Part shown: one piece after another, positions 1 through 64,000 of the stretch
Layout: the number at the start of each line of letters is the position of its first letter
How positions within the stretch are numbered: position 1 is the stretch's first letter
Source: Ethanoligenens harbinense YUAN-3
Lineage (GTDB): Bacteria > Bacillota > Clostridia > Oscillospirales > Ethanoligenentaceae
Length of the DNA stretch: 64,000 nt
Direction of reading: 5' to 3'
NCBI RefSeq assembly: GCF_000178115.2
Contig: NC_014828.1
Coordinates: 643,501 to 707,500, forward strand
Program-made: the position numbers and the translations under genes
Notes under the pieces: generated by a model
The model's database searches: none
Told to the model about the DNA's origin: nothing
The model's input: the letters and a program-made list of their open reading frames with translations, nothing else

Positions 1-59
1 GTGCCGGGCGGCCCGTAGGTTCCAGCGGTAAATGTCCGGTTGATATTTGGAATAGGCAT
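1..59 (-). CDS. Partial hypothetical protein, N-terminus only
   Basis: An ATG at 59-57 is preceded by a strong ribosome binding site (AAAGGAGG, about 9 bases upstream) and opens a frame that runs off the left edge. Only about 19 residues are visible, beginning MPIPNINRTFTAG. I do not recognise the family. A second minus-strand frame (start near 274) also stays open to the edge, so the true frame is not certain; the ribosome binding site favours this one. Confidence 0.4.
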   Translation of the reverse strand, partial: MPIPNINRTFTAGTYGPPG

Positions 60-519
60 CGTGCGTCCCCTCCTTTCGCTTTTTTCATCGGCATCACAGG
101 AATGAGTTGGCTCCACAGGAGCAGAGCCAGCCCATGATCTCTAATGCCGATGTTCTGCCGTATTTGCCACGCTATTTCAGGTTGCGACCGGCTCAGCCGC
201 ATCATAGCTCCGCAATACCGTGCCGTGCCTTTGCCAAAGGTCGCGCGTACCGCAGGGTTCCCCCTCAAGTCCATGGAAGTCGTGAGAAAGTACCATTGTG
301 TCCCGCGTGTATCATCGAGCCAGGTTTGCCAAAACCGGGTGGGAAAGTGCGTGGATCGCTCCGGCCTTTACCATTGTCGCGCCGCCTTTCCTTCGCTTGT
401 TGCTTTCGCAGCCACGAGGGGTATGTACCTGAAATGCCGTATATTCAGTTATCGAGGTTCCGGTAGAGAGGAATTAAAAAGTCTCTCTACTTATCATGGA
501 TAGAGGCCCTATTTTGACT
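60..519. other. Stretch without a recognised gene, left of IS66 copy 1
   Basis: Several short frames are open on both strands, but none has both a convincing ribosome binding site and a recognisable product. A minus-strand frame starting at ATG 274 is open to the left edge and could be the end of a gene or a remnant. I see no clear terminator, repeat or RNA. Confidence 0.3.
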
Positions 520-642
520 CTTTTTTAGTAACCGTCAAGACCGCGCGCACCTTGTAAGCATGGTGTCGGGGAAGGTACAATGAACTTCAAAAGGGTTCAA
601 AACATGTAATGGAGTGTTTTGGACCAAATTGGAGTGAATAAA

Positions 643-1002
643 ATGGATACGCAAAAAATCGCGAGGGAGTTCCGGCTATCAGAGTGGGGCGAGGCGGTAA
701 AGGAGCGAATAGCTGGCGGGCAGAGCGTGGACGCATTTTGCGAAGAAAAAAACATCAGCAAGGCCACCTATTACTACAGGCAGAAAAAAGTACGGGAAGC
801 TGCCTGCATGGAGCTTATGGAGAAACAAAAGCGCGGAACCGGGCTTGTGCCGGACGGCTGGACGCAGCTTACGGAAGCAAAATCTGTTACTGCCGGCGAA
901 GGCACCCTAGACATTGAAATCGCCGGCTGCCATATCCTTGCAAATGCCCAAACCGACCTGGAATTGCTGGCGAGAGTCTGCCGCATCCTGAGATCGCTGT
1001 GA
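643..1002 (+). CDS. tnpA: IS66 accessory protein TnpA
   Basis: This 119-residue protein is the first gene of the IS66 element. IS66 TnpA proteins are small helix-turn-helix-like proteins needed for transposition but without the catalytic domain. The sequence has the family pattern: an N-terminal WGEAVKERIAGGQSVDAFC segment followed by the KATYYYRQKKVRE recognition region. The frame is open from a TTG at 619, but the ATG at 643 has GGAGTG eight bases upstream and is preferred. The stop overlaps the start of tnpB, which implies translational coupling. Confidence 0.85.
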   Translation: MDTQKIAREFRLSEWGEAVKERIAGGQSVDAFCEEKNISKATYYYRQKKVREAACMELMEKQKRGTGLVPDGWTQLTEAKSVTAGEGTLDIEIAGCHILANAQTDLELLARVCRILRSL

Positions 1003-1352
1003 TGCAGTTCGGAGAAAAACCTGTGTATCTTTGCTGTGGGTGCACGGATATGAGGAAATCGATCAACGGGCTAATGACGCTTGTGCAGCACAGTTTTTCT
1101 CTCGACCCTTTTGTCGACGCGCTGTTCGTGTTCTGCAACCGAAGCCGTGACCGCCTGAAAATACTGGAGTGGGACGGCGATGGCTTTTGGCTGTATTTCA
1201 AACGGCTGGAACGCGGACATTTCCGCTGGCCGTCGTCAGACGAGGAAACCACAATGACGCTGAACAGTGAGGAACTGTCTTGTCTGATCGATGGCGCAAG
1301 GCTGGAGAAAAAGCTTCGCCGCAGCGAAGTTCTTGAACACAATATTTCGTAA
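999..1352 (+). CDS. tnpB: IS66 accessory protein TnpB (IS66 Orf2 family)
   Basis: This 117-residue protein belongs to the IS66 Orf2-like family, seen from YLCCGCTDMRKSINGL near the N-terminus and the FCNRSRDRLKILEWDGDGF core. TnpB is required together with TnpA and TnpC for transposition; its biochemical role is not settled. The start is GTG 999 or ATG 1002, inside the tnpA stop, so the two are coupled. A 65-bp gap separates it from tnpC. Confidence 0.9.
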   Translation: MMQFGEKPVYLCCGCTDMRKSINGLMTLVQHSFSLDPFVDALFVFCNRSRDRLKILEWDGDGFWLYFKRLERGHFRWPSSDEETTMTLNSEELSCLIDGARLEKKLRRSEVLEHNIS

Positions 1353-1417
1353 CACATCGGGATACGAAAATGCCGTTTTTTCTTGATTCTATGCGGTTTT
1401 TCCGGTATAATTAGAGA

Positions 1418-2950
1418 ATGGAAAAACAAGAAAAAACAATTGAAATACCGCTTTCTGTTTACGAGAATTTTCTCAAACAGGCGGAGCAGATTGCCGAGCT
1501 AAAACAGCAGATTCAGTGGCTGATGGAGCAATTCCGCCTGGCCAAACGTAAGCAATTCGGCGCGTCCAGTGAACAGACGGACAACGAACAATTATGTCTG
1601 TTTAACGAAGCAGAGCAAACCGCCGATTTGACCGTGCCAGAGCCGGAAACCACCGAGGTCAAGGCGCATTACCGCAGAAAGACGCGCCTGACCACCGACA
1701 AGTTGCCGGAAGATTTACCTGTTGAGACCATTGAACACGAGCTGCCGATCGAGGCGCGTATCTGTCCGGACTGCGGTTGTCCTCTGCACAAAATGGGGGA
1801 AGACATCCGTGAGGAACTGAAAATCATCCCGGCAAAAGCCGTGATTGTACGCCATGTACGGCACGTCTATGCCTGCCGCCACTGCGAGGAGTCCTCTGAT
1901 CGTGTGCCGATTGTCAAGGCGGAGATGCCAAAACCCGTCATCAAGGGAGGGTTCGCATCACCCGAATCCGTCGCCCATATCGCCGTGCAAAAATTTGTGA
2001 TGGGCAGCCCGCTTTATCGGCAAGAGCAGGAGTGGGCGCAAAGCGGCATTCTGCTCTCACGTCAAACCATGTCCAACTGGCTCATCAGAGCCTGTGAAGA
2101 TTGGCTGGAGCCAATTTATCAGGAAATGAAGCGACAGCTATGCAATCATCAAGTCCTTCACGCAGACGAAACCACCCTTCAGGTGCTGCATGAGGACGGC
2201 AAGCCCGCCCAGAGTAAAAGTTACATGTGGCTTTATCGTACAAGCGGCGAGGCTAAGCGCCAGATTGTGCTGTATGACTACCAGCGGGATCGAAAGCATA
2301 TCCGTCCGAAAGACTTCTTAGAGGATTTTTCAGGTTTTCTCCATGCAGATGGTTATGACGGATACCACAAGCTGCCTGACCGAATCACCGTGGTGGGCTG
2401 TTGGGCGCATCTGCGTCGGAAATTTGACGAAGCGCTGCAAACACTGCCGAAGGATAAACGGAAATCGTCTGACGCCGCAAAGGGGATTGCTTACTGTGAC
2501 AGGCTGTTTCATTTGGAGAAACAGTTCACTTTGCTGACCCCGGAAGATCGTTTGAAGGAACGCGAACAGCAAAGTAAACCGGTGGTTGAGGCGTTCTACG
2601 CCTGGGTCGGATCGCTCCGGGAACTGCCTAAAACCCTGATGGGTAAAGCAATCCATTATGCACAGTCACAGCGCATGTATCTTGTGCGGTATCTGTTGGA
2701 CGGACGGCTGGAAATCAGTAACAATCGCGCGGAAAACGCCATTCGACCTTTTGTAATGGGACGGAAGAACTGGCTGTTTTCCAACACGCCAAACGGTGCA
2801 AAAGCCAGCGCAATCTATTACAGCTTGATCGTCTCTGCCAGGGAGAATGGTCTTGTGCCTTTTGAGTACCTCACAAAGATTTTCACCGAAGCGCCCAATG
2901 GCGCGGATGTTGAAAACCTCATGCCTTGGGGGGCGTGCCCGTTGATTTGA
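1418..2950 (+). CDS. tnpC: IS66 transposase TnpC
   Basis: This 510-residue protein is the catalytic transposase. The N-terminal 60 residues form a leucine-rich coiled coil (EQIAELKQQIQWLMEQFR), followed by a zinc-binding segment (CPDCGCPLHKMGE and CRHCEE) and the DDE domain. Visible parts of the DDE domain are VLHADETTLQV, FLHADGYDGYH, VGCWAHLRRKF and ISNNRAENAIRPFV, which supplies the catalytic Glu. The product is full length for the family, unlike its twin in the second copy. Its frame passes through a run of six A near codon 7, the site where the second copy has lost one A. Confidence 0.93.
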   Translation: MEKQEKTIEIPLSVYENFLKQAEQIAELKQQIQWLMEQFRLAKRKQFGASSEQTDNEQLCLFNEAEQTADLTVPEPETTEVKAHYRRKTRLTTDKLPEDLPVETIEHELPIEARICPDCGCPLHKMGEDIREELKIIPAKAVIVRHVRHVYACRHCEESSDRVPIVKAEMPKPVIKGGFASPESVAHIAVQKFVMGSPLYRQEQEWAQSGILLSRQTMSNWLIRACEDWLEPIYQEMKRQLCNHQVLHADETTLQVLHEDGKPAQSKSYMWLYRTSGEAKRQIVLYDYQRDRKHIRPKDFLEDFSGFLHADGYDGYHKLPDRITVVGCWAHLRRKFDEALQTLPKDKRKSSDAAKGIAYCDRLFHLEKQFTLLTPEDRLKEREQQSKPVVEAFYAWVGSLRELPKTLMGKAIHYAQSQRMYLVRYLLDGRLEISNNRAENAIRPFVMGRKNWLFSNTPNGAKASAIYYSLIVSARENGLVPFEYLTKIFTEAPNGADVENLMPWGACPLI

Positions 2951-2989
2951 CGGTTACCTTTTTTAAAAGGATTTTCTAAGTATTAAAAA

Positions 2990-3380
2990 AGATCCAGTCC
3001 GCGGGATGGACATGCAAATTACCTTTTTCGACATACCTTCTGCTTTCGCAATGGCTGTATTACTGATCTCCATGAAATAATGAGCAAAAACACGCCGAGC
3101 CTGTTTTTCCGACAAAGAAGCAAAAGCGGATAGAAGCGTTTCTCAGCGGCCTCGCGTTCATAAGTTTCCTCGGTAGACGGCTCTTTGCGAATAATGTGGT
3201 TTTCAATTCCATCGTCTATGTCGAGTGAGTATTGAGCATGGTTGTAGTATCTGCGCCGCTGGAATGCCATCTCGTCTCGTTTCGACACAATAAATACCTC
3301 GCCACTTCGTCTGGGACTTCGATGAAACTGTCGGATGCATAGAGAGAAGGGGAATAGTCCCGTAGATTGGCCATTTTCAT
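2990..3380 (-). pseudogene. Broken sigma-70-like ORF of a conjugative element
   Basis: From ATG 3380 (GAGG upstream) the frame reads MKMANLRDYSPSLYASDSF and IEVPDEVARYL, then shifts to RRRYYNHAQYSLDIDDGIEN and EETYEREAAEKRF, then shifts again to SEKQARRVFAHYFMEISNTA and IAKAEG. Together these spell a small sigma-factor-like protein that is common in integrative conjugative elements of Firmicutes. At least two frameshifts and a missing C-terminus near the IS66 copy 1 end make it non-functional. Family assignment is from the conserved YSLDxDDGIE and KQARRVxAHYF segments. Confidence 0.6.
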
Positions 3381-4065
3381 TTTGATTCCTCCGTTTTGAT
3401 CGACCTGGATGGAACGAGCCAAAACGGAAAAGGTGGTGAGCGGTAGCCGGGATATTCCGCTGCGGTGTATGGGTCAAAATGGGCAGAAAAAATGCCGGGC
3501 AGCGAGTTTACAACCTGCGGCTCGACATTTTTCGACTCTGTTGAGAATAAAATATTGTTCAACGTAGAAACTGCACTTTTGAATTTATAAACATATCCAT
3601 TTTTGCCTTTTTACAACAGGAGCATATTGCTGCGACCAAGTATAAATCAGATAATAGAAATAATGACGTCGTCACGACTATGACAATTACCACAGTAATA
3701 CTAGTCGGTAAGAAGATGATTGGTTGAATCAGGAAAAGCGCATGGATATTTCTTTCTCTAATACAAAGCCATTGAAGCATCTTCCACACCTTTTTTTGTC
3801 TCTACAGGGATATTTATTGTCAGCTATCAAGGCCCGTGTATCACAGGCAAAAAGCACCGATGACGATCAGATAAGCCAATCTCGTGAATTTGCTGTCCCA
3901 TTTCACGTACAGGCTACTTGTGAAAATAGGGGTATCCAATTTTACCGAAGAGTAAGGTGACATGTAATTTAATTTCGTCTTGAAATACCATCTTGTTCTC
4001 CGAAATTAGCAACATGAATAATGGTATCTTGCCGACGGAAAATACATATACACGGTTTACTTCGA
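3381..4065. other. AT-rich stretch without a supported gene
   Basis: Short frames exist on both strands (for example 3724-3960 on the plus strand), but they lack good ribosome binding sites and recognisable products. The base composition changes here from the GC-rich mobile-element remnants to the AT-rich biosynthetic cluster, so this is probably the junction of the transferred segment. I see no clear repeats. Confidence 0.3.
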
Positions 4066-5439
4066 TTATATTACGCCACTATCTGTAACGAGCCACTTTG
4101 TTACACTTCTCAACTTCTCACATGTTTCTTCAAGTTCTCTTTCAGGATTTGACATTTCTACAATTCCGGCACCTGCCCGCAGCCAAGTATCATCGACTGT
4201 TTGAAAAACGGTTCGCAAGACCAACGCTGCATCCATAGTACCAGTAATATCATATGTTAGTACACAACCGCTATATAAATTTCTTGGATCATTCTCTAAT
4301 CTTCCAATAGCTTCAATTGCTTCAAGCTTGGGAATGCCTGATGCCGTAACTGCTGGGAAAAGCATGTTAAGTGCATGCCATGCATTACAGCCGTTCTTTA
4401 AGTGCCCCACTAATCTGGAACCCAGATGTTGAACTGTCCCTCTTTTTATCACAGACATATATTTGGACACTGCAACAGATCCAGGTATACATACTCGATT
4501 TAGTTCTTCAAATGCTAATTTAACTGAAATTGCATGTTCGGCAATTTCTTTAGGATCACATAATAATTCCCTTTCTAATTTCTGGTTCATCTCGTAATCA
4601 TCTTTCACCAACGCGCGCGTTCCCGCCAATGGAAAAGTGGACACGATAGAGTTCGAATTTACTTCCACTACAGTCTCCGGGCTAAAACCTAAAACTTGCA
4701 TTTGATCCCAGCTAATAAGGTATGAACGTTCCGGATTATTCGCTATCCGTCCGTATACATAGCTAAGAGGCATATTTAATCTACTGTCAATGGATATTTT
4801 TCTCGACATTATCGCTTTCTGATATTTATTATTCTGAATTTCCTTAATACATTCCCTTACAATATTTTTATAGTATTCAGCATTTTTATCCAATAATTGA
4901 TTATCGTCCAACAGCGAAACATTTGAGGATTTTATATTTATCAATAAATTTTCATAATCCTTTATAATGTAAGCAAGAGTTTCTTTTTCTTTTAGTAATT
5001 CCTCTTCGCTATGTGTCTTAATTTCCAATTTATCTACATTCAATTCATATTCGATTTCTGGAAGAAAAAGTCGTATGAGAGCCTTGCTTTCATTCCCTAG
5101 TGGTACATGGTAATTATGACGCGCTAGGCCAAAATTGCACACACCATAGAATCTCCACCCGTCTTGTCCGGCGTAAATGCAAACATTTTGCAGGGTATCA
5201 CTTAATACTCCTGTTTCATATAATTTCTTACCGTCGGCGCTGAATAAAGTGACATATTCATCCGTTACAGAAATTTCCGCATGAATTCCGATTCCAATTG
5301 ATATTTTGTTGCCATTCTCATATAATATATAATTCGATTGGTTATGACTTTGGCAAATCACTGCGGCTAATATATACGGATTTTCTGCCATATTTTTTAC
5401 TTGGCATTTATAATTGAAAGACGTGTTTTCATTAGACAT
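4066..5439 (-). CDS. Salicylate synthase (MbtI/Irp9-type chorismate-using enzyme)
   Basis: The 457-residue protein belongs to the chorismate-utilising MST enzymes and most resembles salicylate synthases, which turn chorismate via isochorismate into salicylate and pyruvate in the cytoplasm. Visible features are Lys208 in KYQKAIMSRK (the usual general base), the GTR loop near 273-275, EIAEHAISVKLAFEEL (297-312), IKRGTVQHLGS (331-341), FPAVTASGIPK (361-371), LYSG near 388-391, RAGAGIV near 421-427, and C-terminal glutamates that would bind magnesium. The first 150 residues are divergent. The start has GAGGGG just upstream. It is the last gene of the cluster, about 200 bp after the ligase. An isochorismate synthase without lyase activity is the main alternative. 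Confidence 0.85.
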   Translation of the reverse strand: MSNENTSFNYKCQVKNMAENPYILAAVICQSHNQSNYILYENGNKISIGIGIHAEISVTDEYVTLFSADGKKLYETGVLSDTLQNVCIYAGQDGWRFYGVCNFGLARHNYHVPLGNESKALIRLFLPEIEYELNVDKLEIKTHSEEELLKEKETLAYIIKDYENLLINIKSSNVSLLDDNQLLDKNAEYYKNIVRECIKEIQNNKYQKAIMSRKISIDSRLNMPLSYVYGRIANNPERSYLISWDQMQVLGFSPETVVEVNSNSIVSTFPLAGTRALVKDDYEMNQKLERELLCDPKEIAEHAISVKLAFEELNRVCIPGSVAVSKYMSVIKRGTVQHLGSRLVGHLKNGCNAWHALNMLFPAVTASGIPKLEAIEAIGRLENDPRNLYSGCVLTYDITGTMDAALVLRTVFQTVDDTWLRAGAGIVEMSNPERELEETCEKLRSVTKWLVTDSGVI

Positions 5440-5636
5440 AAAGAATCCCCTCTCATTATAGGCGGAAGATTGATGTTCTAATTCTTGATATAAACCTTGG
5501 AAATATAATTAACATCTATCCCGATGTTTTATAAATATCCTGCTTGTGAAATCAGCGAAAGACGGTCGGCTTCAAAGTCACATCTGTGAGTTGCCTGTAG
5601 TGACATTATGGGCGTTCAAGCAATCATGATCATTAA

Positions 5637-7187
5637 TTATTGGGACTTGATTTGCTTAAGCCTGATCCTGTCGATTTTTTCCGTTGGCCCCATCGGTATT
5701 TCACTTACAAAACTATACTTAGTAGGGCATTTAAAATGGTCAATATTTGATTTCATATATCGTGTAAGTTCTTTAACTAAATCGTTGCCCGGTAGTATGG
5801 ATGGCTCTAAAACCACATAGGCAACAATTTGCGTCAATTCTTCTTGGCTTACTTCATCATCAACTGCTGCTTGGCGAACTTTGGGGTGTTTAAGTAAAAT
5901 ATTTTCTATTTCATGAGCCTCAACCCACATTCCGTTGACTTTAAATAAGTCTATGCATCTTCCAGCATACCAGAAATATCCATCTTTATCTTGATAAAAT
6001 TTATCACCCGTCCGCATTGAGTTTCCAAACATGACTTTTTGATTTTCTTCGTGCCTGTTCCAATAACCAAGCATAAGACTTTCGCCACTTACCAATAAGT
6101 CACCAATGACACCAACAGGCACAGGGGTGTTATTTGCGTCGACTACTTGAACCTTGTATCCTGGGACCTCCAGACCCGTGCTCCCAGGTTTGACTTTTCC
6201 GAATTGATTGGAAATAAAAACATGTAACAACTCTGTTGTTCCCATGCCTTCGATGATTTCGACGCCGAATCGTTCTTTCCAGCTATTCCATAATGCCATT
6301 GGTAATACTTCACCAGCGCTGTACATGATTCTCATGGGATTTGTGTCAATTAATGCAATATCCGCTATATGTAATAATGAGGAGTAAATCGTTGGTACAC
6401 CAAAAAATATTGATGGTTTATATTCATTTATAGTATTAACAATTTCGAATGCGTTGTTACTATCACTTAAAATGGAAGTTGCGCCTACCCCGAATGTAAG
6501 AAAAGTTGAATTGCCTAAACCATATGCAAATGGCAATTTTGCAACAGAATAGACAATATCATCCTCCGTTATATTCAATATGCCTTTACCAAACAATTCG
6601 ATGCATATGACTATATCATGGTGCATGTGGAGAACGCCTTTTGGCCTACCACTACTCCCTGATGTATACATCCAAAATGCAATATCATCGCGTGACGTGG
6701 AGGAGGTTTCTAATTGTTCTGAGCACGATTCCACTGTTGAAAGAAAATTGTTATTAGTGTTATCGTCAATAATTATTATGTGCTGAAGCCAAGGTGTATC
6801 AATTGCTCCCAATTTGCTTTTCCACTCTTTATTTGTAATTAGTGCATGAACTCTACTGTCCTTAATAATGTACCGAATATCATTCGGCTTTAATCGAGTG
6901 TTTATAAGGATTGGAACAATCCCAACTCGTATCGCCCCTAATAACGCAAAAACATATTCAGGCTGGTCTGGGAGCAAAATGGCGATTCTTTGTTCCATTA
7001 CAATTTGCATATTTTGTAATGCATTTCCATATTTGCAGACATACCTTTCAATATCTGAGTACGTGTATTTACTATTTGCATAGTATAGAGCAATTTTATC
7101 GCCTCGAAATTTTTCTATGTTACATGTGCGAATTAGATATTCACTTACATTAAATTTTTCCGGCAAATTAGAATATATATTTTCCAT
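5637..7187 (-). CDS. Benzoate-CoA-ligase-type adenylating enzyme (probable salicylate activation)
   Basis: The 516-residue ANL-superfamily enzyme has the ATP-binding loop MYTSGSSGRPKG (about 173-184), GMGTTELLH, TGDKFYQDKDGYFWYAGR, and a C-terminal PTEKIDR that places the catalytic lysine near residue 504. The spacing and the GMGTTE/YAGR pattern follow the benzoate-CoA ligase branch, so an aromatic acid substrate is likely. With a salicylate synthase downstream and a carrier protein upstream, I infer that it adenylates salicylate and loads it on the carrier or on CoA. The start has GGGGGA upstream. Substrate and acceptor are inferred, not seen. Confidence 0.8.
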   Translation of the reverse strand: MENIYSNLPEKFNVSEYLIRTCNIEKFRGDKIALYYANSKYTYSDIERYVCKYGNALQNMQIVMEQRIAILLPDQPEYVFALLGAIRVGIVPILINTRLKPNDIRYIIKDSRVHALITNKEWKSKLGAIDTPWLQHIIIIDDNTNNNFLSTVESCSEQLETSSTSRDDIAFWMYTSGSSGRPKGVLHMHHDIVICIELFGKGILNITEDDIVYSVAKLPFAYGLGNSTFLTFGVGATSILSDSNNAFEIVNTINEYKPSIFFGVPTIYSSLLHIADIALIDTNPMRIMYSAGEVLPMALWNSWKERFGVEIIEGMGTTELLHVFISNQFGKVKPGSTGLEVPGYKVQVVDANNTPVPVGVIGDLLVSGESLMLGYWNRHEENQKVMFGNSMRTGDKFYQDKDGYFWYAGRCIDLFKVNGMWVEAHEIENILLKHPKVRQAAVDDEVSQEELTQIVAYVVLEPSILPGNDLVKELTRYMKSNIDHFKCPTKYSFVSEIPMGPTEKIDRIRLKQIKSQ

Positions 7188-7214
7188 ATCTTTATTCCCC
7201 CAACAACATACATC

Positions 7215-7463
7215 TCATTTTGCAGATCCTTTGCTATTCACCAACTGACATATTTCTCCCAGCGTAATATCATTGGAAATTTTATATAGCAATGAAACAT
7301 CAAAATCAAAAGCGTTTTTCAATGCTAATACGACCTCAATGATTTCACTAGAATCCAGTCCAAGGTCAGAGTGAACTTTTGCAGACTCTTTAATTTTATC
7401 ACTTTCAATTCCCAAATCAATCAAAGTCGCTTTTATAATTTTCAGTTCAGAATAAGTGCTCAT
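7215..7463 (-). CDS. Acyl carrier protein
   Basis: This 82-residue acidic protein has the phosphopantetheine attachment motif DLGLDSSEI, with Ser38 as the expected attachment residue, inside a four-helix carrier-protein pattern. It sits between the exporter and the adenylating ligase, so it most likely carries the activated aryl or acyl group for the reductase. The start at 7463 is chosen because AAAGGA lies upstream at good spacing; an in-frame ATG at 7481 lacks this. No phosphopantetheinyl transferase is visible in the window, so a host enzyme must modify it. Confidence 0.88.
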   Translation of the reverse strand: MSTYSELKIIKATLIDLGIESDKIKESAKVHSDLGLDSSEIIEVVLALKNAFDFDVSLLYKISNDITLGEICQLVNSKGSAK

Positions 7464-7477
7464 GCTCACACATCCTT

Positions 7478-8662
7478 TCAATTCCCATCATTTTGATTGC
7501 TGATAATCTCATTTGTTTCAACCACAAAAATTCGTATAATCAAACTGGCTGATAATGCTGCAACTGAACATATAAGGGTGGAAACAAAAAAAGTTAATCC
7601 ATTTATAGTAATACCAACTATTGCACTTCCAGATGCTGTTCCAGCCCACATAAAGGAGTTGTTTAATGACATTACAGTGCCGCGTGAGCTACTGCTCAGT
7701 TGGGTCACAATCACTTGCATTATAGCAAAGGAGGCCCCACCTGCGGCTAACCAAACAAAAACGTCTATTCCAGCTAATATTATGTTAAAAGAAGAGAACG
7801 AAAGTATAAAAAGAGATGCAACCATTATTAATGTTGATATGGATACAAATTTTTTCTTCCCTACTTTATTGCTTAAGACACCGGCCAACTGCATGCCAAT
7901 TAAATTCCCGACTCCTGCAATAATTAAAAACAGACCCGACATTGAAGTATTCAGTTTAAAAGTTTTATTTAACCAATATCCCAGAAAAGTGTATAATCCA
8001 AAATTTGCGAAAGCGACAAAAAATGTTGTCAAAAAGCTAAAAACAATATTCCGTTGCAGAAATACTTTTTTAAAAGAAATAAAATAATTTTGCTTGTTCA
8101 CGGCCGATCCGGACATAGGCAAAAACGCGAGAATGAGAACGACTACTACTATGGCAATAGATCCGAGTACATAAAAAGCTTGTTGCCAACTCATAAACTG
8201 GGCTAACGCTGAGCCAGCAGGGACCCCAATAATCATACCTAAGGATAGTGCAGAAGCTATAACGGCAGTAACTTTACTACGCTCGGCATCAGAAAAATAA
8301 TCGCCTATATATGACCATACGTTCGGAGCGGCGAATGCTGCCCCAGCTCCAGTCAGTGCTCTTGCGACAAGAGTGATCGCAAACACAGAAGTTAATCCGG
8401 TTGCTATGGATGCCAGTGCAAAAACAGCCATCCCAACAAGAATCATTTTTTTCCTGCCAATCATATCTGACAGAGGGCCCATAAAAATTGATACCAACAC
8501 ATAAAACAACGAATAAGCGGTTACTAAATATCCAGAAGTTCCGGCAGCTACGTTTAGCGTTTTCGAGATAAGTGGAATGAAAGGGGAGATAATAAATGTG
8601 TCACATCCTATTAGAAAAAAAACTGCGAATAAAAGTACCGTAACAAGTATTTTTTTATTCAA
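7478..8662 (-). CDS. MFS transporter, probable product exporter
   Basis: A hydrophobic protein of about 394 residues with twelve predicted membrane segments. The MFS signature MGPLSDMIGRKKMILVGM lies between segments 2 and 3, and GAGAAFAAPNVWSYIGDYF follows. It resembles sugar-efflux or drug-efflux MFS pumps. Its place inside the operon suggests export of the pathway product, or protection from it. I choose TTG 8662 as the start: AAAGGTGG lies 8 bases upstream and the start overlaps the stop of the hydrolase gene. GTG 8674 is the longer alternative. Confidence 0.82.
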   Translation of the reverse strand: MNKKILVTVLLFAVFFLIGCDTFIISPFIPLISKTLNVAAGTSGYLVTAYSLFYVLVSIFMGPLSDMIGRKKMILVGMAVFALASIATGLTSVFAITLVARALTGAGAAFAAPNVWSYIGDYFSDAERSKVTAVIASALSLGMIIGVPAGSALAQFMSWQQAFYVLGSIAIVVVVLILAFLPMSGSAVNKQNYFISFKKVFLQRNIVFSFLTTFFVAFANFGLYTFLGYWLNKTFKLNTSMSGLFLIIAGVGNLIGMQLAGVLSNKVGKKKFVSISTLIMVASLFILSFSSFNIILAGIDVFVWLAAGGASFAIMQVIVTQLSSSSRGTVMSLNNSFMWAGTASGSAIVGITINGLTFFVSTLICSVAALSASLIIRIFVVETNEIISNQNDGN

Positions 8663-9402
8663 GTGGAATACCACCTTTCTTTTTTCTGATTAATCCACCA
8701 TACAAGAATCTCGTTAATGTTATTATATAGATACGGAGAAGTATGCTGACCTTGATTAAAAATAAAAACATTTTTTTCGCAGCACGTATGTAGAAATGTT
8801 TTAATCAAAGACTCTACAGGAGAGATCTCATCTTTTTCAAAATGCACTAATAGTATCGGAAGTCCTGGAAGCTTTTTTATTATTTCTCTTACATCGTGAT
8901 CCAAAAAAAATTGGCGTAAACGTTCAGTATCCATACGTACATTATGACCACCTTTATGTTCCTCCATATTTTGTATGGTTAAATTCCATATTTCAGGCGA
9001 CATAACCCATTCCGGTGTTATCGACATACCAAAAACGCCTATTATATTTTTGCGTTTTGCAGCAGCATGAAATGAAAAAAGCCCTCCCATGCACTGCCCC
9101 CCTAGAATAACTGGTAGCTCTAAAGAAAAAAGAGATTGTACATAGTCTATTGCTGTATATAAATCATAAATAGTCTCGTAATTTGCCATTCCATCACTTT
9201 TTCCATGTCCACGGAAATCAAAAGTAAAGACATGATTTCCACTTTTGCAAATGGCTATAGCTTTTTTTTCAAGCCATTCCTTTTTACCGCCCAAATCATG
9301 TGACAAAACGACAATGCTTTTGTTAATGTTATCCTCGTTTGTATAAAGTTTCCCGCTCAATTCTATGTCATTACAGCTAAAGCTAACATCTTCAATTTCC
9401 AA
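8659..9402 (-). CDS. Alpha/beta hydrolase with a Cys nucleophile (LuxD-like position)
   Basis: About 247 residues with the alpha/beta-hydrolase fold: VVLSHDLGG oxyanion strand, FDFRGHGKSDG, the nucleophile elbow GGQCMGG, then an acidic residue in EKDEISP and a histidine in GQHTSP. Counted from GTG 9411 the apparent triad is Cys107, Asp194 and His223. A cysteine elbow is unusual for this fold; dienelactone hydrolase is the familiar case. Its position next to LuxC-like and LuxE-like genes mirrors luxD, the acyl transferase/thioesterase of bacterial bioluminescence operons. I infer acyl or aryl transfer, or hydrolysis from the carrier. TTG 9402 has AGGAG at better spacing than GTG 9411. Confidence 0.7.
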   Translation of the reverse strand: MEIEDVSFSCNDIELSGKLYTNEDNINKSIVVLSHDLGGKKEWLEKKAIAICKSGNHVFTFDFRGHGKSDGMANYETIYDLYTAIDYVQSLFSLELPVILGGQCMGGLFSFHAAAKRKNIIGVFGMSITPEWVMSPEIWNLTIQNMEEHKGGHNVRMDTERLRQFFLDHDVREIIKKLPGLPILLVHFEKDEISPVESLIKTFLHTCCEKNVFIFNQGQHTSPYLYNNINEILVWWINQKKERWYST

Positions 9403-9413
9403 CTTTATCACTC

Positions 9414-10856
9414 CTATGTAGTTGGATTTTCAATTGCCGTTTGGTCAATTACAAAAGCTTTTTCCATATATAAGAACCGACTAAGGTATTCCTCATGTGG
9501 ATTTGAGAAATCCATGTGATTCGTGGGAAGTCCTTTAAAAAGTTTTTTGTTGGAACACGAGAAGAGAAAGCGATTTAGCAGATCATTATCATTCGATAAT
9601 AAAGATAATGATAGTGATTCAAAAGGAACTTCAAAGTATTCTCCATTGCAGTTGTCAATAAAAGTTACAAAAGGAAATGGAAGTTCAGCCCCAATATCAT
9701 TTTTGTTGCGCATATTTGATTCGGTTTGATAAAGTATTGTTGGTAAAATATATGTAACCCCATTCAGTGTCGTCATTCTCGAAAAATCACGATACTTTTC
9801 TGTAATATCAATATAGCCATTCTGAATCATTTTTTCTACATAGTTGTTATATGATTCAGCGATTACATGAGATTTGATTGCCCCTATAGTTGCTTCTCTG
9901 TTTAATGGATCAAATAGCCCAACCTCTGATATTGATTTCGCCAGCAGCTCTGACAGCTCTGCTCCATTTCCGATAAAAAACACAGTGCTAGCATTTATGC
10001 AGCCACGTCCACTGGATTCGCACATAGATGTAAGAATTGTATTAATTACCTTATTCTTATGTTTATGATAATACTCTTCGTCTACTATAACTGCGCTACG
10101 GCCCGGCCCAAAAACCTTTATGCTGTTTTCGATGTATTTTTCTTTTATCTTGGAATCTCCAAAAAGCATTGAAAGATCTGTAGAATCAATCAGTGTATCG
10201 ATTCCAGAATGTTGGCTTGGTATAAACGTAAAATTACATTTAGGAAAACCTGCCTCAATTAAGCATTGAATTAACCTATACGGTGTAAAAGGATCATCAT
10301 CTGAGGGACGTAAAACCACAGGATAACCGAGGGCTACAGCGAGCAACCATAAATTGTTAACGTTAGGGTGGTTCGAAGGAGTCATTACGAACAGATTGTT
10401 TGCTCGGGGTACCCAAGCTATTGTCTTATTCTGAATATAATAATAACCTCTTTCTAGAGCTTCAATATCTCCATTCGGAATTTGCGGCCTTAATGCATCC
10501 TCTATATTTTCCATTAAATCGCTTAATTGGTCAATTGAATTGATTATTACAGAGAAAGGCATGCCAGTGGATAAAGAAACTAGCGTTGCATATTCGTTTT
10601 GATCAATAACCTCGCCTCCCATTTTTATTTTGCCTTTTTGAAATAATTTTGATGCAGTTTTGAATATGTCGATAACTTTCTTTACCGAAAAATGGCGATA
10701 TAGATTCGTTGTTTTCAAATCTGGTTTCAGCATCCACTTTAATACATTTTCATCTATATGCATCAATTCTGCGATTTCTTTTCCAGTGTATGAATACAGC
10801 TTAATAAAATCGCCATTATAATCTTCATTTCCATTGATAATCGCACTAATTTTCAT
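9414..10856 (-). CDS. LuxC-like acyl reductase (aldehyde-dehydrogenase fold)
   Basis: The 480-residue protein is a LuxC/aldehyde-dehydrogenase-superfamily member. It shows the NAD(P)-binding region with MTPSNHPNVNNLW (about 158-170), GYPVVLRPSDDDPFTPYR (177-194) and the catalytic cysteine in SSGRGCINAST (Cys286). LuxC-type enzymes reduce an activated acyl group to an aldehyde with NADPH. Its ATG overlaps the stop of the LuxE-like gene (TAATG), so the two are coupled as in lux operons. No luciferase genes (luxAB) are present. The substrate may be salicyl-carrier or a fatty acyl group; the neighbours favour the former. Confidence 0.75.
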   Translation of the reverse strand: MKISAIINGNEDYNGDFIKLYSYTGKEIAELMHIDENVLKWMLKPDLKTTNLYRHFSVKKVIDIFKTASKLFQKGKIKMGGEVIDQNEYATLVSLSTGMPFSVIINSIDQLSDLMENIEDALRPQIPNGDIEALERGYYYIQNKTIAWVPRANNLFVMTPSNHPNVNNLWLLAVALGYPVVLRPSDDDPFTPYRLIQCLIEAGFPKCNFTFIPSQHSGIDTLIDSTDLSMLFGDSKIKEKYIENSIKVFGPGRSAVIVDEEYYHKHKNKVINTILTSMCESSGRGCINASTVFFIGNGAELSELLAKSISEVGLFDPLNREATIGAIKSHVIAESYNNYVEKMIQNGYIDITEKYRDFSRMTTLNGVTYILPTILYQTESNMRNKNDIGAELPFPFVTFIDNCNGEYFEVPFESLSLSLLSNDNDLLNRFLFSCSNKKLFKGLPTNHMDFSNPHEEYLSRFLYMEKAFVIDQTAIENPTT

Positions 10857-11923
10857 TAGTAGACCCCCTCGATTATCGCATCCTTCATTTTTTCATATAG
10901 TGCAACATCAGAAACACCATCCCAGGCATATTCATCTGTTCCGGGTATACGAATAGCTTCATCTCTCTCAAGGAGATTTGGAATAAAATAATCCTTGTTC
11001 AAAACCGTAATGCATATACGACCTTTTTGGTAATAATCGACGCACTCTTTCCAAGAATTATCATTTACAACTTTCAAAGTGAAATATGGGAAAAAACCAT
11101 AATAACGAACACCAGTACTCTCCTTGTATCCAACGCTAGGGGCAACCCCCATCAATGTGTTTCCATAGCTAATGCAAAGAGGAATGTCCTTTGTAATATT
11201 ACTCTTTAAAAATTTATAAAATGGGCCGGTAACATGAGTCCCGCCAATAATAATACCTTTAATATTTTTAAATGACACTTTACTGGCAAGTTCAGGAAGT
11301 AGCTTGGGAGTTGTCATAATACAAGAAATGTTTTGTGTGTTCAGTATATTGACGGCTTGGAGAATGACATGATCTATATATTGTTGAGTTCCTCTTTTGT
11401 CATTTTCTTTCACCATCACTTTTATCCATCTCGTATCAATATCTACGAAATAGCATAAACCACCTCCACGTATTTTTGCGATTTCAGCCGTCGTATGTCC
11501 AACGACATGTGGTCCGGACGGGCCGAGGTGAAGCCAATTTCCTTTCTGCGGAAAGTTATGTTTGTCGAGTGAAAAGGATATCCATTCTGCTAATTTCTTT
11601 CTGTATTCACAATCAATTATACGTTTGGGATCCCCTAACGTTCCACCGGTTTCAAAAACTCTTAAAGCAATATTGTTGTTTTTATATCCACGCGGAATTA
11701 AACTATCAACAGGAACTGCTTTCAAGTCTTCGTCGTTGAATACGCCGAACATTTCAAGATCTTGAAATGTTTTTATTTTTTGAATTGGATCAAATCCTAA
11801 TTCTTTTATTTTGTTGAGCCAATAATCACATCCTGTGTCTTCACTAAAATGCCAAGAAATAATCTTTCTAGTCCATTCATCCAAATCCACATTTCTGTTA
11901 AAAAAAGGTTGGAAAACCGTCAT
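10856..11923 (-). CDS. LuxE/PaaK-like acyl-activating enzyme
   Basis: About 355 residues related to acyl-protein synthetase LuxE and phenylacetate-CoA-ligase-like enzymes, recognised from the ATP-loop-like FETGGTLGDPKRI, the HLGPSGPHVVGH segment and ISYGNTLMG. LuxE activates an acid as acyl-AMP and passes it to the reductase LuxC. With the separate benzoate-type ligase, the cluster therefore has two activating enzymes. The start ATG 11923 has GGAG nine bases upstream; ATG 11950 lacks one. The exact substrate cannot be read from the sequence. Confidence 0.7.
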   Translation of the reverse strand: MTVFQPFFNRNVDLDEWTRKIISWHFSEDTGCDYWLNKIKELGFDPIQKIKTFQDLEMFGVFNDEDLKAVPVDSLIPRGYKNNNIALRVFETGGTLGDPKRIIDCEYRKKLAEWISFSLDKHNFPQKGNWLHLGPSGPHVVGHTTAEIAKIRGGGLCYFVDIDTRWIKVMVKENDKRGTQQYIDHVILQAVNILNTQNISCIMTTPKLLPELASKVSFKNIKGIIIGGTHVTGPFYKFLKSNITKDIPLCISYGNTLMGVAPSVGYKESTGVRYYGFFPYFTLKVVNDNSWKECVDYYQKGRICITVLNKDYFIPNLLERDEAIRIPGTDEYAWDGVSDVALYEKMKDAIIEGVY

Positions 11924-11970
11924 GTCTATCCACTCCATTCTTTTTGACAAATATTAAGTCTTTAAAAAAT

Positions 11971-13023
11971 TCAATTTTTAAATATGTGTTTTGTTTCTGG
12001 AAATAGTTTTATGAAATCTTCTTTTTTACTTATTTCATAACCATCAGTATTTTTGTCAAATGATATCATGCCGATTTCGCATAGTCCCTGTAAAAGTTTT
12101 GGAGTGTTTCTTTTTGTTTGTTCGGGGACATCCATTAATCGAAGAATTGAATTGACATCGGATTTTGGATGTTTTAATAAAATATAAGAAATTTGATAAA
12201 TCAAGGTAGGATATGTCTTGAAATTTTTCACAGTTGGATAATTTCCGGAGACTTCAATATTATGGATAGAGTGTCCCATTTGTGTTTCAATAGCATTTTT
12301 TAAATATTTTACCGAGAACGGATCAACTCCAATAAATTTAGAAGCGATATAATCAACCTCTACGACATTATCTCCTGTCATAAATATTCCAGCGCCAACA
12401 GGGTTTCCGAAAATTGGGCCTTGACCTTCTAATGCCTGAATTCCATCGACTATTGTAAGGTTTGGCCTAAACTCTTTTAGCAATGCGACAAGTAAATCAT
12501 GTATATAAAGATGGTATTGGGATTTATTTTTAACGGAAAGAAGACCGAATAGATTCTTCATGCCTACGGAAATTTTCGCATATATATGAGCTTTTAATAC
12601 AGGAATATTTATAAGATAATCAAAGTTTTTTAGTAAATCTGCAAAGTCTATATTGTACTCTTTTTCGAGGCCTTTTATTTTTCTTGTTGATGTTTTTTCT
12701 TCGCTTAAGTTTACTAGGCTCGTGTTTGGATAATCTGAAAGAAAACTTGGATTCCATACTTTTATGTTGTCTTTGAAATCAGAGCTTGTGGTATCCGATT
12801 CGACGATATATACATTTTTAAATCTTGATAAAGCATTTAGCGCCCCTTTGATTATCTCATGATGAGTAGTGACCCCCGACTCGGGTGAAAAAGGCGCACA
12901 AATATTAGGTTTTATTATGATCTTGCTTTCCTGTGCAAGATTTCTAGTGTATGATTCCACTATGTTTTCCACGATATTTTCTACTTCTTGTAAGTCGTCA
13001 ACCTTTTCAATAAGCACTCCCAT
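11971..13023 (-). CDS. DUF362-family protein, first gene of the salicylate cluster
   Basis: A 350-residue protein with DUF362 landmarks: IKPNICAPFSPESGVTTH near the N-terminus, VYIVESDTTS, YLINIPVLKAH, VGMKNLFGLL and VDGIQALEGQGP. Many DUF362 proteins carry ferredoxin-type cysteine clusters, but this one does not. Its C-terminal 65 residues (ILRLMDVPEQTKRNTPKLL onward) look like a winged helix. The biochemical function of the family is unclear. Start ATG 13023 has AAGGGAG upstream; longer in-frame ATGs lack one. It is transcribed first from the promoter shared with hxlR. Confidence 0.65.
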   Translation of the reverse strand: MGVLIEKVDDLQEVENIVENIVESYTRNLAQESKIIIKPNICAPFSPESGVTTHHEIIKGALNALSRFKNVYIVESDTTSSDFKDNIKVWNPSFLSDYPNTSLVNLSEEKTSTRKIKGLEKEYNIDFADLLKNFDYLINIPVLKAHIYAKISVGMKNLFGLLSVKNKSQYHLYIHDLLVALLKEFRPNLTIVDGIQALEGQGPIFGNPVGAGIFMTGDNVVEVDYIASKFIGVDPFSVKYLKNAIETQMGHSIHNIEVSGNYPTVKNFKTYPTLIYQISYILLKHPKSDVNSILRLMDVPEQTKRNTPKLLQGLCEIGMISFDKNTDGYEISKKEDFIKLFPETKHIFKN

Positions 13024-13112
13024 AATGATATCTCCCTTTTCTTTGTCCGATACTTTAGATGAAAATTTATTTGGTATACCTATTTCCAGAAAGTTGACAC
13101 ATCTTACCTTTA

Positions 13113-13179
13113 AATATATAATAACGATATATAACTGTAAAGTAAGCACTTGGAAGTAACATGGTATACAATATATACT
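13113..13179. promoter_or_regulatory. Divergent promoters with a probable HxlR operator
   Basis: Leftward, for the biosynthetic operon: -35 TTTACA (13141-13136) and -10 TATATT (13118-13113), spacer 17. Rightward, for hxlR: -35 TTGGAA (13150-13155) and -10 TATACT (13174-13179), spacer 18. A 14-base element TGTAAAGTAAGCAC at 13136-13149 covers the leftward -35 box and abuts the rightward one. Its exact inverse recurs at 13579-13592 behind hxlR. HxlR-family operators contain GTAAGT/ACTTAC-type half sites, so this is the best operator candidate and would control both directions. Confidence 0.6.
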
Positions 13180-13206
13180 ATGTATATCATGCGAGGAGGA
13201 TTAATT

Positions 13207-13560
13207 ATGATCGATTTAAACAATTTGCCTCCATGCCCTGTAGAGACCACGCTATTGCTTATAGGCGATAAATGGAAGGTCATCATTATTCGTGAGTTAC
13301 TAACGGGAACAAAACGGTTTGGACAATTAAAGAAATCCATCGGAACTATAACACAAAAGGTATTAACTCAAGATTTAAGGGTTATGGAAGAGAATGGACT
13401 TGTTAAAAGAAAAGTCTATGCCGAAGTGCCTCCAAAAGTAGAATATTCCCTTACGGAATTTGGAAGGAGTCTAAAACCTATTTTGGATGCAATGTATAAA
13501 TGGGGAAAGGACTTTCATACCATAGTGGCAAAAAAAGAACTTTTATCTGGTATGAAATAG
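13207..13560 (+). CDS. HxlR-family transcription regulator
   Basis: The 117-residue winged-helix protein matches the HxlR family: PPCPVETTLLLIGDKWKVII, RFGQLKKSIGTITQKVLTQD and LRVMEENGLVKRKVYAEVPP. Cys10, just before the first helix, is the position used by thiol-sensing members such as YodB and HypR, which respond to quinones, aldehydes and other electrophiles. It is divergent from the biosynthetic operon, so it probably regulates it and itself. A reactive aldehyde product would be a fitting signal; that is inference. ATG 13207 has AGGAGG upstream. Confidence 0.88.
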   Translation: MIDLNNLPPCPVETTLLLIGDKWKVIIIRELLTGTKRFGQLKKSIGTITQKVLTQDLRVMEENGLVKRKVYAEVPPKVEYSLTEFGRSLKPILDAMYKWGKDFHTIVAKKELLSGMK

Positions 13561-13578
13561 AAACTATGGCACTTTGAG

Positions 13579-13592
13579 GTGCTTACTTTACA
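13579..13592. repeat. Second copy of the 14-base hxlR element (inverted)
   Basis: GTGCTTACTTTACA here is the exact reverse complement of 13136-13149. It lies 18 bases after the hxlR stop and 24 bases before the IS66 insertion. Before that insertion it would have stood upstream of the flavin split-barrel gene now at 16094, so it may be an operator for that gene. Confidence 0.5.
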
Positions 13593-13730
13593 TATTGAAT
13601 AAAAAGAGTTTATACGTAACCGTCAAGACCGCGCGCACCTTGTAAGCATGGTGTCGGGGAAGGTACAATGAACTTCAAAAGGGTTCAAAACATGTAATGG
13701 AGTGTTTTGGACCAAATTGGAGTGAATAAA

Positions 13731-14090
13731 ATGGATACGCAAAAAATCGCGAGGGAGTTCCGGCTATCAGAGTGGGGCGAGGCGGTAAAGGAGCGAATAG
13801 CTGGCGGGCAGAGCGTGGACGCATTTTGCGAAGAAAAAAACATCAGCAAGGCCACCTATTACTACAGGCAGAAAAAAGTACGGGAAGCTGCCTGCATGGA
13901 GCTTATGGAGAAACAAAAGCGCGGAACCGGGCTTGTGCCGGACGGCTGGACGCAGCTTACGGAAGCAAAATCTGTTACTGCCGGCGAAGGCACCCTAGAC
14001 ATTGAAATCGCCGGCTGCCATATCCTTGCAAATGCCCAAACCGACCTGGAATTGCTGGCGAGAGTCTGCCGCATCCTGAGATCGCTGTGA
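13731..14090 (+). CDS. tnpA: IS66 accessory protein TnpA (copy 2)
   Basis: Identical in sequence to the TnpA of copy 1 (119 residues from ATG 13731, with GGAGTG upstream). It overlaps tnpB at its stop. It can still supply TnpA in trans to other IS66 copies. Confidence 0.85.
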   Translation: MDTQKIAREFRLSEWGEAVKERIAGGQSVDAFCEEKNISKATYYYRQKKVREAACMELMEKQKRGTGLVPDGWTQLTEAKSVTAGEGTLDIEIAGCHILANAQTDLELLARVCRILRSL

Positions 14091-14440
14091 TGCAGTTCGG
14101 AGAAAAACCTGTGTATCTTTGCTGTGGGTGCACGGATATGAGGAAATCGATCAACGGGCTAATGACGCTTGTGCAGCACAGTTTTTCTCTCGACCCTTTT
14201 GTCGACGCGCTGTTCGTGTTCTGCAACCGAAGCCGTGACCGCCTGAAAATACTGGAGTGGGACGGCGATGGCTTTTGGCTGTATTTCAAACGGCTGGAAC
14301 GCGGACATTTCCGCTGGCCGTCGTCAGACGAGGAAACCACAATGACGCTGAACAGTGAGGAACTGTCTTGTCTGATCGATGGCGCAAGGCTGGAGAAAAA
14401 GCTTCGCCGCAGCGAAGTTCTTGAACACAATATTTCGTAA
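14087..14440 (+). CDS. tnpB: IS66 accessory protein TnpB (copy 2)
   Basis: Identical in sequence to the TnpB of copy 1 (117 residues, IS66 Orf2 family, YLCCGCTDMRKSINGL). It starts within the tnpA stop codon. Its downstream partner tnpC is frameshifted in this copy. Confidence 0.9.
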   Translation: MMQFGEKPVYLCCGCTDMRKSINGLMTLVQHSFSLDPFVDALFVFCNRSRDRLKILEWDGDGFWLYFKRLERGHFRWPSSDEETTMTLNSEELSCLIDGARLEKKLRRSEVLEHNIS

Positions 14441-14505
14441 CACATCGGGATACGAAAATGCCGTTTTTTCTTGATTCTATGCGGTTTTTCCGGTATAATT
14501 AGAGA

Positions 14506-16037
14506 ATGGAAAAACAAGAAAAACAATTGAAATACCGCTTTCTGTTTACGAGAATTTTCTCAAACAGGCGGAGCAGATTGCCGAGCTAAAACAGCAGATT
14601 CAGTGGCTGATGGAGCAATTCCGCCTGGCCAAACGTAAGCAATTCGGCGCGTCCAGTGAACAGACGGACAACGAACAATTATGTCTGTTTAACGAAGCAG
14701 AGCAAACCGCCGATTTGACCGTGCCAGAGCCGGAAACCACCGAGGTCAAGGCGCATTACCGCAGAAAGACGCGCCTGACCACCGACAAGTTGCCGGAAGA
14801 TTTACCTGTTGAGACCATTGAACACGAGCTGCCGATCGAGGCGCGTATCTGTCCGGACTGCGGTTGTCCTCTGCACAAAATGGGGGAAGACATCCGTGAG
14901 GAACTGAAAATCATCCCGGCAAAAGCCGTGATTGTACGCCATGTACGGCACGTCTATGCCTGCCGCCACTGCGAGGAGTCCTCTGATCGTGTGCCGATTG
15001 TCAAGGCGGAGATGCCAAAACCCGTCATCAAGGGAGGGTTCGCATCACCCGAATCCGTCGCCCATATCGCCGTGCAAAAATTTGTGATGGGCAGCCCGCT
15101 TTATCGGCAAGAGCAGGAGTGGGCGCAAAGCGGCATTCTGCTCTCACGTCAAACCATGTCCAACTGGCTCATCAGAGCCTGTGAAGATTGGCTGGAGCCA
15201 ATTTATCAGGAAATGAAGCGACAGCTATGCAATCATCAAGTCCTTCACGCAGACGAAACCACCCTTCAGGTGCTGCATGAGGACGGCAAGCCCGCCCAGA
15301 GTAAAAGTTACATGTGGCTTTATCGTACAAGCGGCGAGGCTAAGCGCCAGATTGTGCTGTATGACTACCAGCGGGATCGAAAGCATATCCGTCCGAAAGA
15401 CTTCTTAGAGGATTTTTCAGGTTTTCTCCATGCAGATGGTTATGACGGATACCACAAGCTGCCTGACCGAATCACCGTGGTGGGCTGTTGGGCGCATCTG
15501 CGTCGGAAATTTGACGAAGCGCTGCAAACACTGCCGAAGGATAAACGGAAATCGTCTGACGCCGCAAAGGGGATTGCTTACTGTGACAGGCTGTTTCATT
15601 TGGAGAAACAGTTCACTTTGCTGACCCCGGAAGATCGTTTGAAGGAACGCGAACAGCAAAGTAAACCGGTGGTTGAGGCGTTCTACGCCTGGGTCGGATC
15701 GCTCCGGGAACTGCCTAAAACCCTGATGGGTAAAGCAATCCATTATGCACAGTCACAGCGCATGTATCTTGTGCGGTATCTGTTGGACGGACGGCTGGAA
15801 ATCAGTAACAATCGCGCGGAAAACGCCATTCGACCTTTTGTAATGGGACGGAAGAACTGGCTGTTTTCCAACACGCCAAACGGTGCAAAAGCCAGCGCAA
15901 TCTATTACAGCTTGATCGTCTCTGCCAGGGAGAATGGTCTTGTGCCTTTTGAGTACCTCACAAAGATTTTCACCGAAGCGCCCAATGGCGCGGATGTTGA
16001 AAACCTCATGCCTTGGGGGGCGTGCCCGTTGATTTGA
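14506..16037 (+). pseudogene. tnpC: IS66 transposase TnpC with an early frameshift (copy 2)
   Basis: The ATG at 14506 is the same start as in copy 1, but the A run near codon 7 has five A instead of six. The original frame then ends after about 25 altered residues. The rest of the protein is open and unchanged: an internal ATG at 14610 would give 475 residues with the zinc-binding and DDE parts but without the start of the N-terminal coiled coil. The gene is probably inactive unless slippage on the A run or internal initiation rescues it, or copy 1 helps in trans. Confidence 0.8.
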
Positions 16038-16093
16038 CGGTTACGTTTATACTATACGCGAAGCCAACAACAAACGTTTAGGAGGTTGACAAA

Positions 16094-16498
16094 ATGATGT
16101 TGAGTGTTGAACCAGTATTGAAGGAAAATCCCAATGGTATCCTCGCCACGAAAAATGGTGCAATGCTAGCGACGCGTATGTTTCAGTTCTTGTTTTCGGA
16201 TGAAAATAAAGCTTATTTTTGCACCAGTAGTCAAAAGCCAGTCTATGAACAACTGCAAAAAGATGCGAATGTCTCGTTTTGTACCTATGCCCCTAAGTTT
16301 GATCCCGTAGTTTCGTTAAATGGAAAGGTTCATTTCGTTGACGATATTGCGCTGAAAGATCGTGCGTTGGAAGAAAACCCGGGAATTAAACGAATTTACA
16401 AATCATCAGCCAATGAAATATTTAAACTTTTTTACATTGCTGTTGAAACAGTCAATACGTTTAGCTTCAGCGAAGGTCCGAAAACAATACACGTTTAA
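16094..16498 (+). CDS. Flavin-binding split-barrel protein (pyridoxamine 5'-phosphate oxidase-like)
   Basis: The 134-residue protein fits the FMN-binding split-barrel family: NGILATKNGAMLATRMFQF, AYFCTSSQKPVYEQLQKDAN, VSFCTYAPKF and VSLNGKVHFVDD. Relatives reduce or bind nitro-aromatics, quinones or flavin; none of the specific residues decides the substrate. AGGAGG precedes ATG 16094. Before the IS66 insertion it followed hxlR directly, and such genes are often HxlR targets. It ends with TFSFSEGPKTIHV and is close to full length for small members. Confidence 0.75.
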   Translation: MMLSVEPVLKENPNGILATKNGAMLATRMFQFLFSDENKAYFCTSSQKPVYEQLQKDANVSFCTYAPKFDPVVSLNGKVHFVDDIALKDRALEENPGIKRIYKSSANEIFKLFYIAVETVNTFSFSEGPKTIHV

Positions 16499-16558
16499 AA
16501 TCAAGTGATTATATTCGAAAGAGTCCGACAATTAGTAGCTTTGTTTATGCAGGGCACT

Positions 16559-17129
16559 TTAGTCGGGCCTTTTTGTGTGATTATTCTTTTGTTGACCGCA
16601 GAAAACGTTGTCATATACGGTTGCAATGAATGATGTAGTAACGATAGGCAAGCCCGTTTCGCGGCTTGCAATCTTCAATAGTTCTAGTCCGTCCGCCTTT
16701 AAACCCTGAAATGAATAAGGTGAAGTGCGTGGCTTATACGCAATTACCACGTAAGAGATTTGCCCCTGCCAATTGAACTCTATGTGCCACTTCAACAATT
16801 TGCTTTTCACTTTCCACCGCACAGGGCCCGGCCATCCTAGCAAATTGTTGACTGCCAATTATCAAGTTGTCTTTGATTTTAATACTAGTGTTTTGAGGAT
16901 GCATTTTACGGTTTGCTCTTTTATACTGTTCGTTAATACGATCAACGCTTTCCACAGTTTCCTGCGTTGCGAGCATTTCCTTGTCAATTGAAGAGACATC
17001 CCTGAATAATCCAATGGCCGTGAACTTATCTCCAGCCGAGATATTTACAGTTACATTACACTTTTCTATCAGTTGTAGAAGTCCATCAAACTTTTCCTTT
17101 GGTACGCCACTTTTTACGACTACAATCAT
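16559..17129 (-). pseudogene. Broken DAHP synthase (AroF type, N-terminal part)
   Basis: From ATG 17129 (GGAGG upstream) the frame reads MIVVVKSGVPKEKF, then KMHPQNTSIKIKDN and [20 protein letters not shown] up to LLRGNC. It then shifts near 16740 to [20 protein letters not shown] and ETGLPIVTT, after which similarity is lost. These are the regulatory and catalytic-start segments of the AroF-type enzyme that condenses erythrose 4-phosphate and PEP, the entry to chorismate. One frameshift and loss of the C-terminal half make it non-functional. It stands behind an FMN riboswitch and terminator, which is unusual for this gene. It may once have supplied chorismate to the salicylate cluster. Confidence 0.75.
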
Positions 17130-17174
17130 ATTGCGCCTCCAGTATGTCATTGCATAGTTCTGTGAAAAGCAAAA

Positions 17175-17206
17175 AGCGTCTGAAGACTATTTAGTCTTCA
17201 GGCGCT
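17175..17206 (-). terminator. Terminator arm of the first FMN riboswitch
   Basis: A 14-bp stem with one G-U pair (AGCGCCTGAAGACT against AGTCTTCAGACGCT on the minus strand) with a four-base loop, followed by TTTTTGCTTTT. It lies 43 bases after the aptamer and 46 bases before the broken DAHP synthase, so it is the likely expression platform. Confidence 0.8.
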
Positions 17207-17248
17207 GAATATGAATAGAACGATATGGCTACTAAAAATATAGTCAAA

Positions 17249-17371
17249 ATCCTCTTTCATCCAGACTTTACTGTCGGTCTTGGAATTTCACCAAGTCCTG
17301 TGCTCTCGCACCTGCGCTTGCGCGCTCGCGGACTATACCGCCGATTGGGGATTTCACCCTACCCTGAAGAT
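17249..17371 (-). ncRNA. FMN riboswitch (RFN element), orphan copy
   Basis: On the minus strand the conserved RFN blocks appear in order: CTTCAGGGTAGGGTGAAATC, CGGCGGTATAGTCCGCGAGC, a variable arm, then TTGGTGAAATTCCAAGACCG and ACAGTAAAGTCTGGATG. FMN binding would favour the terminator just downstream. The next gene is the decayed DAHP synthase rather than a riboflavin gene or transporter, so its present target is lost or unusual. It is similar to, but clearly diverged from, the copy at 21291-21424. Confidence 0.93.
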
Positions 17372-17386
17372 TTATAACTTTTTAAT

Positions 17387-17414
17387 ATAATAGCACGTTT
17401 TACCATAAATTCAA
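17387..17414 (-). promoter_or_regulatory. Promoter of the orphan FMN riboswitch
   Basis: Minus-strand -35 TTGAAT (17414-17409) and -10 TATTAT (17392-17387) with a 16-base spacer, ending about 15 bases before the aptamer. The unit thus seems still transcribed. Confidence 0.55.
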
Positions 17415-17612
17415 TCTTTTTTCCAAAAATATTAAAAATTTGTGGCAAATACACTAACACAATTAACATTGAAGTTCCGATATATGAAGAATTTAGATGT
17501 TTGTTGATTGCTCATCTTCCTCATATGTTATAGCACCCGCAGATTGCTTTATGCCACCCTCAAATTTTCTGCGCATGCTGTTAAAATGCACAGGCTAATC
17601 TGATAAATCCGG

Positions 17613-17648
17613 CAAGCAGGGCAACTGTGACCACAGTTGTCCTGCTTG
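17613..17648. terminator. Long hairpin downstream of ribH
   Basis: CAAGCAGG and CCTGCTTG arms enclose CAACTGT and ACAGTTG arms with only one mismatch, making a stem of about 16 pairs. It lies 49 bases beyond the ribH stop. The T run is better on the plus strand (TTGTTTTG), so it may act in both directions. Confidence 0.5.
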
Positions 17649-17696
17649 TTTTGTGCGCTAATTTTTGATGAGAGCGTTTTTAGACAGTCCCCGTAA

Positions 17697-18164
17697 TCAT
17701 GCTTCTATCGCGCGAATCAGATTGACCATTTCAATCGCGCCTTCCGCACAGTCAAAGCCTTTGTTGCCCGCCTTGGTTCCGGCGCGTTCAATGGCCTGCT
17801 CAATATTTTCCGTCGTAAGTACACCGAACATCACCGGAACTCCACTGGCAAGCGCCGTTTGCGCGATGCCTTTGGAAACCTCGTTGCAAACATAGTCGTA
17901 ATGGCTGGTACTTCCCCGGATTACAGCACCGAGGCAGATGACCGCGTCGTATTTTCCGCTTTTCGCCATTTTCGACGCGATCAGCGGAATTTCGAATGCG
18001 CCGGGAACCCATGCCACGTCGATGCTGTCCTCCGATACATCGTGGCGCTTCAAACCGTCTAGCGCGCCGGACAGCAGTTTCGAAGTAATAAATTCGTTAA
18101 AGCGGGCTGCTACAATACCGGCCCGGAACTCTTTGGATACCAGTTTTCCTTCGAAAATATTCAT
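17697..18164 (-). CDS. ribH: 6,7-dimethyl-8-ribityllumazine synthase (riboflavin synthase beta chain)
   Basis: The 155-residue enzyme condenses 5-amino-6-ribitylamino-uracil with 3,4-dihydroxy-2-butanone 4-phosphate. Landmarks are [51 protein letters not shown] and [20 protein letters not shown]; the His in GSTSHYDYV is the catalytic one. GAAGGAGC precedes ATG 18164. It is the last gene of the rib operon, 14 bases after the ribBA stop. Confidence 0.97.
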
Positions 18165-18178
18165 TTGTAAAAGCTCCT

Positions 18179-19378
18179 TCAATAATTAAGAATATGTCCC
18201 ATGCGGGACTGCTTTGTTTTCAGATAAAACAGGTCATAGGGGGTGGCGTCCATCTGGACGGGGACCCGCTCTGCAATTTCCATACCGTAATCAGCAAGTT
18301 GATACACCTTGTCGGGATTATTGGTCAAAAGCCGAAGCGTCTTGGCCCCTAAATCCCGAAGAATCTGCGCGCCGATGAAATATTCCCGTAAATCGCCCGC
18401 AAAGCCAAGCGCCTCGTTTGCTTCCAGCGTGTCCATCCCCTGATCCTGCAATTCGTAGGCCCGGAGCTTATTGATCAGCCCGATGCCTCGTCCTTCCTGC
18501 CGCATATAAAGCAGGATGCCGCGTCCCGCCCGTTCGATCTGCGTCATGGCGGATGCAAACTGCTGTCCGCAGTCGCAGCGGAGGGAGCCGAAAGCGTCCC
18601 CGGTCAGGCATTCGGAATGAACGCGGCACAACAGGTTTTGCCCGTCCCCTATTTCTCCCTTGACCAGCGCGATGTGATGCTCTCCGTTGAGCTTGTTGAC
18701 ATAGCCGTATGCGGTAAAATTCCCGTATCGGGTGGGCATCTTGGCAGCAGCGACTCGCTCGACCAGCTTGTCGTGCTTTTTTCGGTAATCCTGCAAGTCT
18801 TTAATCGTGATAAAGGTCAGTCCACATTGACCCGCAAGCCGAATCAGTTCCGGCGTCCGCATCATCCGGCCATCCGCGCTCATGACCTCACAGCACAGGC
18901 CGCACTCTTTCAGTCCGGCAAGCCGCAGCAGGTCAACGGTGGCCTCCGTATGCCCGCCCCGTTCCAGAACGCCGTTCGGCTTCGCCATCAGCGGAAACAT
19001 ATGACCGGGGCGACGGAAATCCTCGGGTTTTGCGTTGTCGCTTACACAGGCGCGGGCCGTGACGCCCCGTTCTTCGGCAGAGATGCCCGTCGTGGTATTT
19101 ACATGATCAACGGAAACCGTAAACGCCGTTTCGTGGTTGTCGGTATTCTCGGCAACCATCTGCGGAAACCGGAGCTTTTGGCAGAGCGCAACGCTCATGG
19201 GCATGCAGATCAGTCCTTTGCCGTGCACCGCCATAAAATTAACATTTTCCGTTGTGGCGAATTCAGAGGCGCAAATCAAATCCCCTTCGTTTTCCCGATT
19301 CTCATCATCCGTTGCTAAAATTATTTTTCCCTGACGCAAATCGTCAAGCGCTTTTTCGATCGTGCTAAATGCAAACAT
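18179..19378 (-). CDS. ribBA: Bifunctional 3,4-dihydroxy-2-butanone 4-phosphate synthase / GTP cyclohydrolase II
   Basis: The 399-residue fusion has the RibB domain at about 1-200 ([43 protein letters not shown]) and the RibA domain at about 205-399. RibA is seen from [20 protein letters not shown] with its zinc cysteines, RQEGRGIGL and [10 protein letters not shown]. It supplies both precursors of riboflavin, from ribulose 5-phosphate and GTP. AGGAGG lies before ATG 19378. It follows ribE by 11 bases. Confidence 0.97.
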
Positions 19379-19389
19379 GCCGGTTCCTC

Positions 19390-20028
19390 CTAAAATCCAT
19401 ACCGGGCAAGAAATTCCTTTGAGATGCCACCCTGCCCTCCCGGTGTGCGGAGCAGCTTTTCCACATACTTTCCGATGCAATCGTTTTCCAGATTCACCGT
19501 GTCCCCGACGCGCTTTTCCCCAAGCGTGGTGTTTCGGGCCGTGTGCGGAATCACGGACACACTGAAATCCTGTTTCGTTACGCCCGCAACAGTCAGACTG
19601 ATACCGTCAACGGCGACGGAACCCTTTTCGATCACATACCGCAGGATAGAGGGGGATGTGCGGACCGTGAACCATATCGCGTTTTCATCTTTCTGCACTT
19701 TACTGATGACACCGGTTCCGTCGATATGTCCCGCCACGATGTGTCCGCCAAACCGTCCGTCCAGCGGCATGGCGCGTTCGAGGTTGACTGTGCCGCCGAC
19801 ATTCCTGTTCAGAAGATTAGAACGCGCGGCGGTTTCGTGAATCACATCGGCGGAAAAGAAATCTTCCGCCAGTGAAGTGGCCGTCAGGCATACGCCGTTG
19901 ACCGCAATACTGTCACCCAGTCTCAAACCGTCCAGAACTGCCGATGCGCCGACGGTCAGGACGGCGGAGCATCCGCTTTTTTGGATTGAGCGGATGATTC
20001 CCACTTCTTCTATGATTCCTGTGAACAT
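19390..20028 (-). CDS. ribE: Riboflavin synthase alpha chain
   Basis: The 212-residue enzyme makes riboflavin by dismutation of two dimethyl-ribityllumazine molecules. It shows the two tandem lumazine-binding barrels: [10 protein letters not shown] ... [14 protein letters not shown] in the first half and [12 protein letters not shown] ... [15 protein letters not shown] in the second. ATG 20028 lies inside the end of ribD, an overlap of about 19 bases, so the two are translationally coupled. Confidence 0.97.
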
Positions 20029-21113
20029 GAAAGCACCTCGCTTTCCAGCAAAATATCTTCTCCTAGCCGTGTCACTTGTGGCGAGGCAAGCCGGAACGCC
20101 TGCTCCGGGCTTTCCACGCCCATCCCCGCCACCGGTGATTTCGCATTGATGCCGCCGAACAGCTTCGGAGCGACGTATGCCTGTACCTTGTTGACGATGC
20201 CGCTTTGCAACGCCGACCAGTTCAGCGCACCTCCGCCCTCCAGCAGAACGCTGTCGATCCCTTTTTTCCCTAATGCAGTCATGAGCGCCCGCAGATCGAC
20301 ATGCCCGTCCTTTGCTGGGAGCGTTAGCACCTCGCATCCGGCATCCCGGTAAGGGTACGCAAGGGCTTCATCCCGTGAGCAGGTGACAAGAATAGTGGGA
20401 GCCTCTCCCGTTATCCGCACAATCTGCGCGTTCAGTGGTGTCCGAAGTCGGGAATCGCAAACAATGCGGACGGGATTCCTGCCGTCCGGCAAGCGGCAGG
20501 TCAAAAGCGGATCGTCCGTGAGAACCGTGCCGATGCCAACCATGATCCCGGAATACCGGTGCCGGTCCTCCTGTGTGCGCCTGCGGGCAGTTTCGCCTGT
20601 AATCCACTTTGATTGGCCAGAGCATGTGGCAATTTTCCCATCCATGGTCATCGCATACTTCATCACAACATAGGGCATCCGGGTTCGGATAAAATGAAAG
20701 AATACCTCATTTATCCCGGTGCAGGCATCACCCAATACACCTTCCGCGACTTCAATCCCGCGCTGGCGTAAAATCCGAATTCCTTTTCCGGCAACCAGCG
20801 GATTCGGATCGACCGAACCGACCACTACGCGATGGATACCGCTTTCCAAAATCGCATCCGTACACGGCGGTGTTTTCCCGTAATGGCAGCATGGTTCCAA
20901 GGTCACATACAATGTCGCCCCCTGCGGCGGTTCCGTGCAGGAAGCCAGCGCGTTCCGTTCCGCATGCAATTCTCCGTACCGCCGGTGCCAGCCTGTTCCA
21001 ATTACACGGCCGTCTTTCACGACAACGGCTCCAACCATTGGATTCGGATTGACCCAGCCGCAGCCTTTTTCGGCGTATTCCAGCGCCAGTTTCATGTAAG
21101 TTTCGTCAGACAA
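20010..21113 (-). CDS. ribD: Bifunctional diaminohydroxyphosphoribosylaminopyrimidine deaminase / reductase
   Basis: About 367 residues. The N-terminal deaminase has GELHAERNAL and PCCHYGKTPPC as zinc ligands and catalytic Glu. The C-terminal reductase has PYVVMKYAMTMDGKIAT, RRTQEDRHRYSGIMVGIGTV and SVLLEGGGALNWS. The enzyme does the second and third steps from the GTP product. TTG 21113 is preferred as start because AGAGGGG lies eight bases upstream; ATG codons further upstream lack this. It is the first gene after the FMN riboswitch. Confidence 0.95.
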   Translation of the reverse strand: MSDETYMKLALEYAEKGCGWVNPNPMVGAVVVKDGRVIGTGWHRRYGELHAERNALASCTEPPQGATLYVTLEPCCHYGKTPPCTDAILESGIHRVVVGSVDPNPLVAGKGIRILRQRGIEVAEGVLGDACTGINEVFFHFIRTRMPYVVMKYAMTMDGKIATCSGQSKWITGETARRRTQEDRHRYSGIMVGIGTVLTDDPLLTCRLPDGRNPVRIVCDSRLRTPLNAQIVRITGEAPTILVTCSRDEALAYPYRDAGCEVLTLPAKDGHVDLRALMTALGKKGIDSVLLEGGGALNWSALQSGIVNKVQAYVAPKLFGGINAKSPVAGMGVESPEQAFRLASPQVTRLGEDILLESEVLSCSQES

Positions 21114-21140
21114 TCGCAACACCCCTCTAAAACAAAAAAT

Positions 21141-21178
21141 TAACACCTGAAAGCATTGGAAATGTCTTTCAGGTGTTA
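21141..21178 (-). terminator. Riboswitch-controlled terminator before ribD
   Basis: A perfect 13-bp stem (TAACACCTGAAAG against CTTTCAGGTGTTA) followed on the minus strand by ATTTTTTGTTTT. It lies between the FMN aptamer and ribD. A second inverted repeat ACCGTCAG / CTGACGGT at 21208-21240 stands between aptamer and terminator and may be part of the switch. Confidence 0.85.
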
Positions 21179-21290
21179 AAATTCAAGTGTATTGGAATGC
21201 CCTTAAAACCGTCAGGCACGGAGAAACCACTCTGACGGTATTATAAAACACTGCCGAACATTATTTCGGCATTACATACAATTTCAGCAC

Positions 21291-21424
21291 ATCTTCTTCC
21301 ATCCAGACTATACTGTCGGTTTTGGAATTTCACCAAATCCTGACTTGAACGTCATGTCAAGCCCTGCGCTTACGCGCTCGCGGACTATACCGCCGATCGG
21401 GAATTTCACCCTGCCCTGAAGACA
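21291..21424 (-). ncRNA. FMN riboswitch (RFN element) of the rib operon
   Basis: The minus strand carries the full RFN core: CTTCAGGGCAGGGTGAAATT, CGGCGGTATAGTCCGCGAGC, GCGCAGGGCTTGACATGACG and ATTTGGTGAAATTCCAAAAC, then CGACAGTATAGTCTGGATG and GAAGAAGAT. It precedes ribD with a terminator in between, the standard feedback design in which FMN stops riboflavin synthesis. Confidence 0.97.
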
Positions 21425-21451
21425 TTTAAATCTATTCAGTTGTTGTATCTC

Positions 21452-21479
21452 ATTATATGCTTATTGACAAAAAAATCAA
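21452..21479 (-). promoter_or_regulatory. Promoter of the rib operon
   Basis: Minus-strand -35 TTGATT (21479-21474) and -10 TATAAT (21457-21452) with a 16-base spacer, about 27 bases before the riboswitch. Confidence 0.6.
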
Positions 21480-21834
21480 TATTTCCAGTGAAAATATATT
21501 TACAAATGCTCAGAGTGCATTTGTAGTACGCGTACTTGACCATGAGCATAAAAAACCAAGTCTGTCGGTTTTTGAAATAGGTGCGTAAGAAACGGTAGCA
21601 AGCAATGCCACCGGGGGTACCCGGTGACCGCTCATTAAGGGCATCCCGCCCCCAATCTCCTGGGCAAAAGCTGCCTTCCAGCTGTTTTTGCGAACGCCCC
21701 GTTCCGGGGTGGCTGTGCATCCCCGCGGATGCCAAAAGGTGCGCTGTCGCGCAAAACAAAAATCCCCATTTACGACTGTTTACTCCTGTCTTGCTCCCGT
21801 TGCCTGTCGGGCAGCTCTACACACAAAATCTGAT
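21480..21834. other. Stretch without a supported gene between the rib promoter and the relaxase remnant
   Basis: GC-rich sequence with short frames on both strands and no convincing ribosome binding sites. A small inverted repeat (CCGGGGGTACCCGG) lies near 21612. It looks like mobile-element flank. I identify no gene. Confidence 0.3.
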
Positions 21835-23176
21835 TTATGTTCGCCTCACTGTCTGAAGCTCAAACTGTTCATCTTTCAGGTGGCGATATTCCTCATACCG
21901 TGCCTTTTTCTGCTCCAAAAGCCCCACATATTTCGCCTGTAACTGTGCTATCGTCGGCAGTTTGGCGGCGTACAACGCATCAAACAGCTGTTTGGCTTCC
22001 TGCCGTAAACGCAGTTCCTCCGCGTGCTCCGCCCGGTACGTTTTTCCATCCGGACGCCCTGTACGCGTCAAAGATTTTCCGTGTCTTGCTGTGGGTGGTG
22101 ATGTGCTTTTTCAACGCCGCGATCTCCGTCATGCGGCCCTTCAGTTTTTGCATGCCGGATGATGCGTCGGACATGCCCTCCGTTACTACCGTCATGCGCG
22201 CAAGCAGGCCCGCGTAATCGGTAATGACATGTTCAGACAGGTAGTTGAAAGTCTTTGCCGCCTGTTTGAGATTAAAAATCTTGGCCCAGGGTTTGTAACC
22301 GGGGCCTTTTTCCATATCAATTTTAGCCTGAATATCAATAAGCAGATGGATGTTGCACACATGTTTCTGCCGCGCTTTCTTCTGCGCCGGTGTGGGCCTC
22401 TGCCGCCCTGTCAGACGTGCGTCAATCGCTTGTCCGGTATAATCCGCGCCCAGTGCTTTGGCGTGCGTGAAGCGTTGCTGCCCCGGCGCGCGGAACGAAA
22501 TGTACTTGCCTCGCTTGATCTCATACCCCGCCTGCCGCATCCGGGCGAGGAAATTGTTAAAATCGGTGGCGGACGGCAGCACTGCATCAATGGTCTGACG
22601 CAGCTTCGCTTTCCAACTGGTGCCTGCCTTTTCCGCCGACCACTCTTTGCAGCTTTTGCCTTTTTCTTTCGGATGCTTGATCACAAAATAACCGTGCTCC
22701 TTGCAGAACCGGTCATTGATGGCGCGTAAAGTTTTATAGGAATTGTAATGGTTTCGAAATTTGCGTGTGGCATCCAAGACGGTGCTGTTGAAATAGACGT
22801 GCGTATGGACATTTTTACGGTCAACATAGGTGCAGACAAAAAAGCATGTTTGCCTTTTGTAAATTCCTTCACGGTTTCATAGGGCCAGTCGGTTCGCGTC
22901 CTCTGGTGTAATTTTCCCTTGCTTATAAGATTGAATAATCAGGTAAGCGATCACATCCTTCCGATGTTCACGGCGGCGCCCGGTCAGCGCCTCGTACAAC
23001 TGTTTGGTCTCATAAAACTCTTTGTACGCATAGCGGGGATTGCATTGATACGGGGTAATTAACCGTCCTTCGTCGGTTTTGTACAGGTTCATGCCGTGAT
23101 CTCCGCGATCTTTCAATGTTTTCATAAAATTTACACCATTGCGTCCATGAAGCGGACGGATTTTTGAAATTGCCAT
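21835..23176 (-). pseudogene. Relaxase / mobilisation nuclease with three frameshifts
   Basis: Read across frames from ATG 23176 (AAAGGA upstream) it gives MAISKIRPLHGRNGVNFMKT, YKEFYETKQLYEALTGRR, ETVKEFTKGKHAF, then VCTYVDRKNVHTHVYFNSTV, RKFRNHYNSYKTLR, and ends AKYVGLLEQKKARYEEYRHL. The HTHVYFNS segment is the metal-binding histidine motif of relaxases of integrative elements; a nick-site tyrosine should be near the N-terminus. An extra base near 22872 and a missing base near 22848 compensate each other, so the protein leaves and regains frame over about 30 bases. A third shift near 22075 separates the C-terminus. It belongs to a decayed conjugative or mobilisable element. Confidence 0.75.
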
Positions 23177-23292
23177 TAATACGGTCCTTTCCAACACGGA
23201 ATGCGCTTTACTTTTTTGGGGTGTTTACGATACACTGACAAGGTCAAGAATGCGGATGGAATTTTTCAAAATCAACGAGGAGTGACTTCCAT

Positions 23293-23523
23293 ATGGCAAG
23301 AGGCGCCGCAAAATCTCCGGAAGAACGGATTTCGGAAATCGAGGACAAAAAGCTGGAATATCAGGTGCGGATCAACCGCTACCGTGAAAAAATTGCGGAG
23401 CTGGATCAGCAGATAAAAGAGTTGCAAAACGTGCAGAATCAAGAAAAACTGGACAAACTTCTGCAAGCCATCGCAGCAAGCGGCAAAACCGTCGATGAAG
23501 TCATGGAAGCCCTCAATAAATAA
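23293..23523 (+). CDS. Small coiled-coil protein of a conjugative element
   Basis: A 76-residue, strongly charged protein beginning MARGAAKSPEERISEIEDKK, with heptad-like repeats through RINRYREKIAELDQQIKELQ and a short GKTVDEVMEAL end. GAGGAGTG lies upstream of ATG 23293. Proteins of this kind stand next to relaxase genes in Firmicute conjugative elements and are divergent from the relaxase here too. No enzymatic motif is visible. The function is unknown. Confidence 0.6.
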   Translation: MARGAAKSPEERISEIEDKKLEYQVRINRYREKIAELDQQIKELQNVQNQEKLDKLLQAIAASGKTVDEVMEALNK

Positions 23524-23589
23524 GATCGTGAACGAAAAAGGCGCGGCAGCCAATGCATGGTTGCCGCGCCTCACTATTTCATACAGGAT

Positions 23590-23748
23590 TCAAGAGTCAA
23601 TAAACATATCTTCGGTCGTTTGCTGTGCCCGCTTCAAAAGCTGTTTTGCCTGTTCAATGTCCGGCGACACCATCCTCTCCCGCTCAAGTGACATGAGCGC
23701 ATCCGTCAGTGCATTGAATAATGTTTTGTATGCGGATTCGTAATCCAT
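23590..23748 (-). CDS. Small hypothetical protein, 52 residues
   Basis: ATG 23748 has AAGGGGG about 7 bases upstream. The product starts MDYESAYKTLFNALTDALMS and continues LERERMVSPDIEQAKQLLKR to FIDS. It is acidic and mostly helical. It lies convergent to the coiled-coil gene and divergent from the XRE regulator. Similar short ORFs occur in conjugative-element cargo, but I cannot name a family. Confidence 0.5.
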   Translation of the reverse strand: MDYESAYKTLFNALTDALMSLERERMVSPDIEQAKQLLKRAQQTTEDMFIDS

Positions 23749-23823
23749 AACGCAGCCCCCTTTGTGCATTTGTTTATGGCTATTATAATAGCTATAATGG
23801 TGAATGTAAGGGGGCGCTGTCCA

Positions 23824-24027
23824 GTGATTACATTCGCACCATTATGGAGAACAATGCAGGAGAAAGGCGTCACGACCTACACGTTGCGTGTGAAGCACGG
23901 TATGAGTCATGCAACTGTCCAACGTCTTCAGCGGAATATGCCGGTTTCTACCATTACCTTAAACCGGCTTTGTGAACTGTTGGATTGCTCGCTGACGGAG
24001 ATTGCGGCGTACATCAAAGAATCCTGA
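23824..24027 (+). CDS. XRE-family helix-turn-helix regulator
   Basis: A 67-residue Cro/C1-type DNA-binding protein: VITFAPLWRTMQEKGVTTYT, LRVKHGMSHATVQRLQRNMP (helix-turn-helix) and STITLNRLCELLDCSLTEIA. GTG 23824 is preferred because AAGGGGGCG lies upstream; the longer in-frame ATG at 23764 would add a hydrophobic stretch not seen in the family. Such small regulators control conjugative-element genes. It reads into the LexA-like remnant. Confidence 0.75.
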   Translation: MITFAPLWRTMQEKGVTTYTLRVKHGMSHATVQRLQRNMPVSTITLNRLCELLDCSLTEIAAYIKES

Positions 24028-24164
24028 TCAAGCGTCAAGGGGACGTCATTGAAAAAAACTTACAGGGCATAAAATGGTCAAAGCAGAATTACCTATTTAC
24101 CAATTTACGCATGGTGCTTATCATGCAGATAGGGTATATTGTACCTTTTAGGAGATGAGATAAG

Positions 24165-24480
24165 ATGCCGCGCAACCACAGGAGGAATTTACCGCTACGT
24201 CGATGAATTTTATCGGGACAATGGATATACGCCGTTGCTGGCGCAGGTTGGGAAGACGGTCAGGATGTCCTCGCGTTCCGCCGTCCAAAGGCGGATCTGG
24301 CAGCTTGCGGAAGATGAACGTCTTATAAACGCCGGAGGGAAATATCTGTCTGCCGGGGCGCAGGCTTTGTCTGATGTGCGGATGGTGCCGGTGCTGGGAA
24401 CGATTGCCGCCGGTGTTCCCATTGAAGCCATCGAGGATCTGGACGTCTATGTTGCCGATCTGCCCATCTTATCATCTTCT
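24165..24480 (+). pseudogene. Truncated LexA-like repressor
   Basis: From ATG 24165 (AGGAG upstream) the sequence reads MPRN, then an extra C shifts the frame, then IYRYVDEFYRDNGYTP, SSRSAVQRRIWQLAEDE and VPVLGTIAAGVPIEAIEDLD. This is the winged helix of LexA and the start of the peptidase domain, including the AAG-type cleavage region. The catalytic Ser and Lys are absent because similarity stops near 24470. It is an inactive fragment. Confidence 0.65.
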
Positions 24481-24893
24481 TTCATACCCCAATTTTGTAA
24501 CACTTTACCTGTGAATACAGCTTCTAAGGTGGCTGTTTCTCAACCGCAGGATAGGGCGACGCAGAAGTGCGACTTGAGCGGCGGTTAAGGTTGTACACCG
24601 AAACTGATAGCGGAAGCTGTCCGCTTCGGGGATAGCAAAAGAGATAAATTTCAGGGGTTTGGGGGCAGAGCCTTCAGATGGCCTTTGGTTGCGTAAGCCT
24701 GCCTTCGAAATAAATAGACAGCGACCCCATTGTGATACCCCGATTCCGGACGGGCACATTTCATCACTCACGTGGGCTCTAATGCAGAAGGCCCTCAACC
24801 GGAAACAATCCGATTGAGGGCCTTCCCTTTGACATGGACGGCGGTCGGCCAATTCTTGGATTGGCATCGGCCTCGGCATTCTGCTTCGCGGCA
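24481..24893. other. Stretch after the LexA fragment, with a strong hairpin
   Basis: No gene is supported. A perfect 12-bp inverted repeat, GAAGGCCCTCAA at 24787-24798 and TTGAGGGCCTTC at 24814-24825, lies about 70 bases beyond the end of the YibE/F gene and probably ends its transcript, though the T run is weak. The rest is likely the edge of the decayed element. Confidence 0.45.
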
Positions 24894-26111
24894 TTACACC
24901 GCGCGTTTTTTTCGTCTTTTCAAAATCGGAATCAAATGCGACGAGACAAGCGCAACCATCGGAACGGTTAGAATCATTCCAAAGCTGCCAGACAAACTCT
25001 GAATGATGTCGATGGCAATTTCAGATGAATTAATCGTCTCCGTGTACGGCTGGTTATATGCATAAATGGTTACCAGCATGATGAGCATTCCGCCGACAAA
25101 AGCCAGGATCAACGTGTTGCACATGGTGCCGATCATGTCGCGTCCGATGCGCACGCCGGAGCGAAAGAGCTGCCTGCCGGATACGTCTGGGTTTTGAGCC
25201 TCAAGTTCCGCAATTGCGGACGCAATGGAATATCCCACATCCATCACGGCACCTAGGGAAGAAAACAGAATGCCGGCAAACAGCAGCTCGCCGATGCCGA
25301 TTTTAGTTCCCTGACCAATCACGATGAGCGATTCGTACTCGGAAACACTGTAGCCCGATATGTTGGCAATGTGTCCGGCGATCGCCGCGAACAGGCCGGC
25401 GGCCATGATGCCGAAAATCGTTCCCACTATGCCGGCGGCTGTTTTGACCGTATGCCCGCCAATGATGTAGAGACTGACAACCGCTGTCAGCACAGAAATT
25501 AGAACAGCGCCCCAAAACGGTGAAAATCCGCGGTAAATTAAAGGCATGTAAAAAAAGATCAGTGCGGAAAAGGTAAATGCCAGCGCAGCTATGGAGCGAA
25601 TGCCCTTTTTCCCGCCGATGAGCCAAAGAGCCAGGACAAAAGCGGCGATAATACCGTACAAAATGGGTTCCCGGTTTGGACCGTAAACCGTCGCGACGCT
25701 TCCGCTGTTGGTGGATATGCTGATGTTGACGATTACCTCCATCCCCACCCGGCAAATCACGCCAATCTGGTCGCTGCTGCTGCTTGAGGCGCTGAAAAGC
25801 CGCCCTTTGTCCTTCCCCTCCAGCACACGCACCTGCACCAATTGGCTGCCATTGCGCTGCCCGTTTGAAGCCAGATTGTCCCGAATGATTTGAACGACCT
25901 TTGCCTTTACATAATATCTTCCCGAATAGTCAACCAGCTTTGCCTTGTCAACCTGGTTAAACCAGATCAAAAACACCACATAGGTAACCGCAAGAGCTGC
26001 AAGGATGCTCCTTCGTACGGTAACTTTTGGATTTGGAAAACACTTTGAACGCACTTTTAAAAACATAAATTGCAACGGACCCCCCAAACCGCTTGTTTCG
26101 GGCGCCTGCAT
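24894..26111 (-). CDS. YibE/F-like membrane protein
   Basis: About 405 residues. An N-terminal membrane segment (SILAALAVTYVVFLIWF) is followed by an extracytoplasmic domain of about 130 residues, and then by about seven membrane segments. Family landmarks are GIIAAFVLALWLIGGKKGIRS with the following transmembrane block, GTIFGIMAAGLFA, ELLFAGILFSSLGAVMDVGY, SIASAIAEL and NTLILAFVGG. YibE/F proteins are widespread in Firmicutes and Actinobacteria; their transport or signalling role is not established. The frame extends to 26291, but ATG 26111 avoids a long overlap with the surface-protein gene and has AAGGGACAG upstream. Confidence 0.8.
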   Translation of the reverse strand: MQAPETSGLGGPLQFMFLKVRSKCFPNPKVTVRRSILAALAVTYVVFLIWFNQVDKAKLVDYSGRYYVKAKVVQIIRDNLASNGQRNGSQLVQVRVLEGKDKGRLFSASSSSSDQIGVICRVGMEVIVNISISTNSGSVATVYGPNREPILYGIIAAFVLALWLIGGKKGIRSIAALAFTFSALIFFYMPLIYRGFSPFWGAVLISVLTAVVSLYIIGGHTVKTAAGIVGTIFGIMAAGLFAAIAGHIANISGYSVSEYESLIVIGQGTKIGIGELLFAGILFSSLGAVMDVGYSIASAIAELEAQNPDVSGRQLFRSGVRIGRDMIGTMCNTLILAFVGGMLIMLVTIYAYNQPYTETINSSEIAIDIIQSLSGSFGMILTVPMVALVSSHLIPILKRRKKRAV

Positions 26112-26197
26112 TTTTTGCGGCTGTCCCTTGTCTGCGCGAAATATCTCCGCTGTCTCATAGAGCGTCGACCGCAGTACATTCGATCGACATTCCGCCC

Positions 26198-29100
26198 TCA
26201 CACGGATTTGCGTTTTTGCGACCGTACAAAGATTAGAATGCCCGCTACAACAAGGGCAACCAGCAGAAAATCGATGCCATAGAGAACCCATGGCGTTTCC
26301 TGGCCGGTTTTAGGGTTTGCCTCCTCACCCGACGAGGATGCGGCGGATGCCGTGTTGGACAAAGACGACGACGCAGCAGAAGCGGATGTCTCATGCCCGA
26401 TCGTGATCGGAGTCAAAGCGTCTTGAGCTGCCTGCAGCGTGCTGAACGCGCTGTTGATTTCTTCTTGGCTCGGTTCCCCGGCGAGAACCTTCCGCGCAGC
26501 CGCCAGCGCATCGCCGAGCGCCTTCCAACTGTCCTGGGTGTATTTCGTGGAATCCAGCTTCGTAACCGCCGCAACTAGTGTGTTCAGCTGGGTGCGGTCA
26601 ACGGTAACCGCTGTGTTCCGGAATGCGGCCGTTGCGCCATTCAGTGACGTGATAGCCGCTTGAATTTGGCCCAGTGTGGCATTTGCATCGTTTTTCACCG
26701 CTTGGGATGTATTGATGCTATCTTGAAGCGCATCAATGTTGCTTTGTGCATAGTCTCCCTCATGGTCACCCGCAACAGCCCCGTCGTGCAGTGTCTGCGC
26801 ATCGGCGATGGCGGACTGCAACGCGGCCTTTTCCGCGTTGAGCTCCACGGCCGCAATGGCGGCCTCGTCCGCGGTCAGTGTAGCGTAATTGGTTACCATA
26901 GTCTTTTCTTCATCCGTCAATGCGTCGTATGCCGTACGTGCAGCCACGACCGCATCCACGTCGCTCAGGGAAACATCGGCCGGCAGCGCCGCGATTTGCT
27001 GCTGAACTACTTTGGCAGCGGCCTGCTCTTGCTGCAGTGTCGTAAGCCTCGCCTCATCCGCGGTCAATACAGAATAATTGGTCACCATTGCCTTCTGATC
27101 ATCCGTCAGAGCATCATATGCGCTTTGAGCAGCCTGCAATGCGGCCTGATCGTTCAGCGTGACGGCTGCTGGCAGCGCCGCAATCGCGTCGATCACCGAC
27201 TTGGCAGCAGCCTGATTGATCTCTTTGGTGATGATACTTTCATCCGCAGCCAACACATCGTAATTGCTTACCAAAGGCTGTTCATCATTTGTCAAAGCGT
27301 CATAAGCCGCCTGTGCGGCCTGGACATCGGCCTGATCCGTCAAGGTAATGCTGTCCGGCAGGGATGCAATCTTTGTGGAGACCGCATCCGCAGCCGTTTT
27401 GTAGATTGAGGACGACATGCCTGAAAACCGCAAGCTGAAATTAAAATCAATCTCGTTGTAATTGCCTGTTCCGGTCAGGTAATTCACATCGAAGAAGGCC
27501 TTTTTGGAAGACGACAGCGAGGCAGCATAAGGCGAATAAGTGGAAATATAGAGCTTGTTCGCCTCTTCGTTGAACTCCAGCATTTTCATCCAGCCTTCGC
27601 CGCCATTGTAGGCAAACTGATAGTCGGAAAGCAGGCCGATTACCGAATTGCCAGAGTTGTTGGTCAGCGTCATCATACCGGAGCCGTGGTTATGCCCGGC
27701 CACCATCATAAACACCTGATTGTAGTTCTTGACGATATTCCAGACCAGAGTACCGTTTGCACTGTCGTCGTGACTGTTGTCCAGTGTGATCGCACTGGGG
27801 TCAGTGGGGGAAACCGCAAACAGGTCGTGGCTTGTTACAATGGTCGGAATATTGGGATTAGCCTTCAGGACGTTTTCAAACCAGGTTAGGTCGTTCGAGT
27901 TGATGCTGGGATAGGCGCTGGTGTTCTGGTTCCACGCCAGAGAGAGCACCATGTACTTGTAGCTACCTGCGTTGAAAATCATATAGGAGCTCAACCCGGA
28001 CGGCGAGTTGTTTGTTAACGTGGCGTCTTTTACATTGTTGCTGAAATCGGAGATATACTGGCTTTGGGAACCCCAATTGGTGCGGTAATAACTGGAGACT
28101 CCGCACCAGGTCGCCTCGCCGAAGTTTCCGCCGCCGTTGTAGAAATCGTGGTTGCCCGGCTGCACAAAAAATGGAACGCCGTTCTTGGCGAGCTGACCGA
28201 AGATGTTGAGCGCGCGGTCGTTTTCATCCGGGCTGTCGTCCACCTGAACGACATCACCCAAATGAATAACCGATTTGATCCGGTTTTTGACCTGGTTGTC
28301 AATCAGCCACTTGACGTCAGCTGTCATGGTTTGCGGCACGTCTTCAATTTCATACTGGGTATCTGGGAAAAGCGCCATGTTGTAATCGTCCACGTTATGC
28401 ATAGTAAACGAGCTGTTGGAACCGTAGTTCTGCAGATATTGCGTGGGGTCGGGCACCAGCCACTCGCTCTGCGCAAGCGCCCGATCGGAAACGCGCACTT
28501 CCTGCAGATTGCCTTCCAGCAGCTTGTCCAGCACACCGCCGTAGTAACATCCGCCAATCCGGAAACGTCCGTCGCTCGGGTCTGCATAAATACCGACCAG
28601 CGTACCGGTGATGTCGCGGAACCCGTCCGCGCCGTTCAAATAGACTTTGATAGATTTTGTGTCATTGACGACGGTGATTTCATACCATTTATCGCCCTCG
28701 TCCATGGTAACGCCCCATGCAGAATCGAATTTGTAACTGGTGTTGTCCGCTGCGTTGGAGGATTCGACCTGCGTTTCCTTGCAGTTGGAAAGCGCAATGT
28801 TGAACGTGCCCTGCGGCTCCGAAATGGAGTTGGCTTCCCCGGAACGCTGGAGGAACGACATCCATGCCTGGCTGGTTGTCCAATACGACGGAAATTTGTA
28901 GAGCAACTCCATGGTATATCCGTTGGTAAACTGTTCCTTGCTGATGGGCGAGCCCGCTGTGGTAATAAAATCAGCGCCTGTGTTAGTCCCGTTCGTTTTG
29001 GCGTTTGCGGCGGTCCACTGTATGCTGCCCTGTCCGTCCGCCGTCATTTTGTCGTCGCTGAAATTGACGTACTGGCTCCAATCGGACGCCGAGCCAAAGG

Positions 29101-30727
29101 TTTCTTCATTCAGATCGTTGCCGTTACCGCTTGCGTCCTTAATGACAAGGTTGCCGCTTTGCGCCGTGCCGGATTTGACTTCGGACGAGTTGAATTTCCA
29201 GTCTGCAACCGTGGAGTCGCGCGTCTTCGCGGCAAGAACGGCGCTCAGTTCCGACTCGCCGTATGTGTTGTCGGCCGTCACCTTGTAATAATAGGTGGAT
29301 TTTGGGGAAAGCCCTGTATCGGTGTAGCTCAGTGCGGTGCCGCTGTAAATCTGTGCATAAGTTCCTCCTGCACTGTCGGCACGATAGAGATTGTAGAAAT
29401 CTGCCCCGTGAACTGCATTCCAGTTGAGCGTTGCGCTGTCGCTGGAGTAATAACTCTCGCTCAGGTCGGGAGCGACCGGTGTGCCTGGCTTCGTTGTGAC
29501 TGCCACCTCATTGGAATAGGCGGATTCGCTCGTGGCATCCCGGTAGGTTACGACATAATAGTAAGACTGCGATTCGTCCAGATTCGTATCCGTAAAATTC
29601 GCCGCGGTGCCCTGATAAACGCGGGAATAGCCGCTGCCGGAGGTTGAGGAACGATAAACTTGATATTGCGTCGCGCCCTCCTCCGCGGGCCAGTTCAAAT
29701 CGACCGTGTGCGCGGTTGTATTGTCCGCACTCAGCGCGAGCTTGTTCATCACGTCGATATTCGCGGTGATGGGCTGCGATGTGCCCACAACAACGCCTTT
29801 CACCGTGAAGTCACCGCCGGACGCATAGGAAGATGGATCAACTGCATCCCATGTGACGGCGACGTTTTTTGTCGAGCCGTCGGAATATGTTGCGCTCACC
29901 AGTGCCGGCAGCACGGGTGCCGTACCGACAGTTGTCGTCACGGCAACTGAATTCGGTACGGAAGAAACCGTGGCGTTCAGAATGGATGAAAGCTGATCTG
30001 AGGTGAGCGCCGTGTTGTAAATACGGAAATTATCTACCTTACCGTTAAAGTACGGATCGCCGGAATATAGAGACTTTCCAATATATCCGGTAAAATCGGC
30101 GGCGGCGGTGTACATGGCGGCCGGGTCAGACGTCATGCTGGCGTTTGTGGCGACACACTTGCCGTTCACATATAACTGTTCCGTTTTGGAATCAAGCGAA
30201 AGAACCAGCGCCACATTGTTCCACGCACCAACTGACAGCGCAGAGCCGGAGACCCCCTGCTCGTTCATGTACCCGTTGCCTGTCGTACCGTTGGTGGTAA
30301 TGGCACCGTAAAGATGTCCGCTGCCGTTCAGAGAGTTGACGAAAATATATGTGCCGCTGTTCGGGCCAATCCCGAAAAGCCATCTGTTTGTCGCGGCAGA
30401 TGTCACATAAACATCCGCCATCACGGTGACATTGTGTACGCCATTCATCACACCCTTGGGAATTGTGACATACCCGTTGGAACCGTTCAGAACAACACCG
30501 CCATTATCCTTGCCAGTGCCCCAGGACGCGCCGCTACTAAGCGTGCCATCGTTTCCGTGGCCGGAAGCATCGTGCGCCGTCGTTCCGGATGTTTCATCAA
30601 AGTTGTACTGGACAAGCAGGTTGCTCTGTATCCCGTCGGCTTTCGCCAGCGACAGCATGCCCTGCAAGCCGGACAAGGCGATCAGTACGGAGAGAAATAC
30701 GGCCAAGGTCTTTCGAAACTTTTTCAT
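26198..30727 (-). CDS. Large sortase-anchored surface protein with a metallophosphoesterase domain
   Basis: About 1509 residues. A signal peptide (MKKFRKTLAVFLSVLIALSG ... LAKADG) is followed by a LamG-like domain (about 35-255), a bacterial Ig-like domain (255-325), two fibronectin type III domains (325-500), a second LamG-like domain (500-760) and a calcineurin-like metallophosphoesterase (760-1065: LFPDTQYE, IHLGDVVQ, QPGNHDF, TSHDLF, VAGHNHGSG). Then come three repeats of about 65 residues (AYDALTDDQKAMVTNYSVLT type) and two FIVAR-like helical segments. NPKTG, a hydrophobic segment and RSQKRKSV form a sortase sorting signal. It is likely wall-anchored and acts on extracellular phosphate esters or binds carbohydrate. 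ATG 30727 is chosen because it starts the signal peptide; longer starts are in frame. Confidence 0.85.
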   Translation of the reverse strand: MKKFRKTLAVFLSVLIALSGLQGMLSLAKADGIQSNLLVQYNFDETSGTTAHDASGHGNDGTLSSGASWGTGKDNGGVVLNGSNGYVTIPKGVMNGVHNVTVMADVYVTSAATNRWLFGIGPNSGTYIFVNSLNGSGHLYGAITTNGTTGNGYMNEQGVSGSALSVGAWNNVALVLSLDSKTEQLYVNGKCVATNASMTSDPAAMYTAAADFTGYIGKSLYSGDPYFNGKVDNFRIYNTALTSDQLSSILNATVSSVPNSVAVTTTVGTAPVLPALVSATYSDGSTKNVAVTWDAVDPSSYASGGDFTVKGVVVGTSQPITANIDVMNKLALSADNTTAHTVDLNWPAEEGATQYQVYRSSTSGSGYSRVYQGTAANFTDTNLDESQSYYYVVTYRDATSESAYSNEVAVTTKPGTPVAPDLSESYYSSDSATLNWNAVHGADFYNLYRADSAGGTYAQIYSGTALSYTDTGLSPKSTYYYKVTADNTYGESELSAVLAAKTRDSTVADWKFNSSEVKSGTAQSGNLVIKDASGNGNDLNEETFGSASDWSQYVNFSDDKMTADGQGSIQWTAANAKTNGTNTGADFITTAGSPISKEQFTNGYTMELLYKFPSYWTTSQAWMSFLQRSGEANSISEPQGTFNIALSNCKETQVESSNAADNTSYKFDSAWGVTMDEGDKWYEITVVNDTKSIKVYLNGADGFRDITGTLVGIYADPSDGRFRIGGCYYGGVLDKLLEGNLQEVRVSDRALAQSEWLVPDPTQYLQNYGSNSSFTMHNVDDYNMALFPDTQYEIEDVPQTMTADVKWLIDNQVKNRIKSVIHLGDVVQVDDSPDENDRALNIFGQLAKNGVPFFVQPGNHDFYNGGGNFGEATWCGVSSYYRTNWGSQSQYISDFSNNVKDATLTNNSPSGLSSYMIFNAGSYKYMVLSLAWNQNTSAYPSINSNDLTWFENVLKANPNIPTIVTSHDLFAVSPTDPSAITLDNSHDDSANGTLVWNIVKNYNQVFMMVAGHNHGSGMMTLTNNSGNSVIGLLSDYQFAYNGGEGWMKMLEFNEEANKLYISTYSPYAASLSSSKKAFFDVNYLTGTGNYNEIDFNFSLRFSGMSSSIYKTAADAVSTKIASLPDSITLTDQADVQAAQAAYDALTNDEQPLVSNYDVLAADESIITKEINQAAAKSVIDAIAALPAAVTLNDQAALQAAQSAYDALTDDQKAMVTNYSVLTADEARLTTLQQEQAAAKVVQQQIAALPADVSLSDVDAVVAARTAYDALTDEEKTMVTNYATLTADEAAIAAVELNAEKAALQSAIADAQTLHDGAVAGDHEGDYAQSNIDALQDSINTSQAVKNDANATLGQIQAAITSLNGATAAFRNTAVTVDRTQLNTLVAAVTKLDSTKYTQDSWKALGDALAAARKVLAGEPSQEEINSAFSTLQAAQDALTPITIGHETSASAASSSLSNTASAASSSGEEANPKTGQETPWVLYGIDFLLVALVVAGILIFVRSQKRKSV

Positions 30728-30793
30728 ATGGCTAACTACACACTCCTCTACATTCAATTGTGATTTCCCGATGCGGATAAAACGGCGCAGCAT

Positions 30794-31063
30794 GTTCTCT
30801 TATTTCCGGCAGACAGCAAGCGCACCAACATATTATACTTTATTTTTGTATTATTTAGGTAAATTTTAGGCAAACTTTATATAATGCCTGTGAAAAATTT
30901 TGATAAAATATTGCGTACGAAAAAATGCCGATGGCCATGTGACCGATTCTAGTGATTTGTGCAAAAAAACATTTCCGCGTGTCCCGAACATACTTATCAG
31001 AATTGCGTTATCTTTTTTATCATTTATGCTAAGTGTGATGCGCGCCGAATTTAGAATCCGTAT
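30794..31063. other. AT-rich intergenic stretch between the surface protein and the integrase remnant
   Basis: It holds the promoter region of the surface-protein gene and the decayed sequence beyond the integrase fragment. A plus-strand frame at 30900-31142 has no ribosome binding site and lies over the integrase remnant. No gene is supported. Confidence 0.35.
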
Positions 31064-31225
31064 TCACAAGCGCTTAAATTTTGTAAGCGGTTCCAACTCA
31101 TCTGCAAAGAAGGACAAAAATTGTGACAGGTCAATCCGATAAGCGTTCAATGTCTTTTTGTCTGGCATTTTTTGGGATTTACAGTAGCTTAAGTAATTGC
31201 TGATTTGCATGTATAATTGATTCAT
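31064..31225 (-). pseudogene. N-terminal fragment of a tyrosine recombinase
   Basis: ATG 31225 has AGGAGG seven bases upstream and opens a 53-residue frame: MNQLYMQISNYLSYCKSQKM, PDKKTLNAYRIDLSQFLSFF, then ADELEPLTKFKRL and a stop. The pattern (short helix, then KTxxAYRxDLxxFxxF) is the core-binding N-terminal domain of phage- or Xer-type integrases. The catalytic domain is missing. It lies 58 bases beyond the oldest end of the CRISPR array. Confidence 0.65.
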
Positions 31226-31282
31226 AATGTTCCTCCTGGTTTTTAGGTTGAAATCATTATGAGCCGTTTCTTATGGGTTGTC

Positions 31283-34200
31283 GTTTCAATCCACGCTCTC
31301 CGTGTGGAGAGCGACTTTCCTCCTGGCAAAATTAAAACAGAATATATATATTTCAATCCACGCTCTCCGTGTGGAGAGCGACCGCCGTCAAGGGTGCTAC
31401 GCGTCGCTTACAGCGATATTTCAATCCACGCTCTCCGTGTGGAGAGCGACCCCCGTCTGATGATGACCGGATGGCTACCGGTCGATTTCAATCCACGCTC
31501 TCCGTGTGGAGAGCGACGGCCGATTCGATAGATTTAAGGCTATCCAGTTTAATTTCAATCCACGCTCTCCGTGTGGAGAGCGACTTTCCTCCTGGCAAAA
31601 TTAAAACAGAATATATATATTTCAATCCACGCTCTCCGTGTGGAGAGCGACTCCCAGCAGTTTGCCAGCATGGTATACGCTCCATAATTTCAATCCACGC
31701 TCTCCGTGTGGAGAGCGACCAACAACACCCATGTGGGCGCGCAGATCACGCTGCATTTCAATCCACGCTCTCCGTGTGGAGAGCGACCTTGTCGATGTTT
31801 ACGTCGGGTTAAGTGTCTATCATTTCAATCCACGCTCTCCGTGTGGAGAGCGACCCTGTACTATGATGGAGTTCGCATTCATTGGACAACATTTCAATCC
31901 ACGCTCTCCGTGTGGAGAGCGACTGGCACGGGATATTTATGGTCGCATTCGAGGTACATTTCAATCCACGCTCTCCGTGTGGAGAGCGACGCGCGCGTGG
32001 GTCTGTCAAACTGCGTAAACAGAAATTTCAATCCACGCTCTCCGTGTGGAGAGCGACTACGCATCAACTTACGAGATATCATGACAAGAGCATTTCAATC
32101 CACGCTCTCCGTGTGGAGAGCGACCAGAAGCAGAGGCGAAGCCGCAATGGCCGCAACGGATTTCAATCCACGCTCTCCGTGTGGAGAGCGACAAAGGCAA
32201 TGTGGTGCTGCAGGTGCCGGAGGACATTTCAATCCACGCTCTCCGTGTGGAGAGCGACATACAGGCTTGGATTTGGATAATGTCGCTTCCATATTTCAAT
32301 CCACGCTCTCCGTGTGGAGAGCGACCCTCGGTAACCGCAGAGGTATCCGCACTGGTGGATATTTCAATCCACGCTCTCCGTGTGGAGAGCGACCGCAGCA
32401 GCGCCGCCGTGGCAACGTCCTGCTGGACATTTCAATCCACGCTCTCCGTGTGGAGAGCGACCGGATCGTGGCTGACATATGGTGATATCGAGAACATTTC
32501 AATCCACGCTCTCCGTGTGGAGAGCGACCCGTGGTGGTTAGCTACCAGATCGATGTCCCGTACATTTCAATCCACGCTCTCCGTGTGGAGAGCGACCTAA
32601 GCAGGGCGTTACATTCACCGCTGATCAGGATTTCAATCCACGCTCTCCGTGTGGAGAGCGACTTGTCTGTGGGAATACGTTGCCTTTGATGTTGGTATTT
32701 CAATCCACGCTCTCCGTGTGGAGAGCGACCTTTCCTTGACATTTCAACCAACCTTTCCTGCAAATTTCAATCCACGCTCTCCGTGTGGAGAGCGACCACA
32801 ACTACACCATATTGATGTATATTTCTGCAAAATTTCAATCCACGCTCTCCGTGTGGAGAGCGACTCTGCCGAGCAGGTAGTCTGTTGATGTTTTGAATAT
32901 TTCAATCCACGCTCTCCGTGTGGAGAGCGACCCACGTGATCGGATGGTTTTATCAGCTGTTTCCTATTTCAATCCACGCTCTCCGTGTGGAGAGCGACGT
33001 ATAGACCTTTGTGGCTCTGGTTGTCGCACAGTTATTTCAATCCACGCTCTCCGTGTGGAGAGCGACCTGCCCTGGGCGAGATCAAAGAAAACTATGTGAC
33101 ATTTCAATCCACGCTCTCCGTGTGGAGAGCGACTGATACCCGCCAACATACGATTGGCATTACGTTAATTTCAATCCACGCTCTCCGTGTGGAGAGCGAC
33201 CATACTTTTACCACACTGGCGCTGGATGGCGGCGCATTTCAATCCACGCTCTCCGTGTGGAGAGCGACGCAACTTCCTCCTGCGCTCCGTGAGACTATCT
33301 ATATTTCAATCCACGCTCTCCGTGTGGAGAGCGACTACAACGGGTTCAGGCAGTGCAAACATTGAAAAAGATTTCAATCCACGCTCTCCGTGTGGAGAGC
33401 GACCCTGCCACGATTGCCGGATATCGCCGTATCCAGAAATTTCAATCCACGCTCTCCGTGTGGAGAGCGACCGATGGCAGAGAGGATCAACCTTGAGCAT
33501 CTGGATAATTTCAATCCACGCTCTCCGTGTGGAGAGCGACACAAGCAGGTGGCGGGATATCTCAACGCCAAGAAATTTCAATCCACGCTCTCCGTGTGGA
33601 GAGCGACAGATACTGCTTTATTCCATAGCTGTTGGTGGTAACATTTCAATCCACGCTCTCCGTGTGGAGAGCGACTTTCGCATGGCGGCAGTTGGGATGG
33701 AACAATCCGATATTTCAATCCACGCTCTCCGTGTGGAGAGCGACTTGACGATCATCTTGGTGACGCCGGTGACGTTCTGATTTCAATCCACGCTCTCCGT
33801 GTGGAGAGCGACCTGCACTATGGTTTTCATATCCATACAATAAGATCATTTCAATCCACGCTCTCCGTGTGGAGAGCGACTGCGCTTGGCATGTTGAGTA
33901 TGCGCGCAGCACAAATTTCAATCCACGCTCTCCGTGTGGAGAGCGACATATACATTTTGGCGTAGTAACATGAATGATATTATTTCAATCCACGCTCTCC
34001 GTGTGGAGAGCGACGGCGGCTGTTACTATTATCCGCAAACGGTACATTGATTTCAATCCACGCTCTCCGTGTGGAGAGCGACCCAACACACAACAACGAC
34101 GACAAAATAATCATATATTTCAATCCACGCTCTCCGTGTGGAGAGCGACTTCCCGCGTCGCCGAGGATGACACGCAGCATATCCATTTCAATCCACGCTC

Positions 34201-37200
34201 TCCGTGTGGAGAGCGACGCGGCGATATCCCGGCGGATAACGTGATCGAGGTTATTTCAATCCACGCTCTCCGTGTGGAGAGCGACACCGATTGGGGTATT
34301 TTTTTGCTACTGTGTCACAATTTCAATCCACGCTCTCCGTGTGGAGAGCGACGACGCGCGGCCGCAGCGGGGGTGGCAACGGTATGAAATTTCAATCCAC
34401 GCTCTCCGTGTGGAGAGCGACGTTTTTATATTTGAGGTTTTATGGGATGAAAAAATTTCAATCCACGCTCTCCGTGTGGAGAGCGACCCGAGGGCCTGAC
34501 CAGCAGGCCCACACCACACACATTTCAATCCACGCTCTCCGTGTGGAGAGCGACTCCGATCGCGCCGGGCATACTCCCGAGGATTAAAATTTCAATCCAC
34601 GCTCTCCGTGTGGAGAGCGACCTCAAAATTCGCAATCACATTCGTATGCGTTGGCATTTCAATCCACGCTCTCCGTGTGGAGAGCGACAGTTGCATAGTA
34701 TTGCAACACCATTTTAGTAGACATTTCAATCCACGCTCTCCGTGTGGAGAGCGACTTGGGCATCTGGTTATTTGGTTGTTCGTGCAGGAATTTCAATCCA
34801 CGCTCTCCGTGTGGAGAGCGACCTTCCCCCATCTGGCCGCTGTCGACCATGCATAATATTTCAATCCACGCTCTCCGTGTGGAGAGCGACGATATTTATG
34901 ATGTGGATTTTGAGGTAAAACGGATATTTCAATCCACGCTCTCCGTGTGGAGAGCGACCATCACAACCATCATAATCAGGAATACTTTCACTGATTTCAA
35001 TCCACGCTCTCCGTGTGGAGAGCGACCCTTTTGTTTTGAACCACATATACATTATAACACAATTTCAATCCACGCTCTCCGTGTGGAGAGCGACGCTTGT
35101 TGATGGTTTATGGATGGAATACGTTGATAATTTCAATCCACGCTCTCCGTGTGGAGAGCGACTGATTTTGCCCAATCATTGTGATGTTTGACGCTAATTT
35201 CAATCCACGCTCTCCGTGTGGAGAGCGACGCTCTTGATTGTCATGCTTATCATATATTTTTGAAATTTCAATCCACGCTCTCCGTGTGGAGAGCGACGTG
35301 ATAAGCAATCAGTGTAATAGTTACGTGTTGATTTCAATCCACGCTCTCCGTGTGGAGAGCGACATTCTGAAGTCCTTTAGCATGAAAGTTCCCAAAGATT
35401 TCAATCCACGCTCTCCGTGTGGAGAGCGACATCAAGGTTTCCGCCAATTACCGTTGAATTTGCCATTTCAATCCACGCTCTCCGTGTGGAGAGCGACCAT
35501 CCCGGCGCAAGGTACACAAGACATCCTGCGTATTTCAATCCACGCTCTCCGTGTGGAGAGCGACTATCGGATCGCCTATTGACCTTGCCAGCGTACCCAT
35601 TTCAATCCACGCTCTCCGTGTGGAGAGCGACTTGTCTGCGGGGCGACGGACAGCGGGGTCAAAATCATTTCAATCCACGCTCTCCGTGTGGAGAGCGACT
35701 TTTAATATCCGGAGTGATTTCTCCGGGCTTTGTATTTCAATCCACGCTCTCCGTGTGGAGAGCGACCGGCATCAGCAGCGCTTTTTCCGACGGCTTAGGC
35801 ATTTCAATCCACGCTCTCCGTGTGGAGAGCGACCAGCCCTCACCAATGATGATGCAGTCCCCGGTTCCATTTCAATCCACGCTCTCCGTGTGGAGAGCGA
35901 CTCCACAGGGGCGCAGGGCTTAGGGCACCGGTGAAATTTCAATCCACGCTCTCCGTGTGGAGAGCGACGTATTGGATTCCCCAAATCCTCTATAATTGAA
36001 CTATTTCAATCCACGCTCTCCGTGTGGAGAGCGACGCTGGACGCGTTGAAAGCCCGCATCGACCGTATAATTTCAATCCACGCTCTCCGTGTGGAGAGCG
36101 ACCTCACCTGCTCTACAGCACCGCAAAGGGTGACGATTTCAATCCACGCTCTCCGTGTGGAGAGCGACCTTACCAGACAGGTGTTCAGACACGCGTCCTT
36201 GCGATTTCAATCCACGCTCTCCGTGTGGAGAGCGACATTGGACCGGATGGGTCTCTGGTAGCCTACCTCGATTTCAATCCACGCTCTCCGTGTGGAGAGC
36301 GACGGGGTTTCTATGGAAGGGTTAATGTCCCAATATAAATTTCAATCCACGCTCTCCGTGTGGAGAGCGACACCAGCACACGGGACAGGCCGAGGGAGAA
36401 GCTCTCATTTCAATCCACGCTCTCCGTGTGGAGAGCGACCGCAGACACAGGCCAATCACTTTTGGCAGACCATCATTTCAATCCACGCTCTCCGTGTGGA
36501 GAGCGACGCATGCGTGGTGCCACGGGTATATCACCAACGATATTTCAATCCACGCTCTCCGTGTGGAGAGCGACACAAAGTATGTAATAAATATAACCAT
36601 GCATAACAATTTCAATCCACGCTCTCCGTGTGGAGAGCGACCTTACTTTTTTACCATTTTGCATTATGTCAATAATTTCAATCCACGCTCTCCGTGTGGA
36701 GAGCGACGAGTATCCTTCCATGATGTTGTGACTTAACTCGTGTTATTTCAATCCACGCTCTCCGTGTGGAGAGCGACGTCACCTTCCAGCCCATCCTCAA
36801 CGAGACCCCTATATTTCAATCCACGCTCTCCGTGTGGAGAGCGACATTCTGCGATTACGATGTTATGTGCAGAGTTAGAATTTCAATCCACGCTCTCCGT
36901 GTGGAGAGCGACAGTGGGTGCACGGCGAAATTGCACCCTGCATGGAAATTTCAATCCACGCTCTCCGTGTGGAGAGCGACTGAGTTATCATTAACAGATA
37001 TTAAGCACTATATGGAATTTCAATCCACGCTCTCCGTGTGGAGAGCGACGCAATCCAGTCCGTTATTGCCGTATACGCTGATCATTTCAATCCACGCTCT
37101 CCGTGTGGAGAGCGACTGATTGCATCTTTGGGCATGGGTGCATGTGCAATCATTTCAATCCACGCTCTCCGTGTGGAGAGCGACCAGTTCCGTCAGTGAA

Positions 37201-40200
37201 ATGACTGGGCATGCCTATGATTTCAATCCACGCTCTCCGTGTGGAGAGCGACTCGCACCCAGCGTCAACAGGCAAAGGCACGGTTGATTTCAATCCACGC
37301 TCTCCGTGTGGAGAGCGACGGACAAGTGACATAGATATTATAAGATATCAAGAATTTCAATCCACGCTCTCCGTGTGGAGAGCGACTCCGCTACGGCGGC
37401 AATCAGGATAACAGCTATTTATTTCAATCCACGCTCTCCGTGTGGAGAGCGACCAACGACAGACAGTTATCCTATGAACGACGTGATATTTCAATCCACG
37501 CTCTCCGTGTGGAGAGCGACTTATGACTGTTGATAATCTGAAACGTTATGCTATATTTCAATCCACGCTCTCCGTGTGGAGAGCGACTTAGCCCAGCGTG
37601 CCGCAATGCTATAAAGATAATATTTCAATCCACGCTCTCCGTGTGGAGAGCGACCGTCGGGCACCACGACGAACCGGTGAGCGGATGCATTTCAATCCAC
37701 GCTCTCCGTGTGGAGAGCGACTGTCAATCCAGAACATGCAATCAGGGCAACTTGTATTTCAATCCACGCTCTCCGTGTGGAGAGCGACTGCTACATTGGC
37801 TAATATGTATTCTACTGAAATTATTTCAATCCACGCTCTCCGTGTGGAGAGCGACCTTTCTGAAAATAATCCAGAGGATTGACCACCATTTCAATCCACG
37901 CTCTCCGTGTGGAGAGCGACGCACAGGGCAAGGGCAAGTCTACTGTGCTGGCCAATTTCAATCCACGCTCTCCGTGTGGAGAGCGACGATGGATGCTATT
38001 AATACACCAATGGATGTAATTATTTCAATCCACGCTCTCCGTGTGGAGAGCGACTCATAATTTTGACTTCCTTTGCAATAATGTCATGATTTCAATCCAC
38101 GCTCTCCGTGTGGAGAGCGACTTGTTGCGATATACAAGAAAGACGCAGCATTTCAAAATTTCAATCCACGCTCTCCGTGTGGAGAGCGACGCGATATCCC
38201 CGGAAAGCATCGCCGGGGGAATATATTTCAATCCACGCTCTCCGTGTGGAGAGCGACGGTTTCAGAATTTAAAACAGAGGGGATAGAATGTATTTCAATC
38301 CACGCTCTCCGTGTGGAGAGCGACAATATCAGGCAATCATAACTTCACTTAAATATAAATTTCAATCCACGCTCTCCGTGTGGAGAGCGACTCGGCGTTC
38401 GGATGGGTGCCACGGATGGATCGAAATTTCAATCCACGCTCTCCGTGTGGAGAGCGACGTGAGGAGGTGTGAAAGCATGAGCAATCTTCCTCATTTCAAT
38501 CCACGCTCTCCGTGTGGAGAGCGACCACTCTGGATACTGTTGTTGATGATGTACACAATATTTCAATCCACGCTCTCCGTGTGGAGAGCGACCAACGGAC
38601 ACAGTGGGACATGCTACCAATATACCATTTCAATCCACGCTCTCCGTGTGGAGAGCGACTCAGCGAGGTTGTTTTTGACGGGAATCCGGGCTTTATTTCA
38701 ATCCACGCTCTCCGTGTGGAGAGCGACCAGCCTTATCACTCCCGAGCACCGGTATAAGCCCATTTCAATCCACGCTCTCCGTGTGGAGAGCGACTTCCTT
38801 TACCGCTACTCCCTGCCGCTTGGATGGAATTTCAATCCACGCTCTCCGTGTGGAGAGCGACCTACACCAGTTATATCACCGAGTATGGCCTTGCCATTTC
38901 AATCCACGCTCTCCGTGTGGAGAGCGACAGGGCCTCGCGGCTATCAGACAAGCTATCCAAACATTTCAATCCACGCTCTCCGTGTGGAGAGCGACAAGTA
39001 TATAACTCCATCTCCGCCACTCCGGGTGTATTTCAATCCACGCTCTCCGTGTGGAGAGCGACCGGACGCTGCCGGGGCGCATGGCGTGGACTATTGGATT
39101 TCAATCCACGCTCTCCGTGTGGAGAGCGACCGTGCTGGTTCTTGTCGTCAAGCATATCATTTCCATTTCAATCCACGCTCTCCGTGTGGAGAGCGACTCC
39201 ACCATCTCGCCGCGCTGAGCGCGGTGTATTAATTTCAATCCACGCTCTCCGTGTGGAGAGCGACCCTCAAACTACCGATTCGACAAACAGCGGGACAAAA
39301 TTTCAATCCACGCTCTCCGTGTGGAGAGCGACTCCAGCGAGGGATTACAGCTCGGCAGGTGTTCAAATTTCAATCCACGCTCTCCGTGTGGAGAGCGACA
39401 AGGATACCGCGTTGTCGTTTACGCCGGGTATCAATTTCAATCCACGCTCTCCGTGTGGAGAGCGACGCGACACGCGAAGTAATGACTGGTATACGGAAAT
39501 ATTTCAATCCACGCTCTCCGTGTGGAGAGCGACTCCAGCGAGGGATTACAGCTCGGCAGGTGTTCAAATTTCAATCCACGCTCTCCGTGTGGAGAGCGAC
39601 TCCCCCTCACGCAAGCATCGGCAGAATCGCTTTTATTTCAATCCACGCTCTCCGTGTGGAGAGCGACCTCGCATTGTTTCTTGTAGTTCTTCAGCGCTGA
39701 GTATTTCAATCCACGCTCTCCGTGTGGAGAGCGACTACAGGGCGACACTGTGTTGCAAATCTCGAATTAATTTCAATCCACGCTCTCCGTGTGGAGAGCG
39801 ACTGACAGCCTTTGACGCCACGCACGGCCTGACCGTCATTTCAATCCACGCTCTCCGTGTGGAGAGCGACTCCAGCGAGGGATTACAGCTCGGCAGGTGT
39901 TCAAATTTCAATCCACGCTCTCCGTGTGGAGAGCGACTATCGACAAGGGCAATCTGTGTCGCTTCCATCTCAATTTCAATCCACGCTCTCCGTGTGGAGA
40001 GCGACTCCAGCGAGGGATTACAGCTCGGCAGGTGTTCAAATTTCAATCCACGCTCTCCGTGTGGAGAGCGACCGGATTTTCTTGTTTTGGTAGTTGAAGA
40101 TTTGAGATTTCAATCCACGCTCTCCGTGTGGAGAGCGACTCGAGCGGCGTATGATCGGTGGGCAGCTGATCACCATTTCAATCCACGCTCTCCGTGTGGA

Positions 40201-43200
40201 GAGCGACGTAATTTATGCGCGGAACTGCTATCGTGCACCGTAATTTCAATCCACGCTCTCCGTGTGGAGAGCGACCTTAAAATCGCCTTGCTTTGAGTTA
40301 AATCCATCCAATTTCAATCCACGCTCTCCGTGTGGAGAGCGACTGTGACCGATGGCCCCAAATGTGATACCGTTTTCATTTCAATCCACGCTCTCCGTGT
40401 GGAGAGCGACGCCAGCACCAATGCGAGCAGCGCCGTAACAACTGCATTTCAATCCACGCTCTCCGTGTGGAGAGCGACCCACACCGTTCACATGTATAAT
40501 ACTTCGATTCAAGATTTCAATCCACGCTCTCCGTGTGGAGAGCGACGAACCCGCCATTTTCACAAGCAGAGCAATTTATTATTTCAATCCACGCTCTCCG
40601 TGTGGAGAGCGACCGATGGCAACCACAACATCGTTGTGCCTTTTACTATTTCAATCCACGCTCTCCGTGTGGAGAGCGACCCGGGAACACCTACACCGCG
40701 TCCTTGCAGAAGCATTTCAATCCACGCTCTCCGTGTGGAGAGCGACACGCAGGGCTGATTATGACCGTATCCACCGAGATATTTCAATCCACGCTCTCCG
40801 TGTGGAGAGCGACCTATCGGCGCATCGTATCTGGCAGTATTTTTGAACATTTCAATCCACGCTCTCCGTGTGGAGAGCGACGTCCGGCGGGACGTTCTAC
40901 CAGTCTACCACAAATATTTCAATCCACGCTCTCCGTGTGGAGAGCGACTCCTCCTCGTATTCTCTTCGCGTTTCTTCACGGTAATTTCAATCCACGCTCT
41001 CCGTGTGGAGAGCGACTTCCACGACAAACCTTTTTTGTCGCAATCAAAATATTTCAATCCACGCTCTCCGTGTGGAGAGCGACGATGCCGGCAACTCGGA
41101 CAGCGCCACACGTACACATTTCAATCCACGCTCTCCGTGTGGAGAGCGACCAGCCCGCGTAAAAAAGGCATCCGAACCAGTGACATTTCAATCCACGCTC
41201 TCCGTGTGGAGAGCGACACGACATGCGTGTAGCTGTTTTAGCCAAACCCATAATTTCAATCCACGCTCTCCGTGTGGAGAGCGACACACAAAAGATGCCC
41301 TGCAATACATCGTTGGGTTATTTCAATCCACGCTCTCCGTGTGGAGAGCGACTGGCAAGTAACGTTCATTTTGCAGAGCCAAAGTCATTTCAATCCACGC
41401 TCTCCGTGTGGAGAGCGACCGAAACTGGTCTGCCGACTTCGACTGGATGATCATTTCAATCCACGCTCTCCGTGTGGAGAGCGACCGAAAATAACGTCAT
41501 GCAGCATCAGACCACCGCCTATTTCAATCCACGCTCTCCGTGTGGAGAGCGACCTGCATAGTCCTTGTTTCGACGTGCGCGCTTGGTATTTCAATCCACG
41601 CTCTCCGTGTGGAGAGCGACCCATTGCAGCACTCATGTCCAGCGTTCGGAAATATTTCAATCCACGCTCTCCGTGTGGAGAGCGACCTCGGCCGAATCTG
41701 CAATCATCCAGCTCAAAAGCATTTCAATCCACGCTCTCCGTGTGGAGAGCGACTAACCCAACGATGTATTCCAGCGCACTTCTTGTTATTTCAATCCACG
41801 CTCTCCGTGTGGAGAGCGACGAGGATGTGTTCGATGGTGCGTCCACCGCTTTCTATTTCAATCCACGCTCTCCGTGTGGAGAGCGACCGTTCCGTTTTTG
41901 TTTAACGCCAGCTGGAATGTTATTTCAATCCACGCTCTCCGTGTGGAGAGCGACCACGATACAGTGTAAATGATATAATATAGACAGTATTTCAATCCAC
42001 GCTCTCCGTGTGGAGAGCGACTTTGATGATTGGGAAGACGACGAGTCAGAAGATTATTTCAATCCACGCTCTCCGTGTGGAGAGCGACCATCCGCACCGA
42101 CATAGATCATGGTCGGAATTGCAATTTCAATCCACGCTCTCCGTGTGGAGAGCGACGACATCTTTTGTAGACTTATACCCAGTGATTGCAATTTCAATCC
42201 ACGCTCTCCGTGTGGAGAGCGACTTTCAACAACAGACGGTTTTACAATTATGTGAGTATTTCAATCCACGCTCTCCGTGTGGAGAGCGACATTTCGTGCC
42301 GGAAAGCTTCGGTAGTGTCATAAAATTTCAATCCACGCTCTCCGTGTGGAGAGCGACAGATGTCGTGCTGCCCCGCCGCTTTTGGCGGCTCATTTCAATC
42401 CACGCTCTCCGTGTGGAGAGCGACCAACGGATGCTTACCTGTGGGAATTGTGCGAAGAAATTTCAATCCACGCTCTCCGTGTGGAGAGCGACATATTGGG
42501 AATCACATGCTTGGTGGTTCGACGATATTTCAATCCACGCTCTCCGTGTGGAGAGCGACTCAAGCTGACGATCATAGTCCACGCCGATGATGTATTTCAA
42601 TCCACGCTCTCCGTGTGGAGAGCGACTGTCCCTCTCTGCTATACTATCCACAGGGGTGTCATTTCAATCCACGCTCTCCGTGTGGAGAGCGACGTGCAGA
42701 CAGTCCGTTGATTACAGACACGATGCCATTTCAATCCACGCTCTCCGTGTGGAGAGCGACGCCATTGCAGCACTCATGTCCAGCGTTCGGAAATATTTCA
42801 ATCCACGCTCTCCGTGTGGAGAGCGACCATTGCACTTGCTGCAGATGTTCCGGCTATTCTAATTTCAATCCACGCTCTCCGTGTGGAGAGCGACAGAAGG
42901 GCAGATCGTCTTCTCCACTGATTTCTACATTTCAATCCACGCTCTCCGTGTGGAGAGCGACTAAGAACATAAATATATATATAGGGGGTTTTAAGGAATT
43001 TCAATCCACGCTCTCCGTGTGGAGAGCGACTGACATCACCGGGGCAATCAAGCGCATGGCTGATATTTCAATCCACGCTCTCCGTGTGGAGAGCGACCAT
43101 GTTCTGGCTGTGCTCAATAGATGCGCAATAACATTTCAATCCACGCTCTCCGTGTGGAGAGCGACCAATGGCCCACCAGATTGCAATGCCCACTGAAAGA

Positions 43201-46200
43201 TTTCAATCCACGCTCTCCGTGTGGAGAGCGACTCTTACCAGTCAATGCAGCTTCACCAGCAGTACCAATTTCAATCCACGCTCTCCGTGTGGAGAGCGAC
43301 GTGACCTCATCAACTGCAACGTGACCGTGCTGCAATTTCAATCCACGCTCTCCGTGTGGAGAGCGACGCGTCGGAAATGTGATCGAATAGGGGAAATTCT
43401 CATTTCAATCCACGCTCTCCGTGTGGAGAGCGACTGGCACTTTGGTTCAAGGCCAAGTTGGAACGACTCATTTCAATCCACGCTCTCCGTGTGGAGAGCG
43501 ACACAAACCTTTTTAATCTTCCCCGCCGTGGCAACATTTCAATCCACGCTCTCCGTGTGGAGAGCGACCGGCTCTTGGATTTTTGCCATTTATAAAGTAA
43601 TTATTTCAATCCACGCTCTCCGTGTGGAGAGCGACGCCGCCCCATAGAGGGCGGCATTTTTATGCGAAAATTTCAATCCACGCTCTCCGTGTGGAGAGCG
43701 ACCCACACGTGCCGCAACACATGCTCCGAAAAATGCATTTCAATCCACGCTCTCCGTGTGGAGAGCGACCTCACGCTGGATGGCATCACCGTAGACGCAA
43801 AAATATTTCAATCCACGCTCTCCGTGTGGAGAGCGACTGTTGCAATTGAAGCACTGGTGCTTGCACTGCCATTTCAATCCACGCTCTCCGTGTGGAGAGC
43901 GACCCATAGCTTTCAGCTTTGGCGAACGGTCAAACACATTTCAATCCACGCTCTCCGTGTGGAGAGCGACGTGTTTACTCTGCGCATCTCAAGCACCCCT
44001 TTATATTTCAATCCACGCTCTCCGTGTGGAGAGCGACCATACCCGGTGCCCTCAGACACCTTGATGAAAGCATTTCAATCCACGCTCTCCGTGTGGAGAG
44101 CGACGTGCAGACAGTCCGTTGATTACAGACACGATGCCATTTCAATCCACGCTCTCCGTGTGGAGAGCGACCCAGCAAGACGATACATTCCGATTGCTCA
44201 TATAAAATTTCAATCCACGCTCTCCGTGTGGAGAGCGACGGCAGCGCCAGCACCAGCGCGTCAATGGCAACCGATTTCAATCCACGCTCTCCGTGTGGAG
44301 AGCGACCGCCATCCGCCTGCCAGTCACGGATCATCTCCAAAATTTCAATCCACGCTCTCCGTGTGGAGAGCGACGGAAATTCCAAGAGTGCGGCGGAGTT
44401 CGATTGGCATTTCAATCCACGCTCTCCGTGTGGAGAGCGACACAGACGCTCTTGTATCGCCTGCTCCATCTTATTATTTCAATCCACGCTCTCCGTGTGG
44501 AGAGCGACACCTGCTTGACCGGCTGGACGGTCTGCGCGTGCCCATTTCAATCCACGCTCTCCGTGTGGAGAGCGACCTTGGATGACGAGGAGCTTGCCGA
44601 GGCGGTCGAAATTTCAATCCACGCTCTCCGTGTGGAGAGCGACGCATCGTGCGTACCATTGCTTTCAGGCACATAGAAATTTCAATCCACGCTCTCCGTG
44701 TGGAGAGCGACTTCAAAATGTGCCGCTACCCGTCATTATTTCATCATTTCAATCCACGCTCTCCGTGTGGAGAGCGACCGGATGGCCGCGTACACCTGCT
44801 ATACTCCACGGATATTTCAATCCACGCTCTCCGTGTGGAGAGCGACACATCATCATTTGCCCTTTGCACCGCAGATGGGCATTTCAATCCACGCTCTCCG
44901 TGTGGAGAGCGACGCGGTCAGTGTTTGTTTTGTACGTACCAGATGAAATTTCAATCCACGCTCTCCGTGTGGAGAGCGACATATGTTGCTGTCGTTGCTT
45001 GACGTATAGGTGTTATTTCAATCCACGCTCTCCGTGTGGAGAGCGACTGAACAGCTTTCAAAGGCGACCGCGCCGATAATTATTTCAATCCACGCTCTCC
45101 GTGTGGAGAGCGACAGCACCCGCCGTTATACGTTGACGGGTGCTTAAGATTTCAATCCACGCTCTCCGTGTGGAGAGCGACCATTGAGCAGCACATTTAC
45201 CCCGTCGTCATGCAAATTTCAATCCACGCTCTCCGTGTGGAGAGCGACCTTTCAGTCCCTCGGCGTTCCACATTAAATTTCCATTTCAATCCACGCTCTC
45301 CGTGTGGAGAGCGACTACGGGCTTATGCGAGATTGATGCATACGCGATTATTTCAATCCACGCTCTCCGTGTGGAGAGCGACTGTGCTGGATGCCCAGCA
45401 AATTGCAGATGGTGTATTTCAATCCACGCTCTCCGTGTGGAGAGCGACCCGGTATCAGCACCACTGTTGATCTTAACACAGCATTTCAATCCACGCTCTC
45501 CGTGTGGAGAGCGACATAATCTGTTCGCCATTTGCCTTACAAGTTTGATATTTCAATCCACGCTCTCCGTGTGGAGAGCGACCTGTTGAAGCGACCTATA
45601 AGGCACAGCTCGCAGTATTTCAATCCACGCTCTCCGTGTGGAGAGCGACTGACCGACTGGAACGTGAAAAACCGATCGAAGGAATTTCAATCCACGCTCT
45701 CCGTGTGGAGAGCGACGACAGACCACAATTGCCGCGACAATCACCGCAACATTTCAATCCACGCTCTCCGTGTGGAGAGCGACGCAACCAACGTAGCAGA
45801 TATCGTATCCAGCATCATTTCAATCCACGCTCTCCGTGTGGAGAGCGACCAGATTGTAATGCCCACTGAAAGAAATCCTTAACATTTCAATCCACGCTCT
45901 CCGTGTGGAGAGCGACTTTCCGTCCAGTGCAAGCGGATACCATCATAATACATTTCAATCCACGCTCTCCGTGTGGAGAGCGACTGTATGCGCGTTGTCA
46001 TCGTCAAGTAATCAATCAATTTCAATCCACGCTCTCCGTGTGGAGAGCGACTATCACCGCCTTATAAGATATTATTATATCATACATTTCAATCCACGCT
46101 CTCCGTGTGGAGAGCGACATATTATATCATTGACACTGTATAATGTCAATACATTTCAATCCACGCTCTCCGTGTGGAGAGCGACTCACGGATAAGCATA

Positions 46201-49200
46201 GAATCAGATATGGAGGATTGATTTCAATCCACGCTCTCCGTGTGGAGAGCGACCCAACATTCTTGACCCGAACACGGACGCGAAGAAATTTCAATCCACG
46301 CTCTCCGTGTGGAGAGCGACCCAACATTCTTGACCCGAACACGGACGCGAAGAAATTTCAATCCACGCTCTCCGTGTGGAGAGCGACCCCATCTGAACGC
46401 CGAAAGAAATTAATATCCTTGCATTTCAATCCACGCTCTCCGTGTGGAGAGCGACATCTTTCTGCTACATACATTCCTTCCGTGCAGAAAATTTCAATCC
46501 ACGCTCTCCGTGTGGAGAGCGACTACATGGGCCTTGGGTCTGTGTCTTTGATTAATAATTTCAATCCACGCTCTCCGTGTGGAGAGCGACAACACATACG
46601 CCCGCCGGTGGTGTCGGTTATACAATTTCAATCCACGCTCTCCGTGTGGAGAGCGACCCTTGAAAACCCGCGATGGGCGAATGTTTCTTACATTTCAATC
46701 CACGCTCTCCGTGTGGAGAGCGACTTTGGGTTATTTCCGGTTTATCAATCCATATGGCTATTTCAATCCACGCTCTCCGTGTGGAGAGCGACGTCAGTGC
46801 CGCCGGTGCCGGCCCCCTTGTTCCACATTTCAATCCACGCTCTCCGTGTGGAGAGCGACCAAATCGTTTCCCGTTTGCCATAACGCCGTTCATATTTCAA
46901 TCCACGCTCTCCGTGTGGAGAGCGACTCATCAAGTGACGGGGGCTTTCCTCCGCCGCCTCCCATTTCAATCCACGCTCTCCGTGTGGAGAGCGACTATAC
47001 ACGGCAGAAAACCGTCCGCATATGTCGCATTTCAATCCACGCTCTCCGTGTGGAGAGCGACTCAGTTGATTTCCGTTCTCGCGCCGAAGGAACTGATTTC
47101 AATCCACGCTCTCCGTGTGGAGAGCGACTTTCTTAGCGGTTGCACTACAACCGCTATAATGCTATTTCAATCCACGCTCTCCGTGTGGAGAGCGACTTAA
47201 TTGCCATATCCATTCCCCCTCAAATATGCCTATTTCAATCCACGCTCTCCGTGTGGAGAGCGACCATCAGCCAGCCGCTTCCGACGCTGGATCAAAGCAT
47301 TTCAATCCACGCTCTCCGTGTGGAGAGCGACTCCGCATATGGCGCGCAAAATTGTGGATGAAATCATTTCAATCCACGCTCTCCGTGTGGAGAGCGACAT
47401 TAACAGTTTGTTCATAAATGTGGTTTGGAGGGATTTCAATCCACGCTCTCCGTGTGGAGAGCGACTTGATGGAATTGTCGGACGGCGATGTGAGAAAATA
47501 TTTCAATCCACGCTCTCCGTGTGGAGAGCGACTGGTACATCCGGCGCGGTTGGGCGAGCCATATATCATTTCAATCCACGCTCTCCGTGTGGAGAGCGAC
47601 CCTACGGGCGGATTTTTTATGCCTAAAAGGAGCTATTTCAATCCACGCTCTCCGTGTGGAGAGCGACTTGATGGAATTGTCGGACGGCGATGTGAGAAAA
47701 TATTTCAATCCACGCTCTCCGTGTGGAGAGCGACTTTTCCCGTATAGGCTGTATTGGATGCCCTATGGATTTCAATCCACGCTCTCCGTGTGGAGAGCGA
47801 CGGGCATTACATGTAAGCGAAATATGCCGCATTATATTTCAATCCACGCTCTCCGTGTGGAGAGCGACCGTGGGAAAAAATCATGACCGGCAGCTACAAT
47901 GAATTTCAATCCACGCTCTCCGTGTGGAGAGCGACTCCGGTTGAGCACGCCATCTCTACGATATCTTTGCATTTCAATCCACGCTCTCCGTGTGGAGAGC
48001 GACTTTTTGCGGGCTTGAGACCGCCAGTGGCCGCATTATTTCAATCCACGCTCTCCGTGTGGAGAGCGACGGTCACCCAGCGACGCGTCCACCGGCTCCC
48101 GGTCATTTCAATCCACGCTCTCCGTGTGGAGAGCGACGGACATCTTTTGTAGACTTATACCCAGTGATTGCATTTCAATCCACGCTCTCCGTGTGGAGAG
48201 CGACGTGATACCATTGATCGTTATAGTTGTCCGGGGAAATTTCAATCCACGCTCTCCGTGTGGAGAGCGACAAATCCCAGCCGTAGAACTGGTATACGCA
48301 AAGATATTTCAATCCACGCTCTCCGTGTGGAGAGCGACATAAGAGATTTGAAAAGCCCGTGGTTTCGTCCATATTTCAATCCACGCTCTCCGTGTGGAGA
48401 GCGACCAAACCATATTTTCCGCCGGACGCGTTTGCAAGGTATTTCAATCCACGCTCTCCGTGTGGAGAGCGACTACCGCTTGATCGTGCGTTGTGATGTC
48501 TTCACGCATTTCAATCCACGCTCTCCGTGTGGAGAGCGACTTGTATATAAACCCTTTTTGACTACCATAAATCGATTTCAATCCACGCTCTCCGTGTGGA
48601 GAGCGACTGTGCTGCATCCAGCAATACAGGCCCTTATGCTTATTTCAATCCACGCTCTCCGTGTGGAGAGCGACAATTTTACTTTCATACGTCATACGCC
48701 GCCTTGCAATTTCAATCCACGCTCTCCGTGTGGAGAGCGACTCAACCGACGCGATACCTACGCCAACTGGCAGAAATTTCAATCCACGCTCTCCGTGTGG
48801 AGAGCGACCATTGCCATATAATTATCCTCCTGTTTTTTCAGTATTTCAATCCACGCTCTCCGTGTGGAGAGCGACCGCGCGGTAGTATAATATAGTTACA
48901 GGGTAAGCGATTTCAATCCACGCTCTCCGTGTGGAGAGCGACGCGTCAGATAGGTGGTGGCAGGCATCACCTTGGTAATTTCAATCCACGCTCTCCGTGT
49001 GGAGAGCGACGAAAAAGCCGGTACAACACTGCGCGGAGCTTTGACATTTCAATCCACGCTCTCCGTGTGGAGAGCGACTAAATCCGCACTGGATAACAAG
49101 CGGCTGGAAATCATTTCAATCCACGCTCTCCGTGTGGAGAGCGACGCGTTACGCCCGGTTCCGATTTAAATGCCAGCGCATTTCAATCCACGCTCTCCGT

Positions 49201-50086
49201 GTGGAGAGCGACTCAGCGGTTCCGGCGTTACGCCCGGTTCCGATTTATTTCAATCCACGCTCTCCGTGTGGAGAGCGACCAGCAGGTCATTGTAGCTGCT
49301 CAGTACTTCCGCCATTTCAATCCACGCTCTCCGTGTGGAGAGCGACCGTTGGTTGCTGTATCCATCCAGCATGCGCTCGCATTTCAATCCACGCTCTCCG
49401 TGTGGAGAGCGACGGAAATCAGTTTGTCGCTTTGCTCTGCCATGTCATTTCAATCCACGCTCTCCGTGTGGAGAGCGACCACCGCCATTACGGACGAGCT
49501 TTCCGGCAGCATCGATTTCAATCCACGCTCTCCGTGTGGAGAGCGACTTCATTTGACATAATCGTGATGACGGCGGATGTGAATTTCAATCCACGCTCTC
49601 CGTGTGGAGAGCGACCTCATGTAGCTCCATATTTCTTGATACACGCTATATTTCAATCCACGCTCTCCGTGTGGAGAGCGACCCTTGAAAACCCGCGATG
49701 GGCGAATGTTTCTTACAATTTCAATCCACGCTCTCCGTGTGGAGAGCGACCCTTTTGGGCTAACGCATACGCCCTGTACACTAAATTTCAATCCACGCTC
49801 TCCGTGTGGAGAGCGACCTGCCGAATTTGCTTGCAATGTTATTTGCAAGGATATTTCAATCCACGCTCTCCGTGTGGAGAGCGACCCCCAGCCGGTGTGT
49901 TTCCAGAGCTTGCGGCCAAATTTCAATCCACGCTCTCCGTGTGGAGAGCGACCATCGACTTCATTCACGCTGTCCAGACGGCAAATATTTCAATCCACGC
50001 TCTCCGTGTGGAGAGCGACTCCACAAGCCGTCCAGAAGCCCGTACAGGAACCCATTTCAATCCACGCTCTCCGTGTGGAGAGCGAC
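31283..50086 (-). CRISPR. Very large type I-C CRISPR array (about 280 repeats, 279 spacers)
   Basis: A 33-base repeat occurs every 66-69 bases without interruption. Read on the minus strand it begins GTCGCTCTCC, has a loop ACAC, then GGAGAGC (7-bp stem) and ends GTGGATTGAAAT, a typical type I-C repeat. By hand I located 280 repeats (first core at 31284, last ending at 50086), average unit 67.3 bp, with spacers of about 33-36 bases. The repeats look identical except the most distal one (31283), whose last base is C (GAAAC). The array reads leftward from the leader next to cas2, so the spacers at the right end are the newest. Eight groups of repeated spacers and two overlapping pairs are visible. 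Confidence 0.99.
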
Positions 50087-50259
50087 AGCAAAAGCAGCAA
50101 AAATCACCTATGTTTTTGAGTTGTTTCCATGTTAAAATGCCCAATTTCGTTACTGGAACATGCTTTTTCAAACATGAAATCGACTTGAAACAGACGGATT
50201 TCGCCTATAACTTGGTGCGAAGCACACGGGAAAAGTCTGCGCGCTTATCCTTCGCACCG
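50087..50259 (-). promoter_or_regulatory. CRISPR leader
   Basis: This AT-rich stretch lies between the cas2 stop and the newest repeat. On the minus strand it starts with an inverted repeat GGTGCGAAG ... CTTCGCACC (50215-50259 region) and continues with TTTCAAGTCGATTTCATG, runs of A and T, and TTTTTGCTGC just before the first repeat. Leaders of this kind carry the array promoter and the site for new spacer insertion. Confidence 0.8.
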
Positions 50260-50550
50260 TCACAGAATCAATGGTTCTGTGACGTCAAACGATGGTTTGG
50301 CACCCATGTGCTCGACCTTTGTTTTGTAGTGGTTCCCGAGGTAGTAAAAGCGCAGGCTGTCTTTTTCCGGGTCGATGATTTGTTCCAACTTGTGCTTGAC
50401 CGAGCAGCACAGTGCGGCGTCCATAACGCATTCAAACACCGAATTTTGCACGCGTTGCCCGTAATTGACGCATTCCCGGGCGATTTTGCGGAGCCGTTTT
50501 CTTCCCGCAGCCGTTTCGGTATTGACATCGTATGTGATCAGGACCAGCAT
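50260..50550 (-). CDS. cas2: CRISPR-associated endonuclease Cas2 (type I-C)
   Basis: The 96-residue protein has the Cas2 ferredoxin-like fold markers MLVLITYDVNTETA (with the metal-site Asp), RLRKIARECVNYGQRVQNSV and FECVMDAAL, and ends with LRFYYLGNHYKTKVEHMG. It forms the Cas1-Cas2 complex that inserts spacers. ATG 50550 has GGTGA upstream and fits the family N-terminus; the frame is open to 50568. It follows cas1 closely and stands next to the leader. Confidence 0.97.
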   Translation of the reverse strand: MLVLITYDVNTETAAGRKRLRKIARECVNYGQRVQNSVFECVMDAALCCSVKHKLEQIIDPEKDSLRFYYLGNHYKTKVEHMGAKPSFDVTEPLIL

Positions 50551-50558
50551 GTTTTCAC

Positions 50559-51590
50559 CTATTTCCACAAAAATGGCGGGTATGTATCCAGGTCGCCCCG
50601 CAAAAAACGTGCCAGAAGCATTGCCTGTGCATAGGGCACCAATCCCCAGTCCATTTTTTCTCCGAGCAGCGGGTGGGTGATGGTTTCCTGTTTCTTTTTT
50701 TGCCAGGCGTTCAGAATGGCTTTGCGGCAGCTGTCATCCATGAGCACGGCGCCGTTTTCTTTTTGGATGAATCCGTCGGGGCTTACTTGTTTGGTGTTGA
50801 TCAGCGTCAGGACGAACCGGTCGGCCAAAACCGTACGCAGTTCCTCCACCAGATCCAGGGCCAGAGACACCCGCCCCGGGCGGTCGCGGTGCAAAAAGCC
50901 CACATACGGGTCAAGGCCCGCGCTTTCCAATGCCGCGGACGTATCATGCGCCAGCAGGGCGTATACAAACGAGGCCATGGCATTGACATTATCCGTCGGC
51001 GGGCGCCTGTTGCGGCCGTGAAAAAAGAACTGTTCCTTTTGTTGCAGGATCAGGTCGTCCAGGACGGAAAAATAGCGTGTGGCGGCCACACCTTCGATAC
51101 CGCGCAGTTCTTCCAAAGTCTGGGCCGACTGCACGGACAGAATGGATTTCGCCAACAAAGACGAGACCTGTTTTAGCTTTTCGGTATTCAACCGGGCCGC
51201 GTGGTCTCGAACCGCGCGTTCCACCACCCACCGCGCATTGAACAGTTTGCCGATGATAAAGTTCTTGGCCAACGGCAGGCTGTCTTGCTCGTTGTCCGAC
51301 AGGCGGTACTGGGTTTTGCGCAGCAAAACGTTGCCTTGCACGCTTCCGGAGACCCTCGCCAGAAAACGGCCGTGCGCGGTCAGAAAGGTGAGGGCAATAC
51401 CCCGTTCGGCGCAGCCGCCCATCAATGCGGGGCTGGCGCCGGTATAACCGAATGTCACGATGCCTTCCAGATTGTGCAGCGGCACGCGCAGCAACGTTTC
51501 TTGTTTTTGCTGCACGACCACGTTCTCTCCGTCCAGCGCCAGATACGCATCCGGCAAAGTGACATACAGGGTGTTGAGCAGCGTTTTCAT
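50559..51590 (-). CDS. cas1: CRISPR-associated integrase Cas1 (type I-C)
   Basis: The 343-residue protein matches I-C Cas1: MKTLLNTLYVTLPDAYLALD at the N-terminal beta domain, LEGIVTFGYTGASPALMGGC, ELRGIEGVAATRYF with the first metal-binding Glu, and GLDPYVGFLHRDRPGRVSLA then LDLVEELR with the catalytic His and Asp. It cuts and joins prespacers at the leader end of the array. Its start overlaps the cas4 stop by four bases. Confidence 0.98.
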   Translation of the reverse strand: MKTLLNTLYVTLPDAYLALDGENVVVQQKQETLLRVPLHNLEGIVTFGYTGASPALMGGCAERGIALTFLTAHGRFLARVSGSVQGNVLLRKTQYRLSDNEQDSLPLAKNFIIGKLFNARWVVERAVRDHAARLNTEKLKQVSSLLAKSILSVQSAQTLEELRGIEGVAATRYFSVLDDLILQQKEQFFFHGRNRRPPTDNVNAMASFVYALLAHDTSAALESAGLDPYVGFLHRDRPGRVSLALDLVEELRTVLADRFVLTLINTKQVSPDGFIQKENGAVLMDDSCRKAILNAWQKKKQETITHPLLGEKMDWGLVPYAQAMLLARFLRGDLDTYPPFLWK

Positions 51591-52252
51591 GGTACTTCCT
51601 CCAGCCGCTTGCGTAGATAAGCCGCCGCCGAACCGACCCGCTGCAATTTAGGCAGGCATAGTTCTTTCAGCGAGCATGCGTTGCAGCTTCTGGTTGGCTT
51701 TACCCGCGGCGTGTATTGTCTGCGGTACAGTTCGTGCATTTCGTCCGAAATGGCGCGCACACGCTGGCGCAGGTCATCGTCGAGCGCGACAACGGAACGG
51801 CGCGCCGTCTCGCCATAATAGAGGTATGCCTGCGGAATGCTGTCGCACACGAGCATTTCCTCCAGACACATGGCCTGTGCGCAGAGCTGCAGACGGTCGG
51901 CGTCGTTTTCCTTGGGACTGCCGCGCTTATATTCCACCGGTACGGGCAGCCATTTTCCCTCCCGACCAAAAAGCGGCACGCCCCTGGCGGAAGCGTGGAA
52001 TTCCACCACGTCGCAAACGCCGTTGATTCCCAGCTCCCTTGAAAATACCGACATGCCGCGCGAAATGAGCAAGTTGCCACGCTTTTCGGTGGCAAAGGCG
52101 TCGTGCGCCCGTTCATGCAGGAGGTGACCCTCGGTGGTACGCAGGTTTTCGGCCCACTGCATTTCGATATAAGCCAGCGCCCATTGCCGGCGGCAGAACG
52201 CAAAATGCTGGATGCCCGCCAGATTTAAGAATGCGTCTTCCTCATATGCCAT
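51587..52252 (-). CDS. cas4: CRISPR-associated nuclease Cas4
   Basis: The 221-residue RecB-like protein has an N-terminal cysteine in FAFCRRQWAL, the nuclease motif VPVEYKRGSPKEND and the C-terminal cysteine trio CNACSLKELCLPKL that with the first Cys would bind an iron-sulfur cluster. Cas4 trims prespacers and selects the PAM end during adaptation. ATG 52252 overlaps the end of cas7c by 11 bases; a longer frame to 52300 has no better start. Confidence 0.96.
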   Translation of the reverse strand: MAYEEDAFLNLAGIQHFAFCRRQWALAYIEMQWAENLRTTEGHLLHERAHDAFATEKRGNLLISRGMSVFSRELGINGVCDVVEFHASARGVPLFGREGKWLPVPVEYKRGSPKENDADRLQLCAQAMCLEEMLVCDSIPQAYLYYGETARRSVVALDDDLRQRVRAISDEMHELYRRQYTPRVKPTRSCNACSLKELCLPKLQRVGSAAAYLRKRLEEVP

Positions 52253-53090
52253 CTTCGATTTCCGGTTGCAGGCCGTCGAGCGCGTCTGCGGTGACGGCAT
52301 AGCCGGTCACGTCGCGGGGATCGCCGCCGTCACGCGGCAGCACATTCAGCGAACGGTGCACTTTGGCGGAAGAATACTGGCCGGTCTTGCAGTTGTGTTT
52401 CCACCAGATGACCTTGTAGACCTCCATGCTGCCGTCCGGCCGGGCGGCGGAACTGTCGTTTTCAAAGAGCGAACGCAGCGCCTGATGGATCAGCTCGGCA
52501 TCCTCGTCCGTAAACCCGGTCTTTTCGGCCAGTTGGCAGCTGATGCTGCCGAAAAAGGTATAGACGCCGAACGGTACGCGGTGTTTCATGCCCATCGTAT
52601 CGGACGACTTTTTATCGCCGGTGACGCTGTTGACACTTTTGGTAATCTGGATGCTCACGGCGTCGATGGGTTCGATGCTGAATGCCGGGTGCACCGACAC
52701 CGGGCCGCGCACGCCGACTGAAACGTCGCTGCCTTTAAACGCAAACACCTGTCCAAAGCTGCGCACATCCATCCACGCCGTACAGGCCGCTTTGGCAAAC
52801 GCGTCCTTGTCTTTGGCGGTTTCGGCTTTTTTCAGTTCCGTGCAGGCGTCCGCGCGCTCCCGCAGGCTCTTGAATCCGTCCACGCGGCGGTCGTCCGACT
52901 GCACGAAGATGGGCTGCCCCATATCCAGCAGGCGGTTGCGGATCTTGCGCTTGATGCAGACGTCGGAGATCTCACCCAGCCCCTCGTAGGTTTCGCGCGG
53001 GCGGTTGCCGTTGAGCGGGTCGCCGTTCGGGTTGGCGTTTTTGACGGAGAGGACCACGGCAAAGTCGATCTTGTTTGATAGAGTTCCCAT
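52242..53090 (-). CDS. cas7c: Cascade backbone protein Cas7 (Csd2, type I-C)
   Basis: The 282-residue Csd2-type Cas7 starts [20 protein letters not shown] with the family NANPNGDPLNGNRPR segment. It continues with SDVCIKRKIRNRL, DVRSFGQVFAF and GVRGPVSVHPAFSI, and ends KVIWWKHN and ALDGLQPEIEDGI. Several copies form the crRNA-binding backbone of the I-C interference complex. Its start overlaps the cas8c stop (TAATG). Confidence 0.97.
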   Translation of the reverse strand: MGTLSNKIDFAVVLSVKNANPNGDPLNGNRPRETYEGLGEISDVCIKRKIRNRLLDMGQPIFVQSDDRRVDGFKSLRERADACTELKKAETAKDKDAFAKAACTAWMDVRSFGQVFAFKGSDVSVGVRGPVSVHPAFSIEPIDAVSIQITKSVNSVTGDKKSSDTMGMKHRVPFGVYTFFGSISCQLAEKTGFTDEDAELIHQALRSLFENDSSAARPDGSMEVYKVIWWKHNCKTGQYSSAKVHRSLNVLPRDGGDPRDVTGYAVTADALDGLQPEIEDGI

Positions 53091-55057
53091 TATTCCTGCA
53101 CTCCTTCGGCGGTATTGGCTTTTTCTTTTTTATGGCGGTTGTATGCTTCCATTTCTTCGTGGAACGCCTGCATCTGGCAGGCATAGCCGAGCAGGTATTT
53201 TTCACTGAGCGGGGCGCTCGTGAAGGCCTCCGGCGGAATGCGTGAGAGGATCTCGTTGAGCTCGTCATGATACCGTGTCGCTTTTTTCCCAAGCCGGAGC
53301 AGATAGGGCCGCAGTTGGCGGTCTATGGTGAGCCAGGTGCGCGCGGGGTGCTGGCAGAATGCGGTTTGCAGCCGTTCCGCGTTGGTGCTGCGTTTTTCGC
53401 CCGCCCCATCCAGCGCATAGCTTTCGATCTTCTGCGCATAGGCCAGCGCGCGGCCGAAAAGATAGTCGCGCTCGTCGATCTGCTTGTCCAGTGCCATGGC
53501 CCAGACCTCCTTATAGGTTGCGTCTTTGATGGTTTCTCCGTTGTACCGGTCGTTGTGGTATTTGCGGATCAGCGCGCAGGCGATGCCACGCGTCTTGCGG
53601 ACTTCCCAGTCCTCCCTTCCCACGGGGTTCGACGCCCGGTGGACCGCGCAGAGCATGATGTCCCGCGGCAGGCGCGCGCCGTCGATGATGCAGGGCAGCA
53701 GACGCTGCACGATGTTCTTTTTCAGTTTGTCATCGGCGTTCGGCCCATAGGCGGCGAATACGATGTCTTTGGGAGACGGCGCGCCCACAAAGGCGACGTG
53801 TTTCCGCTTCTTTGCGTCCACGGGGTCGGGCACCCAGCCGTAATCGTGCGCCCAGCCGCAGGTGTCGTGCCAGCTTTGCACGCGGGCGAGGAAGTCCACG
53901 GCCTGCATCTCGCGGTAATAAAAAACGGAGAGCCTGCCGGGTGTGGCGGAGTCCAGCCCCATGATGGTGGCCTCCTCGCCGTTTTGCAGATCGCAGATAT
54001 AACCGGAAAGCGCCCGACGCAGCCTGGCCGCGAATTCGTCTTTGGTGGGGATAGGTTCCTCCGGTTTTTTCAGCTTGTTGAAAAACAAATCCAGCGCGTC
54101 GGCGCAGGGATCCGGCAGTTTTCTCCCGGTTGTGCCCCATGTCACGATCACCTGTTCTCCGTTGGGCCACCCCTGTCGGGAGATAAGCCAGCGCAGGGCG
54201 CTGTGCGCTTTTTCGGTGGTCTCCCGGCTGATGCAGAACGCCTCGGTGGCATCCCGGAACCGGCCGCGGAATGTGAAATTGCTGGTGTCGTTACTGGAAA
54301 TCAACTTTGCGCCGTCGCCGGGGTTACGAATCTTCTTGGGGCTGAGGGTAGATACCGGCAGTTCCTCGCCGCGCACATAGCAGATGTCCTGCTTTTGCTG
54401 CCGGTGGTTCTCATAGTCGATGTAACTCTGCCAAACGGCGGGGTTCTGCCAAAGTGCGCTGTGGATATCGGGGGAGCCGTCCGCCGGGACGACACGGAAC
54501 CGCACGAACGCATCGGTTTGTGCCCCGGCGCAGGCTTTGAAGATCGACGGCGTGTCCTCTTTTTTTCCGGCCCATTTGGCCGGCAGCGCGCCCGTTTCAT
54601 CCCGGAACAGGATGCCGTCCGCCATCAGATCCGCCATCAGCGTGCCTTTTTGCAGGTAGGCATAGAGTGCACGGACGTTCGGGTGCGCATACGGCGAGGC
54701 GCACCAGTCCGCGAGCGCGGTGATATACCCCTGAAAACCGCTTTTTTTGCCGGTGACACAGGTCTCGAAATCCCCGGCGATGTATTGCAGTTTGTCGAAC
54801 AGAGGGTGCGGTTCGAGTCCGCTGGTGCGTGCGCCGGAACTTTCCGTGCAGGGGATGATGGTGGTCATGTCGTTTTTGTTCAGAATCACCTGCGCCCGCC
54901 CGAGGCACCAGTTGCCGTCGCTGTCCACCACCGCCTCGATCTGCGCCTGTTGGGTGGTGTGGTAGATGGGCAGCAACGGGAGCTTGCCTTCTTCCGTTCT
55001 GCCGACTTCCCTCTGGCAGCTCTCATAGGTCTCATACAGTTTCTGCATCCAGCCCAT
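53090..55057 (-). CDS. cas8c: Cascade large subunit Cas8c (Csd1)
   Basis: A 655-residue Csd1 protein, near the usual size. Landmarks are [19 protein letters not shown] at the start, [72 protein letters not shown] and [15 protein letters not shown] near the end. It recognises the PAM and opens target DNA. In related I-C systems an internal start in this gene gives the small subunit Cas11c; I did not locate that start here. ATG 55057 has GAGGAGG upstream. It overlaps the cas5c end by 26 bases. Confidence 0.97.
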
Positions 55058-55775
55058 CGACGGCCACCTCCTCTGCCAGCGTGTCACAGGGCGCGAAGTT
55101 TTCACCGGGTGTGAACGATTTGACCGCTTTCTGCTGTTTGACCACGCGCACCACCCGGCAGTTTTCCGGCCGACAGAACCGGATGACGCCGTTTTCCATT
55201 TTGGGATACCATAAGCGGGTCTCCAGCGTTTGCCGCCCGGTTTCATCCGGATAGTTGAAGCCGTGGAACATCAGGCCGAACGAAAGCGTGCCCGCCTCGT
55301 CGTAATGTCCGCTGCCCTCGCCGAATGTGCATGGCTCCACATAGGCCTGGCATTCTCTGGTGCCCAGAAATACATCCCGCCTGCCGCCGCGCGCGATCAT
55401 GCGCCGGGCGATGGCGTAATGTTTGTTCTCGTTGCGGTCACCCGCCAGCTCGGGACGGTGCTCGTTCCATTCAAAATGTGCCTGCACCTGATAGGCCACA
55501 TCGGTCAGATAGGTATAAATGGAAAGGTCGTTCCCTCCGCCGTATTTGATCGGTCGGATGCCCTTGGACTGGCTTTGGATCGGGCGCATCACCCGGACGG
55601 CGTCGATGACCCAGACCAGCGTGGGCTTCCAATAACAGCTTTCCAGAATGCCTTTGAGTGCCTGATAGGTGGGAACTTGATAGCTGCATTTTTCGCCCCC
55701 CACCCGTGTAACAGGATCACTGAACAGCGCCAGCCTGCCGCCTACCAGAAAATCCACACGGTTGCGATACTCCAT
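55032..55775 (-). CDS. cas5c: Cas5c (Cas5d) crRNA-processing endonuclease
   Basis: The 247-residue Cas5 of type I-C replaces Cas6 and cuts the pre-crRNA below the repeat hairpin. The start [20 protein letters not shown] is typical. [20 protein letters not shown] holds the Lys-His pair used for cutting in studied Cas5d enzymes, and [13 protein letters not shown] follows. AAAGGAGC lies before ATG 55775; an earlier in-frame ATG at 55820 is less likely. It follows cas3 by 52 bases. Confidence 0.97.
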
Positions 55776-55827
55776 GTTTCGCTCCTTTCCGAATCCATAA
55801 TGGTCCTGTTCTGATTTCATAAAAAGG

Positions 55828-58272
55828 CTAGACGATCAGCGTGTCCATCGCATGCCTGCGCGTCTGCACGCCCAGCGTCTTATCATAGAAATGTTCTCTT
55901 AAGACGGCAACGCCGCAGTCCGGCAGATAAATGATCGCACCCTGCGTCTCCAACGCACGCCGCTCCTGTTCAAACAGGTTGACGGCATACCGCTGTGTCC
56001 GGCGCAGCAGGGCGGGCAGGGCGGCCAGATCGGGTTTGCCGCACAGCCGGGCGATGAGTGCCTCGCCATCGCCGTAGGGCGCCACCACGGCGATGCCTTG
56101 CCGGTCGATCACCTGAAACCGGCTGCCCGCTGTTGCGTATGCCTGATGCAGCGGGTGCTGCGGCAGGGCGCGGCCGTTTTCTTCGCAGGCCGACCGCGCC
56201 AGTGTATGGACGGAGAGCAGGTCAAACAGGGAGGTAGGGCGATCCAGCGCCACCGGATAATCCAACTGGCTTTTCTGCATCTCGAAATAGAACGCGTAAT
56301 ACTGCCGGATAGCGTCGGGGGAGAGGAGATCGCCGCCATAACGCTGCGGGGCACGGGCGAAACCTTCCAGCACCAGTTTTGCCGCGCTCTGTCCCGCCAA
56401 AATATCCGGCAGATGGCGCAGATCTTCGTCTGCACACTGCATGATATAAACCGTCCGGAGCGCGGCTTCGCCGTGCCGGTTGCACCGCCCGGCCGCCTGC
56501 GCGATACTGTCCAGCCCCGCCAGCGAGCGGATCACGCAGGCAAAGGAAAGATCGACGCCGGCCTCTATGAGCTGCGTACTTACACAGATCAGCCGCTCGT
56601 GCTTTTTCAGCCGCGTGCGTATCTCGTCGATCACATCTTTGCGGTGCGCGGGGCACAGGCTGGTGGACAGAAAATAAACCGGTATCTGTTCTCCGTCCGG
56701 CAGCGTGTTCATGCGCGCCCGGAGCGCGGCACAGAGCTTGGCCGCTGCGGATTTGGTGTTGAGCACCGCGAGCAGGCTGCCGTCCTGTTTTGCCCGGCTG
56801 AAGGCGAAGTCGGCGAGTTGGTCGGCTCCCAGCGCGCCCTGTCTCGTTTTATCTTCCACCCGCACGCGGCGGAACGCGGCAAAAACAGCGTCCATGTCCG
56901 GCACCATGTCGCTCTGCGCGCGCAGGCGGATGGGGTGCGTGGTGTTCTCCAGCGCGGGTTGGGTGGCTGTGCAGAGGATGACGGCGCAGTCCATCACGCA
57001 GGAAAGGAAGTTTGCGGCCGCATTGAACAGGTGCAGACACCGCACCGGCATGGCCTGTACCTCATCCAGAATGATGACGGAACCGGCCAGACTGTGCATC
57101 CGCCGCACGCTGCTCAGCCTGCCGTCGAACAGCGTGTTCAGAAACTGCACGGTGGTGGTGAGGACGACCGGCGCGTCCCATCGCTCGGTGAGCAGCTCGT
57201 ACCGCTCGAGTTCTTCGCGGGAAGACGAGGAGCCGTTACGGTCAAGCACGACGTCGCTGTGATGTTCCAGCACGGCGTCGTCCTGCTGTAAAACGTCGCG
57301 GATATCGGCGGCGTTTTGTTCCAGAATGGTCTTGTAAGGCGCGACATAGAAAATGCGGCGTTTGCCCGCCTTGGCGGCGCAGTGCAGCGCATACCGCAGG
57401 GAACTGTAGGTCTTGCCTCCGCCCGTGGGCACCACCAGACGAAAAATGCCCGCGCTGTGTTCGGAAAACGCCAGACAGGCATCGGCGATTTCGCGACGCT
57501 TCCGGTTGATATGCGCCGTCTCCGGATGTTCCGCCGCTTTTTCGGCCAGATCTGCCAGGTGGGCTTCCAACCGGGCGGCCAGCGTTTCCCACAGAGGGGT
57601 CGGGTCGCTTTCTTTTGCCGGCGCGGCGCCCGCCTCGAAACCATACGCGTCGTACCGGTCGGCGTCCACCAGGCTGCTCATCAGATACCGCTGGATCATG
57701 CCCAGCATGAACCAGAGCTGAACATATCCGCTCGTGCCGGGTAAATCGGCGCAGAACGCCTGTGTTTTTCCGCAGATCTGTGCGGTTTCCTGTACGGCCC
57801 GCATGAACAGTGCCGACAGCTCTTCGGGCAAGGTGCAGGTCTTAAAAAACCGCGCGAGTGCCTGGCCGCAGGCACATTCCTTTTGGGGGTAGGCGCGCTG
57901 CCGCAGGATGTCTTCTCCCGCGCTGCCGGTGCAGTCCGGCAGGCCGCCGTGGTGCCCGCAGACAGCAGCTATCACCCATTCCGCCGCGATGTTCGCGGGG
58001 ACATCGTCGGTCAGAAAGTGCTCAAATGCGTACCGCGCGCCGCAGGCGGCATGGTTGACTGTTCCGCGTTTGGATGGGTCCGCTTCTGCCAAATAGGTCT
58101 GGAATGCGTCCGCCCCTTTTCCGCTGTCGTGCAGCAGGCCGGTCAGCCGTCCCAGCGCGCCGAGGCCGATTTTGGCGCAGGCTGTTTCACACGCGTCCGC
58201 GACGGCGAGGGTATGCGCGCGCAGGGTCTGTGTCCGCCCGGTTTTGGGGTCGCGCCGTGCAAGGATCTCCAT
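55828..58272 (-). CDS. cas3: Cas3 nuclease-helicase (type I-C)
   Basis: The 814-residue effector has an N-terminal HD nuclease domain (His20 in [19 protein letters not shown] with HD at 48-49, [16 protein letters not shown]). A superfamily 2 helicase follows: [16 protein letters not shown] as Walker [11 protein letters not shown] as the DExx box, [15 protein letters not shown], and [12 protein letters not shown] as motif VI. It is recruited by Cascade to degrade the target. ATG 58272 follows AGGTGATGTG; the frame stays open to 58422 but that would cross the promoter. It is the first gene of the operon. Confidence 0.97.
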
Positions 58273-58326
58273 CACATCACCTGCCGACAAGTTTTTTACA
58301 GGATTGCCAAATTTCTGTATGTTTCG

Positions 58327-58355
58327 ACTATAGCATATAGACAGAGCACTGTCAA
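58327..58355 (-). promoter_or_regulatory. Promoter of the cas operon
   Basis: Minus-strand -35 TTGACA (58355-58350) and -10 TATAGT (58332-58327) separated by exactly 17 bases, 55 bases before the cas3 start. The close match to consensus suggests constitutive expression. A partial inverted repeat (CTCTGTCTATA / TATAGACAGAG) lies in the spacer. Confidence 0.75.
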
Positions 58356-58466
58356 CAAAAGCCAACGTCCGCGCGTGTCTACCGGGGAAACCGGCCTTTT
58401 GCGTGCAGAGGAACAGGAGCACGGGAACAAATAAAACAGGCGGGCCGGCATTATGTCATGCCTGGC

Positions 58467-59720
58467 TCAGTCGCGCCGGTACAGGTCGCGTGTGTAGACC
58501 TTTTCCTCCACGTCGTCGAGCGCTGCGTCGTAGCGGTTGGCCACAATAACATCGGACATGGTTTTGAACGCCGTGAGATCGTTCACCACTTTGCTGCCGA
58601 AAAACAGTTCCCCTGCATGCAGCGTCGGTTCGTAGATGACGACCTCCACGCCTTTGGCTTTCAGCCGCTTCATAACGCCCTGAATGCTGCTCTGGCGGAA
58701 ATTGTCGCTGTTTGCCTTCATGGTCAGGCGGTAGATGCCCACGATGACCTGCCTGCCCGGCGTTCCGTTCCGCCCGGCGGCGCCGCTGTAGTATCCGGCT
58801 TTTTCCAGGATGCGCTCCGCGATGAAGTCTTTCCGCGTACGGTTGGCTTCCACAATGGCCTGGATGATGTTTTCGGGCACGTCCCGGTAGTTTGCCAGTA
58901 ATTGCTTGGTGTCTTTCGGCAGGCAATATCCGCCGTATCCGAAAGACGGGTTGTTATAATGGCTTCCAATGCGCGGGTCCAGGCCGATTCCCTCGATGAT
59001 CTGCCTGGTGCGCAGCCCGTGTATTTCCGCGTAGGTGTCCAGTTCATTGAAGAACGAGACGCGGAGCGCCAGATATGTATTGGCAAAAAGCTTGATCGCT
59101 TCCGCTTCGGTCGAGCCCGTGAACAGCACCGGAATGTCCTTTTTCACGGCGCCTTCCGCAAGCAGCTGTGCAAACTGTTCCGACGCGTTTGCCAGTTTTT
59201 CGTCATGTTCGGGCCTGCCGATGACGATGCGGCTGGGATAAAGGTTGTCGTAAAGCGCGCGGCCCTCCCGCAGAAATTCCGGGCTGAAGATGAGATTGCC
59301 ATACCCCTGCTTTTCGCGCAGGCTTTTGGTGTAGCCCACAGGCACGGTGGACTTGATGACCAGAACCGCATTGGGATTCACCTGCCGGACCTGCGCGATG
59401 ACACTTTCCACGGAGCTGGTATCAAAATAGTTTTTCACGGGGTCGTAATTGGTCGGCGTGCAGATCACGACAAAATCGGCCTCGCGGTAAGCGGCTTCCC
59501 AGTCGGTGGTCGCGGTGAGGTCCAGCGGGCGGTTTGCGAGATAGTCCTCAATTTCCGGATCAATAATAGGGGATTTTCGGCTGTTGATCTGTTCCACTTT
59601 TTCCGGGAGGATGTCCACGGCAAAGACGGTATGGTGCTGCGACAGGATGATGGCGTTGGACAGGCCGACATAACCTGTGCCCGCGACCGCGATCTTCCGT
59701 TTTGGATAGGTTTGGTGCAT
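58467..59720 (-). CDS. ugd: UDP-glucose 6-dehydrogenase (UDP-sugar dehydrogenase)
   Basis: About 417 residues. The N-terminal Rossmann motif is [18 protein letters not shown], followed by [18 protein letters not shown] and [20 protein letters not shown]. The catalytic cysteine stands in [17 protein letters not shown], and [15 protein letters not shown] leads to the C-terminal NAD/UDP domain. The enzyme oxidises UDP-glucose (or a related UDP-sugar) twice with NAD to the uronate used in surface polysaccharides. ATG 59720 has GGGGGAC upstream; the frame is open to 59759. It is divergent from the UDP-galactopyranose mutase. Confidence 0.93.
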
Positions 59721-59980
59721 AGCAAAGTCCCCCGTATCTGTTCCAGATTTACGGCACATCCGCAGGATGCCGGTGTGGCGCTGTTTTCATCATATGGAAT
59801 CGGGGCGCCTTTGTCAATCGGAATTTCCCGCAATGCTGCTGTTTCGCGCGCGGAAGATTGGATATATGTGGAATGGCTTGCCTTGCCAGAGCAGAATAAT
59901 TATGTTACAATGCCCGTGAAAACCGGGCAAAGCCGATCGCCGCGGACGCAGGCGCGTGCCGCCCGCAGAATGGTTGGGGG

Positions 59981-61114
59981 ATGCAGTTGAAAACATATGA
60001 TTATCTGGTGGTGGGCGCGGGGCTGTTTGGCGCCGTTTTTGCCCATGAGGCGGCTGCGCGCGGCAGAAAGTGCCTTGTCATCGACAAGCGGGACCATCCG
60101 GGCGGGAACGTCTACTGCGACGTGATCGAGGGTATCCATGTGCATACCTATGGGGCGCACATCTTCCACACCGGCAAGGAGCACATCTGGCGGTATGTCA
60201 ACCGGTTCGTTACGTTCAACCACTATGTCAACAGTCCCATCGCCAATTACAACGGGGAAATATACAACCTGCCGTTTAATATGAACACATTCAATAAACT
60301 GTGGGGTGTCGTCACGCCGGACGAGGCCCAGCGCAAGATTGCCGGGCAGATCGCGCGGCTTGGCATTGAAACGCCGCGCAATCTTGAGGAACAGGCCCTC
60401 ATGCTGGTGGGGCCGGATATTTATGAAAAGCTCATCAAGGGCTATACCGAAAAACAGTGGGGGCGTCCCTGCGACCAACTGCCCGCCTTCATCATCCGCC
60501 GACTTCCGGTGCGCTATACCTATGACAACAATTATTTCAACGATCCCCACCAGGGCATCCCGAAAGAGGGTTACAACACGCTGGTGGAAAAGTTGCTGGA
60601 TGGTGTGGAGACGCGGCTCGGCGTCGATTTTCTGGAGGACCGGCAGGCCCTGCAGGCGCAGGCGGAAACCGTGGTCTATACCGGCATGGTCGACGCGTTT
60701 TACGGCTATCGGTTCGGCGAACTGGAATACCGCAGCCTGCGGTTCGAAACGCAGGTGCTGCCTACATCCAATTATCAGGGCAACGCGGTGGTGAACTATA
60801 CGGATGCCGAAACACCCTATACCCGCATTATCGAGCATAAGCATTTCCTGTTCGGCGAGCAGGAAAGCACGGTGGTCACCAGAGAATATCCGGCCGGGTG
60901 GGAACGGGGCACCGAGGCGTATTACCCGGTTGGGGACGAGCGGAACAAAGCGCTGTACGCGCGCTATCAGGCGCTGGCCGAGCAGGAGCCGCACGTACTG
61001 TTCGGCGGCCGTCTGGCGGAATACCGGTACTACAATATGGATCAGGTGATCGAAAGCGCGCTGGAGATGGTAAAGCGTGTGTTCGGGGAAAATGCCTCCG
61101 CCGTCAAACCGTGA
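59981..61114 (+). CDS. glf: UDP-galactopyranose mutase
   Basis: The 377-residue flavoprotein converts UDP-galactopyranose to UDP-galactofuranose for cell-surface glycans. It has the FAD-binding start YDYLVVGAGLFGAVFAHEAA, KRDHPGGNVYCD, HTYGAHIFHTGKEHIWRYVN, RFVTFNHYVNS, YTEKQWGRP, the PVRYTYDNNYFND segment, and the flavin-binding end GGRLAEYRYYNMDQVIESAL. The family length of about 370 is matched. GGTTGGGGG stands before ATG 59981. Reduced flavin is the cofactor. Confidence 0.96.
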   Translation: MQLKTYDYLVVGAGLFGAVFAHEAAARGRKCLVIDKRDHPGGNVYCDVIEGIHVHTYGAHIFHTGKEHIWRYVNRFVTFNHYVNSPIANYNGEIYNLPFNMNTFNKLWGVVTPDEAQRKIAGQIARLGIETPRNLEEQALMLVGPDIYEKLIKGYTEKQWGRPCDQLPAFIIRRLPVRYTYDNNYFNDPHQGIPKEGYNTLVEKLLDGVETRLGVDFLEDRQALQAQAETVVYTGMVDAFYGYRFGELEYRSLRFETQVLPTSNYQGNAVVNYTDAETPYTRIIEHKHFLFGEQESTVVTREYPAGWERGTEAYYPVGDERNKALYARYQALAEQEPHVLFGGRLAEYRYYNMDQVIESALEMVKRVFGENASAVKP

Positions 61115-61330
61115 GCGGCCCAGTCGTGCCGGTACCGCGTGGGCGCGGAAAGACGTTCGGGTCATCCCGTCCGGTCGAAAAAGTGTTTTGGTGTTGCGGA
61201 CCGGCAGCGGAGCGTGTCCCGGACAAAGCGCGCAAAGCATAGGGGTGCAGACAAGCCGCCGATGCGGTATAATAGTGGCGGGACCAGATACCGGACTCGA
61301 TACATCCATACATCAAAAGGGGTGGCTGCG

Positions 61331-61978
61331 ATGAAACTGTTTGTGGATACGGCCAATGTGGACGAGATCCGCTGGGCGAACGACCTGGGTGTGATTTGCG
61401 GCGTGACGACCAACCCGTCGCTGATTGCCAAATCGGGGAGGATCTTTGAGGAAGTGGTGCGGGAGATCACCACCATCGTGGACGGCCCGATCTCCGCAGA
61501 GGTGGTTTCGCTCGAGGCGGAAAAAATGGTGGAGGAGGCGCTGCCGCTGGCGGCCATCCACCCGAATATCGTAATCAAGCTGCCGCTGTGCGCGGAGGGG
61601 CTGAAAGCGACCAAACGGCTGGCGGCCAAAGGCATCCACACGAATGTGACGCTGGTGTTTTCGGCGGCGCAGGCCCTGCTGGCGGCGCGCGCTGGCGCGA
61701 CGTATGTCAGCCCGTTCCTTGGGCGGGTGGACGATATTTCGTGGGAGGGGATGACCCTCGTGCGGGACATCGCGGAAATTTTCAAGGTCCATGGTATCCC
61801 GACGGAAATCATCGCGGCGAGCATCCGCAGCCCGCTGCATGTGACGGAGGCGGCGAAGGCGGGCGCGCATATTGCCACCGTGCCCTATAAGGTCATCCTC
61901 CAGATGATCGAGCATCCGCTGACGAAGATCGGCGTCGAGCGTTTCCTGAAAGACTGGGAGAGCGTGCCGAAAGCATAA
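61331..61978 (+). CDS. Transaldolase / fructose-6-phosphate aldolase family
   Basis: The 215-residue protein has the small-transaldolase pattern: [65 protein letters not shown] with the Schiff-base lysine (Lys83), [32 protein letters not shown] and [20 protein letters not shown]. Members act as transaldolase or as fructose-6-phosphate aldolase; sequence alone does not decide between them. AAAAGGGGTGG stands before ATG 61331. It is followed by a strong hairpin. Confidence 0.93.
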
Positions 61979-62036
61979 TACAGAGCAGGTTTTTCGATTT
62001 TTCCCTTGTGCGTTCGAACGAATCGTTTCCGCAGAT

Positions 62037-62072
62037 AAACCGGCCCGCATGCGTGCGCCTGCGGGCCGGTTT
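62037..62072 (+). terminator. Terminator hairpin after the transaldolase gene
   Basis: A perfect 13-bp stem, AAACCGGCCCGCA against TGCGGGCCGGTTT, with a 10-base loop, 58 bases after the stop codon. The T run is short, but the stem is strong. Confidence 0.7.
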
Positions 62073-62186
62073 GGCGCGCCTGGTTTTGAAAAGGCGGGTT
62101 TTTATCATGGAAAAGCGCATTTTCCACATACCCCCCGATCGCACGCATATACATATAGCGATACGATCACGTGAGGGGGATTTTTA

Positions 62187-62417
62187 GTGAAAGGCATTGT
62201 GGAGGAACGGGCCGTGGAACTGGGTGAATATATTATTGCGCACCAGTCCACGGTACGAGGCGCCGCCAAAGAATTTGGAATCAGCAAATCTACCGTACAT
62301 GCGGCAGTGACGAAATGGAACGTTTTGCATGGACGATCGTATAAGAGAATCAAAGTGACACAAAGGTCAGGCGGAAATGGTGCATTGCAAAGGCCCTGCC
62401 GCTATCACCAATCGTGA
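62187..62417 (+). CDS. SpoIIID-like sporulation regulator with an atypical C-terminus
   Basis: A 76-residue protein whose first 45 residues match SpoIIID: VEERAVELGEYIIAHQSTVR, then AAKEFGISKSTVHAAVTKW, the helix-turn-helix that controls mother-cell genes in Bacillus and Clostridia. The usual C-terminal basic region ending in RGGxATxxKY is not present; instead it ends RSGGNGALQRPCRYHQS. A frameshift or a diverged paralog could explain this. GTG 62187 has GAGGGGGA upstream. It suggests a spore-forming lineage but may not be the functional SpoIIID of the host. Confidence 0.6.
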   Translation: MKGIVEERAVELGEYIIAHQSTVRGAAKEFGISKSTVHAAVTKWNVLHGRSYKRIKVTQRSGGNGALQRPCRYHQS

Positions 62418-62481
62418 AAGAAACAGGGCTTTTGTCATGCGTATGATTGAATCATACAGATAGGGCAGGGTGGACAAAGGC

Positions 62482-62883
62482 TTAAATACTCATACGGGCG
62501 AGTTTATCTGCTTTGTTATGGCAAAGCATTTCCCATTGGCATCCTCCACAGATAGAACGTATAGTGCCCCGGCTAATTATGTGGGAGAAAACCATCTGTT
62601 TGAAATCTGTCCATTTGAGGATTTGTCCGGCATGCAGATGGCAGGCGGCCAATACGGCTCTGTCAAATCGGACAACGGTTTTTTGGTGGATACATTGATT
62701 GTTCCGGATATTTGGGCATTCGGAACAGATCACATCTTTGCCGGTTACAAGTTGAATTTGTGCGGAGTTATCGAGCAAATTGATCACCGCTTGCATGTTT
62801 TGGATAAAAGAAGGTGAGTATCCTTTCCCTTCAAAAAAGGCAATGCAAACACCATGGTGAGGATGTAGTTTATAATTGAACAT
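62482..62883 (-). CDS. DUF1284-family cysteine-rich protein
   Basis: The 133-residue protein matches DUF1284: LHPHHGVCIAFFEGKGYSPS, DVICSECPNIRNNQCIHQ, VRFDRAVLAACHLHAG and ICGGCQWEMLCHNK. The paired cysteines suggest a metal or iron-sulfur site. The function of the family is unknown. Its start overlaps the end of bioY by 14 bases, so both belong to one transcript and it may be BirA-regulated too. Confidence 0.8.
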   Translation of the reverse strand: MFNYKLHPHHGVCIAFFEGKGYSPSFIQNMQAVINLLDNSAQIQLVTGKDVICSECPNIRNNQCIHQKTVVRFDRAVLAACHLHAGQILKWTDFKQMVFSHIISRGTIRSICGGCQWEMLCHNKADKLARMSI

Positions 62884-63430
62884 GGCTTGACAACCTTTTT
62901 ACAAGGAATATGGAAATTGCCATTTTGATCAGATCTGGAATGATGAATGGAAACACACACCATCCAAGAGTGGCGATCAAGCTGACGGCACCGGATTTCT
63001 GTGAATAAACGACCATGAACCAAACGGTGCCAAACGCGTAAACAGTCAGAAGACCTACTGCCATTGCAATGATGGTAAACAATAATTTTGTGCCAAGCAA
63101 TTTCGTAATCAACCAGTATACAAGTGCCAAAAACACAAAACCGATGATGTATCCGCCGGTTGGCCCTAACAAGGCACCGATGCCTCCGGAAAATCCGGCA
63201 AATACCGGTATGCCGATGATGCCAAGTAATATGTACACCAGAACCGAAACCGTACCACGTTTCCCTCCCAATAATCCGACCGTACAAAAAATAGCAAAGG
63301 TCTGCAAGGTAAAGGGGACGATACCCGGGATGGAAATCCATGAGCAAACGGCGATCAGGACCGCAAACAATGCGATATAGACGGTGGCGGCGGTTCTTGG
63401 ATGCGCGTACGTTCTACTTGTCATGATCAT
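62870..63430 (-). CDS. bioY: Biotin transporter substrate-binding subunit BioY
   Basis: The 186-residue membrane protein has about six helices with BioY hallmarks: VPFTLQTFAIFCTVGLLGGK, RGTVSVLVYILLGIIGIPVF, GFSGGIGALLGPTGGYIIGF and the PFIIPDLIKMAISIFLVKRL end. It binds biotin in the membrane and works with the ECF energising module (not in this window) or alone. AGGAGGAGG precedes the start; ATG 63430 and ATG 63424 are both possible. A BirA operator overlaps its promoter. Confidence 0.95.
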   Translation of the reverse strand: MIMTSRTYAHPRTAATVYIALFAVLIAVCSWISIPGIVPFTLQTFAIFCTVGLLGGKRGTVSVLVYILLGIIGIPVFAGFSGGIGALLGPTGGYIIGFVFLALVYWLITKLLGTKLLFTIIAMAVGLLTVYAFGTVWFMVVYSQKSGAVSLIATLGWCVFPFIIPDLIKMAISIFLVKRLSSHVQL

Positions 63431-63455
63431 AACCTCCTCCTACAAAATTAAAAAG

Positions 63456-63510
63456 AGTATAGCATCGGAATTTCTTATTGTCAACTTATTATAGGCAGAT
63501 GGGTTTACAA
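63456..63510 (-). promoter_or_regulatory. bioY promoter with BirA operator
   Basis: Minus-strand -35 TTGACA (63484-63479) and -10 TATACT (63461-63456) have a 17-base spacer. Overlapping the -35 box is an inverted pair: read on the minus strand, TTGTAAACC (63510-63502), 15 bases, then AGTTGACAA (63486-63478). This matches the BirA operator form TTGTAAACC-N15-GGTTTACAA with a perfect upstream half and two changes in the other half. Biotin-charged BirA would block bioY when biotin is plentiful. Confidence 0.8.
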
Positions 63511-63902
63511 CCAAAACTGCAATGTGAACGCCACGGTGCATATAAAAGCAGGAAATCTGATTTCGCGCTGGAAGTGAATAGAACATCGTATTTTACTATA
63601 TGCCGTCGGAATACTTGGCACATACGATGTACCGCCTTGTCGTATCCGGCATGGTTTTTCGGGTCCCGCTGAGAGCAATCGGATAAAAAGAATGCGAAAA
63701 AAACGATTTGTGCGGAATATTTGTGTGGAATATATTGAATTACTGCGCTTAATATCCTATAATTTGGTATGGGAATCGATATGAACCATGTGCGTTCGCC
63801 CCTCCTGAAGCGACGGTACTGTCACCCGTCACCGATGTGTGTTGCGGCAGTGCCGGGAATGGATTTCCGCCTGCGGATGGAGGCGGGATGGGAGGAATTT
63901 TA
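63511..63902. other. Intergenic stretch between bioY and the right-edge gene
   Basis: Short frames are present, but none has a convincing ribosome binding site and product. The segment around 63700-63780 is AT-rich and may hold the promoter of the rightward gene. I see no RNA gene or repeat. Confidence 0.3.
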
Positions 63903-64000
63903 TTGCAGCCGGATGATTTGACGGAGCTTCAGAACCTGATTGAAAAACTGGATAGCGTATATTCCGTAAAACTGACGGCCGATCCAGACGGCAACCTCTG
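63903..64000 (+). CDS. Partial hypothetical protein at the right edge
   Basis: TTG 63903 has GGGAGGA eight bases upstream and opens a frame to the window end: LQPDDLTELQNLIEKLDSVY, then SVKLTADPDGNL. The pattern (short helix, then SVKLTADPDGN) resembles a small conserved domain found in Firmicute hypothetical proteins, but too little is visible to name it. Confidence 0.5.
   Translation, partial: MQPDDLTELQNLIEKLDSVYSVKLTADPDGNL

Follow-up and report, generated by a model that had tools for sequence, protein, structure and literature searches.

The question raised by this locus is what a compact operon makes when a salicylate synthase lies in it beside genes for activating, reducing, transferring and exporting an aromatic acid. 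The window, the whole stretch of DNA analysed here, comprises 64,000 nucleotides from Ethanoligenens harbinense YUAN-3. Positions 4066-13560 hold nine open genes, which encode a DUF362 protein, an EhpF-like protein, an EhpG-like protein, a hydrolase, an MFS protein, a carrier protein, a ligase, a salicylate synthase and a divergent HxlR regulator (Table 1). From the DUF362 gene to the ligase gene, neighbours overlap or are separated by at most 27 bases, and 197 bases precede the salicylate synthase. A preliminary description of the region had given the same gene order and strands, and the families that it named for the salicylate synthase, benzoate-type ligase, carrier, MFS protein, alpha/beta hydrolase, DUF362 protein and HxlR regulator all exceed their profile cut-offs.

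Table 1. Features of the locus, with positions in the window and the evidence for each assignment.
Feature	Position	Strand	Evidence or remark
IS66 copy 1	528..2957	+	own 8-bp duplication CTTTTTTA
Salicylate synthase (MbtI/Irp9 type)	4066..5439	-	TIGR03494, 416.4 bits (cut-off 325.15)
Aryl acid-AMP ligase, benzoate-CoA ligase family	5637..7187	-	TIGR02262, 454.1 bits (cut-off 375.25)
Free-standing acyl/aryl carrier protein	7215..7481	-	PF00550, 22.8 bits (cut-off 20.8); GLDSSE attachment motif
MFS exporter (predicted)	7478..8674	-	PF07690, 178 bits
Alpha/beta hydrolase, proposed acyltransferase	8659..9411	-	PF12146/PF00561; Cys nucleophile elbow GGQCMGG
EhpG/GriD-type aryl carboxylate reductase subunit (predicted)	9414..10856	-	PF00171, 58.6 bits; aligned to EhpG-position proteins
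EhpF/GriC-type adenylating subunit (predicted)	10856..11950	-	phmmer to EhpF (3l2k/3hgu), E about 6e-56; tree
DUF362 protein, candidate NPN enzyme	11971..13023	-	PF04015, 120 bits; H146-x9-K156-N-x13-H171
Candidate operator, 11-nt inverted repeat with 10-nt spacer	13160..13191		divergent promoter region
HxlR-type regulator, N-terminal Cys	13207..13560	+	PF01638, 122 bits
IS66 copy 2	13616..16044	+	own 8-bp duplication GTTTATAC
DAHP synthase remnant, frameshifted and truncated	16559..17131	-	PF18152 over cut-off; PF00793 just below (N-terminal part)

The explanation that we favour, and consider moderately probable from the sequence, is that the operon was gained by horizontal transfer and makes a small molecule derived from salicylate, with an EhpF/EhpG-type pair, an acyl-transfer branch and a DUF362 protein that acts as a nickel-pincer nucleotide (NPN) enzyme. 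The MbtI-type enzyme would make salicylate from chorismate, and the EhpF/EhpG-type pair would reduce salicylate, its presumed acid substrate, to salicylaldehyde, which might be reduced further. A second branch, made up of the ligase, carrier and Cys-nucleophile hydrolase, would transfer an aryl group to an acceptor, and the MFS pump would export the product. The HxlR regulator may sense an electrophile such as an aldehyde, and the DUF362 protein, judged by its fold, its motif and the neighbours of its relatives, may be a LarA-fold enzyme that carries out NPN hydride transfer on an aromatic intermediate. Such an operon would extend the substrates of two-protein aryl carboxylate reductases to salicylate, and would give an aromatic-aldehyde route in a host that we take to be an anaerobe. 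The earlier claim that no pathway with this gene combination has been described is not contradicted by searches of open-licence PMC papers.

The role proposed for the DUF362 protein bears on a wider problem. According to excerpts of a survey in mBio (PMC11796402), about 15% of the genomes surveyed have larB, larE and larC without larA, the NPN-binding protein there is unknown, and its fold is expected by the authors to differ from that of LarA. In another paper (PMC11770544), DUF362 is placed as the outgroup of LarA within the same Pfam clan; no further DUF362-NPN link was found in the open-licence PMC literature, as far as its text was accessible. The structure model of the window protein is weak (mean pLDDT 50.9) and its C-terminal part is poorly modelled. 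The top 11 entries returned for this model by VIA-align are all of LarA type (Z 12.4-10.8, with the next entry at 7.6), which suggests, at low confidence, a LarA-like fold for the N-terminal domain. Foldseek returned nothing for the model at E 0.001, with a LarA-type malate racemase in first rank (E 3.4e-3); it took the subsequent VIA-align comparison to set the LarA-type entries apart from the rest.

The LarA cofactor-site motif H-x9-K-[NS]-x-H occurs in all 11 intact DUF362 sequences, compared with 33 of 3037 background ORFs. It covers the counterparts of the NPN-linking Lys, the second catalytic His (His174) and the Ni-ligand His of LarA, in a register that rests on the motif and on one profile alignment with a probability of 0.3%, built from few sequences. 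We take the motif Lys to be the NPN-linking Lys and the final His to be the Ni-ligand His, by LarA numbering. When the DUF362 and LarA profiles were compared, the local alignment set the H and K in register, whereas the global alignment paired the wrong ends. The DUF362 gene of sister actinomycete clusters has larE, larB and larC next to it, and a search with one LarA query detected no larA in the lar-bearing loci. The host genome has larC and larE, and no larA over the cut-off. Given the possible LarA-like fold, the motif, the lar neighbours of its relatives and the lack of a larA over the cut-off in the host, the DUF362 protein is a candidate for the missing NPN enzyme. We propose tentatively, and with a probability that falls somewhat short of even, that DUF362 proteins use NPN in bacteria with larB, larC and larE but no larA, and that here and in the sister actinomycete clusters they perform NPN-dependent hydride chemistry beside an EhpF/EhpG-type reductase, with an aromatic acid or aldehyde derived from chorismate as substrate.

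The view that the DUF362 protein is not an NPN enzyme has a nearly even chance. In the sister clusters, lar genes would then serve another protein or make a sulfur-bearing pyridine that ends up in a product, and larC and larE in the host would be left over from a larA-bearing lineage; one same-genus and one same-family genome do have LarA over the cut-off (G391 and G392). The window protein has no match to Lar_N (PF09861) at E 0.1, and the first catalytic residue of LarA, His108, finds no invariant upstream His in eight aligned DUF362 rows. A DUF362 paralogue in the same genome scores 20.5 bits against PF09861, below the cut-off of 23.3. The association with lar genes is also incomplete: two loci (L021 and L032) have an intact DUF362 gene and no lar gene within the available stretch, two of three plasmid DUF362 loci (L123 and L124) have neither a lar gene nor EhpF nearby, and one locus (L048) has larE, larB and larC with no DUF362 gene within its stretch. 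Against this view stand the motif common to all intact sequences, the LarA-type entries that alone head the structural matches, and the failure of the one LarA query used to find a match in the lar-bearing loci. If DUF362 does act as an NPN enzyme here, it would catalyse the first nickel-pincer step known to us from the biosynthesis of a natural product. The DUF362 family is a concrete candidate NPN user for genomes that lack larA, with a cofactor-lysine motif and with clusters in which lar genes adjoin it.

The proposed first step, from chorismate to salicylate, is well supported, as the preliminary description had it: the enzyme passes the TIGR03494 cut-off, its best PDB matches are Irp9 and MbtI, and the catalytic MbtI residues K205, E252, H334, T361, Y385 and R405 each align with an identical residue, so that identity as an MbtI/Irp9-type salicylate synthase is secure at the level of sequence. 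The ligase has as its best PDB match an entry named anthranilate-CoA ligase (4wv3), followed by benzoate-CoA ligases, and the genome encodes two PF01648 (PPTase-family) proteins, which count in favour of carrier priming. By their predicted activities, the ligase and the free carrier can attach an aromatic acid in thioester linkage.

The two genes upstream of the hydrolase, which overlap by one base, encode the predicted aldehyde-forming pair. The EhpF-like protein is 32-37% identical to eight homologues and matches no adenylating-family profile and no LuxE profile at E up to 10 with HMMER filters on; the EhpG-like reductase, at the same limit and with the same filters, matches only PF00171 (Aldedh), and its catalytic Cys286 is invariant (7/7 in one alignment, 4/4 in another). 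The genes for the pair adjoin in five of the seven plasmid records examined (Pantoea, E. coli, Halalkalicoccus, Burkholderia and Streptomyces goshikiensis); they are set apart in Streptomyces NBC_00998, and in Streptomyces Mut1 EhpF lies next to a polyketide synthase without an EhpG partner. The pair has the predicted parts for adenylation of an aromatic acid and its reduction to an aldehyde, and to this extent the aldehyde-forming pair of the preliminary description stands; its kind is that of EhpF/EhpG, or of the presumably related GriC/GriD, and not of LuxC/LuxE.

The preliminary description had the reductase act on salicyl-carrier. An unlikely explanation of this sort is that the carrier is charged with salicylate, which the EhpG-like protein reduces there, while the EhpF-like protein has no role beyond repair or recycling of free acid. 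The ligase, carrier and reductase do share one operon, and Pantoea and Burkholderia likewise have a free carrier close to EhpF/EhpG, but in Halalkalicoccus and S. goshikiensis no separate carrier is annotated next to the pair. In the characterised two-protein reductase GriC/GriD (PMC10179220), GriC turns the acid into acyl-AMP and GriD then reduces it, which leaves reduction of salicyl-carrier by the pair unsupported and makes it more probable that the ligase and carrier form a second, acyl-transfer branch. Such a branch has a parallel in the Pantoea phenazine cluster, where EhpF/EhpG are accompanied by a ligase, a carrier and a KASIII-type protein. The hydrolase would belong to it: the GGQC of its elbow is invariant in the window hydrolase and those of related loci L016 and L015, and since the nucleophile is Cys, acyl transfer is likelier than hydrolysis. 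Its structure model is weak (mean pLDDT 56.6), and Foldseek returned general esterases and no functional lead.

These two related loci show which parts of the operon recur. The core shared with L016 is DUF362-EhpF-EhpG-hydrolase-MFS, the MFS proteins being 46% identical over 252 amino acids; that shared with L015 is EhpF-EhpG followed by a ligase fused to the hydrolase. Neither genome has a salicylate synthase over the TIGR03494 cut-off, and among 80 EhpF loci no salicylate-synthase-like match exceeded 373 residues or 40% identity. Parts of the core thus recur without a salicylate synthase; the shared core does not require one, and its substrate may be a different acid. In L015 and L016, each of which runs up to a contig edge, the carrier has no tblastn match. 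With the hydrolase as query (E 1e-20), no further core copies were found in 196 other relatives of the L016 genome or 198 of the L015 genome.

The operon appears foreign and horizontally acquired, to judge from its low G+C and from the rarity of EhpF and EhpG in relatives. G+C per kilobase is 33-39% in the operon (4-13 kb) versus 46-57% at 18 to 40 kb. EhpG (E 1e-20) has no match in 390 other genomes of the host's class; EhpF (E 1e-10) has none among 97 other host relatives, and across the phylum it occurs in 2 of 397 other genomes. Carriage by phage was rejected: no EhpF relatives occur in 50,697 phage records, and none of 24 pattern matches in IMG/VR is a relative. The EhpF scan query was an alignment of four sequences, all nine being too diverse. 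No plasmid relatives of the hydrolase were found.

The operon has IS copies for neighbours, together with a disrupted DAHP synthase whose frame break was read in the sequence, and may therefore be decaying. The IS66 transposase gene has nine full-length copies in the genome, the two flanking ones included. A composite transposon was rejected, since each flanking copy has its own 8-bp target duplication and no single duplication encloses their outer ends. It is quite improbable that the operon is a degrading relic with no present product: insertions on both flanks, the broken DAHP synthase and the frameshifted, IS-interrupted state of the related locus L016 speak for decay, yet the IS copies fall outside the operon, its nine genes are all open, and the DUF362 and HxlR genes have clear ribosome-binding sites. 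These place the DUF362 start at ATG 13023 behind AAGGGAG and the HxlR start at ATG 13207 behind AGGAGG, a better start than the candidate upstream at 13150. The candidate operator between the two genes is weak, as short palindromes are common in A+T-rich DNA.

Very little probability attaches to a LuxCDE-like trio that converts an acyl-carrier to a fatty or aryl aldehyde, in the manner of a bioluminescence system that lacks luciferase: the same three biochemical roles lie side by side, and LuxE and EhpF are both adenylating enzymes, but no LuxC or LuxE profile (which we take to be PF05893 and PF04443) matches at E up to 10, the nearest relative is EhpF, the hydrolase has a Cys elbow with no LuxD profile listed, and the ligase and synthase belong to aromatic-acid families. 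The LuxC, LuxD and LuxE labels of the preliminary description are accordingly withdrawn. A salicylate-capped siderophore locus is just as improbable, for although MbtI/Irp9-type enzymes mostly serve siderophores, whose pathways usually begin with an aryl ligase and a carrier, inspection of the ORFs at 1-20 kb by eye revealed no NRPS or siderophore-uptake gene, and the reductase pair and DUF362 would be left unexplained.

Several known systems come close to the operon. With the LuxCDE fatty acid reductase it shares the roles of adenylation, acyl handling and reduction, and differs in that its proteins match no LuxC, LuxD or LuxE profile. Its synthase resembles the MbtI/Irp9 enzymes in the curated cut-off passed and in every catalytic residue checked, while siderophore genes were not seen near the operon (ORFs at 1-20 kb). 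The DUF362 protein resembles the LarA NPN racemases in its predicted N-terminal fold and H-x9-K...H site, and differs in lacking a Lar_N match and a found counterpart of His108. The EhpF/EhpG phenazine cluster of Pantoea (Enterobacter) agglomerans, the product of which is D-alanylgriseoluteic acid, likewise has adjacent adenylating and ALDH-fold proteins (34% and 28% identical to EhpF and EhpG, respectively) with an extra ligase, a free carrier and an MFS pump alongside, and it has a KASIII-type protein next to the pair; it differs in its phenazine core genes, in place of which the present operon has a salicylate synthase, a DUF362 protein and a Cys alpha/beta hydrolase. GriC/GriD of grixazone biosynthesis in Streptomyces griseus (PMC10179220) also convert an aromatic acid to an aldehyde via acyl-AMP with two proteins, the difference being that their substrate is 3-amino-4-hydroxybenzoate.

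The preliminary description of this operon was sound as an observation, except that it named two of the genes LuxC and LuxE: neither profile matches the proteins concerned at E values up to 10, and the ligase-like protein matches EhpF in sequence searches. Its EhpG-like partner has an aldehyde-dehydrogenase fold in which Cys286 is invariant (7/7 aligned proteins). Hydrolytic aldehyde dehydrogenases carry the glutamate of an ELGGK motif, at the site of which this partner has, by inspection, FGPGR, a replacement that would be as expected of a reductase. In grixazone biosynthesis, the related proteins GriC and GriD activate 3-amino-4-hydroxybenzoate and then reduce it, according to an excerpt of PMC10179220. 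The two genes adjoin in 5 of the 7 plasmid records examined (Pantoea, E. coli, Halalkalicoccus, Burkholderia and S. goshikiensis); they are separated in the Streptomyces NBC_00998 plasmid, and in the Streptomyces Mut1 plasmid the EhpF gene adjoins a polyketide synthase. The EhpF gene also adjoins a sodium:solute symporter gene in the Halalkalicoccus plasmid (L010) and, by eye, in one further locus (L005, genome G652), a neighbourhood that points, in these two cases, to an aromatic acid being taken up and reduced and not to biosynthesis.

The identification of the salicylate synthase holds, since TIGR03494 scores 416 bits (cut-off 325) and the window protein aligns identical residues with K205, E252, H334, T361, Y385 and R405 of MbtI, which we take to be catalytic. 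The alternative that the enzyme is rather of the isochorismate or anthranilate type is disfavoured by the profile scores, because the corresponding models reach at most 217, each under its own cut-off.

Within the operon, which runs from the DUF362 gene to the salicylate synthase gene, neighbours overlap or lie within 27 bases of each other, the exception being a 197-base gap before the salicylate synthase. The G+C content per kilobase is 33-39% in the operon, versus 46-57% at 18 to 40 kb of the window. The operon is flanked by two IS66 copies in the same orientation, 99.8% alike over 2441 aligned bases, and the host genome, a single contig of 3,008,576 bases from what we take to be an anaerobe, holds 9 full copies of the IS66 transposase gene. 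A composite transposon is ruled out because each flanking copy has its own separate 8-bp duplication, and the copies therefore arrived separately. A small PNPOx gene and the frameshifted remnant of a DAHP synthase follow beyond copy 2 and are also lower in G+C (41-44%). Before the insertion of copy 2, the foreign stretch may therefore have extended to about 17.1 kb. The second FMN riboswitch of the window looks orphaned, as what lies downstream of it is this remnant and not a riboflavin gene.

Coordinates of the operon, its surroundings and related clusters
Feature	Location	Strand	Remarks
Operon	window 4066-13023	minus	DUF362 start ATG 13023, salicylate synthase stop 4066 (ORF and start-site reading)
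DUF362 gene	window 11971-13023	minus	
HxlR gene	window, start ATG 13207		divergent from operon (start-site reading)
Part of IS66 copy 2	window 14510-16037		small indel versus copy 1; listed transposase ORF 475 aa versus 510 aa
DAHP synthase remnant	window 16559-17131	minus	broken
Hairpin	window, near 17176-17205		by eye, at second FMN riboswitch
Second FMN riboswitch	window 17245-17375	minus	109.6 bits
Nearest syntenic relative	L016:6940-14224		decaying; DUF362, hydrolase and MFS as overlapping split frames; transposase between DUF362 and EhpF
Actinomycete cluster	L054:3227-12402		chorismate enzyme, EhpF/EhpG, DUF362, larE, larB, larC; also a PF04199 cyclase
Actinomycete cluster	L040:5288-15431		chorismate enzyme, EhpF/EhpG, DUF362, larE, larB, larC
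Actinomycete cluster	L023:5432-15401		chorismate enzyme, EhpF/EhpG, DUF362, larE, larB, larC

Among 391 genomes of the class, only the window's own has an EhpG-type match at E 1e-20; EhpF-type matches at E 1e-10 occur in 1 of 98 relatives, again the own genome, and in 3 of 398 genomes of the phylum, the own genome included. Scanning genome contigs yielded 199 confirmed EhpF relatives, of which the best 80 were retained. When the co-occurrence of the operon's genes is followed across these 80 loci, as had been proposed at the outset, part of the core proves to be shared with two of them, L016 and L015, the only two that have the hydrolase in common with the window. L016 has the gene order of the window (DUF362, EhpF, EhpG, hydrolase, MFS) with an IS after DUF362, and its DUF362, hydrolase and MFS genes are frameshifted, while L015 has EhpF, EhpG and then a ligase fused to the hydrolase; both stop at contig edges. 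In an EhpF-type tree of 90 rows, for which each locus gave its longest stretch of more than 200 residues and L003-L007 were excluded, the window protein is the partner of L015 (support 100/99). The Pantoea protein falls in a different major branch, and the placement of L016 is unsure. The best salicylate-synthase matches in the 80 loci are partial (24-40% over 197-373 residues). TIGR03494 matches none of 10 chorismate enzymes sampled from the EhpF loci at E 1e-50; 9 score best as isochorismate-, anthranilate- or aminodeoxychorismate-synthase-like, and 1 has no match. A salicylate synthase over cut-off is present in 10 of the 46 genomes searched (of the 80), those of L015 and L016 having none. 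As the matches in the loci are partial and these two genomes have no synthase over cut-off, a salicylate synthase beside the EhpF/EhpG pair is seen only in the window.

The DUF362 protein (PF04015, 120 bits) has no match among solved structures by sequence search. Its structure is predicted with low confidence (mean pLDDT 50.9), and the model retrieves nothing with Foldseek at E 0.001. In a second structural comparison, with 1000 chains, the top 11 entries are all LarA-type enzymes of the nickel-pincer nucleotide (NPN) (Z 12.4 to 10.8; next 7.6), the matches covering mostly residues 6 to 212 of this weak model. We take the cofactor lysine of LarA to be residue 184 and its nickel-ligand histidine residue 200. 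The pattern H-x9-K-[NS]-x(12-16)-H occurs in all 11 intact DUF362 sequences, 3 of them from the host (the window protein and the paralogues L121 and L122, the latter identified by tblastn at E 1e-15) and the broken L016, L037 and L039 being excluded. It also occurs in 4 of 5 reference LarA proteins, the fifth (L105) having A after the lysine; a less strict version of the pattern had served to choose these five ORFs, yet they are identical to the frames of the Lar_N matches. The background is 33 of 3037 ORFs of at least 250 residues across all loci, DUF362 and LarA proteins counted in. The paralogue L121, which has ferredoxin domains, gives a sub-threshold Lar_N match (20.5 bits) over the motif stretch. 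In NCBIfam the window protein matches only Npun_F2552 (69 bits against a cut-off of 500), a family that presumably, going by its name, originates from Nostoc punctiforme. Excerpts of the literature place DUF362 and the DUF2088 of LarA in one Pfam clan (PMC11770544), and describe the LarA cofactor as held on a lysine via a thioamide, with a histidine that completes the coordination of the nickel and a catalytic pair formed by His108 and His174 (PMC12611868). As most cyanobacteria are reported, in an excerpt of PMC11796402, to produce NPN in the absence of LarA, the Npun_F2552 match is a lead.

Of the best 80 EhpF loci, 8 contain DUF362 in an intact or broken form: it is intact in L021, L023, L032, L040 and L054, frameshifted in L016, and, by our reading, decayed in L037 and L039. 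The NPN-building genes larB, larC and larE occur together in 4 of the 80 (L023, L040, L048 and L054), 3 of which have DUF362, a co-occurrence with a one-sided Fisher p of 0.0026 that serves only as a guide since the loci are related. In L048, the one without DUF362 in view, the EhpG match lies at the very edge of the stretch, and DUF362 would be expected beyond it, going by the order in L040. Among the ORFs scanned, LarB exceeds its curated cut-off in L040, L048, L125 and L054, and LarC in L040, L048 and L023; LarE and the other LarB and LarC calls come from tblastn. Three plasmid records have a DUF362 relative. One of them, L125 (Streptomyces NBC_01450), has larC, larB and larE adjoining a chorismate-enzyme-like gene, with no EhpF match within the 46 kb read; in the other two, L123 and L124, the vicinity of DUF362 holds no lar gene.

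A single LarA query gave no match in the lar-bearing loci. With no LarA seen, the lar genes of these clusters and the cofactor lysine conserved in a protein of LarA-like fold point to DUF362 as a candidate user of NPN there and, by homology, in the window. Against this reading, the window protein fails the Lar_N test, LarA His108 has no evident counterpart in DUF362, and no lar genes are in view at several loci with an intact DUF362. In the host genome, LarC and LarE exceed their cut-offs but nothing exceeds that of Lar_N, the two sub-threshold places lying inside the DUF362 ORFs L121 and L122; as LarA is over cut-off in a same-genus and a same-family genome (G391 and G392), host larC and larE could instead be leftovers. 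If DUF362 does use NPN, then, LarA catalysing hydride transfer on 2-hydroxy acids, its candidate substrates in the operon would be an aromatic acid, aldehyde or alcohol. According to PMC11796402, larB, larE and larC occur without larA in about 15% of genomes, for which that paper supposes an NPN protein of a kind still unknown. The greater interest of the operon is that it has given a testable candidate for this orphan cofactor.

The hydrolase, ligase and carrier may form an acyl branch. The hydrolase elbow reads GGQCMGG, with GGQC invariant in the 3 members found (window, L016 and L015), and a cysteine at this position occurs in alpha/beta hydrolases that transfer acyl groups or cleave lactones. 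The enzyme may act on the ligase product, which fits the ligase-hydrolase fusion of L015. The host has two PF01648 proteins, the larger under the NCBIfam PPTase cut-offs, that could arm the carrier. The EhpF/EhpG cluster of Pantoea has an additional AMP-ligase together with a free carrier and a KASIII-type protein, and it presumably attaches D-alanine to a reduced phenazine. In an analogous way, the ligase, carrier and hydrolase of the window may join an aryl group to an acceptor. The cluster is a variant of the EhpF/EhpG type, new in having its own salicylate supply.

What the first reader, a model, noticed from the sequence alone, without database searches (positions are those of the whole stretch)
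31283..50086. Exceptionally long CRISPR array, about 279 spacers in one uninterrupted run
My manual scan gives 280 repeats over 18.8 kb (18771 bp over 279 intervals, mean 67.3). Most bacterial arrays have far fewer spacers. The repeats look identical along the whole length, which suggests active maintenance, recent growth or strong homogenisation. It fills about 29 percent of the window beside a complete I-C operon.
Basis: seen in the sequence. Interest (0 to 1): 0.75.

Follow-up and report, generated by a model that had tools for sequence, protein, structure and literature searches.

The report
Very long type I-C CRISPR array
A bacterium of the gut-clostridium order carries an ordinary immune memory bank (a type I-C CRISPR array) that is unusually long, with 279 stored fragments against a typical 25 to 40, but it is not a record and its perfectly uniform repeats are normal for its relatives.

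Summary
There are exactly 280 copies of a 32-nt repeat, all identical, at 31284-50086 on the minus strand, with 279 spacers (272 distinct). They lie downstream of a complete type I-C operon (cas3-5c-8c-7c-4-1-2), with the leader at 50087-50259. The repeat occurs nowhere else in the one-contig 3.01-Mb genome. The length is rare: a published fit predicts about 1 in 660 type I-C arrays this long, and it beat all 63 other repeat-positive genomes among 395 of its order (next 179). It is not a record: 587 spacers are known overall and 336 in a myxobacterial C-type (mainly I-C) array. Assembly inflation is unlikely, because no block of two or more spacers recurs. I read it as a working, growing array. 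Spacers resemble phage genes, partly those of the host's own prophage-like regions, with a TT-type PAM. Some targets were sampled twice with 1-nt slips; exact duplicates are local and probably arose by repeat recombination. One untested extra: a perfect sense-strand sigma-70 promoter inside spacer 59 could restart transcription of the 220 older spacers.

The parts
31284..50086 (-). CRISPR array: 280 identical 32-nt repeats, 279 spacers; leader-proximal (newest) end at 50086, trailer end at 31284
50087..50259 (-). leader, between cas2 and the first repeat; ends in TTGCT, as do the leaders of three relatives
50260..50568 (-). cas2 (102 aa)
   Evidence: PADLOC Cas2c 4.8e-44; Pfam CRISPR_Cas2
50559..51590 (-). 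cas1 (343 aa)
   Evidence: PADLOC Cas1c 2e-161, full profile 1-337/337
51587..52300 (-). cas4 (237 aa)
   Evidence: PADLOC Cas4c 1.5e-88
52242..53090 (-). cas7c (282 aa)
   Evidence: PADLOC Cas7c 7.8e-105
53090..55246 (-). cas8c/csd1; the ORF is 718 aa but the profile match starts at residue 70, so the true start is probably near 55040
   Evidence: PADLOC Cas8c 1.4e-161; Pfam Cas_Csd1 8e-130
55032..55820 (-). cas5c (262 aa)
   Evidence: PADLOC Cas5c 8.2e-79
55828..58422 (-). cas3 (864 aa; HD domain plus helicase)
   Evidence: PADLOC Cas3c 8.1e-199; Pfam Cas3_HD, DEAD, Cas3-like_C_2
46121..46149 (-). perfect sigma-70-type promoter (TTGACA-N17-TATAAT with TG before the -10) inside spacer 59, same direction as array transcription
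   Evidence: 0.005 perfect matches expected per spacer-shuffled array
31284..31315 (-). terminal (oldest) repeat; only copy followed by C instead of T

Best explanation
This is a normal chromosomal type I-C CRISPR-Cas adaptive immune locus whose array has grown very long. Cas1-Cas2-Cas4 insert about 34-nt fragments of invading phage DNA at the leader end (50086), copying the first repeat each time. The array is transcribed leftward (minus strand), cut in the repeats by Cas5c, and the crRNAs guide the Cas5-Cas8c-Cas7 complex and Cas3 to matching DNA. Its length reflects many acquisitions retained with few large deletions. Uniform repeats follow from copying the leader repeat plus limited age or recombination. 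Shown here: anatomy, intact gene set, orientation, spacer count, and weak but well-above-control matches to phage-like genes. Inferred from established knowledge of type I-C: acquisition, processing and interference.
For: All seven I-C cas genes give near full-length profile matches. 280/280 identical repeats and spacers tightly sized at 32-37 nt. The leader end TTGCT is shared with relatives. In a set of own prophage-like regions and related viral contigs, spacers give 30 sites with <=8 mismatches against 1 for reversed spacers; some of the genes hit look phage-like to me (large terminase, tail-type, single-strand-binding and annealing proteins, my reading, not profile-tested). TT at -2/-1 upstream in 6 of 15 best sites (P=1.8e-4), or 8 of 17 with spacer-spacer overlaps, close to published I-C PAMs TTC/CTT/TTT (PMC8482600). 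One protospacer sampled again with a 1-nt slip in pairs 6/51, 29/118 and 109/126. Same repeat uniformity in relatives.
Against: No spacer has an exact match in the phage, plasmid or own-genome searches made; one spacer scanned in viral contigs was negative. The PAM rests on diverged homologous sites. Activity is not testable by sequence. No second strain was available to show leader-end turnover.
Confidence: 0.93

Rival explanations
1. The array is inflated by assembly error, and the real array is much shorter.
For: Repetitive arrays are hard to assemble; five spacer sequences recur exactly.
Against: 272 of 279 spacers are distinct and no block of two or more consecutive spacers recurs, unlike the 10-spacer block repeats seen in relative G168. 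The genome is one contig.
Confidence: 0.03
2. The repeats are actively homogenised (gene conversion or repeated unequal recombination), and this keeps them identical.
For: Zero differences in 280 x 32 bases. Exact duplicate spacers are local (6 of 7 neighbouring copies within 5 units), which suggests some recombination between repeats.
Against: Arrays of relatives are equally uniform, with variation mostly confined to the trailer end where present. Copying from the leader repeat with a young array explains it; the rule-of-three bound on divergence is only 3e-4 per base.
Confidence: 0.1
3. The array is partly a relic: adaptation continues but distal spacers are silent, so most of the memory is unused.
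For: The transcript would be 18.8 kb. PMC10883916 describes premature termination that enriches leader-proximal crRNAs and a dilution effect in very long archaeal arrays.
Against: No sense-strand intrinsic-terminator-like site (0 of 26, all on the antisense strand); a perfect internal sense promoter lies in spacer 59.
Confidence: 0.3

Closest known systems
Type I-C CRISPR-Cas (cas3-cas5c-cas8c-cas7-cas4-cas1-cas2) of same-order relatives G168, G238 and G015
   Same: Same gene order where the fetched sequence covers it; Cas1 74/64/56% and Cas2 81/72/68% identical; 31-32-nt hairpin repeats; T after nearly every repeat; near-complete repeat uniformity
   Different: 280 repeats here against 72, 23 and 179 pattern copies
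Longest described arrays: Haliangium ochraceum, 587 spacers (PMC7145573); myxobacterial C-type (mainly I-C), up to 336 spacers (PMC11237760)
   Same: Hundreds of spacers in one array
   Different: Longer than this one; other phylum; C-type repeats there are 37 nt
Ornatilinea apprima P3M-1 (Chloroflexota) array
   Same: Identical 32-nt repeat, 172 copies
   Different: 33rd base C rather than T, different leader, no shared spacers, Cas1 57% and Cas7 34% identical

Membership tests
Type I-C CRISPR-Cas | signature cas8c (csd1) | tested here: met
   PADLOC Cas8c 1.4e-161, Pfam Cas_Csd1 8e-130
Type I-C CRISPR-Cas | cas3 with HD nuclease and helicase | tested here: met
Type I-C CRISPR-Cas | cas5c and cas7c, with no cas6 in the operon | tested here: met
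   Seven contiguous ORFs, each matched to a cas family other than cas6; cas6 elsewhere in the genome was not searched for
Type I-C CRISPR-Cas | adaptation module cas1-cas2-cas4 | tested here: met
Type I-C CRISPR-Cas | hairpin repeat of about 32 nt of the GTCGC...GCGTGGATTGAAA(T/C) kind, next to a leader | tested here: met
Type I-C CRISPR-Cas | 5' TTC (or TTT/CTT/TTN) PAM | tested here: inconclusive
   TT at -2/-1 enriched at diverged target sites; no exact protospacers found
Type I-C CRISPR-Cas | crRNA processing by Cas5c and DNA interference | not testable with these tools
   needs RNA-seq and transformation assays

The most novel reading that the evidence does not exclude
The captured phage promoter in spacer 59 (perfect TTGACA-N17-TATAAT, TG-extended, sense strand) works as a second array promoter. 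It would split the array into a leader-driven new block (spacers 1-59) and an internally driven old block (60-279), so that a bacterium can keep a very long memory expressed without a dedicated anti-termination or chromatin factor such as the Cbp1 of Sulfolobales.
Probability: 0.15. Interest if true: 0.45.

Novelty: new member of a known kind. Interest (0 to 1): 0.25.

Why it matters
It is a clean, complete example of a bacterial array near the top of the known length range, next to an intact operon in a 3-Mb genome. That makes it a good test object for how expression, recombination and target re-sampling behave in very long arrays. It does not change the understanding of CRISPR.

Tried and rejected
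Exact targets: megablast of the array against phages and plasmids found nothing; an exact scan of the fourfold spacer in IMG/VR found nothing; self-targeting showed only diverged matches. Phage-borne copy of the repeat: none in viral contigs. Cas8c scan of genome contigs found no relative. Tail-protein scan of viral contigs found none. Recent transfer of the locus from Ornatilinea, suggested by the identical repeat, was rejected because the cas proteins and leader differ. Repeat identity as something special was rejected by comparison with ten relatives' arrays.

Full report
Observation. The array was parsed directly from the sequence. It has 280 copies of GTCGCTCTCCACACGGAGAGCGTGGATTGAAA on the minus strand from 50086 down to 31284, all identical. 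A T follows 279 of them and can be counted as a 33rd repeat base; the terminal copy has C. The 279 spacers are 32-37 nt (mode 34, 178 spacers) and 272 are distinct. The whole 3,008,576-bp single-contig genome has no other copy of the repeat.

Surroundings. Seven cas genes on the same strand (50260-58422) match I-C profiles over almost their full length: Cas2, Cas1, Cas4, Cas7c, Cas8c, Cas5c, Cas3. The leader is the 173 bases between the end of cas2 and the first repeat. Its last bases, TTGCT, are identical in three relatives, so the young end is at 50086 and the old end at 31284. Beyond the old end lies a 53-aa ORF with a weak match to the N-terminal domain of a phage integrase, probably a truncated gene.

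How unusual is the length? A published analysis of class I arrays gives mean 40, median 25, and a geometric fit with p=0.023 for I-C (PMC5575924); by that fit 279 or more spacers has probability 0.0015. In a sample of 395 genomes of the same order, 64 carry I-C-type repeats; this genome has the most (280), followed by 179, 115, 104 and 102. In a sample of 299 from the phylum, one genome has 302 repeat copies in total, on both strands. Published records are 587 spacers (Haliangium, PMC7145573) and 336 in a myxobacterial C-type array, a repeat class found mainly in I-C CRISPRs (PMC11237760). So it is in the extreme tail but not a record. The open-access paper search for the suspected genus plus CRISPR listed seven papers, none of which by title concerns this array.

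Are identical repeats special? No. The same analysis on relatives gives 179/180, 75/75, 69/69 and 23/23 identical repeats, with variants mostly confined to the trailer end where they occur. That pattern follows from each new repeat being a copy of the leader repeat. The bound on divergence here (3/(280x32), about 3e-4 per base) is compatible with a young array without any homogenising process.

Rearrangements and re-sampling. Five spacer sequences occur more than once: 36/39, 56/57, 89/110, 150/152/157/160 and 275/279. Six of the seven neighbouring pairs lie within five units, which never happened in 100,000 draws of seven random pairs. No block of two or more spacers recurs. In contrast, three pairs are the same protospacer with a 1-nt slip and lie far apart (109/126, 6/51, 29/118), and two pairs overlap partially (13/14, 63/103) (control with reversed spacers: none). 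I read the slipped pairs as independent re-acquisition and the exact local ones as mostly recombination between repeats, although repeated capture during one outbreak cannot be excluded. The absence of block repeats argues against assembly inflation; relative G168 shows what block duplication looks like.

Targets. No exact protospacer was found in the searches made: phages, plasmids and own genome, and one spacer in viral contigs. On a set of own prophage-like stretches and related viral or family loci (154 loci, 2.3 Mb), spacers gave 30 sites with at most 8 mismatches, against 1 for reversed spacers. The own-genome stretches were chosen because the array had weak matches there, so the contrast with the control is partly built in for them; the viral contigs were fetched by protein similarity alone. 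The spacers thus probably come from phages related to, but diverged from, those in the genome. From their translations I read some of the genes hit as large terminase, tail-type proteins, a single-strand-binding protein and an annealing protein (these names were not profile-tested). At one best site per spacer, TT stands at -2/-1 in 6 of 15 (P=1.8e-4 against 1/16), and in 8 of 17 with the two spacer-spacer overlaps. The own-genome sites of spacers 33 and 128 lack it (CGC, CGG), as tolerated self-sites should. An NTT-like PAM would fit published I-C PAMs CTT (Ruminococcus) and TTT (Lachnoclostridium), and the T after every repeat would fit the idea of a PAM-derived last repeat base in I-C (PMC8482600). 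This is suggestive, not settled.

Expression. No terminator-like site lies on the sense strand of the array (26 found, all antisense). Spacer 59 carries a perfect sigma-70 promoter in the sense direction, 46149-46121; 0.005 such perfect matches are expected per shuffled array. Spacer 121 carries a related sequence in the opposite direction (24/27). Cryptic promoters in long arrays are known in Sulfolobales (PMC10883916). Whether this one is used is untested.

Verdict. A known kind of system, correctly spotted and correctly counted, statistically exceptional in length, ordinary in repeat uniformity. The most useful lead is the internal promoter.

Noticed in passing
L123, L124 (Ornatilinea apprima NZ_LGCL01000016.1): A Chloroflexota genome has 172 copies of the identical 32-nt repeat but with C as 33rd base, different leader, unrelated spacers and diverged cas genes: repeat convergence or old transfer.
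   Followed up: partly
window 46119-46152 (spacer 59): Perfect consensus sigma-70 promoter inside a spacer, in the direction of array transcription; spacer 121 holds a related sequence reversed.
   Followed up: partly
window 31064-31225, minus strand: 53-aa ORF with a ribosome-binding-like site and a weak match to the N-terminal SAM-like domain of a phage integrase, directly beyond the terminal repeat; probably a truncated recombinase gene.
   Followed up: partly
L032 (G168:C1:1527000-1540000): Relative's I-C array with a 10-spacer block present in tandem up to three times: a clear block duplication.
   Followed up: no
window 26198-30793, minus strand: 1531-aa secreted-looking protein with Laminin_G_3, Ig-like (Big_4), metallophosphatase and FIVAR domains next to the array's old end.
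   Followed up: no
G612 (47 + 255 repeat copies in total): A genome in the same phylum with 302 I-C-type repeat copies in total; single-array sizes were not resolved.
   Followed up: no
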